Shown here piece by piece: positions 1 through 64,000 of a DNA stretch of 64,000 bases. Numbering within the stretch: position 1 is the first letter of the stretch; every line of letters starts with the position of its first letter. The position numbers and the translations under genes were made by a program. Source of the stretch: Gramella sp. Hel_I_59 (GTDB lineage: Bacteria; Bacteroidota; Bacteroidia; Flavobacteriales; Flavobacteriaceae); assembly GCF_006714895.1 (NCBI RefSeq), contig NZ_VFME01000001.1:124001-188000 (forward strand). The letters run 5' to 3'. The notes beneath the pieces are model-generated. The model was not told the DNA's origin and searched no databases. It was given only the letters and a program-made list of their open reading frames with translations.

Positions 1-962
1 CAGCGCATCATATTACTCAGCATCTTATTAGCCCGATGGTACCAGCTAACGGCCAAAAGTTAAGAGAGGTAGAGAAAACTCCGCAAATGATGGAGAAGAT
101 CAGGAGTCTTGCTGCCTCAGGATTTTCCCCTTCAGCATTAACTACGTATATGCGAAATCCTCTTGATTTCTATAACCAGTATGTGCTGGGAGTGAGAGAT
201 CAGGAAGAAGTGGAAGAAACAGTGGCTTTTAATACACTGGGAACAGTAGTACATAATGCGCTGGAAAACCTTTACAAACCACTAGAAGGGGAATTACTAT
301 CCACAGAGATTGTTGAAAGATTTAAAAAGGAAGCAAACAGTCAGATCGCACAGGAATTTGCCAAGAATTACAGCAAAGCACCATTAGATAAAGGTCGGAA
401 TTTGTTGATTCTCGAAGTAGCTAAAAGGTATATGCGCAATTTTCTGAATTTTGAAATTAAGAGACTGGATAATGGCAGTGATATTCAGATATTACAGATC
501 GAAAAAGATCTTAAGGTCGCGTTACCAATAGACGATCTGCAATTTCCAGTTTATTTGCGAGGTAAAGTAGACCGGGTTGAAAAGGCAGACGGTGTGACCA
601 GAATTATGGATTATAAGACCGGAAAAGTTGAGTCCAAAGACCTGATCGTGAAAGACTGGAATGAAATAACAAAAGATTATGACAAATTCGCAAAAAGCTT
701 TCAGGTTTTAACTTACGCCACCTTGATATCCCTTGAGAAAGATCTTAAATTCCCCGCGGAAGCAGGAATCATTTCTTTCAAGAATCTTAGATCAGGATTT
801 CTTAAATTTCAGCTGAAAATTGACAAGAAACCAGACTATTTGATTCAGGAAGAAACCCTGGAACATTTTCAGAAAGAACTAAAAAAATTAATAATGGAGA
901 TCTGCAATCCAGAAATTCCATTTATCGAAAAAGAAATTAAAAAACATTATGGAAGTTTCTAA
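1..962 (+). CDS. PD-(D/E)XK nuclease family protein, C-terminal part (5' truncated by window edge)
   Basis: The reading frame is already open at the left edge, with codons from base 3 and no stop before the ATG at 36, so this is the tail of a longer protein rather than a gene starting at 36. About 319 residues are visible. They form a RecB/AddB-type nuclease domain: the entry motif SPSALTTYMRNPLDFY, a His in GTVVHNALE, the metal and catalytic block GKVDRVEKADG...RIMDYKTGK, and QVLTYATL, the usual Q-x3-Y motif. Proteins of this kind in flavobacteria are about 900 residues long and act in DNA double-strand-break processing. No FeS-cluster cysteines are visible in this part. The stop overlaps the next gene by 14 bases. 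The family is sure; the exact cellular role is inferred. Confidence 0.9.
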   Translation, partial: AHHITQHLISPMVPANGQKLREVEKTPQMMEKIRSLAASGFSPSALTTYMRNPLDFYNQYVLGVRDQEEVEETVAFNTLGTVVHNALENLYKPLEGELLSTEIVERFKKEANSQIAQEFAKNYSKAPLDKGRNLLILEVAKRYMRNFLNFEIKRLDNGSDIQILQIEKDLKVALPIDDLQFPVYLRGKVDRVEKADGVTRIMDYKTGKVESKDLIVKDWNEITKDYDKFAKSFQVLTYATLISLEKDLKFPAEAGIISFKNLRSGFLKFQLKIDKKPDYLIQEETLEHFQKELKKLIMEICNPEIPFIEKEIKKHYGSF

Positions 963-1842
963 GGAACAGAATATCATCATCGAAGGTCGTCACAACAAGC
1001 CAATTCCAATGGACCTCATCTTTAAGGATGATGGAAAAGCAAAGCCGGTGGTGATCTTTTGTCACGGATATAAAGGTTTTAAAGATTGGGGAGCCTGGGA
1101 TAAAATGGGCGAACTGATTGCTGAAGCAGGCTATTTCTTTGTGAAATTTAATTTTAGTCACAACGGAACAAGTCCTGAAAATCCGACAGAATTTTACCAG
1201 ATAGAAGCATTTGGTGATAATAATTACACCATCGAATTGGATGATCTACAATCTGTCATCGACTCACTGCTATTGCCAACATTTAAGTTCGGGCAACACC
1301 TGGATCCTTCAGATATTAGTTTGATAGGTCATTCCAGAGGTGGAGGAATCACTGTATTAAAGTCGGCTCAGGACAAACGAATCACCAAACTTATCACACT
1401 TGCATCAGTTTCAGATTTTGGATCAAGATTTCCGGAAGGAAAGAAATTGGAAGCATGGGAGAAGAAAGGGGTGCAGTACATAGTAAACTCCAGAACAGGA
1501 CAGCAATTGCCCCATCACTACCAGTTCTACAAAAACTTTAAGGAAAACAAAGAGAAGCTTAATATTAAAAAGGCGGCTCAAAAACTGAAAATTCCACATT
1601 TGATCGCCCATGGAAGTAGTGATACCAGTGTATCAATTGGAGAGGCCGGGAATCTTTTTGAGTGGAGTCCTGCTCCAAAACTATTATTGGTCGAAAATGC
1701 AGATCATGTCTTTGGGGTTTCTCATCCCTGGAAAGATGAAGAGGAGCTTCCAAAGGAATTCAAACATGTGATCAATAAAACGATCGAGTTCCTGAATGCT
1801 GATGCTGAGGATCTTTATGCTGAATATGCCGATAACGATTAA
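949..1842 (+). CDS. alpha/beta hydrolase (dienelactone-hydrolase-like)
   Basis: A 297-residue cytoplasmic alpha/beta hydrolase without a signal peptide. The oxyanion strand is visible as VIFCHGYKGFKDWG near residue 30, the nucleophile elbow is GHSRGGG near residue 125, and a late His lies in ENADHVFGVSHPW near residue 250, as expected for the Ser-His-Asp triad. The family (prolyl oligopeptidase/dienelactone hydrolase-like) hydrolyses esters or peptides; the substrate cannot be read from the sequence. Its ATG lies inside the end of the nuclease gene, so the two are probably co-transcribed and translationally coupled. An intrinsic terminator follows directly. Confidence 0.9.
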   Translation: MEVSKEQNIIIEGRHNKPIPMDLIFKDDGKAKPVVIFCHGYKGFKDWGAWDKMGELIAEAGYFFVKFNFSHNGTSPENPTEFYQIEAFGDNNYTIELDDLQSVIDSLLLPTFKFGQHLDPSDISLIGHSRGGGITVLKSAQDKRITKLITLASVSDFGSRFPEGKKLEAWEKKGVQYIVNSRTGQQLPHHYQFYKNFKENKEKLNIKKAAQKLKIPHLIAHGSSDTSVSIGEAGNLFEWSPAPKLLLVENADHVFGVSHPWKDEEELPKEFKHVINKTIEFLNADAEDLYAEYADND

Positions 1843-1853
1843 TCCTGAAAAAC

Positions 1854-1883
1854 AAAAAACCACTGAAATTCAGTGGTTTTTTT
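1854..1883. terminator. bidirectional intrinsic terminator
   Basis: The stem CCACTG/CAGTGG has a short AAATT loop (1860-1876). It is preceded by an A-run and followed by a T-run, so it can stop transcription from both sides. It separates the plus-strand hydrolase from the minus-strand tRNA gene. Confidence 0.85.
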
Positions 1884-1884
1884 G

Positions 1885-1958
1885 TGGAGAATATCGGAGT
1901 CGAACCGATGACCTTTTGGCTGCCAGCCAAACGCTCTAGCCAGCTGAGCTAATCCCCC
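1885..1958 (-). tRNA. tRNA-Ala (anticodon GGC)
   Basis: On the minus strand the sequence folds as a complete cloverleaf. The acceptor stem GGGGGAT pairs with ATTCTCC, the D stem is GCTC/GAGC, the anticodon stem TTTGG/CCAAA encloses the loop CTGGCAG with anticodon GGC, and the T arm is ATCGG-TTCGACT-CCGAT. The G3:U70 wobble pair, the main alanine identity element, is present. The discriminator is A at 1885 and CCA is not encoded. Confidence 0.95.
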
Positions 1959-2019
1959 GTAGCTGAGCAAATGTAATGATTTTTCATAAATATGAAAATG
2001 TTTATTTTATTAGCAACAA

Positions 2020-2520
2020 ATGATCAGAAGAGCTGAAAATAGCGACCTCCAGGAGATCAAAAAACTAACTGAAGCCTGTGCCGAAGCGATGATCGAACAG
2101 GGAATCTACCAATGGAATGAACACTATCCTTCCATCGAAAAACTACAGGCTGATGTGGAAACAAAGGAACTTTTTAAGCTAGTTTCAAATAGTGAAATTC
2201 TGGGCATCATTGTCCTCACTCCGTTTATGGATAAGGAGTATGAACCTATCAATTGGTTGAGCAAAACAGAGAATAACCTTTATGTTCACAGACTCGCAAC
2301 ACATCCAGATCACTGGGGTTCTGGATTAGGACAACAGTTAATGGACTTTGCCGAAAACCTTGCCAGAGAAGAGAATTATGAATCGGTAAGACTTGATACC
2401 TTTAGTTTAAATAAGCGGAATCATAAATTTTACGAAGCCCGCGGATACCAGAGTTTGGGAAATATTTATTTTCCGAGGCAAAGCGAAGCTCCTTTTTATT
2501 GTTACGAGTTGCTTTTGTAA
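2020..2520 (+). CDS. GNAT family N-acetyltransferase
   Basis: A 166-residue single-domain acetyltransferase. The acetyl-CoA pyrophosphate-binding motif is seen as VHRLATHPDHWGSGLGQQL near residues 89-107 (R/Q-x-x-G-x-G/A type). It is followed by the C-terminal pattern NHKFYEARGYQSLG typical of GNAT enzymes. The acceptor substrate is unknown. It starts 61 bases after the divergent tRNA gene and ends just before the MATE exporter, whose own promoter box overlaps its last bases. Confidence 0.88.
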   Translation: MIRRAENSDLQEIKKLTEACAEAMIEQGIYQWNEHYPSIEKLQADVETKELFKLVSNSEILGIIVLTPFMDKEYEPINWLSKTENNLYVHRLATHPDHWGSGLGQQLMDFAENLAREENYESVRLDTFSLNKRNHKFYEARGYQSLGNIYFPRQSEAPFYCYELLL

Positions 2521-2532
2521 TATAAAGGCTTC

Positions 2533-2540
2533 TATATTTG
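2533..2540 (+). promoter_or_regulatory. -7 promoter box (TATATTTG) for the MATE gene
   Basis: An exact match to the Bacteroidota -7 consensus TAnnTTTG. With that box at about -11 to -4, transcription would start near 2544, three bases before the ATG at 2547, giving a nearly leaderless mRNA. The TTG at 2538 lies inside the box and so cannot be the start codon. Confidence 0.55.
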
Positions 2541-2546
2541 TTGAAT

Positions 2547-3887
2547 ATGGCCTCAAAACCGGGAAATTCTGTAAGTTTTGGTAATATTAATAAGATCGCG
2601 ATCCCGGCGATCATAGCAGGTATCGCAGAACCTCTAATTTCCTTAACCGATATTGCAGTTATTGGAAATGTAGAAGAAAACTCCATTGAAGCACTGGCCG
2701 CTGCCGGAATCGTAGGTTCTTTTCTTTCTGCGATCATCTGGATCGTAGCGCAAACCAAAACTGCCATTTCAGCTACCGTTTCTCAACATCTGGGAGCAAA
2801 TCGTTTACATGCTGTCAAGACTCTTATTCCCCAAACCATTCTTTTTAATTTTCTTTTTAGCCTTTTCATTTATGCTACCACGGCGATCTTTGCTGAAGCA
2901 ATCTTCAGCGCGTATAATGCTGATGGTCTTATTCTACAATATTCTGAAAGTTATTATAAGATCAGGGCACTTGGATATCCACTAACACTGGTAACCTTCG
3001 CGATATTTGGCGTTTTTAGAGGTTTACAGAATACGCTTTGGGCAATGAAATGCAGTCTTACCGGAGCGGTGGTAAATATAGTTCTGGACTATATTCTGGT
3101 TTATGGAATTGATGGCCTTGTACCAGCTATGCATCTTGAAGGTGCCGCATATGCCAGTCTTGTTGCGCAGGCGACTATGCTTATCATGGCACTCTGGTTC
3201 TATTTCAGGAAAACACCATTTCATTTGAAGTTGAGTCTAAAGATCAATCCGCAGATGAAACCTTTATTGCTTATGGCCGCAAACCTGTTCATAAGAACTG
3301 CCGCTCTTAATTTTGCGATCTATCTAGCCAACGCTTATGCGACCGATTATGGCAAGAACTATATCGCAGCCCAGAGCATTCTTATGAACATCTGGCTATT
3401 CTTCAGCTTTTTTATAGATGGCTATGCGAATGCAGGAAACGCAATTGGCGGAAAATTACTGGGCGCCAGGGATTATAAAAATCTATGGGAACTGAGTAAA
3501 AAAATTAGCAAGTATGCGGTACTTATCGCGCTTATTCTAATGGGAATTTGCTTCGCATTATATGATCAGATCGGCTTGTTATTCAATAAAGAAGCAAGTG
3601 TACTCGCATTATTCTCTTCAGTTTTCTGGATAGTTTTGATCATGCAACCCGTAAATGCGATCGCTTTTATGTTCGACGGAATCTTTAAAGGACTGGGAGA
3701 AGCAAAATATTTGCGAAATGTCTTACTGGTCGCGACTTTCCTTGGCTTCACTCCTACCCTTCTGCTTGCAGATCATTTCGGACTTAAACTTTATGCGATC
3801 TGGATCGCGTTCTTTGTATGGATGCTCATTCGAAGCAGTACTTTAGTGATATATTTCCGAAGAAAATATCTTCACAAAAAAGTCTAA
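2547..3887 (+). CDS. MATE family efflux transporter
   Basis: A 446-residue, very hydrophobic protein with about 12 membrane spans, the size and layout of MATE (multidrug and toxin extrusion) cation-coupled exporters of the inner membrane. The first repeat starts with NKIAIPAIIAGIAEPLISLTDIAVIG, the usual N-terminal MATE pattern with an Asp in helix 1. A second internal repeat begins near residue 235. The frame is open back to a TTG at 2538, but the ATG at 2547 is preferred because the TTG is part of a -7 promoter box. The substrate is unknown. It is monocistronic by spacing. Confidence 0.9.
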   Translation: MASKPGNSVSFGNINKIAIPAIIAGIAEPLISLTDIAVIGNVEENSIEALAAAGIVGSFLSAIIWIVAQTKTAISATVSQHLGANRLHAVKTLIPQTILFNFLFSLFIYATTAIFAEAIFSAYNADGLILQYSESYYKIRALGYPLTLVTFAIFGVFRGLQNTLWAMKCSLTGAVVNIVLDYILVYGIDGLVPAMHLEGAAYASLVAQATMLIMALWFYFRKTPFHLKLSLKINPQMKPLLLMAANLFIRTAALNFAIYLANAYATDYGKNYIAAQSILMNIWLFFSFFIDGYANAGNAIGGKLLGARDYKNLWELSKKISKYAVLIALILMGICFALYDQIGLLFNKEASVLALFSSVFWIVLIMQPVNAIAFMFDGIFKGLGEAKYLRNVLLVATFLGFTPTLLLADHFGLKLYAIWIAFFVWMLIRSSTLVIYFRRKYLHKKV

Positions 3888-3916
3888 AGACGATCAAGAG
3901 ATATACTTAGTAATCT

Positions 3917-3924
3917 TATTTTTG
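3917..3924 (+). promoter_or_regulatory. -7 promoter box (TATTTTTG) for the enoyl-CoA hydratase operon
   Basis: An exact TAnnTTTG match, 20 bases before the ATG at 3944. It would drive the hydratase and the three small membrane-protein genes behind it. Confidence 0.6.
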
Positions 3925-3943
3925 AGTAAAATCGTAATACATT

Positions 3944-4711
3944 ATGAGTACCAACCGCGAGAACGGTAGTTTATTTACCAATATAGACCAGAAGATAGCA
4001 ACATTAGAATTTGGCCACCCAGCCAGTAATTCTTTTCCGTCGGTTCTTCTGAAAAGACTGGAAGATGAGATCCATAGCCTTTCCGAAAATAAGGATGTGG
4101 CCTTGATCATTCTAAAATCTGAAGGTGAAAAAGCTTTTTGTGCCGGTGCATCTTTTGATGAACTCATCAATATCGATAATCTTGAAGATGGTAAGAAATT
4201 CTTTTCAGGTTTTGCAGGAGTGATCAATGCTATGAGAGTTTGTAAAAAACCGATCGTAGGAAGAATTCATGGTAAAACAGTTGGTGGTGGTGTTGGACTT
4301 GCCGCTGCTTGTGATTATGCTTTTGCTACGGAAGCTGCTTCGATTAAGCTTTCAGAATTGAGCATTGGAATTGGTCCTTTTGTGATCGCTCCGGCGGTAG
4401 AAAGAAAAATGGGCACCGCTGCACTGGCAGAACTTACTCTGGCTGCTCATGAATGGAAGAATGCATATTGGGCTAAAGAAAAAGGTTTATTCGCCCGCGT
4501 TTTTGAATCCACTAAAGACATGGATAAGGAAATATCATTATTTACTGAAAAACTTACTTCTTATAATCCACAGGCACTTACTGAAATGAAACAGATCCTC
4601 TGGAAAGATACTGACCACTGGCCGCAACTGTTGGAAGAAAGAGCGGCTGTTTCCGGAGAACTGGTACTTTCAGATTTTACGAAAAATGCACTTTCAAAAT
4701 TCAGAAAATAG
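3944..4711 (+). CDS. enoyl-CoA hydratase/isomerase family protein
   Basis: A 255-residue crotonase-fold enzyme. The oxyanion-hole segments are seen as EKAFCAGASFDEL (residues 62-74) and HGKTVGGGVGLAAACDY (around 108-124). The catalytic-loop Glu is in KLSELSIGIGP near residue 140. Such enzymes hydrate enoyl-CoA esters in fatty-acid or branched amino-acid breakdown; which substrate is used here cannot be told. It is the first gene of a tight operon, since its TAG is followed immediately by the ATG of the next gene at 4712. Confidence in the family is high, in the substrate low. Confidence 0.92.
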   Translation: MSTNRENGSLFTNIDQKIATLEFGHPASNSFPSVLLKRLEDEIHSLSENKDVALIILKSEGEKAFCAGASFDELINIDNLEDGKKFFSGFAGVINAMRVCKKPIVGRIHGKTVGGGVGLAAACDYAFATEAASIKLSELSIGIGPFVIAPAVERKMGTAALAELTLAAHEWKNAYWAKEKGLFARVFESTKDMDKEISLFTEKLTSYNPQALTEMKQILWKDTDHWPQLLEERAAVSGELVLSDFTKNALSKFRK

Positions 4712-4897
4712 ATGAGTTCGATACAATCTATCAAACCGGAAAAAGATGAAGCTTACGAGATGGGTTACACGATAGGAACATTCCTTGGTGAAAATATCTA
4801 TCTTTTAATTGCCCTGGTTATTGGATTGATCGCAGTTATATTCATGTGGAAATACGTTAAAAATACACCCGATGCAGGAACACCTCCCGAAAGATAA
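4712..4897 (+). CDS. small single-span membrane protein (61 aa)
   Basis: 61 residues: a hydrophilic N-terminus (about 25 residues, acidic and basic mixed), one strong membrane span IYLLIALVIGLIAVIFMWKYV near residues 29-49, and a short polar tail. No known domain is recognised. It begins with the base after the hydratase stop and overlaps the next small gene by 26 bases, so translation is probably coupled. The topology resembles small subunits or scaffold peptides of membrane complexes, but no function can be assigned. Confidence 0.75.
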   Translation: MSSIQSIKPEKDEAYEMGYTIGTFLGENIYLLIALVIGLIAVIFMWKYVKNTPDAGTPPER

Positions 4898-5051
4898 GGA
4901 TCCAAACGAGTCCCAGGAATGGGGTTGGACATTTCAGGAATTTATCACAGAAAACCTGTGGTATTTACTGGCAATACTATTTTTAATAGTCATATTCGTA
5001 TATGCACGATATCGCTGGAGAGTTCGTAATAATCGAAAATACAAGAACTAA
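4872..5051 (+). CDS. small single-span membrane protein (59 aa)
   Basis: An ATG at 4872 inside the end of the preceding gene opens a 59-codon frame ending with TAA at 5049-5051. The product has an acidic, Trp-containing N-terminus (MQEHLPKDKD then EWGWTFQEF), one span around LWYLLAILFLIVIFVYA, and a basic Arg/Lys-rich tail. The inside-positive tail predicts N-out/C-in topology. Its stop shares a base with the next ATG (TAATG). It is missed by a 60-residue cutoff. The overlapping arrangement with two other single-span genes is the main reason to believe it is real. Confidence 0.65.
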   Translation: MQEHLPKDKDPNESQEWGWTFQEFITENLWYLLAILFLIVIFVYARYRWRVRNNRKYKN

Positions 5052-5161
5052 TGGAACAGGATACCTGGGAATTTCTGAGTTTTTTAAGCGGAATGGGTTT
5101 TTGGATCCTTCTCGCCATCATTCTTATAGTAGTCGTACTTTACAAAAAGTTTAAAAAGTAA
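5051..5161 (+). CDS. micro-protein with one membrane span (36 aa)
   Basis: An ATG at 5051 overlaps the previous stop (TAATG) and opens 36 codons ending with TAA at 5159-5161. The product starts MEQDTWEFLSFLSGMG, has one span (FWILLAIILIVVVLY), and ends in a lysine cluster KKFKK. Size and shape resemble accessory micro-proteins of membrane enzymes such as CydX/CcoQ types, but no family is recognised. Its last base abuts the last base of the convergent oxygenase gene (5161/5162) with no gap. Support comes from the tandem overlap and the shared topology with its two neighbours. Confidence 0.6.
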   Translation: MEQDTWEFLSFLSGMGFWILLAIILIVVVLYKKFKK

Positions 5162-5815
5162 TTACCTCGTTTTCAACCAGCCCGTAATGCTCAGCCTGGG
5201 AACTCTGACAGTTTTAACTTCATGTTCCAGCTCCTGACTTTCAAAAATCACCATTCTCCCCGGCAAAGGATAGATTTTCAATTCCTCTTCCTTTCCGTTG
5301 TTAGTAGTATAAATACTTAATTCACCGCCATTTTCAGGTGTCCAGTTTTCATCATTCAGGTAACAAACCATGGATAATTTACGCCTCCCATCATTTTGAA
5401 AGGTATCGAGATGCCGTTTATAGAAAGTTCCTTCAGGATAAAGCGCATAATGAAATTCTTTATGAAGTATCCCCATAAAACAGGTACGATTCAGGTATTG
5501 CACTAGATCATTAACCTTTTGAAAAAATATGGATTCAGCAGGTTCAGCTGTAGCTTCATTCATCCATAGAATAAAATCTCCCCGAACAGATTTTTCAATA
5601 AGCTCATTGGTTCTATTCCCGATTGCAGCTTTCTTGAAAGCATCTTCCTTATGTTTTGCAATAAGTGTAGACCTAAGCAGGTCTACCTCAGCAGGATTAA
5701 AGAAACCATCTACAATGCTATATTTTTGTTCTGATATGTCAGTAATGATGGTTTCATAAAGCTCATTTAGCTCGAAATCTACCTGTTCAAATAATTCCTT
5801 TTCTTGAAGGATCAT
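5162..5815 (-). CDS. 2OG-Fe(II) oxygenase (prolyl-4-hydroxylase-like)
   Basis: 217 residues from the ATG at 5815. The iron triad is visible: H and D in YKRHLDTF (about residue 133) and the distal H in ELEHEVKTV near residue 200. It is followed by R in PRLSITGW, which binds the 2-oxoglutarate carboxylate. The C-terminal half is therefore a complete 2OG-Fe(II) dioxygenase core, and the N-terminal 90 residues are helical without a known domain. The frame extends to a TTG at 5833, but that TTG is the end of a TACATTTG promoter box, so the ATG is preferred. The substrate is unknown; ribosomal-protein or EF-Tu prolyl hydroxylation is a possibility for this family only. Confidence 0.85.
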   Translation of the reverse strand: MILQEKELFEQVDFELNELYETIITDISEQKYSIVDGFFNPAEVDLLRSTLIAKHKEDAFKKAAIGNRTNELIEKSVRGDFILWMNEATAEPAESIFFQKVNDLVQYLNRTCFMGILHKEFHYALYPEGTFYKRHLDTFQNDGRRKLSMVCYLNDENWTPENGGELSIYTTNNGKEEELKIYPLPGRMVIFESQELEHEVKTVRVPRLSITGWLKTR

Positions 5816-5830
5816 GTGCGAAAAATTTCG

Positions 5831-5838
5831 CAAATGTA
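5831..5838 (-). promoter_or_regulatory. -7 promoter box (TACATTTG) for the 2OG oxygenase
   Basis: An exact TAnnTTTG on the minus strand, 15 bases before the ATG at 5815. It decides the start codon, because the alternative TTG start lies within the box. Confidence 0.6.
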
Positions 5839-5889
5839 AATTTTAATTCAATTCGTTGGTGTTAAAAATTTCGCCTTAAAAATTCCAAT

Positions 5890-5897
5890 TATCTTTG
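5890..5897 (+). promoter_or_regulatory. -7 promoter box (TATCTTTG) for queD
   Basis: An exact TAnnTTTG, 17 bases before the queD ATG at 5915. It forms a divergent promoter pair with the oxygenase promoter. Confidence 0.6.
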
Positions 5898-5914
5898 CAC
5901 AAAATAACTGCGTA

Positions 5915-6367
5915 ATGAGCAAGATTCGAATCACCAAACAATTTACTTTTGAAACCGGTCACGCCCTGTATGGTTACGATGGCAAATGCCGTAACGTACA
6001 TGGACATTCTTATAAACTTGGCGTCACAGTTATTGGCGAACCTATTACAGACCGCGAACACGTTAAATTGGGGATGGTGATTGATTTTGGAGATCTTAAA
6101 AAGATAGTGAAATCTGAGATCGTAGACCAGTTTGATCATGCGACCGTATTTAACAAAAATACACCGCACTTAGAGCTGGCAAAAGAGTTGAAATCCCGTG
6201 GTCATCATGTGATATTAGTTGATTACCAGCCTACCAGTGAGAACATGGTGATCGATTTTGCAGCCAAAATTTCTAAACATTTACCTGAGCATATTAAGCT
6301 TCACTCTTTAAAATTACAGGAAACTGAAACGTCGTTTGCAGAGTGGTATGCCAGTGATAATAATTAG
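5915..6367 (+). CDS. queD: 6-carboxytetrahydropterin synthase / 6-pyruvoyl-tetrahydropterin synthase family (QueD)
   Basis: 150 residues. It has the family's zinc and catalytic pattern: H in FETGHALYGYDG, the nucleophile Cys in GKCRNVHGHSY with the HGH zinc pair, and the downstream FDHATVFN block with its Asp-His. The enzyme converts 7,8-dihydroneopterin triphosphate to 6-carboxy-5,6,7,8-tetrahydropterin in queuosine (7-deazaguanine) biosynthesis. The N-terminus SKIRITKQFTFETGHAL is standard. No other queuosine genes lie next to it. The function is assigned by family; a tetrahydrobiopterin-type role cannot be excluded from sequence alone. Confidence 0.88.
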   Translation: MSKIRITKQFTFETGHALYGYDGKCRNVHGHSYKLGVTVIGEPITDREHVKLGMVIDFGDLKKIVKSEIVDQFDHATVFNKNTPHLELAKELKSRGHHVILVDYQPTSENMVIDFAAKISKHLPEHIKLHSLKLQETETSFAEWYASDNN

Positions 6368-6368
6368 G

Positions 6369-6443
6369 GCGCACCCCTTCGGGCCGGGCTATACGCTACA
6401 AGTCCCGTGAAAAACGGGAGCTTTTCGCTGCTATCCCTTGCGC
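6369..6443. repeat. REP-like structured intergenic repeat (about 75 bp)
   Basis: A GC-rich, highly structured island in AT-rich surroundings. It has short terminal inverted ends (GCGCA...TGCGC), an internal hairpin TCCCGT-GAAAA-ACGGGA at 6403-6419, and the phrases CTATACGCTACAAG and CGCTGCTATCCCTTGCG. I recall similar palindromic intergenic elements scattered in flavobacterial genomes (from memory, not searched). It sits between the convergent queD and a secreted-protein gene, where it may also act as a terminator. Confidence 0.6.
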
Positions 6444-6453
6444 AAAGCCTGAA

Positions 6454-6825
6454 TTATGCCTTTTTCAATTCTCCAAGTTGTAAAGCTTGATCATAATTGG
6501 CACTTATAGATTTTTTCAGATTAAGTATCTTAGCGCCATCTACCCGCTGTAGTGTTACTATGTTTTCACCTTTTTTGTTCTGCGAAATCTTCACTACCTC
6601 AACCAGGGTGTTTTGAACCGACTTGTAATTTGCCACTCCACCTTTCTTCACAACGAAGTTAAGCTTTGGCATATTCACGGCTGTATACGTGGTATTTTCC
6701 GGGGACTGTATTAGAAGACGATCACCAATTTCCGGATTAGTGTCAATATTTGTGGCATTTACCTGATAACTCACTAAACCACAAATCATTAAAAAAGCGA
6801 TTGAAAATAGTTTCGTAAATTTCAT
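6454..6825 (-). CDS. secreted or periplasmic hypothetical protein
   Basis: 123 residues starting with a clear Sec signal peptide (MKFTKLFSIAFLMICGLVSYQVNA, cleavage probably after VNA). The mature part of about 99 residues is small, basic and rich in Asn/Lys/Val, with beta-strand-like stretches such as GENIVTLQRVDGAKIL. No cysteine for a lipoprotein and no known domain are seen. It probably has its own promoter in the divergent region to lpxH. Function unknown. Confidence 0.75.
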   Translation of the reverse strand: MKFTKLFSIAFLMICGLVSYQVNATNIDTNPEIGDRLLIQSPENTTYTAVNMPKLNFVVKKGGVANYKSVQNTLVEVVKISQNKKGENIVTLQRVDGAKILNLKKSISANYDQALQLGELKKA

Positions 6826-6961
6826 ATTAGCAATATTTATGGATTTAATCTCTAAAATAATAATTTCTGAGCTTCTGGCGATGCGTTTTTAGAATGCTTT
6901 AAGTCTTACTTTAAAAATGAAGTTTCAGTAGAATTTCTATCTTCGCTATAAGTTGTAAAAC

Positions 6962-7720
6962 ATGAAAGTTTCCCCGGGAAAAAAGATTTATTTCGCCAGT
7001 GATAATCATCTTGGCGCTCCTACTCAGGAAGAAAGCAGACCGCGTGAAGCCAGGTTTGTGAAATGGCTTGATGAGATCAAACAAGATGCAGAGGCAATTT
7101 TCCTTCTTGGAGACCTCTTCGATTTCTGGTTTGAATATAAACACGTAGTCCCTAAAGGCTTTGTTCGAACATTAGGTAAACTGGCCGAAATTAGAGATTC
7201 AGGGATTCCCATCTATTTCTTTGTAGGAAATCATGATCTATGGATGCAGGATTATTTTCAGAAGGAATTAAATATTCCAGTCTATCATAAACCTAAGGAG
7301 TTCGAATTTTCAGGAAAGAAATTTCTCGTTGGTCATGGAGATGGATTAGGACCCGGAGATCATGGCTACAAAAGAATGAAAAAGGTCTTTACCAATCCGC
7401 TTTCTAAATGGTTTTACCGCTGGCTACATCCTGATCTTGGAGTTCCCTTAGCGCAGTATTTTTCAGTAAAGAATAAAGCGATCTCAGGAGAAGAAGATAT
7501 GAAGTTCTTAGGTGAGGAAAAAGAATGGCTTATACAATACTGCAGGCGTAAACTGGAGCAAAAAGATTATGATTACTTTCTTTTTGGTCACAGGCATTTA
7601 CCTATGGAGATCGATCTTGACGGTAAAGCTACTTACATCAATACTGGTGATTGGATCAATCATTACACATTTGCGCAATTCGACGGAAAAGATCTTAAAC
7701 TTGAAAAGCTGGTTTTCTAA
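6962..7720 (+). CDS. lpxH: UDP-2,3-diacylglucosamine diphosphatase
   Basis: 252 residues with the full calcineurin-like metallophosphoesterase set in LpxH order: SDNHLG (8-18), GDLFDFW (about 45), GNHD (about 80), GHGDGLGPGD (about 121) and GHRH (about 207). The long insert after the second motif, and FDFWFEY, are typical of LpxH. The enzyme cleaves UDP-2,3-diacylglucosamine to lipid X and UMP at the inner membrane in lipid A synthesis. Its end overlaps the convergent recJ stop by 4 bases. A weaker -7 box TATCTTCG lies at 6938-6945. Confidence 0.9.
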   Translation: MKVSPGKKIYFASDNHLGAPTQEESRPREARFVKWLDEIKQDAEAIFLLGDLFDFWFEYKHVVPKGFVRTLGKLAEIRDSGIPIYFFVGNHDLWMQDYFQKELNIPVYHKPKEFEFSGKKFLVGHGDGLGPGDHGYKRMKKVFTNPLSKWFYRWLHPDLGVPLAQYFSVKNKAISGEEDMKFLGEEKEWLIQYCRRKLEQKDYDYFLFGHRHLPMEIDLDGKATYINTGDWINHYTFAQFDGKDLKLEKLVF

Positions 7721-9417
7721 ATACTTTCTCGTATATCCTTCAATCTAAGCTGGATCGTGGTATTACCATTCCAGGTATTTTCATCGAGACTAAAAACAGC
7801 GTCGAACTTCTTTCCCTGTTCTATCAAATTCAGTTTTTCGCCAAGGTTAAAGCCAATAACATCAAATTTTACGTTTGAGCCTTCCTGTTTTACCTGGCAT
7901 TTCAGGTGAGTTTTATCTGCGCCTACACATTTTCCGAAGCCAGTATCGGTTAAATTCCGGGTGAGGAAAACCGGCGACATATTCCCTGGACCAAAAGGAG
8001 CGAATTGCTTCAGGATCCGGTAAAATTTAGGCGTAATATCTTTCAGATCCAACTCGGCATCTATGCCAATTTCAGGAGTAAGAAGCTGCCTGTCGATCGT
8101 TTCTGAGACGACCTCCTCAAATTTTCTTTTAAAATTATCATATTCCGCTTCGAGTAAGGTCAATCCCGCTGCGTACTTATGACCTCCAAATTGCTCAATA
8201 TGTTCACTACATGCTTCCAGAGCTTCATAGACATCGAAACCTTTTACAGATCGTGCAGAAGCCGCAAGACGTTCCCCGCTCTTTGTAAAAACAAGCGTTG
8301 GGCGATACCAGGTTTCGGTTAGCCTGGAAGCTACAATCCCAATCACACCTTTGTGCCATTGCTCATCATAGACCACGGTTGTTAGTCGGTTTTCTTCCTG
8401 ACGATCCAGGATTTGCTGTTTCGCTTCTTCTGTAATACTCTTATCTGCACTTCTCCGATCTGTGTTATAGGTCTCTATTTCTTCCGCATAAGTTGCAGAG
8501 ATAGCTTCATCTTCTTCGGTAAGTAGATTTACCGCATGCAAACCATGTTTCATTCTTCCCGCAGCATTAATCCTTGGAGCTACGATAAATACAACATCTG
8601 TAATACTTACATTTTTACGTTCACCGAGCAAACTTTGAATCCCTTTTCGGGGGGCAACATTGATAACATGCAAACCATGATAAGCGAGAATCCTGTTTTC
8701 GCCGGTGATGGGAACAATATCTGCTCCAATGGCCGTAGCTACCAGATCGAGGTAGGGAAGTAAAGTCTCTTCAGGTTCATTGTTCTTAATAGTGATCGCC
8801 TGGATGAGTTTAAAACCAACACCGCAACCGCAGAGTTCGTCATAAGGATAATTACAATCACTCCTTTTTGGATCAAGTACCGCTGCAGCATCTGGAATTT
8901 CATTGCCTGGGCGGTGATGATCACAAATCACGAAATCAATTCCTTTTTTCTTTGCATAAGCTACTTTATCTATCGCTTTGATTCCGCAGTCTAAAGCAAT
9001 AATAAGACTTACCTCATTATCTTCAGCATAATCGATTCCCTGGTAGGATACCCCATAACCTTCAGCATACCTGTCTGGAATATATGTGGTCACATTGGGA
9101 TATCTGAATTTCAGAAAAGAAGACATTAGCGCGACACTGGTAGTTCCATCTACATCATAATCTCCATAGACCATGATATTTTCTCCAGCTTCCATCGCCT
9201 GTTCTATCCTGGCTACTGCCTTGTCCATATCCTTCATCAGGAAAGGATCATGCAAACCATCTAACTGTGGTCTGAAAAATCTCTTTGCTTCTTCAAAGGT
9301 GGTAATTCCTCGCTGAACCAATAATTTCGAAACTGCCAGTCCGGTTCCAAGCTTTTCGGCGAGTGCCTGTGCTGTGATAGGATCGGGTTTTGGCTTGAGA
9401 ATCCAGCGCGTCTTCAT
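7717..9417 (-). CDS. recJ: single-stranded-DNA-specific exonuclease RecJ
   Basis: 566 residues. DHH-phosphoesterase motifs are visible: VYGDYDVDGTTS (near 80), ALDCGIKA (near 140), CDHHRPG (near 165), and the DHHA1 block FGGHKYAAGL (near 400), followed by a C-terminal OB-fold-like region. RecJ degrades single-stranded DNA 5' to 3' in recombination (RecFOR pathway), mismatch repair and base excision repair. The length fits the family. The start is the ATG at 9417. The UDG-family gene lies upstream on the same strand 54 bases away, so a repair operon is possible but not proven. Confidence 0.95.
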   Translation of the reverse strand: MKTRWILKPKPDPITAQALAEKLGTGLAVSKLLVQRGITTFEEAKRFFRPQLDGLHDPFLMKDMDKAVARIEQAMEAGENIMVYGDYDVDGTTSVALMSSFLKFRYPNVTTYIPDRYAEGYGVSYQGIDYAEDNEVSLIIALDCGIKAIDKVAYAKKKGIDFVICDHHRPGNEIPDAAAVLDPKRSDCNYPYDELCGCGVGFKLIQAITIKNNEPEETLLPYLDLVATAIGADIVPITGENRILAYHGLHVINVAPRKGIQSLLGERKNVSITDVVFIVAPRINAAGRMKHGLHAVNLLTEEDEAISATYAEEIETYNTDRRSADKSITEEAKQQILDRQEENRLTTVVYDEQWHKGVIGIVASRLTETWYRPTLVFTKSGERLAASARSVKGFDVYEALEACSEHIEQFGGHKYAAGLTLLEAEYDNFKRKFEEVVSETIDRQLLTPEIGIDAELDLKDITPKFYRILKQFAPFGPGNMSPVFLTRNLTDTGFGKCVGADKTHLKCQVKQEGSNVKFDVIGFNLGEKLNLIEQGKKFDAVFSLDENTWNGNTTIQLRLKDIRESI

Positions 9418-9471
9418 AGTCGTTCAAATTTCAGCCGAAAGTAATAAAATTCTACTTCTAATCTAAGCGAC

Positions 9472-10041
9472 TTATTCCCCTATTATTGACCGGATCTTTT
9501 GCTGAAGTGAGGGAACTATAACCGACTCAAATTCCGGATTTTTCATTCTCCAGAATCGGTTTACCGGGGAAGGATGCGGCAACGGCCAGTACTCTGGAAG
9601 GTATTGCTCATAATCATGAACTTTAGCCGTAAGATTATTCTTTTTTCCGAGGTAATAATTGGAAGCATACGCACCAATAAGGATCTTCAGCTTCACATTT
9701 TTTAAATATTGAAGCACCTCCTCATGCCATAAAGGAGCGCATTCTTTCCTGGGCGGTAGATCGCCGGTCTTTGCTTTCCCGGGATAACAGAAACCCATGG
9801 GTAGAATAGCGAAATTGTCGTGATCGTAAAAAGTATCATCATCAACTCCCAGCCATTCCCTTAACTTTTTACCACTTTGATCTTTCCAGGCTACACCAGA
9901 TTCGTGCACCACTCTTCCTGGCGCCTGGCTGATAAGGATGATTTTGGATTTTGGTGTTGCTTCAATAATAGGTCTTGGCCCAAGTGGTAAATGTTCTTCA
10001 CAAACCCTGCAGTCTCTTATGGTGGATAATAAGTCTTCCAA
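9472..10041 (-). CDS. uracil-DNA glycosylase family protein
   Basis: 189 residues of the UDG superfamily. The water-activating/uracil-binding loop is seen as ISQAPGRVVHESGVAW (near residue 37). The later leucine-loop equivalent is LPHPSPVNRFW (near 152), with H-P-S-P-x-N typical of the superfamily. No FeS-cluster cysteine set is present, only CRVC near residue 11, so it is not a standard family 4 enzyme. The start is probably the TTG at 10041, since no in-frame ATG or GTG lies between it and the rsmI stop 3 bases away. Such coupling suggests one transcript with rsmI. Activity as a glycosylase is inferred. Confidence 0.82.
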   Translation of the reverse strand: MEDLLSTIRDCRVCEEHLPLGPRPIIEATPKSKIILISQAPGRVVHESGVAWKDQSGKKLREWLGVDDDTFYDHDNFAILPMGFCYPGKAKTGDLPPRKECAPLWHEEVLQYLKNVKLKILIGAYASNYYLGKKNNLTAKVHDYEQYLPEYWPLPHPSPVNRFWRMKNPEFESVIVPSLQQKIRSIIGE

Positions 10042-10043
10042 GA

Positions 10044-10715
10044 TCAGGCTTTTCCTGCAACTACAACCACCAACTCTCCTTTTGGCGGATTTGCGGTATA
10101 ATGTTCATGAACTTCAGGTATACTTCCACGAACGGTTTCTTCATGCATTTTAGTGATTTCACGGGAGACGGAAAGACGACGATCTTCACCAAAATATTCC
10201 TGAAAGTGGCCTAATGTCTTAAGTAGTTTATGTGGTGATTCGTAAAAAATCATCGTGCGGGTTTCTTCAGCAAGAATTTTAAGTCTGGTTTGTCTTCCTT
10301 TTTTCACCGGAAGAAATCCTTCAAATACAAATTTATCATTTGGAAGTCCGCTATTGACCAGCGCCGGAACAAAGGCCGTAGCCCCGGGAAGGCAATCCAC
10401 TTCAATACCAGCTTCCACACAGGCCCGGGTTAATAAGAATCCAGGATCTGAAATTGCAGGAGTTCCCGCATCACTAATAAGTGCAATGGTCTCGCCGGCT
10501 TTAATTCTGGAAACAATATGATCCACTGTTTTATGCTCATTATGCATGTGGTGACTCTGCATGGGAGTTTGAACTTCCAGGTACTTCAGTAGTTTACCAC
10601 TATTTCGGGTATCTTCAGCCAGAATAAGATCAACTTCCTTGAGAATACGGATTGCTCTCAAAGTGATATCCTCGAGATTCCCAATTGGCGTGGGAACCAG
10701 GTACAGTTTACCCAT
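10044..10715 (-). CDS. rsmI: 16S rRNA (cytidine(1402)-2'-O)-methyltransferase
   Basis: 223 residues starting MGKLYLVPTPIGNLEDITLRA, the unmistakable RsmI signature. It is followed by AEDTRNSGKLL and ALISDAGTPAISDPG, the SAM-binding tetrapyrrole-methylase fold. RsmI methylates the ribose of C1402 in 16S rRNA, tuning decoding fidelity. It is shorter than the roughly 285-residue E. coli enzyme and lacks the extra C-terminal domain, as is usual in Bacteroidota. It sits between a conserved hypothetical gene (6 bases upstream) and the UDG-family gene. Confidence 0.93.
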   Translation of the reverse strand: MGKLYLVPTPIGNLEDITLRAIRILKEVDLILAEDTRNSGKLLKYLEVQTPMQSHHMHNEHKTVDHIVSRIKAGETIALISDAGTPAISDPGFLLTRACVEAGIEVDCLPGATAFVPALVNSGLPNDKFVFEGFLPVKKGRQTRLKILAEETRTMIFYESPHKLLKTLGHFQEYFGEDRRLSVSREITKMHEETVRGSIPEVHEHYTANPPKGELVVVVAGKA

Positions 10716-10721
10716 AATTAT

Positions 10722-11510
10722 TTATTTCCCGAATTTGTTTTCTATATGAGCTCTAAAACGCTCTTCGTAAGCTTCTTTACCCTGCCAGTTGTTGTAATCT
10801 GGTTTCACAACCAGGTCTATGAATTTTGAAGCTTCTTCCAGGCTGGTAAAAGTATTGAGCTGAGATAGTACGCGGTTATAATCTGCAGTATCTCCTCCAA
10901 AAAGGTGTTTTATATAAGCAAGACGCTCATTAAGACCAATATTGATTCCTTTTTTCAGTCGATCGTTTAAGGATCTGGGCTTATCGCTGGCTGGAACATG
11001 TTTTACCGGTTCAAAGTCTGGCAAATTATCATAATCCACCCCTATATTTCTGAAATCTTTCTTCTCCTCAACTTGTTGTGAATAGGGTGCCGAATTAGAA
11101 ACTTCTGGCGCATCGTTAATATGATTCATAAAAAGATCTACAGACTGACTTTCAGGTGGCATTTGCGCTACAATATCCTTGATCTTTTCAGTATTCGGTT
11201 CGGTGATAGCGTCTGAATCTTCATTGAATTCAGTTCCATCTGGATAAAATTCGTCGTATGCAGATAATTGTGCTGGAGGCTCAGGCAGATCTTTCACCTT
11301 AGGTTTCGGAGCAGCTACTTCTTCCTGTTTTGCTACTTCTTTTTCCTGAGGAACTTCTTCAGAAAGATGTTTTTCAGTAAAAGCCAGAACAGTCAGTTTT
11401 TCATAGAGATGCAAAGCATTTTCCTTGAGCTCCATCGTGTTGAAATTCCCTTTATTCTGAAGGATTTTTTCCGCGATCTCCGCCAGATCAGCCTCAATTT
11501 TCTTTTTCAT
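10722..11510 (-). CDS. conserved hypothetical protein with acidic linker
   Basis: 262 residues without signal peptide or membrane span. The N-terminal 50 residues are helical (MKKKIEADLAEIAEKILQ...). A long acidic, Pro-rich, low-complexity linker follows (about 60-150). The folded C-terminal part (about 165-262) contains LNDRLKKGINIGLNERLAYIKHLFGG and a helical end. It lies directly upstream of rsmI with 6 bases between and is divergent from tdk. I recognise no domain with known activity. The architecture (helix, linker, helical domain) suggests a protein-protein adaptor. Confidence 0.8.
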   Translation of the reverse strand: MKKKIEADLAEIAEKILQNKGNFNTMELKENALHLYEKLTVLAFTEKHLSEEVPQEKEVAKQEEVAAPKPKVKDLPEPPAQLSAYDEFYPDGTEFNEDSDAITEPNTEKIKDIVAQMPPESQSVDLFMNHINDAPEVSNSAPYSQQVEEKKDFRNIGVDYDNLPDFEPVKHVPASDKPRSLNDRLKKGINIGLNERLAYIKHLFGGDTADYNRVLSQLNTFTSLEEASKFIDLVVKPDYNNWQGKEAYEERFRAHIENKFGK

Positions 11511-11641
11511 CGGTTTAATTTTATATGTTTTCTATCGGTCAGAAGCAATTCGCAAATAATGATATTTATAGGTAGGCAAATTAGGTTACTACTCGTTTCA
11601 TAACTTTCAAGATTCGCCCCTTCTCCGGGTTGTATTTTTAA

Positions 11642-11649
11642 TAAATTTG
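11642..11649 (+). promoter_or_regulatory. candidate -7 promoter box (TAAATTTG) for tdk
   Basis: An exact TAnnTTTG, 53 bases before the tdk ATG. A second, imperfect box (TCGATTTG, 11683-11690) is closer, so which one is used is open. Confidence 0.4.
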
Positions 11650-11701
11650 TTCCACCTTTATACGAAAGAGGTATTTCCCGTTTCGATTTGAAAAATACAA
11701 A

Positions 11702-12346
11702 ATGTTTCTCGAAAATACAGTAAATCACGAAGAGCAATTTGGGTGGATTGAGGTTATTTGCGGGTCAATGTTTTCCGGAAAAACGGAAGAATTGATACGC
11801 CGACTCAAACGCGCAAAATTTGCAAAACAGAATGTTGAGATCTTCAAACCTGCGATTGATGTTAGGTATGACGAGGAAATGGTCGTATCTCATGATTCCA
11901 ATGAAATAAGATCTACTCCTGTACCTTCAGCTTCCAATATCCGTTTGTTGGCAGATGGTTGTGATGTAGTTGGGATCGATGAAGCACAATTCTTTGATGA
12001 TGAGATTGTGACGGTTTGTAATGATCTCGCCAACCAGGGAATTCGGGTGATCGTAGCCGGCCTGGACATGGACTTTAAAGGAAATCCTTTTGGACCTATG
12101 CCAAATTTAATGGCCACTGCAGAGTACGTTACGAAAGTACATGCTGTTTGTACCAGAACCGGAAATCTTGCCCAGTTCAGCTATCGTAAAGCTATCAATG
12201 ACGACCTGGTATTTCTGGGTGAAAATGAAGAATATGAACCATTAAGCCGTGCTGCTTACTACAAGGCTATGCTGCGGGAGCGAGTGAAGAAGCTTGATGT
12301 GAATGCCGAAGAATTGAATGCTAAAAAAACCGAAGAAAATGCCTGA
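11702..12346 (+). CDS. tdk: thymidine kinase (type II, TK1-like)
   Basis: 214 residues. The P-loop is [15 protein letters not shown] (near 22-36), the Walker B region GIDEAQFF (near 90), the lasso/thymidine region [14 protein letters not shown] (near 149), and the tail [15 protein letters not shown]. It phosphorylates thymidine to dTMP in pyrimidine salvage. Three of the four zinc-binding cysteines of TK1-type enzymes are absent: the first CxxC has become CTRT and the second pair is SRAA, so the zinc site is lost. It overlaps alr by 8 bases and is probably co-transcribed with it. Confidence 0.93.
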
Positions 12347-13448
12347 AGCCAAAGAGACCGTTCTTGAGATTGATCTTGGAGCACTGGCACACAATTATAG
12401 ATATTTAAGAGCAAAGATCGATGACGGAGTGAAGTTCCTGTCTGTAGTGAAAGCTTTTGCTTATGGGAATGATTCAGTCATCATTGCCAGAAAACTTGAA
12501 GAACTTGGCACCGATTATTTTGCGGTTGCTTATGTGGAAGAAGGAATCCATCTTCGTAAAAATGGGATCACTAAACCCATTTTAGTGTTGCATCCACAAT
12601 TCACACATTTCGAAGATATTATCGAGCATTGTCTCGAGCCCAATTTATACAGCGAAAAAATTCTACGCTCTTTTGTAGAGACTGCTGAAGCTAAAAATCA
12701 AAAGAATTACCCTGTTCATATCAAGCTGAATACCGGTTTGAACAGACTTGGTTTTGATCATCCAGAGATTGGAACTGTCAAAGAAATCATTAGTGGTACT
12801 TCCAGCCTGAAGATCGCTTCTGTTTTTTCCCATCTTGCTGCAAGTGAAGACTGGAAAGAACGTGATTTCACGGTAGGCCAGATCGATCTTTTCAGGAAAA
12901 TGACCTGGGAATTGATTGACGATCTGGACTATGAACCAATACTCCATATTTGCAATACTTCTGGCGTGATCAACTACCCGAAATCGGCTTTTAGTATGGT
13001 GCGTAGCGGGATAGGATTATACGGTTATGGAAATGATAAAAATGTTGATCCTGAACTAAGACCAATTTCCACGCTTAAAACGATCATTTCCCAGATTAGA
13101 AGTCTGGATAAAGGTGATACCGTAGGCTACAATCGCGCGTTCAAGGTTGAGAAACCTACTCGCATTGCGACGCTGCCTTTGGGTCATGCTGATGGGATCA
13201 ATAGGATCTATGGAAAGGGAAAGGCCGGAGTATTTATTAATGGAGAATATGCTCCTATCGCTGGAAATGTTTGCATGGATATTATCATGGTAGATGTGAC
13301 CAATATTTCCTGTGAAGAAGGTGATGAAGTGATCGTCTTTGGAGGACCTCAGCATCCAGTAAAATTTGCTGAAGCAGGAGGGACTATTTCTTATGAATTG
13401 ATCACCGGAATACAGCGCAGGGTCACGCGATTAGTGATCCCTGAATAA
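12339..13448 (+). CDS. alr: alanine racemase
   Basis: 369 residues from the ATG at 12339; an upstream in-frame ATG at 12318, deep inside tdk, is also possible. The PLP lysine motif is [11 protein letters not shown] (residues about 34-44), the second-base tyrosine region is DTVGYNRAF (near 262), and [10 protein letters not shown] (near 310) is the conserved metal/PLP-side block. The enzyme makes D-alanine for peptidoglycan. It is free-standing, not fused to MurF as in some Bacteroidota. The start overlaps the tdk stop (ATGCCTGA). Confidence 0.92.
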
Positions 13449-13477
13449 TTAATATACCAGACTTCTCGAAATTTGTA

Positions 13478-13485
13478 TAAATTTG
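13478..13485 (+). promoter_or_regulatory. -7 promoter box (TAAATTTG) for mscL
   Basis: An exact TAnnTTTG, 24 bases before the mscL ATG at 13510. Confidence 0.6.
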
Positions 13486-13509
13486 GAAATCAACTAACAA
13501 CTATAATTC

Positions 13510-13932
13510 ATGAGTTTTTTTTCAGATTTTAAAGCATTCCTTCTTAAGAAGGATATCGTAGCACTGGCTACTGCAGTAATAATTGGAGCTGCTTTTAACA
13601 AGGTAATCTCTTCTGTCGTTGCAGATATTTTTATGCCCATCATTGGATTAATTACCGGTGGAGCAGATCTAACCCAACAATTTATTTCCCTGGATGGTGT
13701 AGAATACGAAAGTCTTGAAGCTGCGATCGAAGCTGAAGCTGCTATTCTTACCTACGGAAATTTGATACAGGCGATCATTTACTTTATTATCGTTGGTCTG
13801 TTTATTTTCCTTTTCCTGAGAGCTTACGAAAAGACAAAGAAGAAAGAAGAAGCTGCAGCTCCGGCAGGACCATCGAAAGAAGAAGTTTTACTTACTGAAA
13901 TTCGTGACGAACTAAGAAAGAACAATATTTAA
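13510..13932 (+). CDS. mscL: large-conductance mechanosensitive channel
   Basis: 140 residues. The N-terminal helix [20 protein letters not shown] leads into TM1 with the [18 protein letters not shown] pore segment. A periplasmic loop follows (about 52-80), then TM2 near [22 protein letters not shown], and a basic C-terminal helix. This is the normal MscL size and topology. The homopentameric channel opens under membrane tension and protects cells from osmotic downshock. It has its own promoter and a strong terminator. Confidence 0.95.
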
Positions 13933-13970
13933 GACGTACGCTTACCGCTACATTACTCATTCTTAAACTA

Positions 13971-14001
13971 AACCTCTGGCAAAAACCAGGGGTCTTTTTT
14001 T
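13971..14001 (+). terminator. intrinsic terminator after mscL
   Basis: Stem ACCTCTGG/CCAGGGGT with a CAAAAA loop, followed by CTTTTTTT. Confidence 0.85.
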
Positions 14002-14082
14002 AACAATAATCCAAAATTGGTTCAATTTTTTAAAATTCCTGAAATTTTTAATAGGGAAGCAGCTAGAATAATTTCCAAGCAA

Positions 14083-14090
14083 TAACTTTG
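14083..14090 (+). promoter_or_regulatory. -7 promoter box (TAACTTTG) for asd
   Basis: An exact TAnnTTTG, 27 bases before the asd ATG at 14118. Confidence 0.6.
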
Positions 14091-14117
14091 CAATTCACTT
14101 TTTAAAGTAAGCAAATT

Positions 14118-15107
14118 ATGAAAGTAGCTGTAGTAGGAGCAACCGGGATGGTAGGAAGCGTAATGCTTAAAGTACTGGAAGAACGTAATTTTCCACTTAC
14201 CGAACTTATTCCTGTAGCTTCTGAAAGATCTGTAGGTAAGAAATTAACCTATAATGGTAAGGATTTCGAAGTAGTAAGTCTTGAAACCGCAGTTTCCATG
14301 AAACCGGAAGTAGCCATATTTTCAGCTGGTGGAGACACTTCATTAGAATGGGCTCCAAAATTTGCTTCCGCAGGAACTACAGTGATCGATAATTCTTCAG
14401 CATGGAGAATGAATCCGAAGAATAAACTTATCATTCCCGAGATCAATGCTAACCTGCTTTCAGAAGAAGATAAGATCATTGCGAATCCTAATTGTTCTAC
14501 AATACAGTTATTAATGGCTTTAAAACCATTGCATGATGCATATAATATCAAGCGAGTGGTGGTTTCAACCTACCAGTCTATCACTGGAACTGGCGTAAAA
14601 GCCGTACAGCAGCTGGAGAACGAGTATGCGGGTAAGAAAGAAGAAATGGCTTATCCTTATCCAATTCATAAAAATGCGTTGCCACATTGCGATGTATTCC
14701 AGGAAAATGGATACACTAAAGAGGAGATGAAGTTAACAAACGAAACCAAGAAAATTCTCGGTGATGATTCAGTAAACGTAACGGCAACCGCGATCAGAAT
14801 TCCGGTGGTTGGAGGACATTCAGAATCGGTGAATATCGAGTTTCATAAAGAATTTGAGGAAGCAGATGTGCGAAAGATCCTGAGTGATTTTCCAGGAATT
14901 ACGGTTCAGGATAACCCGGAATTGAATACTTATCCTATGCCTATTTATGCGGAAGGAAAAGATGATGTTTTTGTAGGTAGAATTCGAAGAGATCATTCCC
15001 AGCCAAATACACTAAATATGTGGATCGTTGCTGATAATCTCCGTAAAGGTGCCGCGACAAATGCGGTGCAGATCGCAGAATATTTACTGGAGCAGAAACT
15101 ACTGTAA
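14118..15107 (+). CDS. asd: aspartate-semialdehyde dehydrogenase
   Basis: 329 residues. The NADP-binding motif is VVGATGMVGSVML (4-16), the catalytic Cys is in IANPNCSTIQLL (near 127), and the later catalytic His region is RIPVVGGHSESVNIEF (near 232). It reduces aspartyl phosphate to aspartate semialdehyde, feeding lysine/diaminopimelate, threonine and methionine synthesis. The length is normal. The gene is flanked by its own -7 box and a good terminator, so it is monocistronic. Confidence 0.96.
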   Translation: MKVAVVGATGMVGSVMLKVLEERNFPLTELIPVASERSVGKKLTYNGKDFEVVSLETAVSMKPEVAIFSAGGDTSLEWAPKFASAGTTVIDNSSAWRMNPKNKLIIPEINANLLSEEDKIIANPNCSTIQLLMALKPLHDAYNIKRVVVSTYQSITGTGVKAVQQLENEYAGKKEEMAYPYPIHKNALPHCDVFQENGYTKEEMKLTNETKKILGDDSVNVTATAIRIPVVGGHSESVNIEFHKEFEEADVRKILSDFPGITVQDNPELNTYPMPIYAEGKDDVFVGRIRRDHSQPNTLNMWIVADNLRKGAATNAVQIAEYLLEQKLL

Positions 15108-15130
15108 TACACAAATTTAAAATTTTACTT

Positions 15131-15166
15131 AAAAGCCTGAAACTCTACAGATTCAGGCTTTTTTAT
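15131..15166 (+). terminator. intrinsic terminator after asd
   Basis: Stem AAAAGCCTGAA/TTCAGGCTTTT with a 10-base loop, running into a T-rich tract. Confidence 0.88.
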
Positions 15167-15197
15167 TCTTATTTTAGGTCTCTAAACTAAGAATTGT

Positions 15198-17354
15198 ATG
15201 AAGAAAATCTATTCAGGCATTATTGGGCTGGGGTTAGTTGCCGGCTCACTAAGTGCACAAAGTCAAAACCAAAGCAAATTGAACTATCCTGAAACCAAGA
15301 AAGTTGATACTGTAACCGATTATTTTGGAACCGAGGTAAAAGATCCTTATCGCTGGCTGGAGGATGATCGTAGCGAGGAAACGGAGAACTGGGTAAAAAG
15401 ACAGAACGAAGTAACTTTCGATTACCTGGAGAATATTCCGTACAGAAATAAACTTAAGGATCGTCTTACCAAGTTATGGGATTATGAAAAATTGAGCGCT
15501 CCTTTTACTGAAGGTGAAAAGATCTATTTCTTCAAAAACGACGGACTTCAGAATCAAAGTGTTCTTTATCGCCGTGATTCAGAAGAAGCGGAAGCAAAAG
15601 TATTTTTAGATCCGAATAAATTCAGTGAAGATGGAACTACCTCACTTGCGGGAATGAGCTTTTCCGAAGATGGAAAAAAGCTTGCCTATGCTATTTCTGA
15701 AGGTGGAAGCGACTGGAGAAAGATCATTTTGATGAATGCCGATGATAAAAAGATCCTTGGCGATACGATCAAGGATGTAAAATTCAGCGGAATTTCATGG
15801 AAAGGCAATGAAGGCTTCTACTACTCGAGCTATGACAAGCCTGATGGAAGTGAACTTTCAGCAAAGACAGATCAGCATAAATTATATTATCATAAACTGG
15901 GAACACCGCAAGGTGATGACCAGATCATCTTCGGAAATTCTGAAGCACAAAAACGTCGTTATGTAGGAGGAAGTGTTACTGAAGATAATCGTTACCTGAT
16001 CATTTCGGCACGTAATTCAACTTCAGGCGGGGAACTTTATATGATGGATCTTCAGAAGGTAAATCCGGAACTGGTTACAATTTTAGATAATCAGGATACC
16101 GATTCTTATGTGATCGAAAATGAGGGTAGCAAATTATTTATCGTGACCAATCTTGATGCTCCAAACAAGAAGATCGTGACTGTTGACGCTAGCGATCCAA
16201 GTCCGGAGAACTGGGAAGATTTTATTCCTGAAACCGAGCATGTATTAAGTCCTTCAACCGGTGGTGGTTATTTCTTTACAGAGTATATGGTAGATGCCAT
16301 TTCAAAAGTGAAGCAATACGATTATGACGGGAAACTTGTGCGTGAAGTAGAACTTCCAGGTGTAGGCTCTGCCGGAGGTTTTGGAGCGAAGAAAGACAAA
16401 GATGTGCTTTACTATAGTTTTACAAATTACGTGACTCCGGGTACTATTTATAAATATGATATTGACAATGGGACTTCTGAAGTTTATAATATACCGAACA
16501 TAGATTTTGATCCGGAACAGTTTACCAGCGAACAGGTATTCTACGAATCAAAGGATGGTACGAAGATCCCAATGATCATAACTTACAAAAAGGGAACTCA
16601 GCTTAACGGAAAGAATCCAACGATCCTTTATGGTTATGGAGGATTTAATGTGAGCCTGACTCCAGGTTTTAGCACTGCAATGAGCGTATGGCTGGAACAA
16701 GGCGGTGTTTATGCTGTTCCTAATCTTCGAGGTGGTGGAGAATATGGGAAAGCATGGCATGATGCAGGTACAAAGCTTAAAAAGCAGAATGTATTTGATG
16801 ATTTCATTGCCGCTGCAGAATACCTGATAGACAATGATTACACCTCCAGCGATTATCTTGCTGTAAGAGGTGGTTCTAACGGTGGACTGCTGGTAGGAGC
16901 TACCATGACTCAGCGACCTGAACTTATGAAAGTAGCATTGCCTGCAGTTGGAGTAATGGACATGTTAAGATATCACACATTTACTGCCGGTGCAGGATGG
17001 GCTTATGATTATGGTACTTCGGAAGATAATAAAGAAATGTTCCAGTATCTATATAACTATTCTCCAGTGCATAGTATTGAGCCAGATACAGAATATCCTG
17101 CGACGCTTGTGACTACTGGAGATCATGACGACCGTGTAGTGCCTGCGCATTCTTTTAAATATGCTGCAGAACTACAGGACAAGCAGGAAGGAACTAATCC
17201 TACGCTTATCAGGATCGAGACCAATGCCGGTCATGGTGCAGGAAAGCCAACCAGTAAGATCATTGAAGAATATGCAGATATCTTCGGTTTTACATTATAT
17301 AATATGGGGTTTGAAGCACTTCCAAATGAACTAAAAGAGATTTCTAAAGATTAA
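15198..17354 (+). CDS. prolyl oligopeptidase (S9A family), secreted
   Basis: 718 residues with a Sec signal peptide ([22 protein letters not shown]). The N-terminal beta-propeller domain occupies about 70-420 and a C-terminal alpha/beta hydrolase domain follows. The catalytic triad is visible: Ser in [11 protein letters not shown] (near 560), Asp in [11 protein letters not shown] (near 640), and His in NAGHGAGKP (near 680). Periplasmic S9A enzymes cleave short proline-containing peptides. No promoter box of exact form is seen in the short upstream gap. A strong terminator follows. Confidence 0.94.
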
Positions 17355-17380
17355 TATTGTTGATCAACTAACTGGATCAC

Positions 17381-17414
17381 AAAAAAAGCGCGGCTCTTAA
17401 GCGGCGCTTTTTTT
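17381..17414. terminator. bidirectional terminator between prolyl oligopeptidase and HAD gene
   Basis: An A-run, GCGC...GCGC stem (17388-17407) and T-run lie in the gap between two convergent genes; transcription from either side ends with a U-tract. Confidence 0.8.
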
Positions 17415-17432
17415 ATTTTATTTCAGAGAGCT

Positions 17433-18029
17433 TTAGTTTACCTGTTTTAATTCTCCAGAATCTTCGTCTACCAGAAAGCCTTTATCAGCTTTATGCAGGA
17501 TCTCTTCATCATCATCTGAATAAGCTTCCAGCAATTCATACTCTCCAAGCGCTTCGTCCAAACGTTTTATTTTCTCTGCATCATTACAAACCTTGCCATC
17601 AATAGTATAATTGCCATTCTTATAGGTCGTTCTTGTTCCAAGTACCTGAACGGGAAGAATTTGTTCCAGATATTTTGTATAGATTTCGAATCCACCGGTA
17701 ACCACAAACACCTTGATACCCTGCTCATCAAATTTCTGAATATCTTCCAGCATCTTATCTCTGAAGAATTCCGGGTATTCCAGGTTCCAGAATTGCTCTG
17801 CATACTTTTTCACCGTTTCCGGATCCAGATCTTTGAGGTAATCGTAGAAATTCTCTTTGAAATCAGTTTTGCTCACAAGCCGCATGTTTCCGAGCATTTT
17901 CAACCATCCAAGCTGGGCTAGCCTTATCAACTTATACCCATTTTTATAACATACAAATTTGAAAAATTCATCTTTGGAAGATTTTTGATATAAGGTCTTA
18001 TTGAGATCGTAGACGACTATTTTTTGCAT
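17433..18029 (-). CDS. HAD-like phosphatase family protein with Asn at the acid/base position
   Basis: 198 residues of the HAD superfamily. Motif I is VYDLNKTLYQ (6-15), motif II is VFVVTGGFEIY (near 108), and motif IV is EAYSDDDEEIL (near 168). A helical cap lies between motifs I and II, as in HAD-IB (SerB-like) enzymes. The second Asp of the DxDxT motif, normally the general acid/base, is Asn (DLNKT), which would be expected to slow or alter phosphatase activity. No partner gene is evident. It may be a slow phosphatase or a binding protein. Confidence 0.82.
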   Translation of the reverse strand: MQKIVVYDLNKTLYQKSSKDEFFKFVCYKNGYKLIRLAQLGWLKMLGNMRLVSKTDFKENFYDYLKDLDPETVKKYAEQFWNLEYPEFFRDKMLEDIQKFDEQGIKVFVVTGGFEIYTKYLEQILPVQVLGTRTTYKNGNYTIDGKVCNDAEKIKRLDEALGEYELLEAYSDDDEEILHKADKGFLVDEDSGELKQVN

Positions 18030-18133
18030 TCGATGATTCTATTCTAATTTATGTTCTTTAGCTTTAAAATAAGTTACGTAAATAGCCATTTCTAGTAACT
18101 TATATTATGATAATTTCAACAAGAATTTAACCT

Positions 18134-19099
18134 ATGCTTCAGCTTAAGAACGTCTCCTTCGCCTACGATACTGAGCCTGTATTGAAGAATATCAATATAA
18201 ATATAAAACCGGCAGAGAACATCTCGATCATTGGTGAAAGTGGCTGCGGTAAAAGCACCTTACTAAAACTCATTTACGGACTATTACATACAGAAGGAAA
18301 GATCACCTGGAAAGATAAAGAGCTTCTAGGTCCTAATTTCAACCTGGTTCCCGGAGAAGACTTTATAAAATATCTCGCCCAGGATTTTGATTTGATGTTA
18401 CCACTAAGCGCTGCTGATAATGTTGGTAAATATCTGAGTAATTTTTATCCTGTCAGGAAAAAACGCCGAATCAAAGAATTACTGGAGGTTGTAGAAATGA
18501 CCGATCTTGCTGATAAGAAAGCGAAATTACTAAGTGGCGGGCAGCAGCAAAGAATCGCTTTGGCCCGTGCTCTGGCCAAGGAACCAGAAATACTGTTACT
18601 CGACGAACCTTTTAGCCATATAGATCATTTCAGAAAAAATAAGTTGAGAAGAAAGCTTTTCGCTTACCTGAAGGAGCAGCATATCACCTGTATTATTGCT
18701 ACACACGACAGTACCGATGCACTGGCTTTCGCCGATAGGACTTTTGTTCTCAAAAACTCAAAGATCTATGCTCAGGGAACTCCGCGGGAGTTATATGAAC
18801 ATCCGCAAAATCATTATGTCGCCAGCCTGTTTGGAGACGTAAACCATATTCCTGTCAAATTGCTGAAAACAGACCATGACAATAACGACAAAGTCGTCGT
18901 ATATCCTCATGAATTAAAAATCACACAATCTGGTACCGAAGCTACAGTCAGGAAATCATTTTTTAAAGGAGAGGTTTTCCTTATTGAAGTATTGGCAGGA
19001 AATAGAACGATACTAATAGATCACCACGAAGAATTAATCGCTGGCAAAAAGATTTGTTTTAAAGTGAAATATGGGGTGTTGGAAAACCGAATTAAATAA
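18134..19099 (+). CDS. ABC transporter ATP-binding protein (orphan, CysA/PotA-like)
   Basis: 321 residues. Walker A is GESGCGKSTLL (near 36), the Q-loop is LAQDFD, the signature LSGGQQQRIALARALA (near 135), Walker B EILLLDEPFSHID, and the H-loop IIATHDST. An extra C-terminal region of about 90 residues (from about 232) contains short beta strands like the TOBE-type regulatory domain of CysA/PotA/MalK ATPases. No permease or binding protein is adjacent, so the partner must be elsewhere. Its end overlaps the convergent next gene by 8 bases. Confidence 0.85.
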   Translation: MLQLKNVSFAYDTEPVLKNININIKPAENISIIGESGCGKSTLLKLIYGLLHTEGKITWKDKELLGPNFNLVPGEDFIKYLAQDFDLMLPLSAADNVGKYLSNFYPVRKKRRIKELLEVVEMTDLADKKAKLLSGGQQQRIALARALAKEPEILLLDEPFSHIDHFRKNKLRRKLFAYLKEQHITCIIATHDSTDALAFADRTFVLKNSKIYAQGTPRELYEHPQNHYVASLFGDVNHIPVKLLKTDHDNNDKVVVYPHELKITQSGTEATVRKSFFKGEVFLIEVLAGNRTILIDHHEELIAGKKICFKVKYGVLENRIK

Positions 19100-19544
19100 T
19101 CTTTTTAATAAGCACCTCTTGCTGATTAAAAGTGTAGCTGTCTTTCTCAGTTTTTCCAAGCATGGCGATGGCAACAGGAGCTTTACTACCTATCGCATAG
19201 AATTTAGTGTCCTGAACGATGATTTCCCCAGCAGGAATAGAAATAAAATAATTAGCATTTTCAGTAAAAATGATACTGCCTGCTTTCACGATCCTAGAGT
19301 CGGTTTTTACATTGATTCGCTTTAAAACAGACTGCATTTGCTCATATTGCTGTAATTGATTGCTGAGTTTGTTCCACTCAATATTGATCATTTCTCTGCC
19401 AGTCTCAAACTTGTCTCCAGCACTACTCTTGGATTCGTTTTCCAAATCCTGTTTTAATCCCTGCATCGCATTTTGCAAAGCAGTTGTTTTTTGCTGAATG
19501 AAATGCTCACATTTCTCCAATAATTCTTGTTTAAGCATTTCCAT
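19092..19544 (-). CDS. GreA/GreB-like coiled-coil plus FKBP-like domain protein
   Basis: 150 residues. Residues 1-80 form a helical hairpin like the N-terminal coiled coil of Gre factors, with NESKSSAGDKFETGREM at the turn. Residues 82-150 form a small beta domain (SRIVKAGSIIFTENANYFIS...IVQDTKFYAIGSKAPVAIAMLGK) resembling the GreA C-terminal FKBP-like fold. It is short for GreA (about 158), and the acidic tip is SAGDKFETGR rather than the Gre D-E pair, so elongation-factor activity is uncertain. It is followed on the same strand, with no gap, by the mtgA gene. Confidence 0.65.
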   Translation of the reverse strand: MEMLKQELLEKCEHFIQQKTTALQNAMQGLKQDLENESKSSAGDKFETGREMINIEWNKLSNQLQQYEQMQSVLKRINVKTDSRIVKAGSIIFTENANYFISIPAGEIIVQDTKFYAIGSKAPVAIAMLGKTEKDSYTFNQQEVLIKKII

Positions 19545-20216
19545 TTAGTCTAAGCTAAGTTTACCAAGATTTTGCATCTGCCGAACGATCCAGTTCTTTC
19601 TGTTGGTAATAAAAGAAGACGCCGGACTTGCTCGATATACCCTTGGATTCGGCAACACAGCAGCAATAGCCGCGGCTTCATAAGCTCCAAGGTTTACAGC
19701 TTCCTTACCAAACCAATGTTTTGATGCCGCTTGCGCGCCGTAGACTCCTTTGCCCATTTCAATACTATTCAGGTAGACTTCAAGAATTCGTTCTTTACCC
19801 CAAATTATTTCGATCAGGAATGTAAAATATGCCTCCAGGCCTTTCCGAAACCAGGTTCTTCCCGGGTACAGGAAAACGTTTTTCGCAGTTTGTTGTGAAA
19901 TTGTGCTTGCTCCACGAATCTTTCTTCCGTTGCGATTATCTTCCATAGCTTCCTTGATCGCTTTAAAATCGAAGCCACTATGAGAAGGGAAATTCTGATC
20001 TTCACTGGCGATAACCGCTTTCTGGAGATGGCCTGATATTTCATCCATTGCTACCCAGTCGTGCTGAATATCTTCCTCTGGATTTTCAAAGTAACGTATC
20101 ACCATTAAAGGAGTAAAAGGAACTGGCACCCATTTATAGATCACTACGATAGCAATACTAAACAGGAACAGTCCAAGAAGTACCTTGAAGATAAATCTAA
20201 AAAATTTTCTGATCAT
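19545..20216 (-). CDS. mtgA: monofunctional biosynthetic peptidoglycan transglycosylase
   Basis: 223 residues from the ATG at 20216. The open frame runs further upstream, but only this ATG gives the expected N-terminal anchor (MIRKFFRFIFKVLLGLFLFSIAIVV). It overlaps the previous stop as ATGA. GT51 motifs are present: VIASEDQNFPSHSGFDF with the catalytic Glu, RGASTISQQTAKNVFL, KERILEVYLNSIEMG and AAAIAAVLPNP. It polymerises lipid II into glycan strands at the periplasmic face of the inner membrane. Confidence 0.95.
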   Translation of the reverse strand: MIRKFFRFIFKVLLGLFLFSIAIVVIYKWVPVPFTPLMVIRYFENPEEDIQHDWVAMDEISGHLQKAVIASEDQNFPSHSGFDFKAIKEAMEDNRNGRKIRGASTISQQTAKNVFLYPGRTWFRKGLEAYFTFLIEIIWGKERILEVYLNSIEMGKGVYGAQAASKHWFGKEAVNLGAYEAAAIAAVLPNPRVYRASPASSFITNRKNWIVRQMQNLGKLSLD

Positions 20217-21334
20217 GAATTCAATGTTATTTCGGCCAGGTCTCTTCCAACCAGGCTCCCAATTGCGATCCCCATTCCACCAAGGCGAACTCCGCAGCTT
20301 ACATTTCTGGAAAGTGCCTTCACCATTGGTTGCCTTGAGGATCCAATCCCTATGATCCCGCTCCACTTTCTGTCTATTTTAAATTTGGTCTCAGGCAAGA
20401 TACAGGTTTTTAATAAGTGCTCAAGTTTGGTCTGGACAAGACTGGTTGTGCCCATTTGTTCGGTCTCTTCAGCTTCGAAATCCAGGTTACGACCACCGCC
20501 AATAAGGACACGATTTCCAATATTTCGAAAATAATAATAGCCTCGATCCAGATGAAAAGTACCATTAAGATTCAAATTTTTGATGGGTTTGGTAATCAAT
20601 ACCTGTGCGCGGGCTGGTTTTACATCTTCAAGTCCAAGGCTGGATGCAAACCCATTGGTGGCGATCAATAATTTTTTAGCTGAAATTTGAAATTTATCTG
20701 TTTCGATCCTGACGAAATCTTCTTCATCGACAAACGAATTTACTTTAATACCATTGAGCACCCGTATATCTTCAGAAGATACTTTCTTCAATAGTGTCTG
20801 CATCATTTTCCCGGTGTCGATCTGGCCCTCAAACTGATTCACAATAAGTCGGGGCATGATATTACTAAAGCCAAAAGAATTGGAAGTTTCACTGAAAACG
20901 GATTCTCCAAAGACCGGTTTCAGCATATTATTAATTACTGGAATAGCCTCCATACTGCGCTGGTACAAATCTTCATCTGCACTGGTAAAAAGCTCGTATC
21001 CTCCATTCTGTTGAAAATCGATCTGTGTGTCACCCAGATTCTTCCGAAGTAATGAGAGTCCGTTACGACGTTTTTCTACTAGCTCGACCACTTCATCTTC
21101 AGATAAAGTCTTAAGATCATCAAGGATTTCAGAAATACTTCCGAAGCAGGCAAAACCAGCGTTTTTGGTGCTAGCTCCTTCCGGAAGTAGCCCTTTCTCG
21201 AGAATGAGAATTTTAGCCGATGGTTTTGATTTTCGCAGGTGTAAAGCACAGTTTAAACCTGTAATCCCACTGCCTATAATACAATAGTCGATATTATTGA
21301 TCCAGGATTCATGTTCCCAGAAGGAAAGATTCAT
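20213..21334 (-). CDS. FAD-dependent oxidoreductase (DAO/glycine-oxidase-like)
   Basis: 373 residues. The FAD-binding Rossmann motif is DYCIIGSGITGLNCALHL (16-33), followed by ILILEKGLLPEGASTKNAGFA, the DAO-family flavin-contacting segment. A typical C-terminal RKWSGIIGIGSSRQP...RLGGMGIAIGSLVG block closes the FAD site. The family oxidises amino acids or N-methyl amines; the substrate is unknown. It overlaps mtgA by 4 bases (ATGA), so a two-gene operon is likely. The terminator of accC lies just upstream. Confidence 0.88.
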   Translation of the reverse strand: MNLSFWEHESWINNIDYCIIGSGITGLNCALHLRKSKPSAKILILEKGLLPEGASTKNAGFACFGSISEILDDLKTLSEDEVVELVEKRRNGLSLLRKNLGDTQIDFQQNGGYELFTSADEDLYQRSMEAIPVINNMLKPVFGESVFSETSNSFGFSNIMPRLIVNQFEGQIDTGKMMQTLLKKVSSEDIRVLNGIKVNSFVDEEDFVRIETDKFQISAKKLLIATNGFASSLGLEDVKPARAQVLITKPIKNLNLNGTFHLDRGYYYFRNIGNRVLIGGGRNLDFEAEETEQMGTTSLVQTKLEHLLKTCILPETKFKIDRKWSGIIGIGSSRQPMVKALSRNVSCGVRLGGMGIAIGSLVGRDLAEITLNS

Positions 21335-21375
21335 GTTCGTTTTCAGTTTCAGCTCAAATTACAAAAAGTAGCGCA

Positions 21376-21402
21376 CAAAAAACCCCGGAAGTTCCGGGGT
21401 TA
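21376..21402 (-). terminator. intrinsic terminator after accC
   Basis: Stem AACCCCGGA/TCCGGGGTT with a tight loop. On the minus strand it is followed by TTTTTT. It closes the fabH-accB-accC unit. Confidence 0.88.
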
Positions 21403-21406
21403 ATTT

Positions 21407-22756
21407 TTATTCTTCCAGAGGTTTCATTTTAAAATCCTCCATGAATTTAGTAGTATAATTACCTTCAATATAATCTGGATGATCCATCAACTGTCGGTGA
21501 AATGGAATCGTGGTTTTAACACCCTCGATCACAAACTCGTCCAGTGCGCGCTTCATTTTGTTGATCGCTTCCTCTCTTGTTTGAGCGGTCGTGATCAATT
21601 TCGCGATCATAGAATCGTAATTTGGAGGGATCACATAGCCACTATAAACGTGGGTGTCGATACGAACTCCGTGACCTCCCGGTGCATGAAGATTGGTGAT
21701 CTTCCCCGGTGATGGTCTAAAGTTATGATATGGGTCTTCTGCATTGATTCTACACTCGATAGAATGTAACTGCGGAATATAATTCTTACCTGAAATTGGC
21801 ACACCAGATGCTACAAGGATCTGCTCACGAATAAGATCGTAATCGATCACCTGCTCTGTAATTGGGTGCTCAACCTGGATACGCGTATTCATTTCCATGA
21901 AGTAGAAATTTCTATGCTTATCAACAAGGAATTCAACAGTACCAGCCCCTTCATATTTAATATATTCAGCAGCTTTTACCGCAGCATCACCCATTTTCTT
22001 ACGTAGCGTATCTGTCATAAAAGGTGACGGAGTTTCTTCAGTAAGTTTCTGGTGACGCCTTTGAACGGAACAATCTCTTTCAGAAAGGTGACAGGCTTTG
22101 CCGCTACTGTCTCCTACGATCTGGATCTCGATATGGCGTGGCTCTTCAATCAGCTTTTCCATATACATCCCATCATTTCCAAAAGATGCTGCTGCTTCTT
22201 TACGGGCAGATTCCCAGGCTGGTTCCAGCTCTTCTTCTTTCCAGACAGCTCGCATCCCTTTACCTCCACCTCCGGCAGTTGCCTTTAGCATCACAGGATA
22301 TCCAATTTCCTTGGCTAGTTTTTTACATTCTTTAAAATCCTCAATAATACCTTCAGATCCAGGAACACAAGGGACACCAGCCGCTCTCATTGTAGCTTTA
22401 GCCGTTGCCTTATCTCCCATTTTACTGATCATTTCCGGTGAAGCTCCAATGAATTTGATATCATGTTCTTCACAGATCTTGGAAAATTTAGCATTTTCAG
22501 AAAGGAAACCGTATCCCGGGTGGATCGCATCAGCGTTGGTAATCTCTGCTGCAGCGATGATATTCGAAATCTTAAGATAGGAAAGGTTACTTGGTGGTGG
22601 TCCAATACAAACCGCTTCGTCTGCAAATCTAACGTGTAGACTTTCAGCATCTGCAGTAGAGTAAACCGCTACCGTTTTAATTCCCATTTCCTTACAGGTA
22701 CGAATCACACGAAGTGCGATCTCTCCCCTGTTTGCAATCAATATTTTTTTAAACAT
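21407..22756 (-). CDS. accC: acetyl-CoA carboxylase, biotin carboxylase subunit
   Basis: 449 residues, normal for AccC. The N-terminal [19 protein letters not shown], the ATP-grasp glycine loop [14 protein letters not shown] (near 160), the [13 protein letters not shown] block with the carboxylation residues, [14 protein letters not shown] (near 290) and ECRINAEDP are all present. It carboxylates biotin on AccB using ATP and bicarbonate, the first half-reaction of malonyl-CoA synthesis. It is directly downstream of accB on the same strand, with a 65-base gap. Confidence 0.97.
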
Positions 22757-22821
22757 ATCTAGTTGCTTTTAAAGTTCTGAAGCCCATAAATGGGCTTGCA
22801 GGTGTTAAAATGGGCAGTAAT

Positions 22822-23325
22822 TTATGACGGATCTACCAGGTAAAGTGGCTGATCGAACTCTACAGGAGATGAATCATCTACCAGTACTTTTACGATCTTT
22901 CCAGATACTTCACTTTCGATCTCGTTAAAAAGTTTCATTGCTTCAATGATACAAAGCACATCACCTTCTTTTACAGAATCTCCTACCTCAACAAAAGTTG
23001 GCTTGTCTGGAGAAGGCTTTCTGTAGAATGTCCCGATTATAGGAGACTTTACAGTGATATATTTAGAATCATCATCTGCGGCCTGCTTGTCTTCAGCGGC
23101 TGGAGCAGCTTCCTGAGGAGCAGCCTGTTGTGCCGGAGCCTGCTGTTGAGCTGGCATTTGCTGAAGTTGTTGTCCTCCCATAGGAACCTGTTGTACTATG
23201 GTAGTTTCCTTATCGTCTGAACCTGTTTTAATTGTGATCTTTACATCACCTGTTTCAAGTTTAACCTCACTTGCGCCAGATTTAGCCACAAATTTAATCA
23301 GATTCTGAATTTCCTTTAAATCCAT
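22822..23325 (-). CDS. accB: acetyl-CoA carboxylase biotin carboxyl carrier protein
   Basis: 167 residues: an N-terminal dimerisation helix ([21 protein letters not shown]), a Gln/Ala/Pro-rich flexible linker (about 50-90), and a C-terminal biotinyl domain. The biotinylated Lys is in [13 protein letters not shown] (near 133). This is the standard BCCP layout. It carries biotin between AccC and the carboxyltransferase (AccAD), whose genes are not in this window. Confidence 0.97.
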
Positions 23326-23342
23326 AATATTGGTGTTGGTTT

Positions 23343-24341
23343 TTATGAGTTATAAGCCCATTTAAGGTAAGTAGCTCCCCAAGTGAAGCCACCTCCAAAA
23401 GAGGCAAATATTAAATTATCTCCTTTTTTAAATTGTTTTTCGTAATCACTGAGTAACAAAGGTAAGGTTGCAGCAGTGGTATTTCCATACCTCTCTATAT
23501 TCATTAATACCTTGCTCTCATCTGTAAGGTTCATTCTCTTGGCAGTCGCATCTACTATACGCTTATTTGCCTGATGTGCTACCAGCCAATCTACATCTTT
23601 ATTGGTAAGATTGTTTCTTTCCATGATTTCGGCGCTTACCTCAGCCATGTTCGAAACAGCAAATTTGAAAACGGTCTTTCCATCCTGCTGTACGTAATGA
23701 AGTTTTTTAGCTACAGTTTCTTCAGAAGGTGGCAATAGAGATCCACCTGCAGCAATTTTAAGAGAATTACGTCCTATAGAATCACATCTTAGTAGTTCAT
23801 CCTGTAATCCCAGACCTTCAAAATTAGGTTCCATTAGCGCAGCTCCTGCTCCATCACCAAAAATAATACAGGTTGTTCTATCTGTATAATCAAGGATAGA
23901 AGACATCTTATCTGCACCAATCACCAGGATCTTCTTATATCTTCCAGATTCTATATAAGCCGCTCCGGTAGACATTCCATAAAGAAAACTGGAACATGCC
24001 GCCTGTAGATCATAGGCAAAAGCATTTACAGCACCAATCTCAGAAGCCACATGAACAGCTGTAGCCGCTACTGGCATATCTGGAGATACCGTTCCTAAAA
24101 TGATTAAGTCTATTTCTGCCGGATCAAGATTTGTCTTATTAATCAAATCTTTGGCTGCCTCTACGGCTAAGTAAGAAGTTCCCTTAGAGGGATCTTTGAG
24201 TATTCGTCTTTCTTTAATTCCTGTCCTGCTGAGGATCCACTCATCTGTGGTATCCACCAATTCTTCCAACATTTTGTTGGTCAAAATATCTTCAGGTACA
24301 TAAGCACCTACAGCCGTAATCGCTGCTGTGATTTTGCTCAT
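23343..24341 (-). CDS. fabH: beta-ketoacyl-ACP synthase III
   Basis: 332 residues. The catalytic triad is visible: Cys in [11 protein letters not shown] (near 114), His in [11 protein letters not shown] (near 256), and Asn in [12 protein letters not shown] (near 286), with the C-terminal [17 protein letters not shown]. FabH condenses acetyl-CoA (or a branched primer) with malonyl-ACP to begin fatty-acid synthesis. Branched iso-acids are common in flavobacteria, so a branched primer preference is likely but not provable here. Seventeen bases separate it from accB. Confidence 0.96.
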
Positions 24342-24460
24342 AAATTTGGATTTAATTCACCCTTCATCGGCAGGAAATATAATATCTTCATTCTTAGAAA
24401 ATTACTAAATATTAATCAAACCGGCGTGCAAATTAAGGTCTTTTTGGGACTTAATCAACT

Positions 24461-24491
24461 AAAAACAAAAAACTCCCACAACGTGAGAGTT
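24461..24491 (-). terminator. terminator or attenuator between rpmF and fabH
   Basis: On the minus strand the stem AACTCTCAC/GTGGGAGTT is followed by TTTTGTTTTT. It would end or weaken readthrough from yceD-rpmF into fabH. Confidence 0.8.
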
Positions 24492-24521
24492 TCCTGTAAT
24501 TCTTGAAGCTCTAAGACTTTA

Positions 24522-24719
24522 CTAGGCCTCTACTTCTTCTGCGTTATCGATTAAGATCTGACCACGGTAGTAAAGTTTACCTTCGTGCCAGTGAGCTCTG
24601 TGATACAAGTGCGCTTCACCTGTTACAGCGTCTACAGCAACTTTTGGAGCTGAAGCTTTATAATGTGTTCTTCTCTTATCTCTTCTGGTTTTCGAGATTT
24701 TTCTCTTTGGATGTGCCAT
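24522..24719 (-). CDS. rpmF: 50S ribosomal protein L32 (zinc-free form)
   Basis: 65 residues beginning [20 protein letters not shown], the L32 hallmark. The usual zinc ribbon with two CxxC pairs is absent; the segment reads [13 protein letters not shown], so this is a C-minus L32. C-minus paralogues are generally linked to zinc-independent ribosomes, but in many Bacteroidota this form is the only L32. Its place behind the DUF177 (YceD) gene and before fabH is the classic bacterial order. Confidence 0.96.
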
Positions 24720-24732
24720 GGCTTCCTATTAA

Positions 24733-25266
24733 TTATTCGTTTAATAAATTTTTTAATTTGTCCCAGCGAGGATCTATATCATCCTCATTTCTCTTTTTCT
24801 GACTTTTCAAACTGTGTTCTTCCAACTTATCAAGTACATCAGATTCTAATGTGCCGTCTTCAACACCGGGATGAATTCTTTTTGCAGGTACTCCAAGTAC
24901 CACCAGCTCATAAATATATTGCTGGATATTTACCTCATATTCTCCATGGGGAATAATAAGGAGATCTTCATCTTCATTGTTGAATTCATCGCCAAACTTG
25001 ATCACCAGGAAAAGCGTGTTTTCTATTGGTTGATCATAAGGCTCGTTGGTAAGATCGCAATTAACATTCACTGTTCCTCCTGCATTAAAAGTAAGCTCCA
25101 TCATGGTGCTTTTCTTTTCAAACAGCAGGTCGATCTTTACATCTGCACTGTTGAATTCCTCGTACTCAAAATGTTCAAAGAACCTGTTATCTAACTCATA
25201 CTCAAACTGGTGCTTCCCAAGCTTTAATCCCTTAAAAGGGATCGTAAACTCCGCTAAATTCCTCAT
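24733..25266 (-). CDS. DUF177 / YceD family protein
   Basis: 177 residues. It has the DUF177 pattern in its second half, with the C-terminal ending DPRWDKLKNLLNE preceded by an acidic-basic region, and lies directly upstream of rpmF (13-base gap), the conserved position of yceD. The N-terminal half forms beta strands with a single Cys in VNVNCDLT. In other bacteria the family is linked to ribosomal large-subunit maturation. The 5' leader of about 40 bases ends with a purine-rich GAGGAGAG before the ATG. Confidence 0.85.
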   Translation of the reverse strand: MRNLAEFTIPFKGLKLGKHQFEYELDNRFFEHFEYEEFNSADVKIDLLFEKKSTMMELTFNAGGTVNVNCDLTNEPYDQPIENTLFLVIKFGDEFNNEDEDLLIIPHGEYEVNIQQYIYELVVLGVPAKRIHPGVEDGTLESDVLDKLEEHSLKSQKKRNEDDIDPRWDKLKNLLNE

Positions 25267-25310
25267 CTCTCCTCAGTTTTGAGTGCCTCACGTTTCCGTT
25301 AAGGCGGGTG

Positions 25311-25318
25311 CAAAGATA
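25311..25318 (-). promoter_or_regulatory. -7 promoter box (TATCTTTG) for the DUF177-rpmF unit
   Basis: An exact TAnnTTTG on the minus strand, 44 bases before the ATG at 25266. A 20-base inverted repeat ATAAACAAA-TT-TTTGTTTAT (25346-25365) lies upstream, at the end of pdxA. Confidence 0.6.
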
Positions 25319-25361
25319 TAAAAATTAATGAATTATGCTCTTTTTATAAACAAATTTTTGT

Positions 25362-26408
25362 TTATATCTTCCTGCCTTGTTTCTTCAATGGATTTTCTGT
25401 GAGCACCTTATATTCCTCACGCGCTTTATAGATCTCGATTCCTTTAAAAACAGCCTCTTTAAAAGAATTAATATTTGCTTCGTTCTTCCCCGCAATATCG
25501 AAACCTGTTCCATGATCTGGAGAAGTTCTAACCTTTTTCAATCCTGCTGTAAAGTTCACTCCTCTTCCAAAGGATAAAGTTTTAAAAGGGATCAAACCCT
25601 GATCATGATAAGAAGCCACTACGGCATCAAAATTCTTATAATTTTTTGAGCCAAAGAAACTATCTGCAGAATAAGGACCAAATACCAACTGTCCTTTATC
25701 CCTCAATTTTTGAATCGTAGGCTTCAAAGTTTCCTCATCTTCTTTGCCAATCACACCATTATCACCACTATGCGGATTAATCCCCAGCACAGCGATCTTA
25801 GGCTTCTGAACCCTGAAATCCTGTTTTAAGGTCTTACTAATAGTATTGATCTTTGATTCTATGAGTTCCGGAGTTATGACTGATGCGATATCTTTCAACG
25901 CAACATGATCTGTAAGTAAACCAACCTTCAGATTATCTGTGATCATGAACATTAAGCTTTCACCTCCAAGTTCTCTGGCTAAATAATCTGTATGTCCCGG
26001 AAACTTAAAATCTTCAGACTGAATAGTCGACTTATTAATAGGTGCCGTGACCAGCACGTCGATCTCATCATTTTTTAATGCTGAAGTAGCCGCAGCAAGA
26101 GATTTAAATGCAAAACTACCAATCTCATTATCTTCTTCACCAAACTTGATATTTACATTCTCTTTCCAGACATTCATCACATTGATCTTTCCATCAATTG
26201 CTTTGGAAGGATCGTCGATTCCCTGGAAGTTCAATGAGAGCTTGTAATGTTTTTTAAGAAAATTGATGATCTTAGAAGATGCGAATATAATAGGAGTACA
26301 AAATTCCAGCATTCTCGCATCGTCGAAAGTCTTCAGTACGATCTCACTCCCAATCCCATTCAGATCTCCAATACTAATCCCCAGTTTGATCATTTCCTCC
26401 TGTTTCAT
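25362..26408 (-). CDS. pdxA: 4-hydroxythreonine-4-phosphate dehydrogenase
   Basis: 348 residues. Motifs: GISIGDLNGIGSEI (11-24), the metal-His segment FPGHTDYLARELG (near 138), GINPHSGDNG (near 208), and YHDQGLIPFKTLSFGRGVNF (near 266). It oxidises 4-phosphohydroxy-threonine in the DXP-dependent pyridoxal phosphate route. The ATG at 26408 is used; an ATG five codons later also fits. A TACATTTG box lies 35 bases upstream. It precedes the yceD-rpmF promoter on the same strand and is divergent from riboflavin synthase. Confidence 0.94.
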   Translation of the reverse strand: MKQEEMIKLGISIGDLNGIGSEIVLKTFDDARMLEFCTPIIFASSKIINFLKKHYKLSLNFQGIDDPSKAIDGKINVMNVWKENVNIKFGEEDNEIGSFAFKSLAAATSALKNDEIDVLVTAPINKSTIQSEDFKFPGHTDYLARELGGESLMFMITDNLKVGLLTDHVALKDIASVITPELIESKINTISKTLKQDFRVQKPKIAVLGINPHSGDNGVIGKEDEETLKPTIQKLRDKGQLVFGPYSADSFFGSKNYKNFDAVVASYHDQGLIPFKTLSFGRGVNFTAGLKKVRTSPDHGTGFDIAGKNEANINSFKEAVFKGIEIYKAREEYKVLTENPLKKQGRKI

Positions 26409-26442
26409 AAACTTTCCCGATATAATATTTTAATTTTACACA

Positions 26443-26450
26443 CAAATGTA
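26443..26450 (-). promoter_or_regulatory. -7 promoter box (TACATTTG) for pdxA
   Basis: An exact TAnnTTTG on the minus strand in the 61-base gap between the divergent pdxA and ribE genes. Confidence 0.55.
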
Positions 26451-26469
26451 ACCATTATTATAGAATAGC

Positions 26470-27057
26470 ATGTTCACAGGGATCGTAGAAGAAATAGGAA
26501 AAATTGTAGCTGTAGAGAAGTCGGAAGGCAATGTGAATCTTAAGATTTCTGCGGAAATGACTCCAGAATTAAAGATAGACCAGAGTGTTTCTCATAATGG
26601 CGTTTGTCTTACAGTGGTTTCTATTGAAAATAATACGTATACTGTTACCGCAGTTCAGGAGACCATAAATAAAACCAGCATAGGAAATCTGAAGGATGGA
26701 GATGCAGTTAACCTCGAACGCGGTATGAAACTAGGTGCACGTCTTGATGGGCATATAGTGCAGGGACATGTTGACCAGACAGCAATCTGTAAAGAGGTAA
26801 AAGAAACTGAGGGTAGCTGGCTTTATACGTTTGAGTACGACCCGGAAATTGGAAATCTTACGATCGAAAAAGGATCTATTACAGTTAATGGAGTAAGTTT
26901 GACAGTGGTAAACAGTAAGGCGACAGAATTTTCAGTAGCGATTATTCCATATACTTATGAGCATACGAATTTTAAAGATCTGCAAAAGGGAGATACCGTA
27001 AATCTTGAGTTTGATGTGATCGGGAAATATGTAAAGCGAATCACCGAGCTTTCCTAG
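26470..27057 (+). CDS. ribE: riboflavin synthase, alpha subunit
   Basis: 195 residues in two tandem lumazine-binding repeats. Repeat 1 starts MFTGIVEEIGKI and holds VSHNGVCLTVV; repeat 2 starts near 97 with RLDGHIVQGHVDQ and holds ITVNGVSLTVV. The enzyme dismutates two 6,7-dimethyl-8-ribityllumazine molecules to riboflavin. No FMN riboswitch fits in the short 61-base upstream gap. Its stop overlaps the convergent next gene by 4 bases. Confidence 0.95.
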   Translation: MFTGIVEEIGKIVAVEKSEGNVNLKISAEMTPELKIDQSVSHNGVCLTVVSIENNTYTVTAVQETINKTSIGNLKDGDAVNLERGMKLGARLDGHIVQGHVDQTAICKEVKETEGSWLYTFEYDPEIGNLTIEKGSITVNGVSLTVVNSKATEFSVAIIPYTYEHTNFKDLQKGDTVNLEFDVIGKYVKRITELS

Positions 27058-27350
27058 GCGAAATCAAATTTTCTAAGCTGGTAACAACCAACGACCAGAC
27101 CAGCACCCATTAAAATATATACATAATCATCTATAGGAAGGCAAAGCCCTACTGGTGGTGGAACGCCATTTCCGTTTCCGTTTCCGCCGGGACCATTTCC
27201 ATTCCCGTTACCAGGATCGCAAGGAGGGCCTTTACGATTTTCATTGTTGTTTTTAGCCATAGGTTCTGGAGGTGACATTTGGGCATAGGCCGATGAGGCT
27301 ATTCCGCAGAATAAACCTAAGCTAAGAAGCAAAATTCTTAAACGGCTCAT
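27054..27350 (-). CDS. secreted Asn/Gly-rich protein with PID-CTERM-like sorting tail
   Basis: 98 residues. A signal peptide (MSRLRILLLSLGLFCGIASSAYAQ) is followed by a low-complexity repeat rich in Gly-Asn and Pro (about 38-65). The C-terminal tripartite tail is PPVGLCLPIDDYVYILMGAG...YQLRKF: a P-I-D motif, a hydrophobic span, and a basic end. This matches the pattern I know as PID-CTERM in Bacteroidota, thought to be a sorting tail handled by an exosortase-like enzyme. No sorting enzyme is nearby. The role of the mature peptide is unknown. Confidence 0.7.
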   Translation of the reverse strand: MSRLRILLLSLGLFCGIASSAYAQMSPPEPMAKNNNENRKGPPCDPGNGNGNGPGGNGNGNGVPPPVGLCLPIDDYVYILMGAGLVVGCYQLRKFDFA

Positions 27351-27819
27351 AGTTAAAAGTATAACACCTAAAGCTTCAGGCTGCTAACCTGAAAACACAT
27401 ACTATTAAATGAACGGTATGTCATTTGTTAGCGAGTGAATTTCTGAAATATTTACGTAAATACGTAAAGATCAGTTTGGAATTAAAATCCCAGCTTTGCA
27501 TCACCCTGAAAAACAGATAGATAAAATCTCTCCGTATCTCCAAAAATAGGCAATAAAAGGCTTCAAATCAATAGACTCGTTTTATATTTCAATTTAAGAA
27601 TGCAACTTCTACTTCAGCAAAATGGTAATTTCAGGAAATTTGAATCTGTGTTTGTGGCGATACTTTCAAGTTGTTTCAAATCCTTTAAACCTCAGATTAG
27701 ACATTTCCAATAATAATATTCAGAACTATAATTATTCATAGTAACAGAATTGAAGGTAGGGTTTTAAATAAATGTTTTAGTTTTAAGGTTCCAATGTACA
27801 GCCCCAACATTTGTAACCA
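27351..27819. other. 469-base intergenic region with palindromic site
   Basis: No open frame with coding character is seen on either strand. The one clear structure is an 18-base inverted repeat TTTACGTA-AA-TACGTAAA at 27451-27468, of operator type. A -7-like box AACATTTG (27806-27813) lies 7 bases before the kinase ATG, and a TACTTTTA box (27354-27361) serves the minus-strand gene. The rest is AT-rich. Confidence 0.5.
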
Positions 27820-29853
27820 ATGAACAATATTCCCATTCCTGAGAATGACAAGAGAAGAAATCTCGAAGTCGAAAAATACAAACCACAGCAACAAATTGAT
27901 GATGAAGATCTTGATTTTTTGAGCGCTATGGCTGCTGAGATTTGTGGTACTCCCAGCGCCCTGATCACTTTAATTGGCCAGAATACGCAATATATAAAGT
28001 CGGCTTATGGTATGGACCTTGAAACAAGAGAATTCCCGAGGGAGTTTACTTTTTGTGCTCATACTATTAGTTCACCAGAAGGATTTATGGTGGTAGAAGA
28101 CGCACGTGAAGATCAAAGATTTAAAAATAATCCATTTGTAACGGGAGAAAGTCCAATTCTCTCTTACGCGGGTGTTTCACTTTCCAATTCTTCAGGATAT
28201 TCTATAGGTTCTTTATGTACTATAGATTTTGAGCCTAAAAGCTTTTCCGAAGAACAAATAGAAAAGCTTCAAAAGGTGGCGAACCAGGTAATGAAGTCTA
28301 TCGAACTCTCCCGAAAGACTAATGAGTTAAAACAGCTCAATGAAAACCTGCTCCGCGAGCAAACAAAATATAACTTTATTATTGAAGGTACCGAGACCTC
28401 AACCTTTGATTGGGATATCGTAAATGACCAGATGACCTTTAGTGATGTCTGGTTTAAGATCTCCGGGTATTCTCGAAGCGACTTCCCTAACCAGATGGTT
28501 GATGCATGGAGAACGATCGTACATCCTGACGACCTGCAGCAGCTTCAACAGCAAGTGCAGCTACATTTCGATGGAAAAAAGAAAAAATTTAGCAGCGAAT
28601 TCAGAATAAAGCATAAGAATGGGGAGTATCTCTGGATATCCAGCCAGGGAAAGATCTTCGAAAGGGATGCCTCTGGAAGACCAACCAGAATGTATGGTCT
28701 ACATCGTGATATTAGTGAAAAGAAAAAAGTTGATGTTGAGATTCTATTTAGAGAAAAACTGCTTGAATCTCTATACAATTTGTCTCCTTTAGGGATCGCC
28801 TTAAACGATTACGAAACTGGAGCTTTTATCGAAGTTAATAAGAGACTGGTAGAACCTACAGGTTACAGCCAGTCGGAATTTCTAAATCTCACCTATTTTG
28901 AGTTAACTCCGGAGGAATATCTGGAGATGGAGAAAGAGCAACTTAAAGAACTTGATGCTACAGGAAAGTATGGGCCTTACGAAAAGGAATATATAAGAAA
29001 GGATGGAACCAAATACCCGGTATTATTGAGAGGGGTTTTAGCCAAAGATCCTAATGGTAAGAAAATCATCTGGAGTTTTATCGAAGATATTTCAGAACAA
29101 AAGAGAAATGAAGAGTTACAGGAATTAAACCTTCAAAAGATCGAAAAGTTACTTTCCATTACCGAAAAACAAAACGACAGATTAAAAAATTTCGCGCATA
29201 TAGTTTCTCATAATTTACGCTCTCACTCCAGTGGTATATCATTATTACTTGATTTCTTAAGTGAATCCAATCCGGAGATCAAAGTAGAAGAACCTTTCAA
29301 ACATCTTAAAACAGCCTCAGGAAACCTGGAATCTACCATTCATGATCTTAATGATATTGTGAAAGTAAATGTTTCCGGACAGGAAGATTTCCAAATGGTG
29401 CAATTAAAAGCTGCAGTAGACAAAATCGTTGAAAGCGTTGAACCGCTTACAAAAGCCGGAAAGGTTGAGATAAGTGCTGATGTGCATGAATCGGTGAACA
29501 TTTACGGATTAAGGGCCTATATTGAGAGTATCCTGCTGAACATGGTCACCAATGGGATCAAATATTCTTCGCCAGATAGAGATAGTATTATAAGGATTTC
29601 GGCTAAAGAAGATATTCAGGATAATCTGGTAATAATAGAGATCGAGGATAATGGAATTGGTATCGACCTGGATACTCACCGCAAGGATCTTTTCAAAATG
29701 TATAAGATCTTTCATAAACATGAGGACGCGAGAGGCGTAGGTTTATTCCTGGTCAAAAATCAAGTTGAAAATATGAACGGATCTATTGATATTGAAAGTA
29801 CCGTAGATGTTGGAACAAAATTTATAATCAAATTACCAAATGAGCAAAATTAA
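27820..29853 (+). CDS. GAF-PAS-PAS sensor histidine kinase
   Basis: 677 residues, soluble (no membrane span). A GAF domain comes first (about 20-165, with FCAHTISSPEGFMVVEDAREDQRF and SIGSLCTID). Two PAS domains with PAC ends follow (about 185-305 and 320-430), then the dimerisation helix with phospho-His in HIVSHNLRSHSSGIS (near 464), and the ATPase with N box MVTNGIKYSS, G1 EDNGIGID and G2 GVGLFLVKN. The signal is unknown, and cytoplasmic sensing is implied. It overlaps the first receiver gene by 14 bases, so kinase and two receivers form one unit. Confidence 0.92.
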   Translation: MNNIPIPENDKRRNLEVEKYKPQQQIDDEDLDFLSAMAAEICGTPSALITLIGQNTQYIKSAYGMDLETREFPREFTFCAHTISSPEGFMVVEDAREDQRFKNNPFVTGESPILSYAGVSLSNSSGYSIGSLCTIDFEPKSFSEEQIEKLQKVANQVMKSIELSRKTNELKQLNENLLREQTKYNFIIEGTETSTFDWDIVNDQMTFSDVWFKISGYSRSDFPNQMVDAWRTIVHPDDLQQLQQQVQLHFDGKKKKFSSEFRIKHKNGEYLWISSQGKIFERDASGRPTRMYGLHRDISEKKKVDVEILFREKLLESLYNLSPLGIALNDYETGAFIEVNKRLVEPTGYSQSEFLNLTYFELTPEEYLEMEKEQLKELDATGKYGPYEKEYIRKDGTKYPVLLRGVLAKDPNGKKIIWSFIEDISEQKRNEELQELNLQKIEKLLSITEKQNDRLKNFAHIVSHNLRSHSSGISLLLDFLSESNPEIKVEEPFKHLKTASGNLESTIHDLNDIVKVNVSGQEDFQMVQLKAAVDKIVESVEPLTKAGKVEISADVHESVNIYGLRAYIESILLNMVTNGIKYSSPDRDSIIRISAKEDIQDNLVIIEIEDNGIGIDLDTHRKDLFKMYKIFHKHEDARGVGLFLVKNQVENMNGSIDIESTVDVGTKFIIKLPNEQN

Positions 29854-30238
29854 TCTAGCATGTCTAATAGAAGATGACCCGGTTCATATCTACCTTTCCA
29901 AGAGATACCTAGAATCATCGGGTTATATAGATAATATTCACATATATAATGATGGGAAAGAAGCTTATGAAGGGCTCAAAGGGGATTGGGAAAGCAAAAA
30001 AACACTTCCAGAGATCATTCTTTTAGATCTCACCATGCCGGTATGGGATGGATGGAAATTTTTAGATGAATTTACTAAATTACCTATTGAAAAGCAGATT
30101 ACGATCTATATATTGACCAGTAGTATTAATGAGGCCGACAGGCAAAAGGCTTCTGGTTATAATGTAGTAAAAAATTACCTGGTGAAACCGATAACGATGC
30201 CGGCATTGGTGGAGCTAATTGAAAGAATGGAAGACTGA
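29840..30238 (+). CDS. response regulator, receiver domain only
   Basis: 132 residues: a single CheY-like domain. The acidic pair is IEDDPVH (near 10), the phospho-Asp is in IILLDLTMPVWDGW (near 59), the Thr/Ser switch is in YILTSS (near 95), and the Lys is in YLVKPI (near 115). With no output domain it probably relays phosphate or acts by protein contact, like phytochrome-associated receivers. It is translationally coupled to the kinase upstream and the second receiver downstream (TGATG overlap). A 72-base piece with 65/72 identity to its middle is found at 30992. Confidence 0.93.
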   Translation: MSKINLACLIEDDPVHIYLSKRYLESSGYIDNIHIYNDGKEAYEGLKGDWESKKTLPEIILLDLTMPVWDGWKFLDEFTKLPIEKQITIYILTSSINEADRQKASGYNVVKNYLVKPITMPALVELIERMED

Positions 30239-30633
30239 TGGCGAATCCCAAATTTGATAGAATCTTTATAATTGATGATGAATCGATCATCAACTCGATA
30301 CAAAAACTTTTTATTCAGGAATTCTTTCCTGAAAACTCTTTGGAAAGATATGATGATTCCAGCCTGGCGCTGGATAAGCTTACCAGCCTGGGTGATGAGG
30401 TCAATGAGGTCTTGATTTTCGTTGATCTCAACATGCCCATTCTTTCCGGGCAGCAATTACTGGACAAACTACAGGAATCCGGAATTCATTATAATGTAAC
30501 GGTTTATGTACTTACTTTTTCCAATGATGTTGAAGAAGTAGAGAAAATCCGCTCGCATCCATATGTTCGGAAAGTAATTAGAAAACCGCTTACGAAAGAT
30601 AAACTGGCAGAACTGGATATTACAAATTCTTAA
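30238..30633 (+). CDS. response regulator, receiver domain only (second)
   Basis: 131 residues: a CheY-like fold with acidic residues FIIDDESII (near 11), phospho-Asp in LIFVDLNMPILSG (near 63), T in YVLTFS and K in VIRKPL (near 118). Its start overlaps the previous stop by one base. Two receiver-only proteins behind one kinase suggest a phosphorelay or a phosphate sink. No terminator of good quality follows; the next bases are a decayed region. Confidence 0.9.
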   Translation: MANPKFDRIFIIDDESIINSIQKLFIQEFFPENSLERYDDSSLALDKLTSLGDEVNEVLIFVDLNMPILSGQQLLDKLQESGIHYNVTVYVLTFSNDVEEVEKIRSHPYVRKVIRKPLTKDKLAELDITNS

Positions 30634-30825
30634 TACTGTTGCAGTACCTTAATTTCTAACTTATATAAGTTTACTTCTCTGTATAATATTGAGCCAGATG
30701 GCTTATACTCAATTGAAATAACATTTTAATATACTCCGTATCTCAAAGACCTTTATAGATTGCTCCGCTTGCCAGTATTTTCAAGAAAGGTTGAGAAGCT
30801 AAATACTATTTTGGATGTTCGGTGA

Positions 30826-30991
30826 CTACATAGTCACCCAATTGGCAATGGTTTCAATTAACGGAATCAGAGTTTTTCCCCTTGCACTTAATGAATATTC
30901 CACTTTTAAAGGAGGTTTCTCATGATAAACAGCTCTATCTACGATTCCATCATCCTCGAGTTTTCGTAATTGAAGACTCAGTGTTCTCTCC
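30826..30991 (-). pseudogene. HxlR-family regulator, C-terminal remnant
   Basis: On the minus strand, 50-odd codons ending in TAG at 30826-30828 read as the second half of an HxlR-type winged helix: RTLSLQLRKLEDDGIVDRAV, then YHEKPPLKVEYSLSARGKTL and IPLIETIANWVTM. No start codon or N-terminal half is present upstream, where the sequence becomes a response-regulator fragment. This is a truncated gene, not expected to work. HxlR proteins usually sense quinones or reactive electrophiles. The stop lies in a palindrome GGTGACTA-CA-TAGTCACC (30821-30838). Confidence 0.8.
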
Positions 30992-31063
30992 GGCTCAAAG
31001 CGGATTTGGAAACCAATAGAACACTTCCCGAGATTATTCTTTTAGATCTCACCATGCCGGTAT
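30992..31063 (+). pseudogene. response-regulator fragment, decayed copy of 29973-30044
   Basis: 72 bases align without gaps to 29973-30044 of the receiver gene, with 65 identical positions by eye. The same frame is open and reads LKADLETNRTLPEIILLDLTMPV, including the phospho-Asp. Only this middle piece survives. It ends abruptly after the motif, and the frame runs on as unrelated sequence to a TAA near 31125. It abuts the HxlR remnant, so the junction at about 30991/30992 records a rearrangement. Confidence 0.8.
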
Positions 31064-31136
31064 TGAGAATATCCTGGCCAACCACTGCAAGTTCAAAAAC
31101 AGAATATGAGATTTTTTTCTTTTAAGACATATTTAA

Positions 31137-31163
31137 ATTTAAAAAGCCGGCATTACTGCTGGC
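31137..31163 (-). terminator. terminator after the receiver gene
   Basis: On the minus strand the stem AAGCCAGC/GCCGGCTT (AGTAAT loop) is followed by TTT and an AT-rich tract; modest U-run. Confidence 0.55.
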
Positions 31164-31211
31164 TTATCATTGGTCTTAAATTTATTAATTCCTTACGAAG
31201 TATTGTAAATG

Positions 31212-31586
31212 CTACTTTTTTCGAAGTTCTTCTACCTTCAAAATTAATTCGTTCACATCAAAAGGTTTTGAAAGGAAATCGTTCGCTCCAGCTCTTTTGC
31301 ACTTAATATTTGAATCATGCAACGCAGACATCATCAATATTGGAACCTTAGCAATCTCCGGATCTATATTTCTCCTTATGCGTTTACAAATATCTGTTCC
31401 ATTAACGCCAGACATTAGCATATCTAAAATGACGAGATTTACATTCTCCTGTAAGATTATTGCTTCAGCTTCTTCCGGTTTTTGAGAAACTGCCACCTCG
31501 TGGCCATTAAATTCCAGTACAAGCTGCATCATATCGCAAATACCAGGATCATCATCTATTACCAGAATCTTTTGTTTAGAAGCCAT
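31212..31586 (-). CDS. response regulator, receiver domain only
   Basis: 124 residues: a CheY-like domain with VIDDDPGICDM (near 10), phospho-Asp in LVILDMLMSGVNGTD (near 55), S/A switch in ILMMSA, and Lys in FLSKPFDVNEL (near 106). The usual Pro after the phospho-Asp loop is replaced (DMLMSG instead of D-x-x-M-P). It begins 2 bases after the upstream multi-PAS kinase stop and should be its partner. Confidence 0.9.
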   Translation of the reverse strand: MASKQKILVIDDDPGICDMMQLVLEFNGHEVAVSQKPEEAEAIILQENVNLVILDMLMSGVNGTDICKRIRRNIDPEIAKVPILMMSALHDSNIKCKRAGANDFLSKPFDVNELILKVEELRKK

Positions 31587-31588
31587 AG

Positions 31589-34197
31589 CTATTCTTTATA
31601 ATCTTTCGAAACCTCATCCAGGCTAAACGTAAAAACTGAACCTTCACCTTTTTTACTTGCTACACTAATTTTACCATTGTGACGTCTAACTATTTCATTG
31701 GCGAGATAAAGACCAATTCCAAAACCAGAGTAAGTATCTTCATTCTTGAAATCTATCCGGTAGAAACGTTTAAAAATCTTTTTCTGATTCTCTTTATCAA
31801 TTCCAATTCCGGAATCTATAACGCTTACAGCAACTTTATTGTTTCCTCTTTTTCTGATCTTTATTTCAATATCTGGACTGTCTGGAGAATATTTTATAGC
31901 GTTTGTCACCAGATTTATCAATACCTGCCCTATTCTGTCTTTATCTGCAAAAATATGACACTCATGATCCTGCGTTAATTTTATTTTCGAATTCGTATTT
32001 GTATAATTAATATCCTGGATGGTCTCTTCAACTAAATTATTTAGACTGAAGTTCTCTTTTTTAAGAATTAGCTTATTTTTTTCAATTCTTGAGAGATCCA
32101 GCATTTCCGAAATTAGCCTCGTAAGTCTTACAACCTGCTGATCTATTCTTTCCGGGGATTTTTCAAACGGAATTGAAGTGAAATTGTCATCTGTTTTATT
32201 TTTCAGAAGACTTAATAGTAATTGAACGTAACCTTTAATGGAAGTAACCGGAGTTTTAAGTTCATGACTTACCAGCTTTAAAAAATCTTCTTTACGTTTT
32301 TCTTCCGCTTTTATTTTCTGAATTTCGGTAGCGGTGCAAATCCACATTTGTATTTCACCTTTTTCGTCCCTTATTGCTTCGGCTCTATTTAAATGCCACC
32401 TGTATTTATTTTTTTTATTAAGATAGCGAACTTCCATTTCGAAGTCATTTCCGGTTTTTAAGGAATGCTTCCAGTTTTCATAATATTCATCCTTTTCTGA
32501 AGGATGTACGAAACTGTTTAAACCCTTCTTATCAAATTCGCTTTTGGATAAGTCAGTATAGTCCAGCCATCCCTGATTAAAATAAATTACATTTCCTTCA
32601 GGATCTATATTGTAAACCTTTTCCGGCATAAGATCTGCCATTTGTCTATACCTGGATTCACTGGCTTTTAAAAGTTCTTTAGACTCAACGATTTCTGAAA
32701 CATCTACCGCCATATTCAAAATTCCATAAATTTCACCATTTTCATTTCTCAATGCTTTATAGGTGAAATTGAAATATCCAGTTTGCAATTTATCATCGAT
32801 TACCAGCTCTACCAGATCTTCTTTACCCCAATAAGTTTCACCCGTAGTGTACACCTTTTGAAGCAGCTCATGAAACGGCTGACCTTCTAACTCTGGCAGA
32901 GCTTCATGCAACGTTGTACCAATTACAGACTTGTTTTTACCCCATAATGCTATCATGGCGTCATTGGCCATTTCAATTTTCATTTCGCGGCCGGTATAAA
33001 GTGCAGTTGCCACGTCTGCCTCTTCGATAATAGACCGTATGCGATGCTCTTTTTCCTTGATTAATTGCTCCTTGATTTTTTCTTCATTTACATCTATAAC
33101 GGTACCAATCATACCTTCATAATCACCGCGGGAATTGAATTTAGGACTACCACTAACTAACACCCACCGGTATTCACCTCTAGAATTACGAAGTCTAAAA
33201 CTTGAATGTATACTGCTTTTGTTTTCGTTAGCTTTGAAAAATTCGTGCTCTATTCTTTTTCTATCATCAGCATGAACTGCTTCCAACCAACCAAATTTGT
33301 CTGCCTGTTCTACGGTTTGGCCCGTAAATTCATACCATTTTTTATTTAAATAATGATTTTCCCCGCTTTCACTGGTTTGCCAAATAATAGCAGGAACTGT
33401 ATCAATAAGATTTCTGAGTTCATTTTCGCTTTCCTCGAGCTTCTTCATCGCACCTACTTTTTCAGTAGTATCAACGCCAAGTACAAAAATTCCATTTACA
33501 TCCCCGGAAGAATCCAATATTGGTTGATAAATGAAATCAAGGATTTTGGTATTTAATTTTTTCTCTTGATCTTCGAGAATTACAGGAATGGCATTGCCAA
33601 TAAATGCTTTGCCAGTGTTATAAACATCGTCCAGCATTTCATAAAATCCCTGATCTTTAAGTTCTGGAAGGGCTTCCCGAACACTCTTGCCAACCATTTT
33701 CCTGTTCCCAACTATCTTAAGATAATTTTCATTTGCACGTTCAAAGATATGGTCGGGACCTCGAAGCACACAAATGATGGAAGGTGCCTGGGCGAAAATT
33801 TCATCAAAATTCTCCAGCCTGTTTTCCTTTAAAGAGAACGAAACAAGAAGTAATTGATCGTCTTCAATTTTACTGGCATTAACAAGGAATTTTTTAGGTT
33901 CCTGGGAAGGGAAGTCTAAAGTTAAATTACAGTTTTCAATTCAGCACTAAATTCTGCTTGCAGCGTAGTCGTTATTTTTTTAAAAATGTTTTTATCAGAT
34001 TGGGAACCCGCAATGAATGACTGTTCATTTTCTAATTCCATTATCTTATAAAAACTTTGGTTTGCCCTTAGGAAACGAAAATTTTTATCCAATAACAATA
34101 TTGGTTCCCGTACCGTTGTGGTTATAGAAAACGCAAGTGAATTGAGCTTTGATTCCTTATTATTTCTAATTTCTGAGTATTCAGACGTATCTGTCAT
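31589..34197 (-). pseudogene. multi-PAS sensor histidine kinase, interrupted by a one-base frameshift
   Basis: Two minus-strand frames together make one kinase of about 868 residues. The first piece (34197-33922) begins MTDTSEYSEIRNNKESKLNS and runs into a PAS domain (AFSITTTVREPILLLDKNF) that stops after ELKTVI. The second frame continues the same PAS (NLTLDFPSQEPKKFLVNASK, IEDDQLLL), then four PAS domains (ICVLRGPDHIFERAN; VPAIIWQTSESGENHYLNKKW; IEEADVATALYTGREMK; MPEKVYNIDPEGNVIYFNQG), HisKA LVSHELKTPVTS and a complete ATPase (NLVTNAIKYSPDS, GFGIGLYLANEIV). Adding one base to the A4 run (T4 on the plus strand, 33933-33936) restores the frame. It may be a real lesion or a sequencing error. 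The open second piece has no ATG, only a GTG at 33769 in mid-domain. Confidence 0.85.
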
Positions 34198-34401
34198 GTA
34201 ATTATTGTAGCAAAAATAAAACTGATAAAAAATTATGCAAAAGTAATCTATTTTCCTAGGACAAAAGAAATCTATTTTCTTGTAAATATGCTGATCTTCA
34301 GGAATATTGAAAGCCAGATTTGAGGAGACAAATACCAGTAACTACCCAAATTTTTTTTAATCCGAAGAGACCGTTATTTTGGTGTTATAAATAAATTACT
34401 G

Positions 34402-35103
34402 TTAATGACATGCCTGTACCGCTGTTACCTGTTCTGTTTGTTGTTTTGGAGAAACATACGGGATTCCCAGCCCCATTCCTCTAATGATAAATAGTATGGC
34501 GATGATGGCTATAAAAACAGGGATTAGCTTACGAATATATATCCTGTTTTTTACAGAAATCACGTTACTCAACCAGATCGCACTGGTCATCAACGGGATG
34601 TTTCCAATTCCAAAAATGACCATATATAAGCTACTGTATATTGCGCTACCACCCGCAACTGCTCCAAAAACTGCCATATATACGAGTCCGCAGGGTAAAA
34701 AACCATTCAGGAAACCAACTGTAAAATAAGTGTCTGGATTTTTCTTTTTCAATTCCTTACCAAGGTAGTTTTTCAGGTCCTTCACTACTTTGAAATTAGC
34801 ATTTTCAGGATTGAATCTACCTAGTTTTTTCTTCGGAATAAGTACAAGAAACAGCATAATGATCCCGATAATGATAGATAATTGCTGTTGGAGGCCAAAT
34901 AGAGACAGGCTTTTTCCGGCAATTCCAAATAACAGTCCTATGATTCCGTAGGAAAAAAGACGGCCAGCGTGATACAAAAAGATCTGCAGGAATTTCCTGA
35001 ATTTATTTTCCCTGTCCAGAGGAAGCAAAAATGCTATAGGCCCGCACATACCAATACAATGGAAGCTTCCAAGTAATCCAAATATGAGCGCAGAAAACAA
35101 CAT
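34402..35103 (-). CDS. sulfite exporter TauE/SafE family protein of the cbb3 cluster
   Basis: 233 residues, about six membrane spans. The N-terminus MLFSALIFGLLGSFHCIGMCGPIAF carries the His-Cys/Met-Cys metal-type motif of the CcoH-linked SafE/DsbD-like family. The C-terminal Cys-His pair (AVQACH) could also bind copper. Genes of this kind end cbb3 oxidase operons in Bacteroidota and are thought to help copper delivery or oxidase maturation. It directly follows fixH, and it is the last gene of the ccoS-to-safE operon. Confidence 0.85.
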   Translation of the reverse strand: MLFSALIFGLLGSFHCIGMCGPIAFLLPLDRENKFRKFLQIFLYHAGRLFSYGIIGLLFGIAGKSLSLFGLQQQLSIIIGIIMLFLVLIPKKKLGRFNPENANFKVVKDLKNYLGKELKKKNPDTYFTVGFLNGFLPCGLVYMAVFGAVAGGSAIYSSLYMVIFGIGNIPLMTSAIWLSNVISVKNRIYIRKLIPVFIAIIAILFIIRGMGLGIPYVSPKQQTEQVTAVQACH

Positions 35104-35553
35104 TTAGTAGACTATTTCAGTTTTAAACATGAATTCCTTTTCGCTATTCTGCCAGGTGACCTTGATATTCCATCTCCCATTCACAAGTTGATCTGCCGGA
35201 ATCTCGAATTCAGAACTTTTAATTTCAGAAAAGGGAATACTAAAATCAAGTTTCTTGTTGGAAGGTCTGTACAGGCTCACCATACCTACGGTCTTTTCCA
35301 GGTCAATCTCTTCAGGAAAAAGTACTATTAAACTATCACCCCTTCTTTCAAGGCTGATCTGTTCATTGAGCGCAAGGGCATTTTCCTGCGCATCTATATC
35401 CTGTTGATAATGCAACTCTGCCTTATAATAATCCTCTACCACAAGATCAAGGTCATAGTCTGAACTGCTCATCATGGTGACGACAAAGTACATAATGAAG
35501 CTAATGAATGCGAGCATTCCGATTACAATTCCGGTTCCCCAATTTATCTTCAT
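35104..35553 (-). CDS. FixH family protein
   Basis: 149 residues: one N-terminal membrane span (WGTGIVIGMLAFISFIMYFVVTMM), then VEDYYKAELHYQQDIDAQENAL, the FixH hallmark, and a periplasmic beta domain. FixH/CcoH assists assembly or stability of cbb3 oxidase. It sits 12 bases after ccoG, with no gap to the SafE-family gene, inside the oxidase operon. The symbol is left blank because bacteroidotal FixH is divergent from CcoH. Confidence 0.88.
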   Translation of the reverse strand: MKINWGTGIVIGMLAFISFIMYFVVTMMSSSDYDLDLVVEDYYKAELHYQQDIDAQENALALNEQISLERRGDSLIVLFPEEIDLEKTVGMVSLYRPSNKKLDFSIPFSEIKSSEFEIPADQLVNGRWNIKVTWQNSEKEFMFKTEIVY

Positions 35554-35565
35554 AATTTCTAGTTT

Positions 35566-36987
35566 TTAGTGGTAACTCCTTGGTCCCAGAAACGTGGTAC
35601 CGGTAGTTTCTATTAACTGTTCGCCGTTATAAACTTCGATAACGATCTTATCTTTTTCATTTTCCAGTGCTGCCTGGTTAATTTCCACGAACAATGTTCC
35701 TTCGGCCATACCGTTCGCAGGAATGCTCATGGATTTCCCTTTCACGGTATATATAGTTCCGGGATGCGACTTGATTTCAAACCTCACATTATCGTAATCC
35801 ACAGAAGTTTTATTAATAAGTTTAAAGGTGTACACATTGCTAATGATATTGCCATCCTTATGTTCATAAAGCTGGCCGGGTAGCCTGAGAATATTGGCTT
35901 CCACATCACTTCTTAAAAACAACATGCCACTTAATACCGTAACGAGAATAAATAAAACCGCTGCATAACCTTTGATACGCGGAGTAAACCTGAATTTCTT
36001 TTGCTTTTCAATATTCTCTTCACTCGCATATCTAATCAATCCCTGCGGAAGATCCACCGCATCCATCATATGATTGCAAGCATCTATACAAGCTGTACAA
36101 TTCACACATTCCAGCTGGGTTCCGTTTCGAATATCTATTCCAGTAGGGCAAACCTGCACACATTGAAAACAGTCTATACAGTCGCCTTTCCCGCTGGCTT
36201 CCCGATCTTCATTCTTTCTGAATTTCGCTCTACCCTCTACCTTTTCTCCACGTTTATGATCGTAGGCGACTACAATAGATTTATTGTCCAACAGAACACC
36301 CTGAAGCCTACCATATGGACAGGCTATGATACAAACCTGTTCTCTAAACCAGGCGAATACAAAATAGAAGATTCCGGTAAAAAGCAGCAAGGAGATCAAG
36401 GTGCTAAGATGTGCCTGCGGTCCTTCCTGTATGTAAAGAAGCAATCTATCACTCCCAATAAGGTAAGCCAGAAATACATTGGCGATAAGAAAGGAGATCA
36501 CAAAGAATATGAACCATTTGGTTGCTTTTTTCCTGATCTTTTCAGCATTCCACCGCTGCTTGTCTAATCGTATCTGTTTGCCCCTGTCTCCTTCAATCCA
36601 ATATTCAATTCTTCGGAAAACCATTTCCATAAAGATCGTTTGGGGACATATCCAGCCACAAAATATTCTTCCGAAGGCTACCGTAAATAAAACCACAAAC
36701 ACTACTCCTATCAACATCATAAGAACGAAGAGATAGAAATCCTGCGGCCAGAAAATTGTTCCGAAGATATTGAAGCGACGCTCCAGTACATTGAACATGA
36801 GAAATTGATTCCCATTGATCTTTAAAAAGGGAGCTGCAAAAAGTATCGCCAGTAAAAAATAACTTACCCACTGCCGATATTTATATAATATACCATCAGG
36901 TTTTTTGGGATACACCCAGGAACGTTTACCTTCCGAAGTAACCGTTCCTATACTGTCCCTAAACCTTTCGTGCTCCTCTTTTTCCAA
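35566..36987 (-). CDS. ccoG: cytochrome c oxidase accessory protein CcoG (FixG)
   Basis: 473 residues. Membrane spans in the N-terminal half are followed by FGRIFCGWICPQTIFMEMVFR (near 93). After CIIACPYGRLQG (near 220) come two 4Fe-4S sites in GDCIDCFQCVQVCPTG and LECVNCTACIDACN (near 265-300). A C-terminal Ig-like periplasmic domain (about 370-473) follows. CcoG takes part in copper reduction/handling for cbb3 assembly. It is the fifth gene of the operon, 13 bases after ccoP. Confidence 0.95.
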   Translation of the reverse strand: MEKEEHERFRDSIGTVTSEGKRSWVYPKKPDGILYKYRQWVSYFLLAILFAAPFLKINGNQFLMFNVLERRFNIFGTIFWPQDFYLFVLMMLIGVVFVVLFTVAFGRIFCGWICPQTIFMEMVFRRIEYWIEGDRGKQIRLDKQRWNAEKIRKKATKWFIFFVISFLIANVFLAYLIGSDRLLLYIQEGPQAHLSTLISLLLFTGIFYFVFAWFREQVCIIACPYGRLQGVLLDNKSIVVAYDHKRGEKVEGRAKFRKNEDREASGKGDCIDCFQCVQVCPTGIDIRNGTQLECVNCTACIDACNHMMDAVDLPQGLIRYASEENIEKQKKFRFTPRIKGYAAVLFILVTVLSGMLFLRSDVEANILRLPGQLYEHKDGNIISNVYTFKLINKTSVDYDNVRFEIKSHPGTIYTVKGKSMSIPANGMAEGTLFVEINQAALENEKDKIVIEVYNGEQLIETTGTTFLGPRSYH

Positions 36988-36999
36988 AATATGTAGATT

Positions 37000-37956
37000 T
37001 TACTCTTCCTCGTAACTCATTTCTATTTCAAAAGAAGCGGAATCTATTGCTTCCACCTCAACCTCATCCACTCTCGCATCTGGATCTACCCATAGTTCCC
37101 CTTCAGGTTCTTTGGGATCTAAAGGAGTTGTTGAATGTAAGCTCAACACGTAACTCGCAACCTGCGCCATTTCTTCAGGTTTTAGATCGGTTTTCCAGGA
37201 AACCATCCCTTTCCCTGCACGTCCTCCTTCAGAAATTGTATTAAAGACATTCTTGATACCACCACCAAGGATCCAGTAAGAATCGGTTAGATTAGGACCA
37301 ATTCCACCTCCACCATCAATCTTGTGACAGGCGGCACAATTTCCTGAGAAAATTGCTTTCCCGGCACTGATATCTTCATTCCCGGTAAGCAATTCAACAG
37401 TATTAGCATCAATAAGCCCTTTGGCATTTTCTTTATAAGCTTCCACGGCTGCTTTAGCTTCTGCAACCTCCGCCAGGTATTCCTCTTTTTGAGTAGCGCC
37501 ATCGAAAACATGGTACCTGGCCAGGTAAATTCCGGCGAAAATTATACTGGCGTAAAAACCATAAAGCCACCAGGGTGGAAGGTTGTTATCCAGCTCTTTG
37601 ATCCCATCATAATTATGATCAAGAATGATCTCATCTTCATTTTCAATTGGCTTTTTGTCTAGCAGCTTGTCGTAAGTTTCTTTGAACCAGGCAAAGCGAT
37701 TCTTTTCCCTTACCGTCACGGCAGCATCGTAAGCTGCACGATCATCGGGCTTCAAAGACATATATAAGGTCTTGTCCAGGGCTGCAACCGAAACTTCGAT
37801 GGCAATTGCTAAAAACAGGATCACTCCAAGAACAAGCCAGAAAATTGGATAGACTTCTAAAATAGATTTATCACCGGTTTCAATGGTCAGCTCTGCCAAA
37901 ATGATCGCCAGCGCGATAAGTCCGCTAATTCTTAATACTGAAAATGTATTTCTCAT
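37000..37956 (-). CDS. ccoP: cbb3-type cytochrome c oxidase subunit III (CcoP), one haem
   Basis: 318 residues. An N-terminal span and a second region LALAIAIEVSVAALDKT come first, then the CcoP N-terminal domain (HNYDGIKELDNNLPPWWLYGFY), a membrane span, and one c-type haem site GNCAACHKIDGGGGIGPNL (near 208) with distal Met in KGMVSW. Proteobacterial CcoP has two haems; this one has a single CxxCH. It passes electrons to the catalytic subunit. It overlaps ccoQ by 4 bases and has an acidic C-terminal tail. Confidence 0.95.
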   Translation of the reverse strand: MRNTFSVLRISGLIALAIILAELTIETGDKSILEVYPIFWLVLGVILFLAIAIEVSVAALDKTLYMSLKPDDRAAYDAAVTVREKNRFAWFKETYDKLLDKKPIENEDEIILDHNYDGIKELDNNLPPWWLYGFYASIIFAGIYLARYHVFDGATQKEEYLAEVAEAKAAVEAYKENAKGLIDANTVELLTGNEDISAGKAIFSGNCAACHKIDGGGGIGPNLTDSYWILGGGIKNVFNTISEGGRAGKGMVSWKTDLKPEEMAQVASYVLSLHSTTPLDPKEPEGELWVDPDARVDEVEVEAIDSASFEIEMSYEEE

Positions 37957-38165
37957 GATTTATTATCTTTTACGATGATAGGCATCATTAGTTCATCTTC
38001 CTGTTCCAACGGAATATCACTTACCTTCTTGATATATTCCTTTTTAGCGGTAAACACCCACCAGAAGAGCGCGGTAAAAAAGATGAAGAATATAAGTAGT
38101 GAGATGATGGGATAGATCGCTACCCCTTCTATACTTTCCAGTGGACCTTTTACGAATTTCAACAT
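37953..38165 (-). CDS. ccoQ: cbb3-type oxidase small subunit (CcoQ-like)
   Basis: 70 residues with one membrane span (YPIISLLIFFIFFTALFWWVF) and the following FTAKKEYIKKVSDIPLE, typical of CcoQ. It stabilises the complex. Its stop overlaps ccoP (ATGA), and it lies 12 bases after the large fused subunit gene. Confidence 0.9.
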   Translation of the reverse strand: MLKFVKGPLESIEGVAIYPIISLLIFFIFFTALFWWVFTAKKEYIKKVSDIPLEQEDELMMPIIVKDNKS

Positions 38166-38177
38166 GGTCTCAGGTTT

Positions 38178-40373
38178 TTAGTTAGTTGATACTTGTTTTA
38201 AATCTTCGGCTTTGATATCTGTTCCCAGTCGCTGCAGGTATGCAATAAGAGCTACGATCTCACGATCTCTCATTTCTGTGAACTCCTCGCCGTTCTCTGC
38301 GGCAAACTTTTTATCGGCCTCATAACTGTTGACAAAATCTGGATCCTGATAAAGATTCTTTTCAATTTGAGTTCCCTGTTCTGTCATCCATTGCTGAGCT
38401 CTTTCGATCTCCATATCTGTATAAGGCACTCCAAGAGTTTGCATCGCCCGCATTTTATCTTCAGTATCAGATTTGTCAAGTTCATCCTGAATTAGCCATG
38501 TATAGGAAGGCATGATAGAACCTGAAGAAGTACTTTGAGGATCATACATATGGTTAAGGTGCCAGTTATCTGAATATTTCATACCCACCCTATGAAGATC
38601 TGGTCCGGTTCTTTTACTTCCCCAAAGAAATGGGAAGTCATACCTGTATTCACCAGCTTTCGAATATTCTCCATAACGTTCTACCTCACTTCTAAAAGGT
38701 CGTACCATCTGCGAGTGACAGGAAACACAACCTTCCCGTATATAAAGATCCCGGCCTTCCAATTCCAGAGGTGTGTATGGTTTTACACTGGAAATTACCG
38801 GTACATATTCATCTACCATTAATGAAGGAACTATTTGCGCAATACCTCCAATAAGAATTGCGATGGTAGCAAAAATGGTAAGTTTTACGGGTCTTCTTTC
38901 AAGCCAGCTGTGGTAAGCTTCACCGGCAGTTCTTTTACTGGTCACCGGTTGCAATGCAGCAGCTTCAGCAAGTTCGTCTTCCACGGCACTACCCTGGCGT
39001 ATCGTTTTTACAATATTATAAAGCATTACGAAAGCCCCTACGATGTATAAACTTCCACCGATAGCTCTCATCCAGTACATTGGAATAATTTGAGTTACTG
39101 TTTCGAGAAAGTTACCGTAGGTAAGGGTTCCGTCTGGATTGAACTGTTTCCACATAGAAGCCTGTACAAATCCCGCAACATACATTGGCAACGTGTAAAT
39201 GATAATTCCCAGCGTTCCTATCCAGAAATGCGTGTTTGCCAGTTTAAGTGAGTATAGTTTTGTTTTGAACAATCTTGGTACCAGCCAGTAGATCATCCCG
39301 AAGGTCATAAATCCATTCCATGCTAGTGCTCCAACATGTACGTGTGCAATGATCCAGTCACTAAAGTGGGCGATGGCATTTACATTTTTAAGGGAAAGCA
39401 TTGGACCTTCAAAAGTTGCCATTCCATACCCGGTAATTGCCACTACCATAAATTTTAATACAGGGTCTACTCTAACCTTATCCCAGGCTCCACGAAGCGT
39501 TAGCAAACCATTGATCATACCACCCCAGGATGGAAATAATAGCATTACAGAAAAGGCAACACCAAGATTCTGCGCCCAGTCTGGTAACGAAGTATATAGT
39601 AAATGGTGAGGTCCAGCCCAGATATAGATAAATATCAGCGACCAGAAGTGAATGATCGAAAGTCGGTAAGAATATACAGGACGATTTGCAGCCTTTGGAA
39701 CAAAGTAATACATCAATCCAAGGAAAGGCGTGGTTAGGAAGAATGCCACGGCATTATGCCCGTACCACCATTGTACAAGGGCATCCTGAACGCCAGAGTA
39801 GAAAGAATAACTTTTAAAAGCAGATACCGGAATCTCAATATTATTAAAGATATGAAGTACAGCAACGGTTACGAACGTGGCAAGGTAAAACCAGATCGCC
39901 ACATACAGGTGGCGCTGCCTCCTTTTGATCATCGTACCAATCAGGTTGGCACCAAACGCTACCCAGATCACGGCGATCGCAATATCAAAAGGCCATTCCA
40001 GCTCCGCATACTCTTTAGAGGAGGTATACCCCAAAGGCAGAGTGATCGCTGCTCCAATGATTATTAGCTGCCATCCCCAGAAGTTGATATTACTAAGGGC
40101 ATCGCTCCACATTCTCGCCTTTAAAAGACGCTGGGTAGAATAGTATACCCCGGCAAAGATCGCATTCCCTACAAATGCAAAGATTACCGCGTTGGTATGC
40201 AGCGGCCTTAATCTACCAAAGCTAAGCCAGGGTATACCTTCGGTTATATTTGGAAAAATGAACATAAAAGCGAGCAGTAAGCCAACGCTCATACCAATAA
40301 TGCCCCAGAACATGGTGGCAATGATGAATTTCTTTACGATCTTATTATCGTAATAGAATTGCTGTAGATCCAT
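38178..40373 (-). CDS. ccoNO: fused cbb3 oxidase subunits I and II (CcoN-CcoO)
   Basis: 731 residues combining two subunits. Residues about 1-490 are the 12-span haem-copper catalytic subunit: low-spin haem His in RPLHTNAVIFAFVG, CuB region WWYGHNAVAFF and GPHHLLYTSLPDW, haem b3 His in DWIIAHVHVGALAWNG. After a membrane anchor (LTIFATIAILIGGIAQIVPSL), residues about 530-731 are CcoO, with one haem c site YIREGCVSCHSQMVRPF. It reduces O2 to water with high affinity. The fusion is common in Bacteroidota. It is 2 bases after ccoS. Confidence 0.96.
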   Translation of the reverse strand: MDLQQFYYDNKIVKKFIIATMFWGIIGMSVGLLLAFMFIFPNITEGIPWLSFGRLRPLHTNAVIFAFVGNAIFAGVYYSTQRLLKARMWSDALSNINFWGWQLIIIGAAITLPLGYTSSKEYAELEWPFDIAIAVIWVAFGANLIGTMIKRRQRHLYVAIWFYLATFVTVAVLHIFNNIEIPVSAFKSYSFYSGVQDALVQWWYGHNAVAFFLTTPFLGLMYYFVPKAANRPVYSYRLSIIHFWSLIFIYIWAGPHHLLYTSLPDWAQNLGVAFSVMLLFPSWGGMINGLLTLRGAWDKVRVDPVLKFMVVAITGYGMATFEGPMLSLKNVNAIAHFSDWIIAHVHVGALAWNGFMTFGMIYWLVPRLFKTKLYSLKLANTHFWIGTLGIIIYTLPMYVAGFVQASMWKQFNPDGTLTYGNFLETVTQIIPMYWMRAIGGSLYIVGAFVMLYNIVKTIRQGSAVEDELAEAAALQPVTSKRTAGEAYHSWLERRPVKLTIFATIAILIGGIAQIVPSLMVDEYVPVISSVKPYTPLELEGRDLYIREGCVSCHSQMVRPFRSEVERYGEYSKAGEYRYDFPFLWGSKRTGPDLHRVGMKYSDNWHLNHMYDPQSTSSGSIMPSYTWLIQDELDKSDTEDKMRAMQTLGVPYTDMEIERAQQWMTEQGTQIEKNLYQDPDFVNSYEADKKFAAENGEEFTEMRDREIVALIAYLQRLGTDIKAEDLKQVSTN

Positions 40374-40375
40374 AA

Positions 40376-40570
40376 TTAATTAAATTTCTCTTTATTGACG
40401 GGTTGATTTTCTTTCGCTGGAGATTTCACAAGTTCATCATCGAACAGCATTCGCACAGAGGGTGTATACACATCATCATACTGGCCTTTCCTGACTGAAA
40501 CTATAAAGGCTACGAAAAAGATGATGGCCACCACAACACTAATAGCCAGTAACATGTAGATAATGCTCAT
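40376..40570 (-). CDS. ccoS: cbb3 oxidase assembly protein CcoS
   Basis: 64 residues, one membrane span (MSIIYMLLAISVVVAIIFFVAFIVSV), followed by RKGQYDDVYTPSVRMLFDDE, which matches the CcoS family signature (short loop with G-Q-[FY]-D-D). Needed for haem/Cu insertion into cbb3 oxidase. It is the first gene of the oxidase operon, 51 bases downstream of a Crp/Fnr-type operator. Confidence 0.92.
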   Translation of the reverse strand: MSIIYMLLAISVVVAIIFFVAFIVSVRKGQYDDVYTPSVRMLFDDELVKSPAKENQPVNKEKFN

Positions 40571-40589
40571 TATTCTGTTAATCTGGGTG

Positions 40590-40632
40590 TAAAAGTATTC
40601 CGGGGAAAGGCTCTAAAAAATGACGATTGTCA
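40590..40632 (-). promoter_or_regulatory. Crp/Fnr-type operator and -7 box of the cco operon
   Basis: Palindrome TGACGATTGTCA (40621-40632, centre 40626.5) and -7 box TACTTTTA (40597-40590). Centre to first base of box is 29.5, placing the operator near -41.5. Transcription would start about 40586, giving a leader of about 15 bases before ccoS. Confidence 0.75.
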
Positions 40633-40648
40633 GCTTTGAGATCTTATT

Positions 40649-43033
40649 TTATTTTTTAAGCTTTTTTGAGAGAATTTGAGTAGCCAGCGTTGTAAAGATC
40701 ACGATGCTTATCGAGCTTAGCGGCATGAGGATCGCAGCGACCACGGGCATAAGATTCCCGGTGACCGCAAAGGCAAGTCCGGTAATATTATATACAAGGG
40801 ATAGTATAAAGCTCGCCTGGATGATACTGACACCCTTTTTAGCCAGCTGAAAATAATCGGCCAAATTCGATAATATGGATGCATCCATCACGCCATCACA
40901 TGCAGGGGAAAATACATTGATATCTTCTGAAACTGCAATTCCAATTTCACTTTGCGCAAGGGCTCCGGCATCATTCAAGCCATCTCCAACCATCATTACC
41001 TTGCGGCCACCATGCTGTAGTTGCCTGATGAACTCAAGCTTATCACCAGGCTTCTGGTTAAAATGTATTCCTGATTCAACAGGAAGTAAACTTTGCAAAC
41101 GATCGCGCTCCCCTTCATTATCTCCGGAAAGTACAATGATGTATTTGTTCCTGGAAAGTTGCTGAAAAAGGCCAGACATTCCTTTTCTATAAGTATTTCT
41201 AAAACTGAAGCAACCTTTATATTGCGCATTCGAACTTATATGAACTGCAGTTTTCCCATTACTAATTTCTTCGGAATCACTTTCTCCGGTAAAACTTGCT
41301 GAGCCGATTTTTATACGATTTCCTTCAAAATCGCATTCAATTCCTGCGCCTACATATTCTTTATAACTATCGGGAGTTCGTATGCCGTGATGCTGAAGGA
41401 TAGAATACAATGATCTACTTAATGGATGTGAAGAGGCTTTTAGACTACCACCCAGCATTTGAAGTTCTTTATCACTTAGTTCAAGTCCTTCATATTCAGC
41501 AGTGGTTTGTCCCGTCGTGGTGATCGTTCCTGTTTTATCAAAAACCACCGTATCAATCGCCGCCATTCTTTCTATTACCGAAGCGTCCTTTAAATAGATT
41601 CCTTTTTTCCCGAAGATTCTAAGCAGGTTACCAAGGGTAAAGGGCGCAGCGAGGGCGATCGCACAGGGACAGGCAATGATCAATACCGCAGTGAATACGT
41701 TCCATGCTTTTGTTGGATCTGCAAACAGCCAGAAGGTGGTAGCCAGGATTGCAATACTAAGCACGGCAATGGTAAAATTCTTACTGATTCTATTGGTAAG
41801 CGACTGGAAACCGAAAGATCTGTCTTTTTGAAATACCTCATTACTCCATAATTCAGTAAGATAGCTCTGCTCTACCGGCTTGAGAACCTTCAGTTTTATA
41901 ATGCTGCCTTTCTGCCTTCCTCCGGCGTAGACCTTATCTCCTTCAGCTTTATTAACAAGGTCTGCTTCTCCGGTGACAAAACTATAGTCAATGTTTGCCT
42001 GTCCTTCAAGGATTTCAGCATCCATCGGGATAAGCTCTTCATTTCTAATGAGCACAGTATCGCCTTTCCTGATCTTATAGACCTGAACCTGTTCTTCAAT
42101 TTGTTCTTCTTCAGAAGAAATTCGGGTAACAGCAATAGGAAAATATGATTTGTAATCTCTTTCAAAAGAAAGAAACGAATAGGTCTTTTGTTGAAAGAAC
42201 TTTCCGAGGAGAAGGAAAAATACGAGTCCGCTAAGGCTATCGAAAAATCCTGTTCCCAGGTCAAGTACAATTTCTGCAGTACTTCTCACGAATAGCACAA
42301 AAATTCCCAGGGCAATGGGAACATCGATATTCAGAATTCCAGATCTAAGTCCTTTATAGGCAGAAATGAAATAATCCTTACCCGAATAAAATACCACCGG
42401 CAGTGAAAAACTGAACATCAACCAGCGAAACAAATATTTGAATTGATCCAGCCAGAATTCATTGATCTCAAAATATTCAGGAAATGAAAGAAACATGATA
42501 TTTCCAAAAGCAAAACCAGCCACGCCGAGTTTATAGATCAGGCTTCGATCATGCTCAGATTCTTTTTTCTCAAAGTTGTCCAGTGAAATATTCGGTTCGT
42601 ATCCAATCCTGCTAAGTAGTACTACCAGCTCTTTCAGGCTGATCTCTTCAGCAGTAAAACTCAGTCTGATCGTTTTCTTCGGAAAGTCTACCTGCGAACT
42701 TTTCACTCCGCTATGAAGTTTATGAAGGTTTTCAAGGATCCAGATACAGGAACTACAATGAATGGATGGAATACTGAATGATACTATTTGTGTTTTCTCA
42801 TGATCGAATTCCAGAAGCCTGTCTACGATCTCTGCATTTTCGAGGTATTCATATTTATCCTCTTTTAGCTTTGGAGAAATTCCGGGTGCTTCCTGCAGAT
42901 CATAATAATAGGAGAGATCATTACTATTTAAGATCTCGAAAACAGTCTTGCAACCGGCACAGCAAAATGATTTCTCATTATAGGTGATCAATTCCTCCAG
43001 GCAATCCTCGCCGCAATGAAAACATGATTCCAT
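40649..43033 (-). CDS. ccoI: copper-type P1B ATPase of the cbb3 cluster (CcoI/FixI)
   Basis: 794 residues from the ATG at 43033; a TTG at 43042 is in frame but less likely. An N-terminal Cys-rich metal-binding region (MESCFHCGEDC, FCCAGCKTVF) leads to an HMA domain IPSIHCSSCIWIL. Eight spans follow, with the ion-site IIACPCAIALA (near 458), phosphorylation motif VFDKTGTITT, and hinge MMVGDGLNDAGAL. FixI/CcoI exports copper to the periplasmic side for cbb3 maturation. It lies upstream of the ccoS promoter, on the same strand, and has its own operator-promoter. Confidence 0.95.
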   Translation of the reverse strand: MESCFHCGEDCLEELITYNEKSFCCAGCKTVFEILNSNDLSYYYDLQEAPGISPKLKEDKYEYLENAEIVDRLLEFDHEKTQIVSFSIPSIHCSSCIWILENLHKLHSGVKSSQVDFPKKTIRLSFTAEEISLKELVVLLSRIGYEPNISLDNFEKKESEHDRSLIYKLGVAGFAFGNIMFLSFPEYFEINEFWLDQFKYLFRWLMFSFSLPVVFYSGKDYFISAYKGLRSGILNIDVPIALGIFVLFVRSTAEIVLDLGTGFFDSLSGLVFFLLLGKFFQQKTYSFLSFERDYKSYFPIAVTRISSEEEQIEEQVQVYKIRKGDTVLIRNEELIPMDAEILEGQANIDYSFVTGEADLVNKAEGDKVYAGGRQKGSIIKLKVLKPVEQSYLTELWSNEVFQKDRSFGFQSLTNRISKNFTIAVLSIAILATTFWLFADPTKAWNVFTAVLIIACPCAIALAAPFTLGNLLRIFGKKGIYLKDASVIERMAAIDTVVFDKTGTITTTGQTTAEYEGLELSDKELQMLGGSLKASSHPLSRSLYSILQHHGIRTPDSYKEYVGAGIECDFEGNRIKIGSASFTGESDSEEISNGKTAVHISSNAQYKGCFSFRNTYRKGMSGLFQQLSRNKYIIVLSGDNEGERDRLQSLLPVESGIHFNQKPGDKLEFIRQLQHGGRKVMMVGDGLNDAGALAQSEIGIAVSEDINVFSPACDGVMDASILSNLADYFQLAKKGVSIIQASFILSLVYNITGLAFAVTGNLMPVVAAILMPLSSISIVIFTTLATQILSKKLKK

Positions 43034-43057
43034 ATCTCGCAAATAAAGTTAAGGCTG

Positions 43058-43100
43058 CAAAACTGCTCAATTTGATCTCCTTAAAATATGACGGGCGTCA
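43058..43100 (-). promoter_or_regulatory. Crp/Fnr-type operator and -7 box of ccoI
   Basis: Palindrome TGACGGGCGTCA (43089-43100, centre 43094.5) and -7 box CAGTTTTG (43065-43058, one mismatch). Spacing is 29.5, the same as at ccoS. The start would be about 43054, 21 bases before the ATG at 43033. Confidence 0.72.
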
Positions 43101-43146
43101 TTGAATACATTCTTTGCAACTATAAGGTTTTCGCTAGCTCAGGAGG

Positions 43147-43164
43147 TTTTGAAATATTTCAAAA
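43147..43164. promoter_or_regulatory. perfect 18-base palindrome
   Basis: TTTTGAAATATTTCAAAA lies between the two operators of the divergent ccoI / yceI region. The exact symmetry and location suggest a second regulator site; no family is assigned. Confidence 0.5.
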
Positions 43165-43166
43165 GC

Positions 43167-43209
43167 TGACATTCATCATAATTTACTTCCTATCCCTACA
43201 GCATCTTTG
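43167..43209 (+). promoter_or_regulatory. Crp/Fnr-type operator and -7 box of yceI-porin
   Basis: Operator TGACATTCATCA (43167-43178, centre 43172.5) and box CATCTTTG (43202-43209). Spacing is 29.5. The box also contains the TTG at 43207, which therefore is not the start codon. Confidence 0.68.
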
Positions 43210-43233
43210 TACAGATTTAAAAATGTAAATGAT

Positions 43234-43812
43234 ATGAGACCTTACAGCACTTTAATGATGTTCGCAGCAATACTCCTTATAAGTATTGGAGTAAATGCTC
43301 AATCCTACCAACTGAATAATGAAGCTTCCACTCTTAACATAGATGGAACCTCTAACATTCACGACTGGACCATCAAAGCCGAAAACACCGGCGGAAACCT
43401 AAGCCTGGATTTTGATGATTCCAGCCTGGAAGATATCAAACAACTGGAATTTACGGTAATGGCCAAAAGCCTGATGAGTGGAAAAAGCGGGATGGACAAG
43501 AATACCTATAAAGCTTTAAATACGAATAAACATAAGCAGATCACCTTCAAATTACAAGATGTACAGAGTATAGAGAAAGTATCCACTGGTATCTATAATG
43601 TAAAGACCACAGGAAGTTTGGAGATCGCAGGAACAAAACGAGATATAAAACTCGATTTCAAGCTAAAATCTTCATCCAACGCGATCACTCTTACAGGTGA
43701 GCATAAGCTTAACATGACCAGTTTTGGTGTGGAAGCCCCAACAGCAATGTTTGGAACCATCACCACAGGAGAAGATGTCGTTGTAAAATTCGAATCCCAA
43801 TTCAATAACTAA
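43234..43812 (+). CDS. YceI family periplasmic lipid-binding-like protein
   Basis: 192 residues from the ATG at 43234. A signal peptide is followed by mature SYQLNNEASTLNIDGTSNIHDW, the YceI opening. The fold is a lipocalin-like barrel; a late part reads GTKRDIKLDFKL...TLTGEHKLNMTSFGVEAP, typical of YceI. YceI proteins bind polyisoprenoid-type lipids. It is co-transcribed with the porin-like gene behind it (25-base gap) from the low-oxygen-type promoter. A second, weaker YceI-like gene lies at 45199. Confidence 0.9.
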   Translation: MRPYSTLMMFAAILLISIGVNAQSYQLNNEASTLNIDGTSNIHDWTIKAENTGGNLSLDFDDSSLEDIKQLEFTVMAKSLMSGKSGMDKNTYKALNTNKHKQITFKLQDVQSIEKVSTGIYNVKTTGSLEIAGTKRDIKLDFKLKSSSNAITLTGEHKLNMTSFGVEAPTAMFGTITTGEDVVVKFESQFNN

Positions 43813-43837
43813 TAATTCAACCTTAAAATCAATAACT

Positions 43838-45106
43838 ATGAAAACTTTCACTACATACCTAAGTATCGTATTAATGTCTCTCATGGCCATGCCAGCAATG
43901 GCTCAGACGCAACGTGATCTTGATAACTTCCGTTACCGTGACCAGAGAGGTATCAATCAATTTGAAGCTCCAAAGGATACCCTAACCACATTCGATGGTG
44001 TACATGTAAGAGTTGGTGGTGCTTCCACTATCCAGTTCCAGACTTTAAGCCAGGAAAATGACGGACCATTAGAACTGGTAGATCTTGGAAACAATTTCAA
44101 CCTGGCAACAGCCAACCTGGACCTTGATGTAGCCCTATACGATGGGGTAAGAATGCACTTGAGAACTTACCTTTCTTCTCAACACCACAACGAAGCCTAT
44201 GTAAAAGGAGGATATATCCAGGTGGATAAACTTAATTTCATTAGCGAAGGTTTTGCTGAAGATCTAATGGATCACGTACGAATCAAGATTGGTCACATGG
44301 AAAATAACTATGGTGATGCTCACTTTAGAAGAACAGATAATGCCATGTCTACTTACAACCCTTTTGTTGGTAACTACATCATGGATGCGTTTACTACTGA
44401 AGTTGGAGCAGAACTATATTACTTTGATGGTCCATGGTTAGGAATGGTTGGTATTACCAATGGTAAGCTAAATCAAAATGTATCTGATAAAGACCAAACC
44501 AGCCCTTCATTCCTTGCTAAATTAGGATTTGACAACCAGTTTTCTGAAAATGGAAGATTCAGACTTACAGGATCTGTATACCACAGTGCTCATAATGATG
44601 CCAGAGGAGTTTATCTTTACAGAGGTGACCGTGCCGGATCCAGATATTACGAAGTATTGAGTGATGTAGAAGGTGGTGGTGATGGTTTTAGAGGTGGTAT
44701 GGTAGTACCGGATTTCAGAAACAAAATGACCTCTATCATGGTCAACCCATTCGTGAAAGTTGGCGGACTTGAATTCTTCGGAATCTTCGAAACAACTTCA
44801 GGTAGAGATGGTGGCCAGTCTGATAACAGAACCTACAACCAGTATAGTGGAGAGCTTCTTTACAGATTTGGAAACAATAATGATTTTCATATAGGTGGAC
44901 GTTATGGTATGGTAGACGGGGAACTTAGCAGCGGTGAAGATATCGACGTGAATAGATTTCAACTTGCAGCAGGATGGTTCATGACCAAGAACATTCTAAT
45001 GAAACTGGAATATGTAACCCAGGACTACGATGGGTATCCTGTTACAGACATTCACCACGGAGGAAAGTTTGATGGCCTGATGGTGGAGGCGGCAATAAGC
45101 TTCTAA
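43838..45106 (+). CDS. outer-membrane beta-barrel porin-like protein
   Basis: 422 residues. Signal peptide MKTFTTYLSIVLMSLMAMPAMAQ; many alternating hydrophobic strands with Tyr/Phe ends and Gly-Asn-Asp-rich loops; it ends with a C-terminal Phe (VEAAISF), the outer-membrane barrel mark. I see no TonB box or plug domain, so it is not a SusC-type transporter. Likely a porin; the ligand is unknown. It belongs to the yceI transcription unit and is followed by a terminator hairpin. Confidence 0.82.
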   Translation: MKTFTTYLSIVLMSLMAMPAMAQTQRDLDNFRYRDQRGINQFEAPKDTLTTFDGVHVRVGGASTIQFQTLSQENDGPLELVDLGNNFNLATANLDLDVALYDGVRMHLRTYLSSQHHNEAYVKGGYIQVDKLNFISEGFAEDLMDHVRIKIGHMENNYGDAHFRRTDNAMSTYNPFVGNYIMDAFTTEVGAELYYFDGPWLGMVGITNGKLNQNVSDKDQTSPSFLAKLGFDNQFSENGRFRLTGSVYHSAHNDARGVYLYRGDRAGSRYYEVLSDVEGGGDGFRGGMVVPDFRNKMTSIMVNPFVKVGGLEFFGIFETTSGRDGGQSDNRTYNQYSGELLYRFGNNNDFHIGGRYGMVDGELSSGEDIDVNRFQLAAGWFMTKNILMKLEYVTQDYDGYPVTDIHHGGKFDGLMVEAAISF

Positions 45107-45125
45107 TCCAGAATTAATGCTTTTA

Positions 45126-45173
45126 AGGGTAGCATAATTAGACCATCAGGGACTAAATATGCTACCCTCTTTT
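45126..45173 (+). terminator. long-loop hairpin terminator after the porin gene
   Basis: 11-base stem AGGGTAGCATA (45126-45136) / TATGCTACCCT (45158-45168) with a 21-base loop and a CTTTT end. Confidence 0.7.
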
Positions 45174-45198
45174 ACAATAACCTCAAAATTTTCTGATC

Positions 45199-45765
45199 AT
45201 GAAACGACTTTTAATATGCATTGTGTTTGTGCTTTTTGGATGGTCTATCCAGGCTCAGAACGATTACGAAAAAGAAACGATCTGGCTGCTTCCAGACAGT
45301 GAATTGATCATCTCGGGAAGTACGAACGTGAATAAATTTCATTGCGAGTTCGATATAGACCTGATAATAGATAGCAAACAAGTGAAATTTCTGCATGAGC
45401 AGGATCTTATAAAGTTTTGTGATCTGCAGCTAAATTTGCTTACCAAAGGATTTGATTGCGGTAACAGAAAGATGAACTCAGATTTTCAGGATCTTTTAAA
45501 GAGCGATTCGCACCCAAAGATCGTGATCGATGTAGTGCAGGTTAGAAATTTAGCTTCAGAAGAACCCGTAGCAGATATTCGAGTAGAACTGGCTGGTCAA
45601 ACCAACCATTACAAGGTGCCAGTTCAAATACATGAACATCGTTTTAAAGGAAAATTCAGTATGAATATTAGAGACTTTGGCCTCGTGCCTCCTAAAAAAG
45701 CGCTGGGTCTTATCATAGTCGATGAGCATATAGAGGTAGCTTTCGATTTGAAGTTAGCACGTTAG
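45199..45765 (+). CDS. YceI-like periplasmic protein
   Basis: 188 residues with a signal peptide (MKRLLICIVFVLFGWSIQAQ). The opening LPDSELIISGSTNVNKFHCEF and the later KFSMNIRDFGLVPPKKALGLI show a divergent YceI fold (strand pattern G-x-T-N-V-N-x-F-x-C). It carries two or three Cys in the mature part (FHCEF, KFCDL, FDCGN), unlike its neighbour. Likely a lipid- or quinone-binding carrier, by family. It lies behind the porin terminator and before the CoA-transferase. Confidence 0.8.
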   Translation: MKRLLICIVFVLFGWSIQAQNDYEKETIWLLPDSELIISGSTNVNKFHCEFDIDLIIDSKQVKFLHEQDLIKFCDLQLNLLTKGFDCGNRKMNSDFQDLLKSDSHPKIVIDVVQVRNLASEEPVADIRVELAGQTNHYKVPVQIHEHRFKGKFSMNIRDFGLVPPKKALGLIIVDEHIEVAFDLKLAR

Positions 45766-45825
45766 AATAGCTCTAAGATTTTCGTTAAATTATAATGTTG
45801 TCAAAATTTACCAAAACATAAAAAA

Positions 45826-47103
45826 ATGAATGATCTAAAAATTGTATCAGCCCAGGATGCTGTAAAGGAAGTAAGATCTAACCAGAGAGTGTTCCTGCAG
45901 GGAGCTGCTATGACACCAAATATATTAATAGACGCACTTTGTGAGCGCTACCAGGACCTTAAGAATGTAGAAGTCATACAGATCCATACGGAAGGGAAAG
46001 CTCTTTATACGGAAGCTCCCTACCAGGATTCGTTTAAGACCAATAGTTGTTTTGTGGGTGGAAACGTTAGAAAAGCGGTGAATTCAGATTATGGAGCTTA
46101 CATACCTATTTTCCTTAGTGAGATCCATGTGCTCTTCCGAAGAAATATTCTACCCATAGATTTTGCTTTTATCCAGGTTTCGCCGCCAGATAAGCATGGA
46201 TATTGTTCTTTGGGTGTTTCCGTAGATATTACGCTACCTGCCATTCAAAATGCAAAGAAAGTCATCGCCCAGGTGAATCCTCATGTTCCAAGAACACATG
46301 GAGATGGAATTATACATATAAGTCAGATCGATGCTGCTATCGAGGTAAACCAGCCTATTCATGCTGCGCATCTTTCTGAACCTACTGAAATTGAGAAACA
46401 GATAGGGAGGCATGTGGCAGGTCTTGTAGAAGATGGCGCAACGCTACAAATGGGAATTGGAGGAATCCCGAATGTGGTGCTGAATAATCTTACCAATCAT
46501 AAAAGACTGGGAATTCATACGGAAATGTTCTCAGACGGAATTTTACCACTCATCGAAAAAGGAGTTATCACCGGAGAGGAAAAAGAGATCAAAACCGGAA
46601 AACTGGTCACCTGTTTTGCGGTTGGTTCCCCTAAGTTATATGACTTTGTAGATGATAATCCACTGGTGCATTTTAAGGAAGCTGCTTACACCAATGATAC
46701 GGCCATCATTAGGAGAAATCCAAAGGTGACTGCGATCAACTCGGCTATAGAAATTGACCTTACCGGGCAGGTTTGTGCAGATACCATTGGGAAGATTCAG
46801 TACTCGGGAGTGGGTGGACAAATGGACTTTATAAGAGGTGCTTCACTTTCTCATGGAGGAAAAGCGATTATTGCGATGCCTTCTATCACCAAAAATGGAG
46901 TTTCCAAGATAGTTCCATATCTAAAAGAAGGTGCCGGAGTGACCACCACCCGTGCCCATGTGCATTATATTGCTACTGAATATGGAGTGGTTGATCTTTT
47001 CGGGAAAAATTTAAAACAACGCGCCGAGGCATTAATCTCGATAGCACATCCAGATCACCAGGATGAATTAGCAATACAGGCTTTTGAGCGGTTGAACGCT
47101 TAA
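45826..47103 (+). CDS. acetyl-CoA hydrolase/transferase family protein (CoA transferase)
   Basis: 425 residues. N-terminal SAQDAVKEVRSNQRVFLQGAAMTPN, central GIGGIPNVVLNNL (near 214), the catalytic Glu in INSAIEIDLTGQVCAD (near 306), and GVGGQMDFIRGASLS, all as in 4-hydroxybutyrate/acetate CoA-transferases. It moves CoA between acyl-CoA and a carboxylate such as acetate, which can yield ATP with succinyl-CoA synthetase under low oxygen. A strong terminator follows. No Crp/Fnr operator is seen directly upstream. Confidence 0.9.
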   Translation: MNDLKIVSAQDAVKEVRSNQRVFLQGAAMTPNILIDALCERYQDLKNVEVIQIHTEGKALYTEAPYQDSFKTNSCFVGGNVRKAVNSDYGAYIPIFLSEIHVLFRRNILPIDFAFIQVSPPDKHGYCSLGVSVDITLPAIQNAKKVIAQVNPHVPRTHGDGIIHISQIDAAIEVNQPIHAAHLSEPTEIEKQIGRHVAGLVEDGATLQMGIGGIPNVVLNNLTNHKRLGIHTEMFSDGILPLIEKGVITGEEKEIKTGKLVTCFAVGSPKLYDFVDDNPLVHFKEAAYTNDTAIIRRNPKVTAINSAIEIDLTGQVCADTIGKIQYSGVGGQMDFIRGASLSHGGKAIIAMPSITKNGVSKIVPYLKEGAGVTTTRAHVHYIATEYGVVDLFGKNLKQRAEALISIAHPDHQDELAIQAFERLNA

Positions 47104-47130
47104 ATTTAAATTGATTTCTATACTACCTTA

Positions 47131-47172
47131 AGCGGAACGAATTCATACTGAAATCGTTCCGCTACTTATTTT
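47131..47172 (+). terminator. terminator after the CoA-transferase
   Basis: Stem AGCGGAACGA/TCGTTCCGCT (47131-47140, 47154-47163), 13-base loop, then ACTTATTTTTT. Confidence 0.85.
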
Positions 47173-47239
47173 TTATCTGTCTATAACTGAAGTTCAATTA
47201 CTTCAACAAGAATCTTTCAATGATTTAAGTGCTGTTTCA

Positions 47240-47282
47240 TGACTGCGGTCATATTTTAAAAGTATGCCCGATCCTATTTTTA
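47240..47282 (+). promoter_or_regulatory. Crp/Fnr-type operator and -7 box of the truncated-globin operon
   Basis: Palindrome TGACTGCGGTCA (47240-47251, centre 47245.5) and box TATTTTTA (47275-47282), spacing 29.5. Transcription would start near 47286, so the ATG at 47264 is not the start codon; the ATG at 47306 is. Confidence 0.75.
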
Positions 47283-47305
47283 CACCATCATTAAAACTAG
47301 AAATC

Positions 47306-47590
47306 ATGACTTTTTATCAAAAACAACTTTCAGAATTTACAAGAGATTTTTACGCAGGAGCATCTACAGGAATCATAGTTTCAAGTTGTCTTGGATCTAT
47401 TGCAGCCATGCTTATACTAATGAATGGTCACGGACTGGCAGATATGATCCAGCTTGGAATGATCGTAGTGGCCTGTATGTGGTACAATGCTTCAGTACTA
47501 GCACAGTTAAAAGCAAAGTTTGTTTTCAATTCCTTAATTATTAGCATATTAATGAGCACTACCTTTATTCTTATCAATATCTTTCAGTAG
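47306..47590 (+). CDS. small membrane protein, three predicted spans
   Basis: 94 residues from the ATG at 47306. The frame is open upstream to 47264, but that ATG lies inside the promoter. Three spans are predicted (about 12-35, 40-60, 68-92), including SSCLGSIAAMLILMNG and VVACMWYNASVLAQL. The unusual features are short loops and Cys at two places in the spans. I recognise no family. It is directly followed by the truncated haemoglobin gene (stop 47590, ATG 47591), so the pair is co-expressed under low oxygen. Confidence 0.72.
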   Translation: MTFYQKQLSEFTRDFYAGASTGIIVSSCLGSIAAMLILMNGHGLADMIQLGMIVVACMWYNASVLAQLKAKFVFNSLIISILMSTTFILINIFQ

Positions 47591-47986
47591 ATGATGAAAG
47601 ATGTAAAGGATCGAAAGGATATTCATAAACTGGTACTGGAATTTTACAGCAAAGTTCGAAAGAACGAGGAAATAGGTTACTTTTTCAACACGACCATCCA
47701 GGATTGGGAATCGCACCTGGAAAAGATCACCGATTTTTGGGAAAGTAACCTCTTTTTTACCGGTAGTTTTCAAGGAAATCCTGCCATCGCCCACGTAAAA
47801 GTTGACAGGGCACATCAAAATACCATTACCGAATATCACTTTGGTATCTGGCTAAACCTCTGGTTCCAAACCATAGATGAGCTTTATAGTGGAGAAATGG
47901 CATCCCGTCTTAAGAACAATGCCCGCAAAATGTCCACCCACCTCTTTCTAAGGATCTACCAGAGCAGGCAATCAAAAATTAAATAG
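47591..47986 (+). CDS. group III truncated haemoglobin
   Basis: 131 residues, helical. The trHbIII pattern is visible: YFFNTTIQDWESHLEKITDFWESNLFFTGSF early on, and RAHQNTITEYHFGIWLNLWFQTID with the proximal-His region and the W-L block. Such globins bind O2/NO with high affinity and are often found with microaerobic respiration genes. It is the second gene of the operon controlled by the operator at 47240. Ligand function is inferred from the family. Confidence 0.88.
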   Translation: MMKDVKDRKDIHKLVLEFYSKVRKNEEIGYFFNTTIQDWESHLEKITDFWESNLFFTGSFQGNPAIAHVKVDRAHQNTITEYHFGIWLNLWFQTIDELYSGEMASRLKNNARKMSTHLFLRIYQSRQSKIK

Positions 47987-48111
47987 CCGTACTTCTTATT
48001 TTCAAGCTGAATTATTCAGTCAATGCTGGATCTATCGGCTACACTTCATATTTAAATGGAAAACGGCAGTAATTGCCCGTATGAGGTTGACTAAAATGAG
48101 ATTCAGAAGTA

Positions 48112-48879
48112 TTAACCGTGGTATACGAAAATTGGTATCTCTACATTCATCTCTGCGGAAAATCCATGCCTTGAATGAAGCAATCTATCACAAATACTTA
48201 GGTTTTTTCCAACTACGAATATGATATGAAACTGTCTCTGAATTTCTCTGAATAGATCCCTGGTGAATGGTACGGGTGTTTCAAACGGAATATTCCTGTT
48301 ATCCTGATTTGGATATTTTACATCCCCATCTTTGATTTCAAGTAGTGTAAATTGAGACGATTGTAAGAATTGAAGTTTGTCTAGAATATTTTTCTGTTCC
48401 TGAACTGCTAAAACAGCGGGATCTACTGGAAAAACCGTCTTTTCAGGTTTCTCATAAGTACATCCTCCAGGTACGGCAATAATATTGCACTTGATCTTTC
48501 TAACTACCTCATAAGCATGATCTCCAAGGATTGGATGGGCATGCTCATTCTGGCTTACTGCGCCAATAAAAATTAAGTCGATCTTTTTTTCTGTGAGCGC
48601 TTTTCTAATCGCACTAATAAGGTTTTCTGAAGACAGAATAAGATCGAATTTATGCAGTTTTGGTTTTGAATAATTACCAAGAAAATCCACGGTGCTTTGA
48701 AGAGCATCGAGCGTAGAAACCAGTTCCTTTTCAAGGCCTTTACTGGCAGATCTGTCAAAATTGAAATTGTGAATATTCAGAATATGAAAATTCACCTCCT
48801 TATCCTGAAGGAAATCTACCGCATATTTACCTGCATTGGTCGAGGTTTCTGAAAAATCGGTTAGTATTAGAACATTCAT
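48112..48879 (-). CDS. universal stress protein family protein
   Basis: 255 residues: one recognisable UspA domain in the first 145 residues (VLILTDFSETSTNAGKYAVDFL; IDLIFIGAVSQNEHAHPILGDHAYEVVRKIKCNIIAVP), and a second degenerate half. The G-x2-G-x9-G(S/T) ATP-binding loop is weak (GAVSQNEHAHPILGDHA), so it may not bind ATP. It has its own low-oxygen-type operator-promoter. Unlike the Usp at 52041, its second half lacks the usual motif. Confidence 0.82.
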   Translation of the reverse strand: MNVLILTDFSETSTNAGKYAVDFLQDKEVNFHILNIHNFNFDRSASKGLEKELVSTLDALQSTVDFLGNYSKPKLHKFDLILSSENLISAIRKALTEKKIDLIFIGAVSQNEHAHPILGDHAYEVVRKIKCNIIAVPGGCTYEKPEKTVFPVDPAVLAVQEQKNILDKLQFLQSSQFTLLEIKDGDVKYPNQDNRNIPFETPVPFTRDLFREIQRQFHIIFVVGKNLSICDRLLHSRHGFSAEMNVEIPIFVYHG

Positions 48880-48898
48880 CTATCTTCACTTAATACAG

Positions 48899-48941
48899 CG
48901 AAATTAGGTGAAGTCCTTCTGCAAAAAAATGATGAAAATCA
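48899..48941 (-). promoter_or_regulatory. Crp/Fnr-type operator and -7 box of the Usp gene
   Basis: Operator TGATGAAAATCA (48930-48941, centre 48935.5; E. coli FNR-like half-sites TGAT/ATCA) and box TAATTTCG (48906-48899, one mismatch). Spacing is 29.5. Start near 48895, leader about 15 bases. Confidence 0.62.
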
Positions 48942-48968
48942 GTTCTTACAAATTTATTGAGCTAGTGA

Positions 48969-50009
48969 TTATTTCACCATTTTCAAGGCCTGTGAATCCA
49001 GTAGTTTTATATTCCGACCCTCGATCTCAATAAGTCCTTCTTTTTTAAATTCTGAAAGTGTTCTTATTAAACTTTCCGGAGCCATTCCTGCAACTCCAGC
49101 CAGGTCTGCTCTTGAAATTCTGATACTTTTCAGCGGATGTTTTTCGATCCTTTCAGCAAATAAAAGAATAGTGTTGGCCGTTTTCTTTCTTACTGAGCCG
49201 TAGGCCATATCCATTAATTGCTTTTTTAGCTCAGACAGGTTGTTGTTCAAAACCTCAACAAGTTGCATCGTGATCCTGGGGTTTCCAGCAAGAATCTTTT
49301 GAAATTCCTCTCTCGAAACCGTATACAACTGAGTCTCTTCCATAGCGGTGGCATAATCTTCATAGGATGACTGAGGATCATTTGCGTGGTTTCCGAAAAA
49401 ATCATCTTCCTTATACAGCTCGGTGATCAGCTCTTTTCCCTGGTTATCCAGGCGATGAGCCTTTACGATCCCGCGTTTAACGAGATAGAAATAATTCGCG
49501 TGTTTATCTTTCTCGTAAATAGTTTCTCCCTTTTTGAAATACTGGAGTTCCTGTTTTGAGAATAGTTCTCTAAGATCATTCAGGTCCTTCAGCTTCTCCT
49601 CATCCTCAGGCGTTTCCTCTTTGATATAAGATTTTAGAATAGCCACTTTTGCCAGCCTGCTTTCAATAGCACTTAACAACTCTTCTTCTTCAAAAGGTTT
49701 GGTCAAATAATCATCGGCGCCCAGGTCCATTCCTTTGCGAATATCCTTATGTTCGGTTTTTGCTGAAAGAAATATAAATGGAATGTTTAAAGTTGAAGGA
49801 TTTTTACTGAGAGCTTCTAAAACTCCATAGCCGTCGATCTCTGGCATCATGATATCACAAATAATGATATCTGGAATTTCCTGCTTTGCGGTCTCGATTC
49901 CAAGTTTTCCATTAGATGCAGTGATCACATTGTAGTTGGAAAGTTCAAGCAATTCTGCCGTATTTTCCCGTACAGTGACATCATCTTCTATTAGCAACAA
50001 TTTTTTCAT
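48969..50009 (-). CDS. receiver-Crp/Fnr fusion transcription regulator
   Basis: 346 residues in three parts: a receiver domain (1-120; IEDDVTVRE, phospho-Asp in IIICDIMMPEIDG, Lys in YLTKPFEEEEL); a cNMP-binding-like beta roll (about 148-255; GETIYEKDKHANYFYLVKRG); and a Crp/Fnr winged helix (about 275-346) with recognition helix MAPESLIRTLSEFKKEG. The roll lacks the Arg-Ser cAMP-site signature and there is no FNR-type N-terminal Cys cluster, so phosphorylation is the likely input. In the recognition helix, E and R of FNR ETISR are kept (ESLIR) but S is I. It lies 24 bases behind the PAS kinase. Best candidate to bind the operators in this island. Confidence 0.9.
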   Translation of the reverse strand: MKKLLLIEDDVTVRENTAELLELSNYNVITASNGKLGIETAKQEIPDIIICDIMMPEIDGYGVLEALSKNPSTLNIPFIFLSAKTEHKDIRKGMDLGADDYLTKPFEEEELLSAIESRLAKVAILKSYIKEETPEDEEKLKDLNDLRELFSKQELQYFKKGETIYEKDKHANYFYLVKRGIVKAHRLDNQGKELITELYKEDDFFGNHANDPQSSYEDYATAMEETQLYTVSREEFQKILAGNPRITMQLVEVLNNNLSELKKQLMDMAYGSVRKKTANTILLFAERIEKHPLKSIRISRADLAGVAGMAPESLIRTLSEFKKEGLIEIEGRNIKLLDSQALKMVK

Positions 50010-50033
50010 AAGTCGGCTTAAAATTTTATCGGG

Positions 50034-51284
50034 TTAGGACTTATCCATAGGAACTTCTATGGTAAAGGTGGTCCCTTTATTTTCTTCACTTTCAAACTCG
50101 ATCGTTCCTCCAAGATTCTCAAGATGAGTTTTCGCAATGTTCAACCCAATTCCTGTTCCCTGGTCCAGCAATGCATTTTCGGCTCTAAAATATCGTTCAA
50201 AAATATGTTTTTGATCTTTCTTCGGAATCCCCCTCCCCTGATCTTTAATTTTAAAAACGATTAGATCATCATGAAAATCGACGATAAATTGGATGGAAGT
50301 ATTTTCCGGAGAATATTTGATCGCGTTCCCTAATAAATTGGAAAGGATCAATTCAAGGATCTTTTCATCCATAAAAAGCTCTACATCCTCTATATCTTTT
50401 GGATAAGAGATCTCCTGACCATCCTTAAGGGTAATATTCGCATTGTAAATGACTTCGTTAATAAGTCGCTTTAATCCGAATTTTGAATATTTGTACTGTC
50501 CTCTTCCACTATCCAGACGTTCAATGGAAAGAAAATCATTCAGAATATTATTAAGGTAATGAACCTTATTTCTAATGGTCACGAGATGCTTCTCGCGCTT
50601 GGGTTGTTGTTCTTCTTTGGTATATTTTTCAGCAAGAGTTGCAGAAGTAAGGATTCCGCTTAAAGGAGTTTTGAATTCGTGAGATACCAGGGACAGGAAC
50701 TTTGTTTTTAGTTCATTAAGCTCTTTTTCTTTTTGCAGTGCATCTTTGATCTTTTTTTCAGCTTCTTTTCTGCGATTGATCTCTTCGCCCAGTTCAACGT
50801 TCAGGTTTTTGAGATCTTCTACACTTTCACTTAGTTCCCGGGTTCTGACTTCAATTTTCCCTTCAAGCTCAGTATTTAGCTCTCTAATTTGCCTTTGGGT
50901 TTCTTTACGGATCGTAATATCTATGATTAGCGACATCACATACCTTTCACCCTCGATCTCAAATGGATTAAGACCTGCTTCCACAGGAAAAAGTGAACCA
51001 TCCTTTCGCACACCATAAAGATCACGACCGTGACCCATCTGGCGCTTTTCACTATTATCGATAAACTGGTCTACATGTTTATGGTGTACATGATGGTAAT
51101 CTTTAGGTACCAGACGATCAAGATGTTGGTTCAATAATTCACCTTTCTGGTAACCAAACATTTCTTCAGCAGCCAGATTAGCCGCAACTACTATCTGACT
51201 TGAGTCGACTACAATGATACCTTCAGAAGCTGCCTGGAACAGTAAATTAAGAACATTCTTATTGTCGAAAAAGTTTTCCTGCAA
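50034..51284 (-). CDS. FixL-like PAS histidine kinase (soluble)
   Basis: 416 residues without membrane spans. One PAS domain (about 10-125) is followed by a coiled coil (130-200), HisKA with phospho-His in FLSLVSHEFKTPLSG (near 205), and an ATPase domain (NLLGNAIKYSPEN, KDQGRGIPKKDQ, GTGIGLNIAK). Within the PAS, VPKDYHHVHHKHVDQFI aligns without gap to the haem-His loop of FixL: His67 takes the place of the FixL haem ligand, and Arg87 (GHGRD) that of the distal O2-contact Arg. This suggests a possible haem O2 sensor, but many non-haem PAS domains share this motif. The receiver-Crp gene follows directly. Confidence 0.9.
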   Translation of the reverse strand: MQENFFDNKNVLNLLFQAASEGIIVVDSSQIVVAANLAAEEMFGYQKGELLNQHLDRLVPKDYHHVHHKHVDQFIDNSEKRQMGHGRDLYGVRKDGSLFPVEAGLNPFEIEGERYVMSLIIDITIRKETQRQIRELNTELEGKIEVRTRELSESVEDLKNLNVELGEEINRRKEAEKKIKDALQKEKELNELKTKFLSLVSHEFKTPLSGILTSATLAEKYTKEEQQPKREKHLVTIRNKVHYLNNILNDFLSIERLDSGRGQYKYSKFGLKRLINEVIYNANITLKDGQEISYPKDIEDVELFMDEKILELILSNLLGNAIKYSPENTSIQFIVDFHDDLIVFKIKDQGRGIPKKDQKHIFERYFRAENALLDQGTGIGLNIAKTHLENLGGTIEFESEENKGTTFTIEVPMDKS

Positions 51285-51348
51285 AATGGGTTTCGTTTAA
51301 GATCACTAAGTTAAAATCTTTTTGATGATCCTCTAGAAAGTTGAAATC

Positions 51349-51573
51349 TTATTCGTCTAAACCCGGAGTATGATCCTCATACCCATCCTTGAAAGTTTTG
51401 CTGGTTCTATAATCATCGGTAAGGACTTTATAAACTGTAATGAGAAAAAGAGCCTGACCTGCGATCATAAGATAAAAAACCGGTGCAAAACTAATTCCTT
51501 TAGAAGCAAGTATGGTGAGAAGCAATAAGATCACACTGGTAATGATCAAAAAAGTGATGCCTGTAATTTTCAT
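51349..51573 (-). CDS. small membrane protein, two spans
   Basis: 74 residues: two hydrophobic segments (ITFLIITSVILLLLTILA and VFYLMIAGQALFLITVYKVL) and an acidic hydrophilic tail ending GYEDHTPGLDE. No family recognised. It lies upstream of the PAS kinase on the same strand with a 64-base gap, so it might be transcribed with it. The low-oxygen operator at 51658 faces the other way. Confidence 0.6.
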   Translation of the reverse strand: MKITGITFLIITSVILLLLTILASKGISFAPVFYLMIAGQALFLITVYKVLTDDYRTSKTFKDGYEDHTPGLDE

Positions 51574-51657
51574 CGTTTTCTCTTTAATTTACAGATAATT
51601 AGAGGTAATGATTCTTAATATTTATCTAAAATGTTTGAGGATAGATTAATCAATTCA

Positions 51658-51700
51658 TGATTTCTGTCATATTTTTTCATGGATGTATCTTTTAGCTTTA
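51658..51700 (+). promoter_or_regulatory. Crp/Fnr-type operator and -7 box of the hpf-usp unit
   Basis: Operator TGATTTCTGTCA (51658-51669, centre 51663.5) and box TAGCTTTA (51693-51700), spacing 29.5. Start near 51704, so the ATG at 51679 is not the translation start; 51718 (or 51721) is. Confidence 0.75.
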
Positions 51701-51717
51701 CGTATCAGCCAAAAATT

Positions 51718-52024
51718 ATGATGTTATGCTCAACCAGATACACTATAAAAATTCCTGAAAGTCCTGCACTTAGCAAATTTACGAACAGGAAATTAAATCT
51801 GCTTCGTCGAAGATATGATACCATACAGAATTTGCATGTTCATTTTAAGCTAGAAAACACCAGGCAGGGAAGTGCTAAGGTTTGCGAGATAGAATGCACA
51901 ATTCCAGGCTCCAGCATTCATGCCAGTGCTACCAAGGGAATCTTTTGAACACGCACTAAAGACGGCTGTGAACGAGTTGACCAAACAGCTTGAAAAAAGA
52001 AATGCCGTATTACAGATTGTCTAA
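51718..52024 (+). pseudogene. hpf: ribosome hibernation factor (HPF/RaiA family), one-base frameshift
   Basis: The first frame (51718-51948) reads MMLCSTRYTIKIPESPALSK ... VCEIECTIPGSSIHASATKG and stops. The next frame continues EHALKTAVNELTKQLEKRN and ends with TAA at 52022-52024. Joined, it is an HPF of about 102 residues: beta-alpha-beta-beta-beta-alpha with the ECTIPGSSIHA strand and AVNELTKQLEK helix. Removing one T from the T4 run (51943-51946) restores the frame. It is either a real lesion or a sequencing error. HPF blocks ribosomes during energy starvation; here it is under the low-oxygen promoter. Confidence 0.78.
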
Positions 52025-52040
52025 TTAAAAATTAAGTATC

Positions 52041-52874
52041 ATGAAAACTATATTTGTACCCGTAGACTTTTCAAAATATTCTGAAAATGCCCTTGAAGTG
52101 GCCGCAAGCATCGCAAAAAAGCATGGTTCGCGGATCATTCTCGTACATATGCTGGGAATAGCTAATTCTTATCTCACCAAAGACCAGCAGCAGGAAGTAT
52201 TTAACGTGATGTATTATATCAAGATCGCAGAACAGCATTTTAAAGAACTTCGGAAAAAGAAATATCTCAAAGGGATTGAAGTGGTGGAAGTAATGAAGCC
52301 TTATCGAATTTTCTCTGAAATTAATACCATCGCTACAGAACATGACAGTGATTTGATCGTGATGGGATCCCATGGAGCGACGGGGGTAAAAGAAGTTTTT
52401 ATAGGTTCCAATACTGAAAAGGTAGTACGTACAGCAGATATTCCCGTACTCGTTATCAAGGAAAGAAGTACAGACTTCCATATTGATAAAGCGGTGTTCG
52501 TAACCGATTTTGATGATAGCAATCAGGATTCTTTTAAAAAGGCCAGAAAGTTCTTTAGTTATTTTAACGTTGAGCCTAAGTTGCTATATATCAATATTCC
52601 TGAAAAATTCATGAGCACGGTCGAAATAAAACGCAATGCGCATAATTTTATGAGTACCGCAGGGATAGATCCTGCAGACTTCGACAAACACGTAGTATTT
52701 TATGCTGATTATACCGCTGAAAGAGGTGTGTTTAATTATTGTGAAGAGGCGAAAATAGATGCTATCGCCATTTCCACGCATGGTAGAAAAGGCCTGGGTC
52801 ATTTCTTCTATGGAAGTGTAGGAGAAGATGTAGCAAATCATGTTGATGTTCCAGTAATCACCTTGAAGATTTGA
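52041..52874 (+). CDS. universal stress protein, two UspA domains
   Basis: 277 residues in two Usp repeats. The first begins MKTIFVPVDFSKYSENALEVA and ends with the ATP-loop MGSHGATGVKEVFIGSNTEKVVRTADIPVLVI. The second begins near 150 (KAVFVTDFDDSNQDSFKKA) and ends STHGRKGLGHFFYGSVGEDVANHVDVPVITL. Both loops keep G-x2-G-x9-G-S/T. It lies 16 bases behind the HPF gene and shares its low-oxygen promoter. Role: stress or energy-starvation response, by family. Confidence 0.93.
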   Translation: MKTIFVPVDFSKYSENALEVAASIAKKHGSRIILVHMLGIANSYLTKDQQQEVFNVMYYIKIAEQHFKELRKKKYLKGIEVVEVMKPYRIFSEINTIATEHDSDLIVMGSHGATGVKEVFIGSNTEKVVRTADIPVLVIKERSTDFHIDKAVFVTDFDDSNQDSFKKARKFFSYFNVEPKLLYINIPEKFMSTVEIKRNAHNFMSTAGIDPADFDKHVVFYADYTAERGVFNYCEEAKIDAIAISTHGRKGLGHFFYGSVGEDVANHVDVPVITLKI

Positions 52875-52880
52875 AAATAA

Positions 52881-52914
52881 AAAAAGGGAGCTATAAATTG
52901 TTAGCTCCCTTTTT
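52881..52914. terminator. bidirectional terminator between usp and deoD
   Basis: 13-base stem AAAAAGGGAGCTA/TAGCTCCCTTTTT with an 8-base loop; convergent genes use it from both sides. Confidence 0.9.
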
Positions 52915-52933
52915 CATCTGAAAAAATAATGTA

Positions 52934-53632
52934 CTAGAAAGAATTCAGCGCTATTTCCACCATTTCGTTCAGTTTCTGCTCTCTCATTTCTGCGGAAATC
53001 TCTTTAGTAGTTAACAGTGAATCAGAAATAGTTAGAATAGATAATGCTTTTACTCCAAATTTGGCAGCCAGCGTGTAGATTGCCGAAGTTTCCATTTCAG
53101 CACAAAGCACTCCATATTTAGCCCACTGTTTAAAATAATCAGGTTTCTCATCATAAAAGAAGTCAGATGACAGAACGTTACCAGCATGAAATGGAATAGT
53201 GTTTTTCTCAGCGAAATTTATGGCCTTTAGTAAAAGGTCGATATTGGCGGTTGGAGCAAAGTCGGCATTACCAAATACAGCTCTGTTCAAGGAAGAATTT
53301 GTAGAAGCCGACATTGCGATCACGATATCCATCAATTTTAGCTCTGGCTGGAAAGCACCGGCGCTCCCAACCCTGATAAGGTTTTGAACTTTATAGGTCT
53401 TCAGCAATTCGTGACAATAAATGAGCGTAGATGGAATGCCCATTCCCGTTCCCTGGACTGACACCCTTTTTCCCCGGTAAGTTCCGGTAAAAGCAAGCAT
53501 CCCACGAATATTATTATAGCAAAAACTATCTTCGAGAAAGGTTTCAGCGATCCACTTTGCCCGTAAAGGATCTCCGGGAAGTAACACCGTTTCGGCTATA
53601 TCACCTTTTTTCGCTTCTATATGTATACTCAT
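52934..53632 (-). CDS. deoD: purine-nucleoside phosphorylase (DeoD type)
   Basis: 232 residues. PNP/UDP family 1 pattern: IAETVLLPGDPLRAKWIAE (near 12), VSVQGTGMGIPSTLIYCHEL (near 62), LIRVGSAGAFQ, and ETSAIYTLAAKFGVKALSILTISD (near 182) with the catalytic Asp. It releases the base from purine nucleosides using phosphate. Hexameric DeoD-type length. It has no operator of the low-oxygen type at the right distance. Confidence 0.95.
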   Translation of the reverse strand: MSIHIEAKKGDIAETVLLPGDPLRAKWIAETFLEDSFCYNNIRGMLAFTGTYRGKRVSVQGTGMGIPSTLIYCHELLKTYKVQNLIRVGSAGAFQPELKLMDIVIAMSASTNSSLNRAVFGNADFAPTANIDLLLKAINFAEKNTIPFHAGNVLSSDFFYDEKPDYFKQWAKYGVLCAEMETSAIYTLAAKFGVKALSILTISDSLLTTKEISAEMREQKLNEMVEIALNSF

Positions 53633-53747
53633 GGCTTTTGTATTGCTTTAGTTTCTGATGTGATTCATAGATCGATCAATTCATGTGTTTAGGTAAGCTT
53701 TCTTACGAATATCGTCGAATCAAAGATTGAAAAGTATCGCTTACTAA

Positions 53748-55115
53748 TTATACCGTCATTGAAAATAATTGTGCATCAGGTCTTTTTCTGTTCAATCTAA
53801 GATCAAATGCCATACATACATTTCTTACGAATGGCCTTCCTTTCTCGGTGACAATGATATAATTTGAATCTCTTTCAATGAGTCCGTCATCTGCCATCTC
53901 CTGTAAACTAATAAGCACATCGGGTAATCCCTGGAAAGTTTGATCTGCCGTATACCAGGAAGTTTTCAGCTTACACATTAAATTGAGAACATGTTTTCTA
54001 ATAATCAGATCTTCTTCATTTAGAATATGTCCCCTTAATAAGGGTAGCATCCCATTATTCACCAGGTTTTGATATTCTTCCACACCCTTAACATTCTGCG
54101 CGAAACCATACCAGCTATCACTAATCGCAGAAACACCAAGCCCTAACATAGCCTGAGTTTTAGAAGCCGTGTAGCCCATAAAATTTCTATGCAGGGTTTT
54201 ATTATCTAATGCCATACTGAGAGTATCGGTTTTTAGAGCAAAGTGATCCATCCCGATTTCTACATAACCAGCATCCAGTAAGATTTGTTTACCAGTTTCA
54301 TACTGCGCGCGTTTTTCAGCAGCGGTGGGAAGATCTTTCTCATTAAAACCTCTCTGCCCGCTACCTTTGATCCACGGAACATGGGCATAACTATAAAAAG
54401 CGATCCTGTCTGGCATTAGCTCCAGGGTACGTTGCATGGTATAAATGATATCATTTCTTGTCTGAAATGGCAATCCAAATATGATATCATGACCTACTGA
54501 AGTAAAGCCAGCTTCCCTCGCGTTTTGGGTTGCGAGGAGGACATTTTCAAACGACTGAACTCTATGAATAGCTTTCTGAACTTCTGGGTTATAATCCTGA
54601 ACTCCATAACTTACCCGGTTAAATCCAAACTTTGCAAACAGCTCGAGGTGTTCCCTGCTGGTATTATTGGGATGCCCTTCAAAACTAAATTCGGCAGCTT
54701 TAGATTTCTTAGCGCGTTTGAATATTCCTTCCAGTAGGTAGCCCAGGTTTTCAGCAGAAAAGAAAGTTGGAGTTCCTCCTCCCAGGTGTAGTTCCCTGAT
54801 GACCGGTTTTTCCGGAAATAAGGTACAATACATCTCCCATTCTTTTAGAACCGAATTGATATAGGGAACCTCCATTCCATGGTTTTTTGTAATTCTTTTG
54901 TTACAACCACAAAACGTGCAAAGACTTTCACAGAAAGGTAGATGAATATATAGGCTAATACCTTCAGATGAATTTGATTCTTTAAAACTTTGAGTAAGCG
55001 AGGATTTCCAGGCATTTCCTGAAAAGCTGTCCTGATCCCAGTAAGGCACAGTTGGATAGCTGGTATACCTGGGACCTTGGATATTATACTTTTGAACTAA
55101 GGCAGAGTGAGTCAT
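53748..55115 (-). CDS. hemN: oxygen-independent coproporphyrinogen III oxidase
   Basis: 455 residues. The radical-SAM cluster is CESLCTFCGCNKRITK (near 64; CxxxCxxC plus the HemN-specific fourth Cys). It is preceded by YIHLPFC, and followed by ELHLGGGTPTFF and the HemN domain with YSYAHVPWIKGSGQRGF. The length fits HemN proper, not HemW. It converts coproporphyrinogen III to protoporphyrinogen IX without O2, needed for haem under microaerobic growth, which suits the cbb3 genes. The promoter has the best match of the seven operator-promoters. Confidence 0.96.
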   Translation of the reverse strand: MTHSALVQKYNIQGPRYTSYPTVPYWDQDSFSGNAWKSSLTQSFKESNSSEGISLYIHLPFCESLCTFCGCNKRITKNHGMEVPYINSVLKEWEMYCTLFPEKPVIRELHLGGGTPTFFSAENLGYLLEGIFKRAKKSKAAEFSFEGHPNNTSREHLELFAKFGFNRVSYGVQDYNPEVQKAIHRVQSFENVLLATQNAREAGFTSVGHDIIFGLPFQTRNDIIYTMQRTLELMPDRIAFYSYAHVPWIKGSGQRGFNEKDLPTAAEKRAQYETGKQILLDAGYVEIGMDHFALKTDTLSMALDNKTLHRNFMGYTASKTQAMLGLGVSAISDSWYGFAQNVKGVEEYQNLVNNGMLPLLRGHILNEEDLIIRKHVLNLMCKLKTSWYTADQTFQGLPDVLISLQEMADDGLIERDSNYIIVTEKGRPFVRNVCMAFDLRLNRKRPDAQLFSMTV

Positions 55116-55131
55116 AGTAAAATTTTGAATT

Positions 55132-55174
55132 CAAAACTATGAACAGGATCAAGAAGGAAATATGACAAGCGTCA
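55132..55174 (-). promoter_or_regulatory. Crp/Fnr-type operator and -7 box of hemN
   Basis: Palindrome TGACAAGCGTCA (55163-55174, centre 55168.5) and exact box TAGTTTTG (55139-55132). Spacing is 29.5. Start near 55128, leader about 13 bases. Confidence 0.8.
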
Positions 55175-55192
55175 GCTAAGAGGAAATTTTCT

Positions 55193-55213
55193 CTTCTGAA
55201 GAAACTTCAGAAG
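55193..55213. repeat. inverted repeat CTTCTGAAG-AAA-CTTCAGAAG
   Basis: A perfect 9-3-9 inverted repeat, 19 bases upstream of the hemN operator. No T-run follows, so it looks more like a protein-binding site or RNA hairpin than a terminator. Confidence 0.5.
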
Positions 55214-55332
55214 GAAGATAAAATCGAGTATTCACAGTAGTCGATTTAGAAACTATAGTTTTGAAGAATCTGAAGTATTATATATTACCAAAATACTTAT
55301 TGATTAAAAGAAAAATAGAAAAGCACCTGATA

Positions 55333-55364
55333 TAAAAAATCCTGCAAGATCAAGTGCAGGATTT
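55333..55364 (-). terminator. terminator after the 55390 gene
   Basis: Stem AAATCCTGCA/TGCAGGATTT with an 8-base loop; on the minus strand it runs into TTTTTTATA. Confidence 0.8.
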
Positions 55365-55389
55365 ATTATTTGTAAATATTGGAAGTCAA

Positions 55390-55743
55390 CTATTTGGACT
55401 GAATGAGCTGAAAGGCTTCTCTAACCTGTCCTTTGATCATTTCCGGCATCTGGCTTTGATCCAGTTTTTCGAATTGCTCAAGATCAAGGTCGGGACCTAC
55501 CAGATATTGATACTTTCGATCTTCGCTTACTATTATAGACACAATAGCAAAATGATCTCTTTGAGAGGTATTTATGGCTACCTGATTTGGAATTACTTCG
55601 AAATCTATATGAAAGTTTTGAAGGTTTTCATCGATCCCTTTCTTATCCATATTCAAGTAAAGATCGTCCAGGATCTTCTGACCACTATGATATTCAGCTA
55701 TTTCGCCATTCCCGTTTTTGAGTTTTATCGTCGGATTTTCCAT
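55390..55743 (-). CDS. hypothetical cytoplasmic protein
   Basis: 117 residues without signal peptide or span. Beta-rich centre (FHIDFEVIPNQVAIN, HFAIVSIIVSEDRKYQYLVGPDLD) between helical ends. I recognise no domain. It is monocistronic with a good terminator. Three in-frame overlapping plus-strand frames here are shadows. Confidence 0.72.
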   Translation of the reverse strand: MENPTIKLKNGNGEIAEYHSGQKILDDLYLNMDKKGIDENLQNFHIDFEVIPNQVAINTSQRDHFAIVSIIVSEDRKYQYLVGPDLDLEQFEKLDQSQMPEMIKGQVREAFQLIQSK

Positions 55744-56073
55744 TTCTTCTAAGTTTTTGAAAGCTAAGATATCATCACTTTCAGATTTTTTTCAAAAATA
55801 AAAACCAAAACCCTGGTAAAATATTCTAAAATTGAGGCTTCAAAAATTCCTGATTATTTCAGATTTTAACACAGGTCGTCCACTACGATTGAATTTGTAG
55901 ACATCTTGAGACTTTTGAACCTAATACTGGATATAAACAAACATTTCAAACACACAAGTTCATTTTTAAATCGAGATAATTCTTATCTTATCAATTCTAT
56001 TATCCTTAATAAGGAATAATTTACAACCTGGTAAGCAAATAAGAGTTTTGAAGGCAGTTTAAAATTATACTTT
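55744..56073. other. 330-base intergenic region, no feature seen
   Basis: AT-rich gap between divergent genes. No tRNA, palindrome of note, operator of the low-oxygen type or coding frame is seen. Confidence 0.5.
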
Positions 56074-57246
56074 ATGACGTTGAAAATGCACAATTTATTA
56101 TTCCTACTTATTTTCTTTTTCTCCATTAATTCATACTCTCAACAAGTGTTACCTCCTTTCAAAGTTGACACATTATATAATCTAAAAGAACCAAAAACTT
56201 TAGGCCTTCCATTTGCGGATGGGCTGGAAACAATTACTATATTCTCTCCGAGTGAGGAGGAAAATAGATATAACCATGGTGTAGTTCTATTTCCATTTAA
56301 AGAAAAACTGTATGCGCAGTGGCAGAGTTCATCAAAAGATGAGGATGGAGAGGACACGCAAGTTTTCTACAGCAGAAGTCACGATGGAAAAGTATGGGAA
56401 AAACCGATAGCCTTAACAAATAAAGGGCATAATAGCATAACAACAAGTGGTGGCTGGTGGAGTAATGGTGAAACCCTGGTAGCCTATATATGCGTGTGGC
56501 CTGAGAAAAACAATGGCACTAAACAAGGTTTTACAGAATTTATGACCTCAAAAAATGGGACCGATTGGACGGCGCCAAAATCTGTGAAGAATAATTTATC
56601 AGAACCTGTCCTGGGCATCATTGAACAGGATGTGCACAAATTACCAAATGGTCCAATTATCACAGCATTTCATATGCAACCTGGTTTGACCGCCACTCCC
56701 TATTACACCAATGATCCTTTGGGTATTTCTGGTTGGAAGGCCGGTAAAATGAAAAACATGCCTACAAATAATGAGGGAATGAGCAGAGAAATTGAACCTA
56801 GTTGGTTTTACAGAGAAGATGGAAGTGTGGTTATGATTTTCAGAGATCAGAAAAGCACTTACAAGAAACTTGCTGCTATAAGTCATGATAAAGGTATGAC
56901 CTGGAGCACTCCAGTCATCGTGGACACTCCAGATTCAAGGGCTAAACAAAGTGCCGGAAATTTGCCAGATGGCACTGCATTCATGGTAAACAATCCATCT
57001 GGAGATAAGGATCGATTCCCTCTGGTAATCACTTTAAGCGCAGATGGTTTCTTCTTTAATAAAGCTTTCCTTATAAGAAGTGGTGGCAAAGATCTCCAGC
57101 CTATGAGGTTTGAAGGTAAATACAAAAGAGCTGGATATAGCTATCCCAAAAGTGTAATTTGGAATCAGCATCTTTATGTTTCTTATGCTACTAATAAAGA
57201 AGATATTCAGTTAACCAGAATACCACTAGAAAGCTTAAAACAATGA
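56074..57246 (+). CDS. secreted sialidase-superfamily (BNR) protein
   Basis: 390 residues with a signal peptide (MHNLLFLLIFFFSINSYSQ). A six-bladed beta-propeller is suggested by repeated Asp-box motifs: SHDGKVWEKP (near 107), SKNGTDWTAP (near 159) and SHDKGMTWSTP (near 270). Arg residues of the sialidase triad cannot be placed with certainty, so sialidase activity is not claimed. Such exo-acting or binding proteins are common near glycan loci, and a pectin locus lies downstream on the other strand. No terminator is evident. Confidence 0.75.
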   Translation: MTLKMHNLLFLLIFFFSINSYSQQVLPPFKVDTLYNLKEPKTLGLPFADGLETITIFSPSEEENRYNHGVVLFPFKEKLYAQWQSSSKDEDGEDTQVFYSRSHDGKVWEKPIALTNKGHNSITTSGGWWSNGETLVAYICVWPEKNNGTKQGFTEFMTSKNGTDWTAPKSVKNNLSEPVLGIIEQDVHKLPNGPIITAFHMQPGLTATPYYTNDPLGISGWKAGKMKNMPTNNEGMSREIEPSWFYREDGSVVMIFRDQKSTYKKLAAISHDKGMTWSTPVIVDTPDSRAKQSAGNLPDGTAFMVNNPSGDKDRFPLVITLSADGFFFNKAFLIRSGGKDLQPMRFEGKYKRAGYSYPKSVIWNQHLYVSYATNKEDIQLTRIPLESLKQ

Positions 57247-57381
57247 AAAAATCTATTTTACAGTATTCAAGATGTATTAACCGGCAAATAAAAATTCCGA
57301 GCCAGTAAATATCTACTTATGCAGTTTAATTGCTACTGAATTATATTTGGTCTAGACCACTCGATTCAACAAATTTACCAA

Positions 57382-58395
57382 TTAATCCGCTCTGTATTCT
57401 TCAATAAATTTTTCCGCGATCTCCACCATTTTTGAATTTCCGCATATAAATGGGGCTCTTTCATGAAGTTCAGAAGGGATTAATTCCATAATTCGCCTTT
57501 CACCATCACTTGCTTTACCACCGGCCTGTTCTGCCAGGAAAGCCATAGGGTTGCATTCGTAGAGTAGCCTTAACTTCCCTTTTGGTGCTGTACTACCCTG
57601 AGGATACAGATAAAGTCCACCCTGTAACATATTTCTATGAAAATCTGCTACTAGTGAACCGGTATACCTCGCCGTAAATGGTCTGTTGCTATCTTTGTCT
57701 AATTCCTGCATCCATTTGATCAATTTCTTGATTCCCTGCGGAAAATGAATATAATTCCCTTCATTGACAGAATAAATCGACCCATTTTCTGGAAAAGTGA
57801 TTTTAGGATGAGACAGGAAAAATGAACCTATTCCCGGGTCGAAAGTAAAACCGTTCACTCCATTCCCCGTGGTATACACTAGAATGGTGGAAGTCCCGTA
57901 AATTAAATATCCCGCAGCTACCTGATTCTCGCCTGACTGTAGAAAATCTTCTTTGGTTACCCTGGTACCTTCCGGTGAAATTCTACGATATATACTAAAA
58001 ATAGTCCCTACAGTGATATCTACATCTATATTAGAGGAACCATCTAAGGGATCCATTAGAACAACATATTTCGCTTCTTTGTGGATATCATCATCGAAAG
58101 CCACGAAATCTTCCAGTTCTTCTGAAGCTATCCCACAAATTTCACCCCGACTTTTGAGCGTGCTTATAAAGACATCGTTGGCCATGACATCGAGTTTCGC
58201 CTGGTTTTCCCCTTGTATGTTTTCCTTACCTACTTTACCGAGTATCTGGGCTAATCCCGCTTTATTAATAGATTTATTCACCATTTTCCCAGCCAGTTTG
58301 ATCGAGCTTAGCAAGGCGCTTAATTCACCCTTGGCATATGGAAAATCCTTCTGATTTTCTATAATAAACTCACCTAGTGTCATGTGTCTTTCCAT
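57382..58395 (-). CDS. fbp: fructose-1,6-bisphosphatase, class I
   Basis: 337 residues. Class I motifs: [27 protein letters not shown] (near 108-135) with metal-binding Asp-x-x-Asp, [21 protein letters not shown] (near 240) and the C-terminal [10 protein letters not shown] (near 290). It dephosphorylates fructose-1,6-bisphosphate, the gluconeogenic step needed when growing on uronic acids or amino acids, which suits the neighbouring pectin genes. The start may also be an ATG four codons later. Confidence 0.95.
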
Positions 58396-58441
58396 AATAT
58401 TCTATTTAAGCTGTTTTAGCAGAAAAATTGTAGTTATTGAA

Positions 58442-59248
58442 TTATACTCCGCTGAATGCATCAAAACCACCATCTACGGGCAATACGATTCCAGTCACGA
58501 AAGAAGATTGATCTCCAGCCAGCCAGTTTGCCGCACCTTGTAATTCTTCAGGTTTTCCGAAGCGTTTCATGGGGGTGTTATTAATAATAGTCTGACCTCT
58601 GGAAGTATAACTCCCATCCTCCTTAAGTAACAGATCTCTATTCTGTTCACCCACAAAAAATCCAGGTGAGATGGCATTCACCCGAAGTTTATCACCATAT
58701 TTTGTACTCATTTCTACAGCAAGCCATTTTGTGAAATTATCGATCGAAGCTTTGGCTCCAGAATAGCCCATTACTCTGGTAAGTGCTCTACTTGCCGCTG
58801 TTGAAGAAATATTGATGATACTTCCTTTTTTATTTTTTGCCATACCCTTTGAAAAAACCAAAGTTGGAAGTACAGTTCCTTTGAAGTTCAATTGGTTTAC
58901 CTTATCGAAATCATCAAGGTTAAGATCAAAGAACTCTTGATCTGGATTGATGGTAGCTCCTTTCATATTTCCGCCTGCGGCATTTACCAGGATATCTGGT
59001 GATCCAAATTTGTTTTCCAGGAGATCAAGTGCTCTTTCTAATTTGGTTCGGTCCAGAACATCGGCCACTAGTGCAACCGCATCCCCTCCCGTATCTATTA
59101 TTTCTCTGACCCTGGATTCTACAGTATCTGAATTCCTACCTAGAATTCCGACTTTTACACCCTGACTTGCAAAACCCATCGCAATAGCGCCTCCAAGTAC
59201 ACCATTACCACCGGTTACCACTGCGATTTTTCCTTTAAGATCACTCAT
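58442..59248 (-). CDS. SDR-type D-mannonate oxidoreductase (UxuB-like)
   Basis: 268 residues: NAD-binding VTGGNGVLGGAIAMGF (12-27), NAAGGN (near 90), Ser in INISSTAASRA (near 146), catalytic Tyr-x3-Lys in MGYSGAKAS (near 160), and C-terminal LPVDGGFDAFSGV. The long insert NMKGATINPDQEFFDLNLDD is typical of the Bacteroidota SDR D-mannonate oxidoreductases that reduce D-fructuronate to or from D-mannonate in hexuronate breakdown. Its place between fbp and a pectate lyase supports that role. Assignment by family and context. Confidence 0.85.
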   Translation of the reverse strand: MSDLKGKIAVVTGGNGVLGGAIAMGFASQGVKVGILGRNSDTVESRVREIIDTGGDAVALVADVLDRTKLERALDLLENKFGSPDILVNAAGGNMKGATINPDQEFFDLNLDDFDKVNQLNFKGTVLPTLVFSKGMAKNKKGSIINISSTAASRALTRVMGYSGAKASIDNFTKWLAVEMSTKYGDKLRVNAISPGFFVGEQNRDLLLKEDGSYTSRGQTIINNTPMKRFGKPEELQGAANWLAGDQSSFVTGIVLPVDGGFDAFSGV

Positions 59249-59307
59249 ATTATGTAATTGATTCTGAAGTTCCTCTTATTTAGGAGATAATATAATTACG
59301 AAAACAA

Positions 59308-60405
59308 TTATTTAACTCCATGTTTCTCTGCCCATTTCGGATATTTCTTATCTAAAAGATTCACGGCATAATCGTCTATATAATTATAACCGGTCCTGCG
59401 CTCTCTTTCTATATCGTTTAAATGATATTTTATTTTTCCGTCCCTACCAACAAATATTGGTTTGCCTGTTTCAATATCATTAAATCTTCCCCACAAAGGC
59501 CCAGCATTCACATCCTCTACCAGAATCCTGTCCCGTCCTTCTGAATCTTTCGTCCACTTCACCTTTTTTCCCATGACTTTATGCTCTTGAAACCAAGAAA
59601 TAGCACTTCGAATAGATCGCTTAACTTCTTCGGAAGGATTTTCAATTTTCAGTAAATATTCCACGATTTGAGTACTTTCATTACCGCTTAGTGACGGCAA
59701 CTCGTATGCTCTGGCTTTAGCCGGCTCTAGCGTATTTTTGTCATGCTGTGCACACCATATAGTTAGTTTACCATCCACCTGTACCTGAGTTCTTAGAATA
59801 ATTTCCAAACCTTTATCAATAGCATTTTCAGCCTTTTTTACTCTGTTTTTATCCACGAAGGTATATTGATTGCGCTGTTTCGCTATATCTCGCAAAAGGT
59901 TCATCACTCCCATCATTGCTCCATCGTTGTAAGTGATATGTTCATAATATCCCTGTCTAATTGGATAAAATTGTGGCCAACCACCATTAGCATATTGTGC
60001 TTCCAGTAGAAAGTCCATGCCCTTCAAAAAGGCCGACTTATATTTTTCCTGTTTTGATGCAGTATAGACCTTGGCCAGATACCTCAACTGCGTATGTGTT
60101 GCACCATTATCTATGGTAGTACCAACTTTCTGCTTTCTCTCTTTTTCCAGTTCCTTGCGATCCTCTTCTGAAATATCATCAGCCATATTAATATTCTTGA
60201 GCCACCCACCATTTTCGTGTTGGTATAATAAAACATTGTTAGCAATTTCTATTGCCTGATCACTATAGTACCATTCCTTCGGTTGATCTTGTGCTGATCT
60301 CCAGCTAATTTTTTCGGAGTCCTGAGCCAATAAATTACCTTGAACGAACACAAAAATCACCAAGAGACATACTCTCACTCTTTTGCTGAAGTTTATTCTC
60401 ATCAT
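59308..60405 (-). CDS. pectate lyase, PL10 family
   Basis: 365 residues with a signal peptide (ends ...GNLLAQ). The (alpha/alpha) toroid pattern of PL10 is visible: YQHENGGWLKNINM (near 54), TTIDNGATHTQLRYLAKVY (near 95), YANGGWPQFYPIRQGYYEHITYNDGAMMGVMNLL (near 136). The second half holds IWCAQHDKNTLEPAKARAYELPSLSGNES. Cleaves polygalacturonate by beta-elimination in the periplasm or outside. It overlaps the CE12 gene by 4 bases, so the pectin genes are one operon. Confidence 0.93.
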   Translation of the reverse strand: MMRINFSKRVRVCLLVIFVFVQGNLLAQDSEKISWRSAQDQPKEWYYSDQAIEIANNVLLYQHENGGWLKNINMADDISEEDRKELEKERKQKVGTTIDNGATHTQLRYLAKVYTASKQEKYKSAFLKGMDFLLEAQYANGGWPQFYPIRQGYYEHITYNDGAMMGVMNLLRDIAKQRNQYTFVDKNRVKKAENAIDKGLEIILRTQVQVDGKLTIWCAQHDKNTLEPAKARAYELPSLSGNESTQIVEYLLKIENPSEEVKRSIRSAISWFQEHKVMGKKVKWTKDSEGRDRILVEDVNAGPLWGRFNDIETGKPIFVGRDGKIKYHLNDIERERRTGYNYIDDYAVNLLDKKYPKWAEKHGVK

Positions 60406-61187
60406 TCTTTACTTTCTTCGTCCGGAATTAAGTTCTTCTGAAGTACTGCAGGCTTGATATACTTCTTAATCTCCAAATCTATTTTTTGAAATTCCTGTAA
60501 AGCAAGGCTTGCGACAATCGTTGCTCCGATTTTAGACAAATGGGTATCGTCTTCGACACCATCTGGTTTGTAATTATTCTCCCCGGGTTCTATGTGCAAA
60601 TGAAGTGTTTTGGAATCTTCAGGACCATAAGCAATTTCCAGTTGTTCTGTTAGTAACTGCATATCGATAAGTGGAATATCCATGTCGTTGGAAACCATCC
60701 TAACTACTAGCGGATATTCACCATGAGTATCCATAAAAACACCTTGTTCATTAAAACATCTGCGAACTATAGAAGTAAGCAATACCGGTTTAGCCTCCAT
60801 TTCTTTAGTTTCTCGTACAAACTTCTCCAGGTTTGATCGGTATTGAGTATAGGGATTGGTGTAGCGTTCAGCATCTTCAATTTTCTGATCATTATGCCCA
60901 AATTGGATGAAAACATAATCTCCTGGTTTCAGTTTGTTCTTAACCGTGTTCCATCGATTTTCAGCAAGAAAACTACGTGTACTTCTACCATTCACAGCAT
61001 GGTTATCAATCTCAATTCCTGAAGTCATTAATGCTGACAGCATCTGTCCCCACCCGTGTTCCGGATTTTGATCAGGGTCCTGCTTGTCAGACATTGTGGA
61101 ATCTCCAATAAGGTACAGAGTTGGTTTATTTTGTGCAGACACAGTCATGGAAAAAAGTATGAGTACTAAGAGAACTATTCTATTCAT
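60402..61187 (-). CDS. rhamnogalacturonan acetylesterase (CE12), first copy
   Basis: 261 residues, signal peptide ending VSAQ. SGNH-hydrolase blocks: LIGDSTMSDK (near 26), the Gly block NHAVNGRSTRSF, FIQFGHNDQK (near 96), and DDTHLSKIG (near 222) with Asp and His. Removes acetyl groups from rhamnogalacturonan I. Its start overlaps no other gene; it follows the esterase-PME fusion by 6 bases. It shares about the same plan as the second copy at 63083, and the pair may differ in specificity. Confidence 0.92.
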   Translation of the reverse strand: MNRIVLLVLILFSMTVSAQNKPTLYLIGDSTMSDKQDPDQNPEHGWGQMLSALMTSGIEIDNHAVNGRSTRSFLAENRWNTVKNKLKPGDYVFIQFGHNDQKIEDAERYTNPYTQYRSNLEKFVRETKEMEAKPVLLTSIVRRCFNEQGVFMDTHGEYPLVVRMVSNDMDIPLIDMQLLTEQLEIAYGPEDSKTLHLHIEPGENNYKPDGVEDDTHLSKIGATIVASLALQEFQKIDLEIKKYIKPAVLQKNLIPDEESKE

Positions 61188-61193
61188 AAATAA

Positions 61194-63086
61194 TTATTGT
61201 TTGATCGATTTTGAAGCCCAGTACCAATCATTCTGATTACTGAATATATTCTGAAGTGTATATTCAGCTGCCTGTTCTGATGTTAGTTGATGTGACCAGT
61301 TCACTCGAGTCCCTTCAGAAGCACCCGATCCCTGACTATTGAATTCAGCATAATAGGTGGTTTCTTCCTTGTGAGGGAACATTTTATCTCCGCTCCAGGG
61401 ATCCCAACCTTCAGCAACAATATGTGCTCCCAATTCTGCATTTAGAAAAACAGTATTGGCAAAAGGTCTCCAGGGACGTCCCAGGTAAACCTCGGTCACA
61501 TCTTCAGCAGCAGTAAGTTCACAATCCATGAATACGTATCCAAATTCCTGATCCTGAGGCGTAGCCGCTGCAGTTATATAGGAATTTTTGAGACTATGGA
61601 TGGTACAGTTTTTAAATACTGCCGTAGCCTGCCCGAAAATAAAGTCGGTTGTACCTTCAATATAACAATCCAGGTATAATTGTCGGCTACCACCCGTGGC
61701 TGTATAAATTGTATCCTGGCAACCCAGGATATTTGAGTTTTTGATTACAAAACGATCTCCTTCAACATGCAGTGCAACAGCCTGACCTTCTCCGCAAGAT
61801 GAATTTTTTATCGTGAGATTTTCTATTTTCACATCATCACCTCGCACCAGAACTGTATAAGAATTGAAAGTAGAGAATTCTTCATTAGTCTGCGGATTCA
61901 TTTTACCAGAGAAATCATTGTTATTTACAATTCTTTGGTCCCGACTTTCCCCAATTAAAGTTAATTGATGCTTCCAGGACGGTATTTCAAGTTTCTCATT
62001 ATAAGTTCCGTTTTTAATTTTGATCACAACTTCCCCGGGGCCGAGATCGCGGGTAGAATTAATCGCTTCTTGTATTGAAACAAATTCAGCTGACTTATCC
62101 TTTGCTACTGTAATTTCTCTATAAGTTTCTTTGACAGAAGAAGAATTGCTGAAAATTTTATCCAGGAAATTTAAACTAAGGTTGAGAGTTTGTTCAAACC
62201 AAGGATGCAGCAACCAGAAGGAATGCGGTGAGTTTTCCAGAGTATGTACTTCTGAATAAATATTATTTTTAGACATCAAACTAGTCATGTCGTCACGGCC
62301 GGCATGAAATCGAGGATAGGAGCTGTTAATGAATAAAGTTGGCGGTGTTTGTTCGTCTACATATTCTAGCGGAGAAGCTTCCTTCCAAAGTTCAGGTTTC
62401 TCCGATTTGGATCCTCCAAACCAAGTCCCGGCCATCCAGCCTTCCTGCGCTTCTGGATGAACAAAAGAAACTACACCGTCTAGATTGATAATCGCCTGAA
62501 ACTTATCTGAAATTTTGGCATCACCTGTTTGATAAGTTTCTGAGTCTGGCGTAACGCCAAGTAGCGTAGCCAGTTGTGCACCAGCCGATGCTCCAAGAAC
62601 TGCAATTTTATTAGGGTCAATTTGTAAGCTATCAGCGTTTCTACGCATCCATTTGGCCGCACCCTTCAAATCCAGAACTGCTGCAGGATATTCTGCTTCT
62701 GTTCCTAAGCGATATGATGCAGTAATTCCCACATATCCATAAAGCGCCAGGTGCTGCGCCATAACTCTTTCGTTTTCCTTACTTCCTGTAAGCCATCCAC
62801 CACCATGAATTAAAAGTACCGCCGGATATTTTCGATCCTTAGCATTATTTGGAATGTAGACATCTGCTTTTAGTTCTTTACCGTCAACCGACTTATACAC
62901 CACATTCTCCTTGGCAAGAATTCTTTCAGAAGCGATTGTTTCTACAGGTCTTACAAATGGAAAGTCCTTCTTCCACTTTTCGTAAGTAGTTTCAATTGTA
63001 TAGGGTTTGATCTCATGCTTTTCCTGAGCTTGCGAAGGTCTCCCTAATAGGAAAGTTACCAGTATGACTAATAATCCTGATCTCAT
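61194..63086 (-). CDS. alpha/beta-hydrolase esterase fused to pectin methylesterase (CE8)
   Basis: 630 residues, signal peptide at the start. Residues about 25-310 are an esterase of BD-FAE/hormone-sensitive-lipase type: LLIHGGGWLTG oxyanion loop, AVLGASAGAQLA nucleophile, ENSPHSFWLLHP His. Residues about 322-625 are a complete CE8 beta-helix: GQAVALHVEGD, LGCQDTIYT, TTDFIFGQATAVFKNC, YLGRPWRPFANTVF. It would remove acyl groups and methyl esters from pectin in one polypeptide. It overlaps the second CE12 gene by 4 bases. Confidence 0.92.
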   Translation of the reverse strand: MRSGLLVILVTFLLGRPSQAQEKHEIKPYTIETTYEKWKKDFPFVRPVETIASERILAKENVVYKSVDGKELKADVYIPNNAKDRKYPAVLLIHGGGWLTGSKENERVMAQHLALYGYVGITASYRLGTEAEYPAAVLDLKGAAKWMRRNADSLQIDPNKIAVLGASAGAQLATLLGVTPDSETYQTGDAKISDKFQAIINLDGVVSFVHPEAQEGWMAGTWFGGSKSEKPELWKEASPLEYVDEQTPPTLFINSSYPRFHAGRDDMTSLMSKNNIYSEVHTLENSPHSFWLLHPWFEQTLNLSLNFLDKIFSNSSSVKETYREITVAKDKSAEFVSIQEAINSTRDLGPGEVVIKIKNGTYNEKLEIPSWKHQLTLIGESRDQRIVNNNDFSGKMNPQTNEEFSTFNSYTVLVRGDDVKIENLTIKNSSCGEGQAVALHVEGDRFVIKNSNILGCQDTIYTATGGSRQLYLDCYIEGTTDFIFGQATAVFKNCTIHSLKNSYITAAATPQDQEFGYVFMDCELTAAEDVTEVYLGRPWRPFANTVFLNAELGAHIVAEGWDPWSGDKMFPHKEETTYYAEFNSQGSGASEGTRVNWSHQLTSEQAAEYTLQNIFSNQNDWYWASKSIKQ

Positions 63087-63877
63087 TTTAATTGTAGTTC
63101 TTTCATAGCATCAAATACGATCTGTGCAACTGCTTTTGCTCCGTCTGGCTGGAAGTGCGTATTATCTTCCTGACCTTCAGGGTACGCTTCATATTTTCCT
63201 GCCGGAAGGTTCATGAAGTAGTTCTTGCTTACATAATCCTGACCTTTTTTAGAAAAATAATCCATGGAACGTTGATTTAAATCAATCATCATCACATCCA
63301 TTTCTTCAGCGATATCTTTAGCAGCCTGATCATATTCTCCATGTACATTTTGTAAATGACCATCCTCCCATGGATAGTTTCTTGCCACTGGCGTAAGTAT
63401 AATTGGGTACGCTCCTTTTTCCCTGGTTTGAGAAACGTATAATCTCAGGAATTCTTTGTAGCCTTCGATGTCTACATAACGTTCGTGTTTTTCTTCTGCG
63501 GCGTCATTATGACCAAATTGCATTAAGACAAGATCATCTTTTTTCAGGTTTTCGAAAACCGATCTCCATCGTCCTTCCTGGAAAAAAGTTCTGGTACTTC
63601 TACCTCCACGTGCTCTATCATCTACAACAGCACTATCTGCTTGAATGACCGCGCTCAATTGTTTAAGACTATCGGAAGCCATGAAAGATTGAAATACCTG
63701 TCCCCAACCCATTACCGGGTATCTTGTTTTCATATAATCTTTCCCTGGATCGTAATCTCCAGAATAATCTGCCATCGTAGAATCACCAATTAAATAAACA
63801 GTTACTTGCTCCTCGTGTGATTGAAAAGCCACCAAGCCAAGACAAATTGCAGATACTAATGCTACTATTTTTTTCAT
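63083..63877 (-). CDS. rhamnogalacturonan acetylesterase (CE12), second copy
   Basis: 264 residues, signal peptide MKKIVALVSAICLGLVAFQS. SGNH blocks: YLIGDSTMADYSG (near 29), RGGRSTRTFFQ, LMQFGHNDAAEEK (near 117), and DNTHFQPDGA (near 243) with Asp-x2-His. Same enzyme type as the copy at 60402, with a longer insert after the first block. Its stop overlaps the fusion gene start by 4 bases. It is the most upstream complete gene of the pectin operon in view. Confidence 0.92.
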   Translation of the reverse strand: MKKIVALVSAICLGLVAFQSHEEQVTVYLIGDSTMADYSGDYDPGKDYMKTRYPVMGWGQVFQSFMASDSLKQLSAVIQADSAVVDDRARGGRSTRTFFQEGRWRSVFENLKKDDLVLMQFGHNDAAEEKHERYVDIEGYKEFLRLYVSQTREKGAYPIILTPVARNYPWEDGHLQNVHGEYDQAAKDIAEEMDVMMIDLNQRSMDYFSKKGQDYVSKNYFMNLPAGKYEAYPEGQEDNTHFQPDGAKAVAQIVFDAMKELQLK

Positions 63878-63882
63878 GTTTT

Positions 63883-64000
63883 CTATTTATCTATTTCTAC
63901 TGCGCCTATAAAAGACACGTTAGAATATTTATTTGATTTCTTACTAGGTTTGATCTTTGCCAGCTCGCTAGTTCTTTTCGGTTTCATAAAATCAAGATCT
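63883..64000 (-). CDS. C-terminal end of an upstream gene (partial, runs off the window)
   Basis: On the minus strand 38 codons are open from the right edge to TAG at 63883-63885, 5 bases before the next ATG. The end reads KRTSELAKIKPSKKSNKYSN, then SFIGAVEIDK. The close operon spacing makes it likely to be a pectin-locus gene; too little is present to name a family. Confidence 0.5.
   Translation of the reverse strand, partial: DLDFMKPKRTSELAKIKPSKKSNKYSNVSFIGAVEIDK

Follow-up and report, generated by a model that had tools for sequence, protein, structure and literature searches.

The FixL-FixJ-FixK chain of Alphaproteobacteria pairs a PAS kinase, FixL, with a final Crp/Fnr-type regulator that carries no Fe-S cluster; its targets include cco and hemN, reached through a TTGA-type operator with a TGA-N6-TCA core, and FixK is proposed to have taken over existing FnrN sites in Caulobacterales (PMC4999443, available sections). 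In Myxococcus xanthus, NmpRSTU likewise combines haem-dependent kinase input with cbb3, copper ATPase and HemN targets, using a protoglobin-type sensor, a phosphorelay and an NtrC-like regulator (PMC11841059, available sections); universal stress proteins (Usp) are mentioned 12 times in that article, going by a term count and its references only. FNR, by comparison, is an Fe-S protein that senses oxygen directly and, like a flavobacterial FNR-like protein, works with class II promoter geometry. The DosS/DosT-DosR dormancy regulon of mycobacteria has haem kinase input and Usp, small heat-shock and hibernation-type targets, with GAF haem sensors, a NarL-type regulator (DosR) and no known control of cbb3.

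Here, we describe an island of Gramella sp. Hel_I_59, situated in a window of 64,000 nucleotides (the whole stretch of DNA analysed), that is likely to be a self-contained regulon under its own FixL-like kinase and receiver-fused Crp regulator (REC-Crp) at class II operators. Our best reading is that the system is a shortened form of a known bacterial oxygen-response chain. It resembles FixL-FixJ-FixK in its FixL-like PAS kinase, its final Crp/Fnr-type regulator without an Fe-S cluster, its cco and hemN targets and its TTGA-type operators with a TGA-N6-TCA core. Unlike that chain, it joins receiver and Crp module in one protein and has no separate FixJ or FixK, which makes it one step shorter. 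The island also belongs to a different phylum, with a different sigma factor and promoter, and its core includes Usp and HPF. The haem-dependent kinase input would be shared with NmpRSTU and DosS/DosT-DosR, which differ from the island in their sensor and regulator types.

REC-Crp (48969..50009, minus strand; 346 aa) comprises a receiver (PF00072, 99.8 bits), a cNMP-binding-like domain (PF00027, 60.5 bits) and a Crp-type HTH (PF13545, 49.4 bits), all over the Pfam cut-off. The latter two domains place it in the Crp/Fnr family, and the receiver has the phospho-acceptor Asp (D52) and conserved Lys (K104) of response regulators; D52, K104, E312 and R316 are invariant in all 81 aligned REC-Crp proteins. 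Class II geometry is common to REC-Crp, FNR and the FNR-like protein. REC-Crp differs from FNR by its receiver and by the absence of the cluster cysteines, the inspected sequence of its Crp part having no cysteine at all, and its signal would come via the kinase. A cAMP-responsive CRP is expected to have a Glu and an Arg in its phosphate-binding cassette. Aligned with the mycobacterial Crp/Fnr-family chains 3h3u and 3d0s, REC-Crp has Asn at the Glu and Tyr at the Arg position, and cAMP control was rejected because both residues are missing. Carbon sensing has been predicted for other Flavobacteriales Crp/Fnr homologues (PMC8510549, available sections). A full-length REC-Crp structure predicted from the single sequence reached a pLDDT of 41.9 and was discarded.

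The kinase (50034..51284, minus strand; 416 aa) consists of PAS, HisKA and HATPase_c domains. Its gene adjoins that of REC-Crp in 80/80 loci, and in all 80 the receiver and Crp module form a single protein; no separate NarL-type FixJ acting on a fixK gene was found in these loci. The PAS domain has FixL as its top match, matches FixL and DosP structures, and carries the proximal haem His (His67, in 76 of 79 aligned rows) and the distal O2-contact Arg (Arg87, in 67 of 79) of FixL-type kinases; we take H200 and R220 to be their FixL equivalents. R220 of FixL is also named in the title of structure 1y28. By sequence, the kinase is a probable haem-based oxygen sensor that probably phosphorylates REC-Crp. 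LOV photosensors are recognised by a cysteine motif; the fold is close, yet no such motif is visible in the kinase sequence, and a LOV assignment was rejected. A PHROGs search with the 74-aa ORF at 51349-51573 returned no match.

An earlier note on this DNA had reported seven palindromes, each at an identical offset of 29.5 bases from a TAnnTTTG-like -7 box, and all seven pairs were located where it had placed them. The gap between palindrome and box is exactly 23 nt at 7/7 sites, so that the palindrome centre lies 29.5 nt upstream of the first base of the box. The boxes follow their consensus loosely: those of ccoI and yceI begin with C, and in that of usp the final T is replaced by C. Flavobacterium numbering (PMC6847099, available sections) puts the palindrome centre at -41.5; with this borrowed start numbering, the class II Crp/Fnr placement (TGA-N6-TCA at -41.5) is found at all seven sites and at 359 related sites.

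The ccoS-ccoNO-ccoQ-ccoP-ccoG-ccoH promoter (40590..40632, minus strand; operator TGACAATCGTCA at 40621-40632, box TACTTTTA at 40590-40597) precedes the cbb3 oxidase genes (34402..40570, minus strand), comprising ccoS, a ccoNO fusion, ccoQ, ccoP, ccoG and genes for a FixH-like and a DsbD_2 protein, which by inference form one operon; the FixQ match among them is under the curated cut-off. A ccoI-type P-type metal ATPase (40649..43042, minus strand) is served by the ccoI promoter (43058..43100, minus strand; operator TGACGCCCGTCA at 43089-43100, box CAGTTTTG at 43058-43065). On the plus strand, the yceI-porin promoter (43167..43209; operator TGACATTCATCA at 43167-43178, box CATCTTTG at 43202-43209) precedes genes for a YceI-like and a 422-aa protein (43207..45106, plus strand); the latter, called a porin in the earlier note, gave a sub-threshold porin match and no Pfam match. 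Another plus-strand promoter (47240..47282; operator TGACTGCGGTCA at 47240-47251, box TATTTTTA at 47275-47282) precedes a small membrane protein (94 aa) and a group III truncated globin (131 aa; E 1.8e-13 against the group III truncated haemoglobin 2ig3), encoded at 47306..47986 (plus strand). Directly downstream of the regulator gene lies a Usp family gene (48112..48879, minus strand) with its own promoter (48899..48941, minus strand; operator TGATTTTCATCA at 48930-48941, box TAATTTCG at 48899-48906). The hpf-usp promoter (51658..51700, plus strand; operator TGATTTCTGTCA at 51658-51669, box TAGCTTTA at 51693-51700) precedes an HPF/YfiA-like gene and a Usp gene (51718..52874, plus strand). The HPF match is under the curated cut-off and the reading frame is shifted close to its end in this genome; as the ORF listed for hpf begins upstream of the predicted -7 box, translation probably begins at the ATG at 51718. 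Finally, the hemN promoter (55132..55174, minus strand; operator TGACGCTTGTCA at 55163-55174, box TAGTTTTG at 55132-55139) precedes the gene for the oxygen-independent coproporphyrinogen III oxidase HemN (53748..55115, minus strand; TIGR00538, 411.6 bits, over cut-off).

Six of these promoters keep the site in most relatives that retain the gene nearby: ccoS (23/23), ccoI (20/23), yceI (13/13), the small membrane protein (16/16), the best Usp matches (70/77) and hpf (22/24). The exception is hemN, with 9 of 22, two of which (L079 and L085) look spurious. This retention test is lenient, 203 of 3000 random same-locus stretches passing it, real sites included among them.

We propose that the soluble kinase, with its FixL-type haem PAS, would autophosphorylate, most likely once oxygen leaves the haem, and that the phosphate would move to Asp52 of the REC-Crp receiver. 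The activated REC-Crp dimer would then bind (C/A)TGAY-N4-RTCAT centred at -41.5 and activate the Bacteroidota sigma-A holoenzyme at the TAnnTTTG box in class II fashion, driving the cbb3 oxidase, copper pump, HemN, YceI, globin, Usp and HPF genes. The kinase and the set of target genes lead us to infer low oxygen as the signal. The same pair could instead run the same regulon in response to NO, CO, redox state or another PAS ligand, since NO and CO can be ligands of haem PAS domains (structure titles 1dp8 and 1lsv), the truncated globin and YceI would suit other stresses, and 12 of the 79 kinases lack the FixL-type O2-contact Arg. We consider this unlikely: the high-affinity oxidase, copper pump and oxygen-independent haem synthesis make up a classic low-oxygen set, and in sequence the PAS domain comes closest to two oxygen sensors, FixL and DosP. 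Open-licence PMC literature (titles and abstract starts, partly narrow queries) yielded no account of a receiver-Crp/FixL pair in Bacteroidota, or of the way in which marine Flavobacteriia detect a drop in oxygen and induce the high-affinity oxidase. With a likely regulator, a sensor, a base-exact operator and a target list conserved across 31 genera now named, each step can be tested directly.

The earlier note had ascribed the seven promoters to one Crp/Fnr-type class II activator. Promoter retention and motif counts in the family support this well; the note had overlooked the regulator, which would be the island-encoded, receiver-fused Crp with its FixL-like kinase rather than a free-standing FNR that senses oxygen itself. 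Across 100 family genomes, the median motif count was 10 with REC-Crp only (the class of Gramella sp. Hel_I_59, which has no FNR-like copy), 7 with the FNR-like protein only (at least 49% identity), 15 with both and 0 with neither, this last class (n=23) including many small genomes, 7 of at least 3.0 Mb with 0 to 2 matches, and G043 and G020, with FNR-like matches of 40-44% identity and one motif match each. G002 matched REC-Crp over the receiver alone and was left out of the REC-Crp class. Exclusive use of the motif by REC-Crp was rejected, genomes with only the FNR-like protein carrying it too, as was a phylum-wide REC-Crp operator, motif and REC-Crp showing no association beyond Flavobacteriaceae and a sister family.

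Another Crp/Fnr protein of the genome might run the promoters, the REC-Crp gene being a mere neighbour. Two other Crp-type HTH proteins are encoded (C1:1935391 and C1:2186977), the motif is present in genomes without REC-Crp, and outside the family it does not track REC-Crp. This explanation is nevertheless improbable, as 30 of the 31 family genomes with at least three matches and no REC-Crp have the FNR-like protein, which Gramella sp. Hel_I_59 lacks; the protein at C1:2186977 adjoins a differently spelled operator, TAACN4GTTAC; and four genomes with neither regulator (G010, G039, G073 and G087) have zero motif matches and between 2 and 5 additional matches to the Crp-type HTH, which in G039 and G073 all stay under the cut-off. 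The FNR-like protein conserves C4, C7, C53 and C106 in 12/12 sequences, and sister genomes carrying it have the same operators and core targets. Elsewhere in the family, the cco and hemN-usp genes carry these operators in genomes with this stand-alone, Cys-containing protein, so either regulator can probably stand in for the other on one operator set. The family offers a natural example in which two different input modules, the FNR-like protein and the receiver-Crp, apparently act on shared operators. For oxygen control in Flavobacteriaceae (the pair also occurs in other Bacteroidota families), we see even chances that a FixL-type haem kinase directly phosphorylates a receiver-fused Crp in a collapsed FixJ/FixK step, that this pair replaced or joined the Cys-containing FNR on one conserved operator set, with phosphorylation instead of iron-sulphur cluster control, and that the Gramella regulon shrank to its own island.

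The window contains 12 TGAYN4RTCA palindromes, or 24 orientations, of which 7 have a box (score of at least 5 of 6, reached by 0.8% of random positions) at gap 23. Among gaps 1-400, 326 had no box, 67 had one, 6 had two and gap 23 alone had seven, which bears out the view that the spacing is hard to get by chance. Across 80 related loci, gap 23 carried a box at 359 of 938 oriented palindromes, whereas other gaps gave about 11. Five control palindromes were included: two were rare or absent (4 occurrences or none), and one, TTGATN4ATCAA, is itself covered by the motif and hence not neutral. A T directly follows the palindrome at 97% of sites in relatives. A scan of the 3.44-Mb genome, as the earlier note had suggested, with no change allowed in the palindrome and one mismatch at most in the box, recovered the seven sites and three others (C1:1474173, C1:1515148 and C1:1938099), which were left out of the regulon because none has this T. 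A 24-nt gap gave zero genome matches, and requiring the T and a stricter box left three, all inside the island. The intergenic stretches around the sites are short and AT-rich, and relatives do not count as independent samples. Even so, it is scarcely credible that AT-rich promoter composition, or descent from one duplicated promoter, produced the layout with no common regulator: equal enrichment at many gaps, expected in that case, was not seen, the seven gaps differ in sequence, neighbour genes lack the site in relatives (regulator 0/80, phosphorylase 0/29, CoA transferase 0/10), the reversed-pattern control totalled 17 vs 858, and the single enriched gap of 23 nt recurs across 31 genera at unrelated genes.

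The earlier note described seven promoters with one operator-promoter spacing at about 40590–55174 of the window, and the seven palindromes (TGAYN4RTCA), the seven TAnnTTTG-like -7 boxes and the constant distance between them are all present in the sequence as it wrote. The window contains 12 such palindromes (24 when read in both directions), and, scoring a box at five or more of its six fixed bases, we found one 23 nt downstream (gap 23) of 7 of the 24. Across gaps of 1–400, 326 carry no box, 67 carry one and 6 carry two, and seven are reached at gap 23 only. A scan of all 3.44 Mb of the genome for an intact palindrome and a spaced box with at most one mismatch returned three sites besides the seven of the island. 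With a strict box and an extra T known from relatives, three genome matches are left; because these all fall inside the island, the regulon of this strain is essentially local. The three sites elsewhere (G000:C1:1474173-1474215, 1515148-1515190 and 1938099-1938141) have a complete palindrome and box and lack this T. Downstream of the second is a gene for a DJ-1 family-like protein (judged by eye), and downstream of the third a hexapeptide acyltransferase gene, serine acetyltransferase-like.

The same layout recurs in relatives. In 80 loci of up to 21 kb, each fetched with the regulator gene, a box lies at gap 23 in 359 of 938 oriented palindromes, compared with a mean of 11.4 boxes at gaps outside 22–24 and 24 at the highest other gap. 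Five control palindromes, two of them rare or absent, each had at most one box at gap 23. Restricting the sample to one locus per genus (31 genera) left 156 of 402 at gap 23 (other gaps: mean 5.4, maximum 9). Among sites outside L061-L067, a T follows the palindrome in 97% and a C or A precedes it in 88%, neither being part of the search pattern.

By a lenient per-gene test, which 203 of 3000 random stretches from the same loci pass, a site lies upstream of ccoS (23/23), yceI (13/13), the small membrane protein gene (16/16), hpf (22/24), ccoI (20/23), the best Usp match (70/77), a second Usp (40/72) and hemN (9/22, two of the nine doubtful). Within these loci none was found upstream of the regulator gene (0/80), the phosphorylase (0/29), the CoA transferase (0/10) or the globin (0/9), whose gene comes after that of the small membrane protein, and the kinase gene passed in 10/78. 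Counted by target, Usp accounts for 129 sites in 76 loci, and further targets are cco, hpf, ccoI, YceI and a protein that we read as Hsp20-like; such a list suggests a role in low-oxygen survival no less than in respiration. A conserved 134-aa protein with no assigned function carries the same promoter in 38 of the 80 loci (L061-L140, e.g. L086), a higher number than the cco genes reach. In the window, the hpf frame (51718-52025) is shifted close to its end (~51930-51948), reflecting either an error in the assembly or a C-terminus that is truly lost; the copies in L061, L063, L064 and L065 are intact.

Flavobacterium start-site data number the box T-12 to G-5 (PMC6847099); on that numbering the palindromes are centred at -41.5, the class II position. 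The predicted starts are close upstream of the ATG. Of 21 downstream gene families with at least three sites, 20 have a median distance to the ATG of 5 to 54 nt, measured from the base after the predicted start; the family listed as ccoNO has 210 nt, since ccoS intervenes.

Between the sites, the island encodes a Crp/Fnr protein with a fused receiver domain (REC-Crp; 48969-50009) and a PAS histidine kinase (50034-51284). The two genes adjoin in 80/80 loci (the kinase being cut off in one) and in 11/11 further loci, two of them from another family. All 81 sequences compared keep D52 and K104 in the receiver and E312 and R316 in the recognition helix, and REC-Crp lacks the cyclic-nucleotide cassette residues. 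Another histidine kinase of 726 aa, with several PAS domains, is encoded just past the cco operon (31589-33769).

We compared motif numbers with the presence of two regulators across 100 family genomes: full-length REC-Crp is present in 42 and a stand-alone FNR-like protein (~225 aa, conserved cysteines) in 56, with both in 21 and neither in 23. Strict motifs number a median of 10 with REC-Crp only (at least three in 21/21), the class of the window's genome, 7 with FNR-like only (at least three in 30/35), 15 with both (at least three in 21/21) and 0 with neither (none in 15/23, fewer than three in 22/23); a reversed-pattern control totalled 17 versus 858. Exceptions are the incomplete genome G048, in which neither regulator was found yet 21 matches were (82% complete, 6% contaminated), and G026, with an FNR-like protein yet zero matches. 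Since the motif is kept in genomes with REC-Crp alone, REC-Crp is the likely reader of the operator. In four FNR-like genomes examined, the FNR-like gene adjoins ccoI; ccoI and ccoS have the same operators upstream in 4/4, and hemN or usp does so in 3/4. The HTH regions of the two proteins have 18 of 30 residues in common. Among FNR-like sequences (L174, L175, L178-L187), Cys 4, 7, 53 and 106 are kept in 12/12 and Cys 29 and 59 in 11/12; Cys7 and Cys106 are 99 residues apart, as are two of the cluster cysteines in E. coli FNR.

Of 296 genomes sampled across the phylum, 43 carry REC-Crp (nine families, by our own count from the table), and its association with the motif fails beyond Flavobacteriaceae and its sister family. 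In other families of the class, 26 REC-Crp genomes have 0 to 6 strict matches (7 with none), and neighbours without REC-Crp have similar counts; outside the two families the operator may be spelled differently, or REC-Crp may have another role. One genome from a distant family (G368) has 19 motif matches and no REC-Crp match.

The nearest known systems are FixL-FixJ-FixK (PMC4999443), Fe-S FNR and Myxococcus NmpRSTU (PMC11841059). The island chain would function like the first with two members merged; it is not a member of such a cascade, because a separate FixJ acting on fixK is not seen at these loci. By analogy with FixL, from which we infer signal direction, ligand and phosphotransfer, the kinase would become active when oxygen leaves the haem and would phosphorylate the receiver; binding of the Crp dimer at -41.5 and activation would follow. 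For Caulobacterales, a similar replacement of FnrN by FixLJ-FixK on old sites has been proposed (PMC4999443), so there is a precedent for the principle.

The window's genome has a second Crp/Fnr gene (G000:C1:2183559-2187606; L177 7559-11606), immediately followed by a TauE-like gene and cydAB (cytochrome bd). The stretch separating it from the TauE gene contains a TAACN4GTTAC palindrome, again at a gap of 23 nt from a -7 box, and a further site of this kind precedes a fatty acid hydroxylase gene; these sites may belong to a parallel class II regulon whose operator differs.
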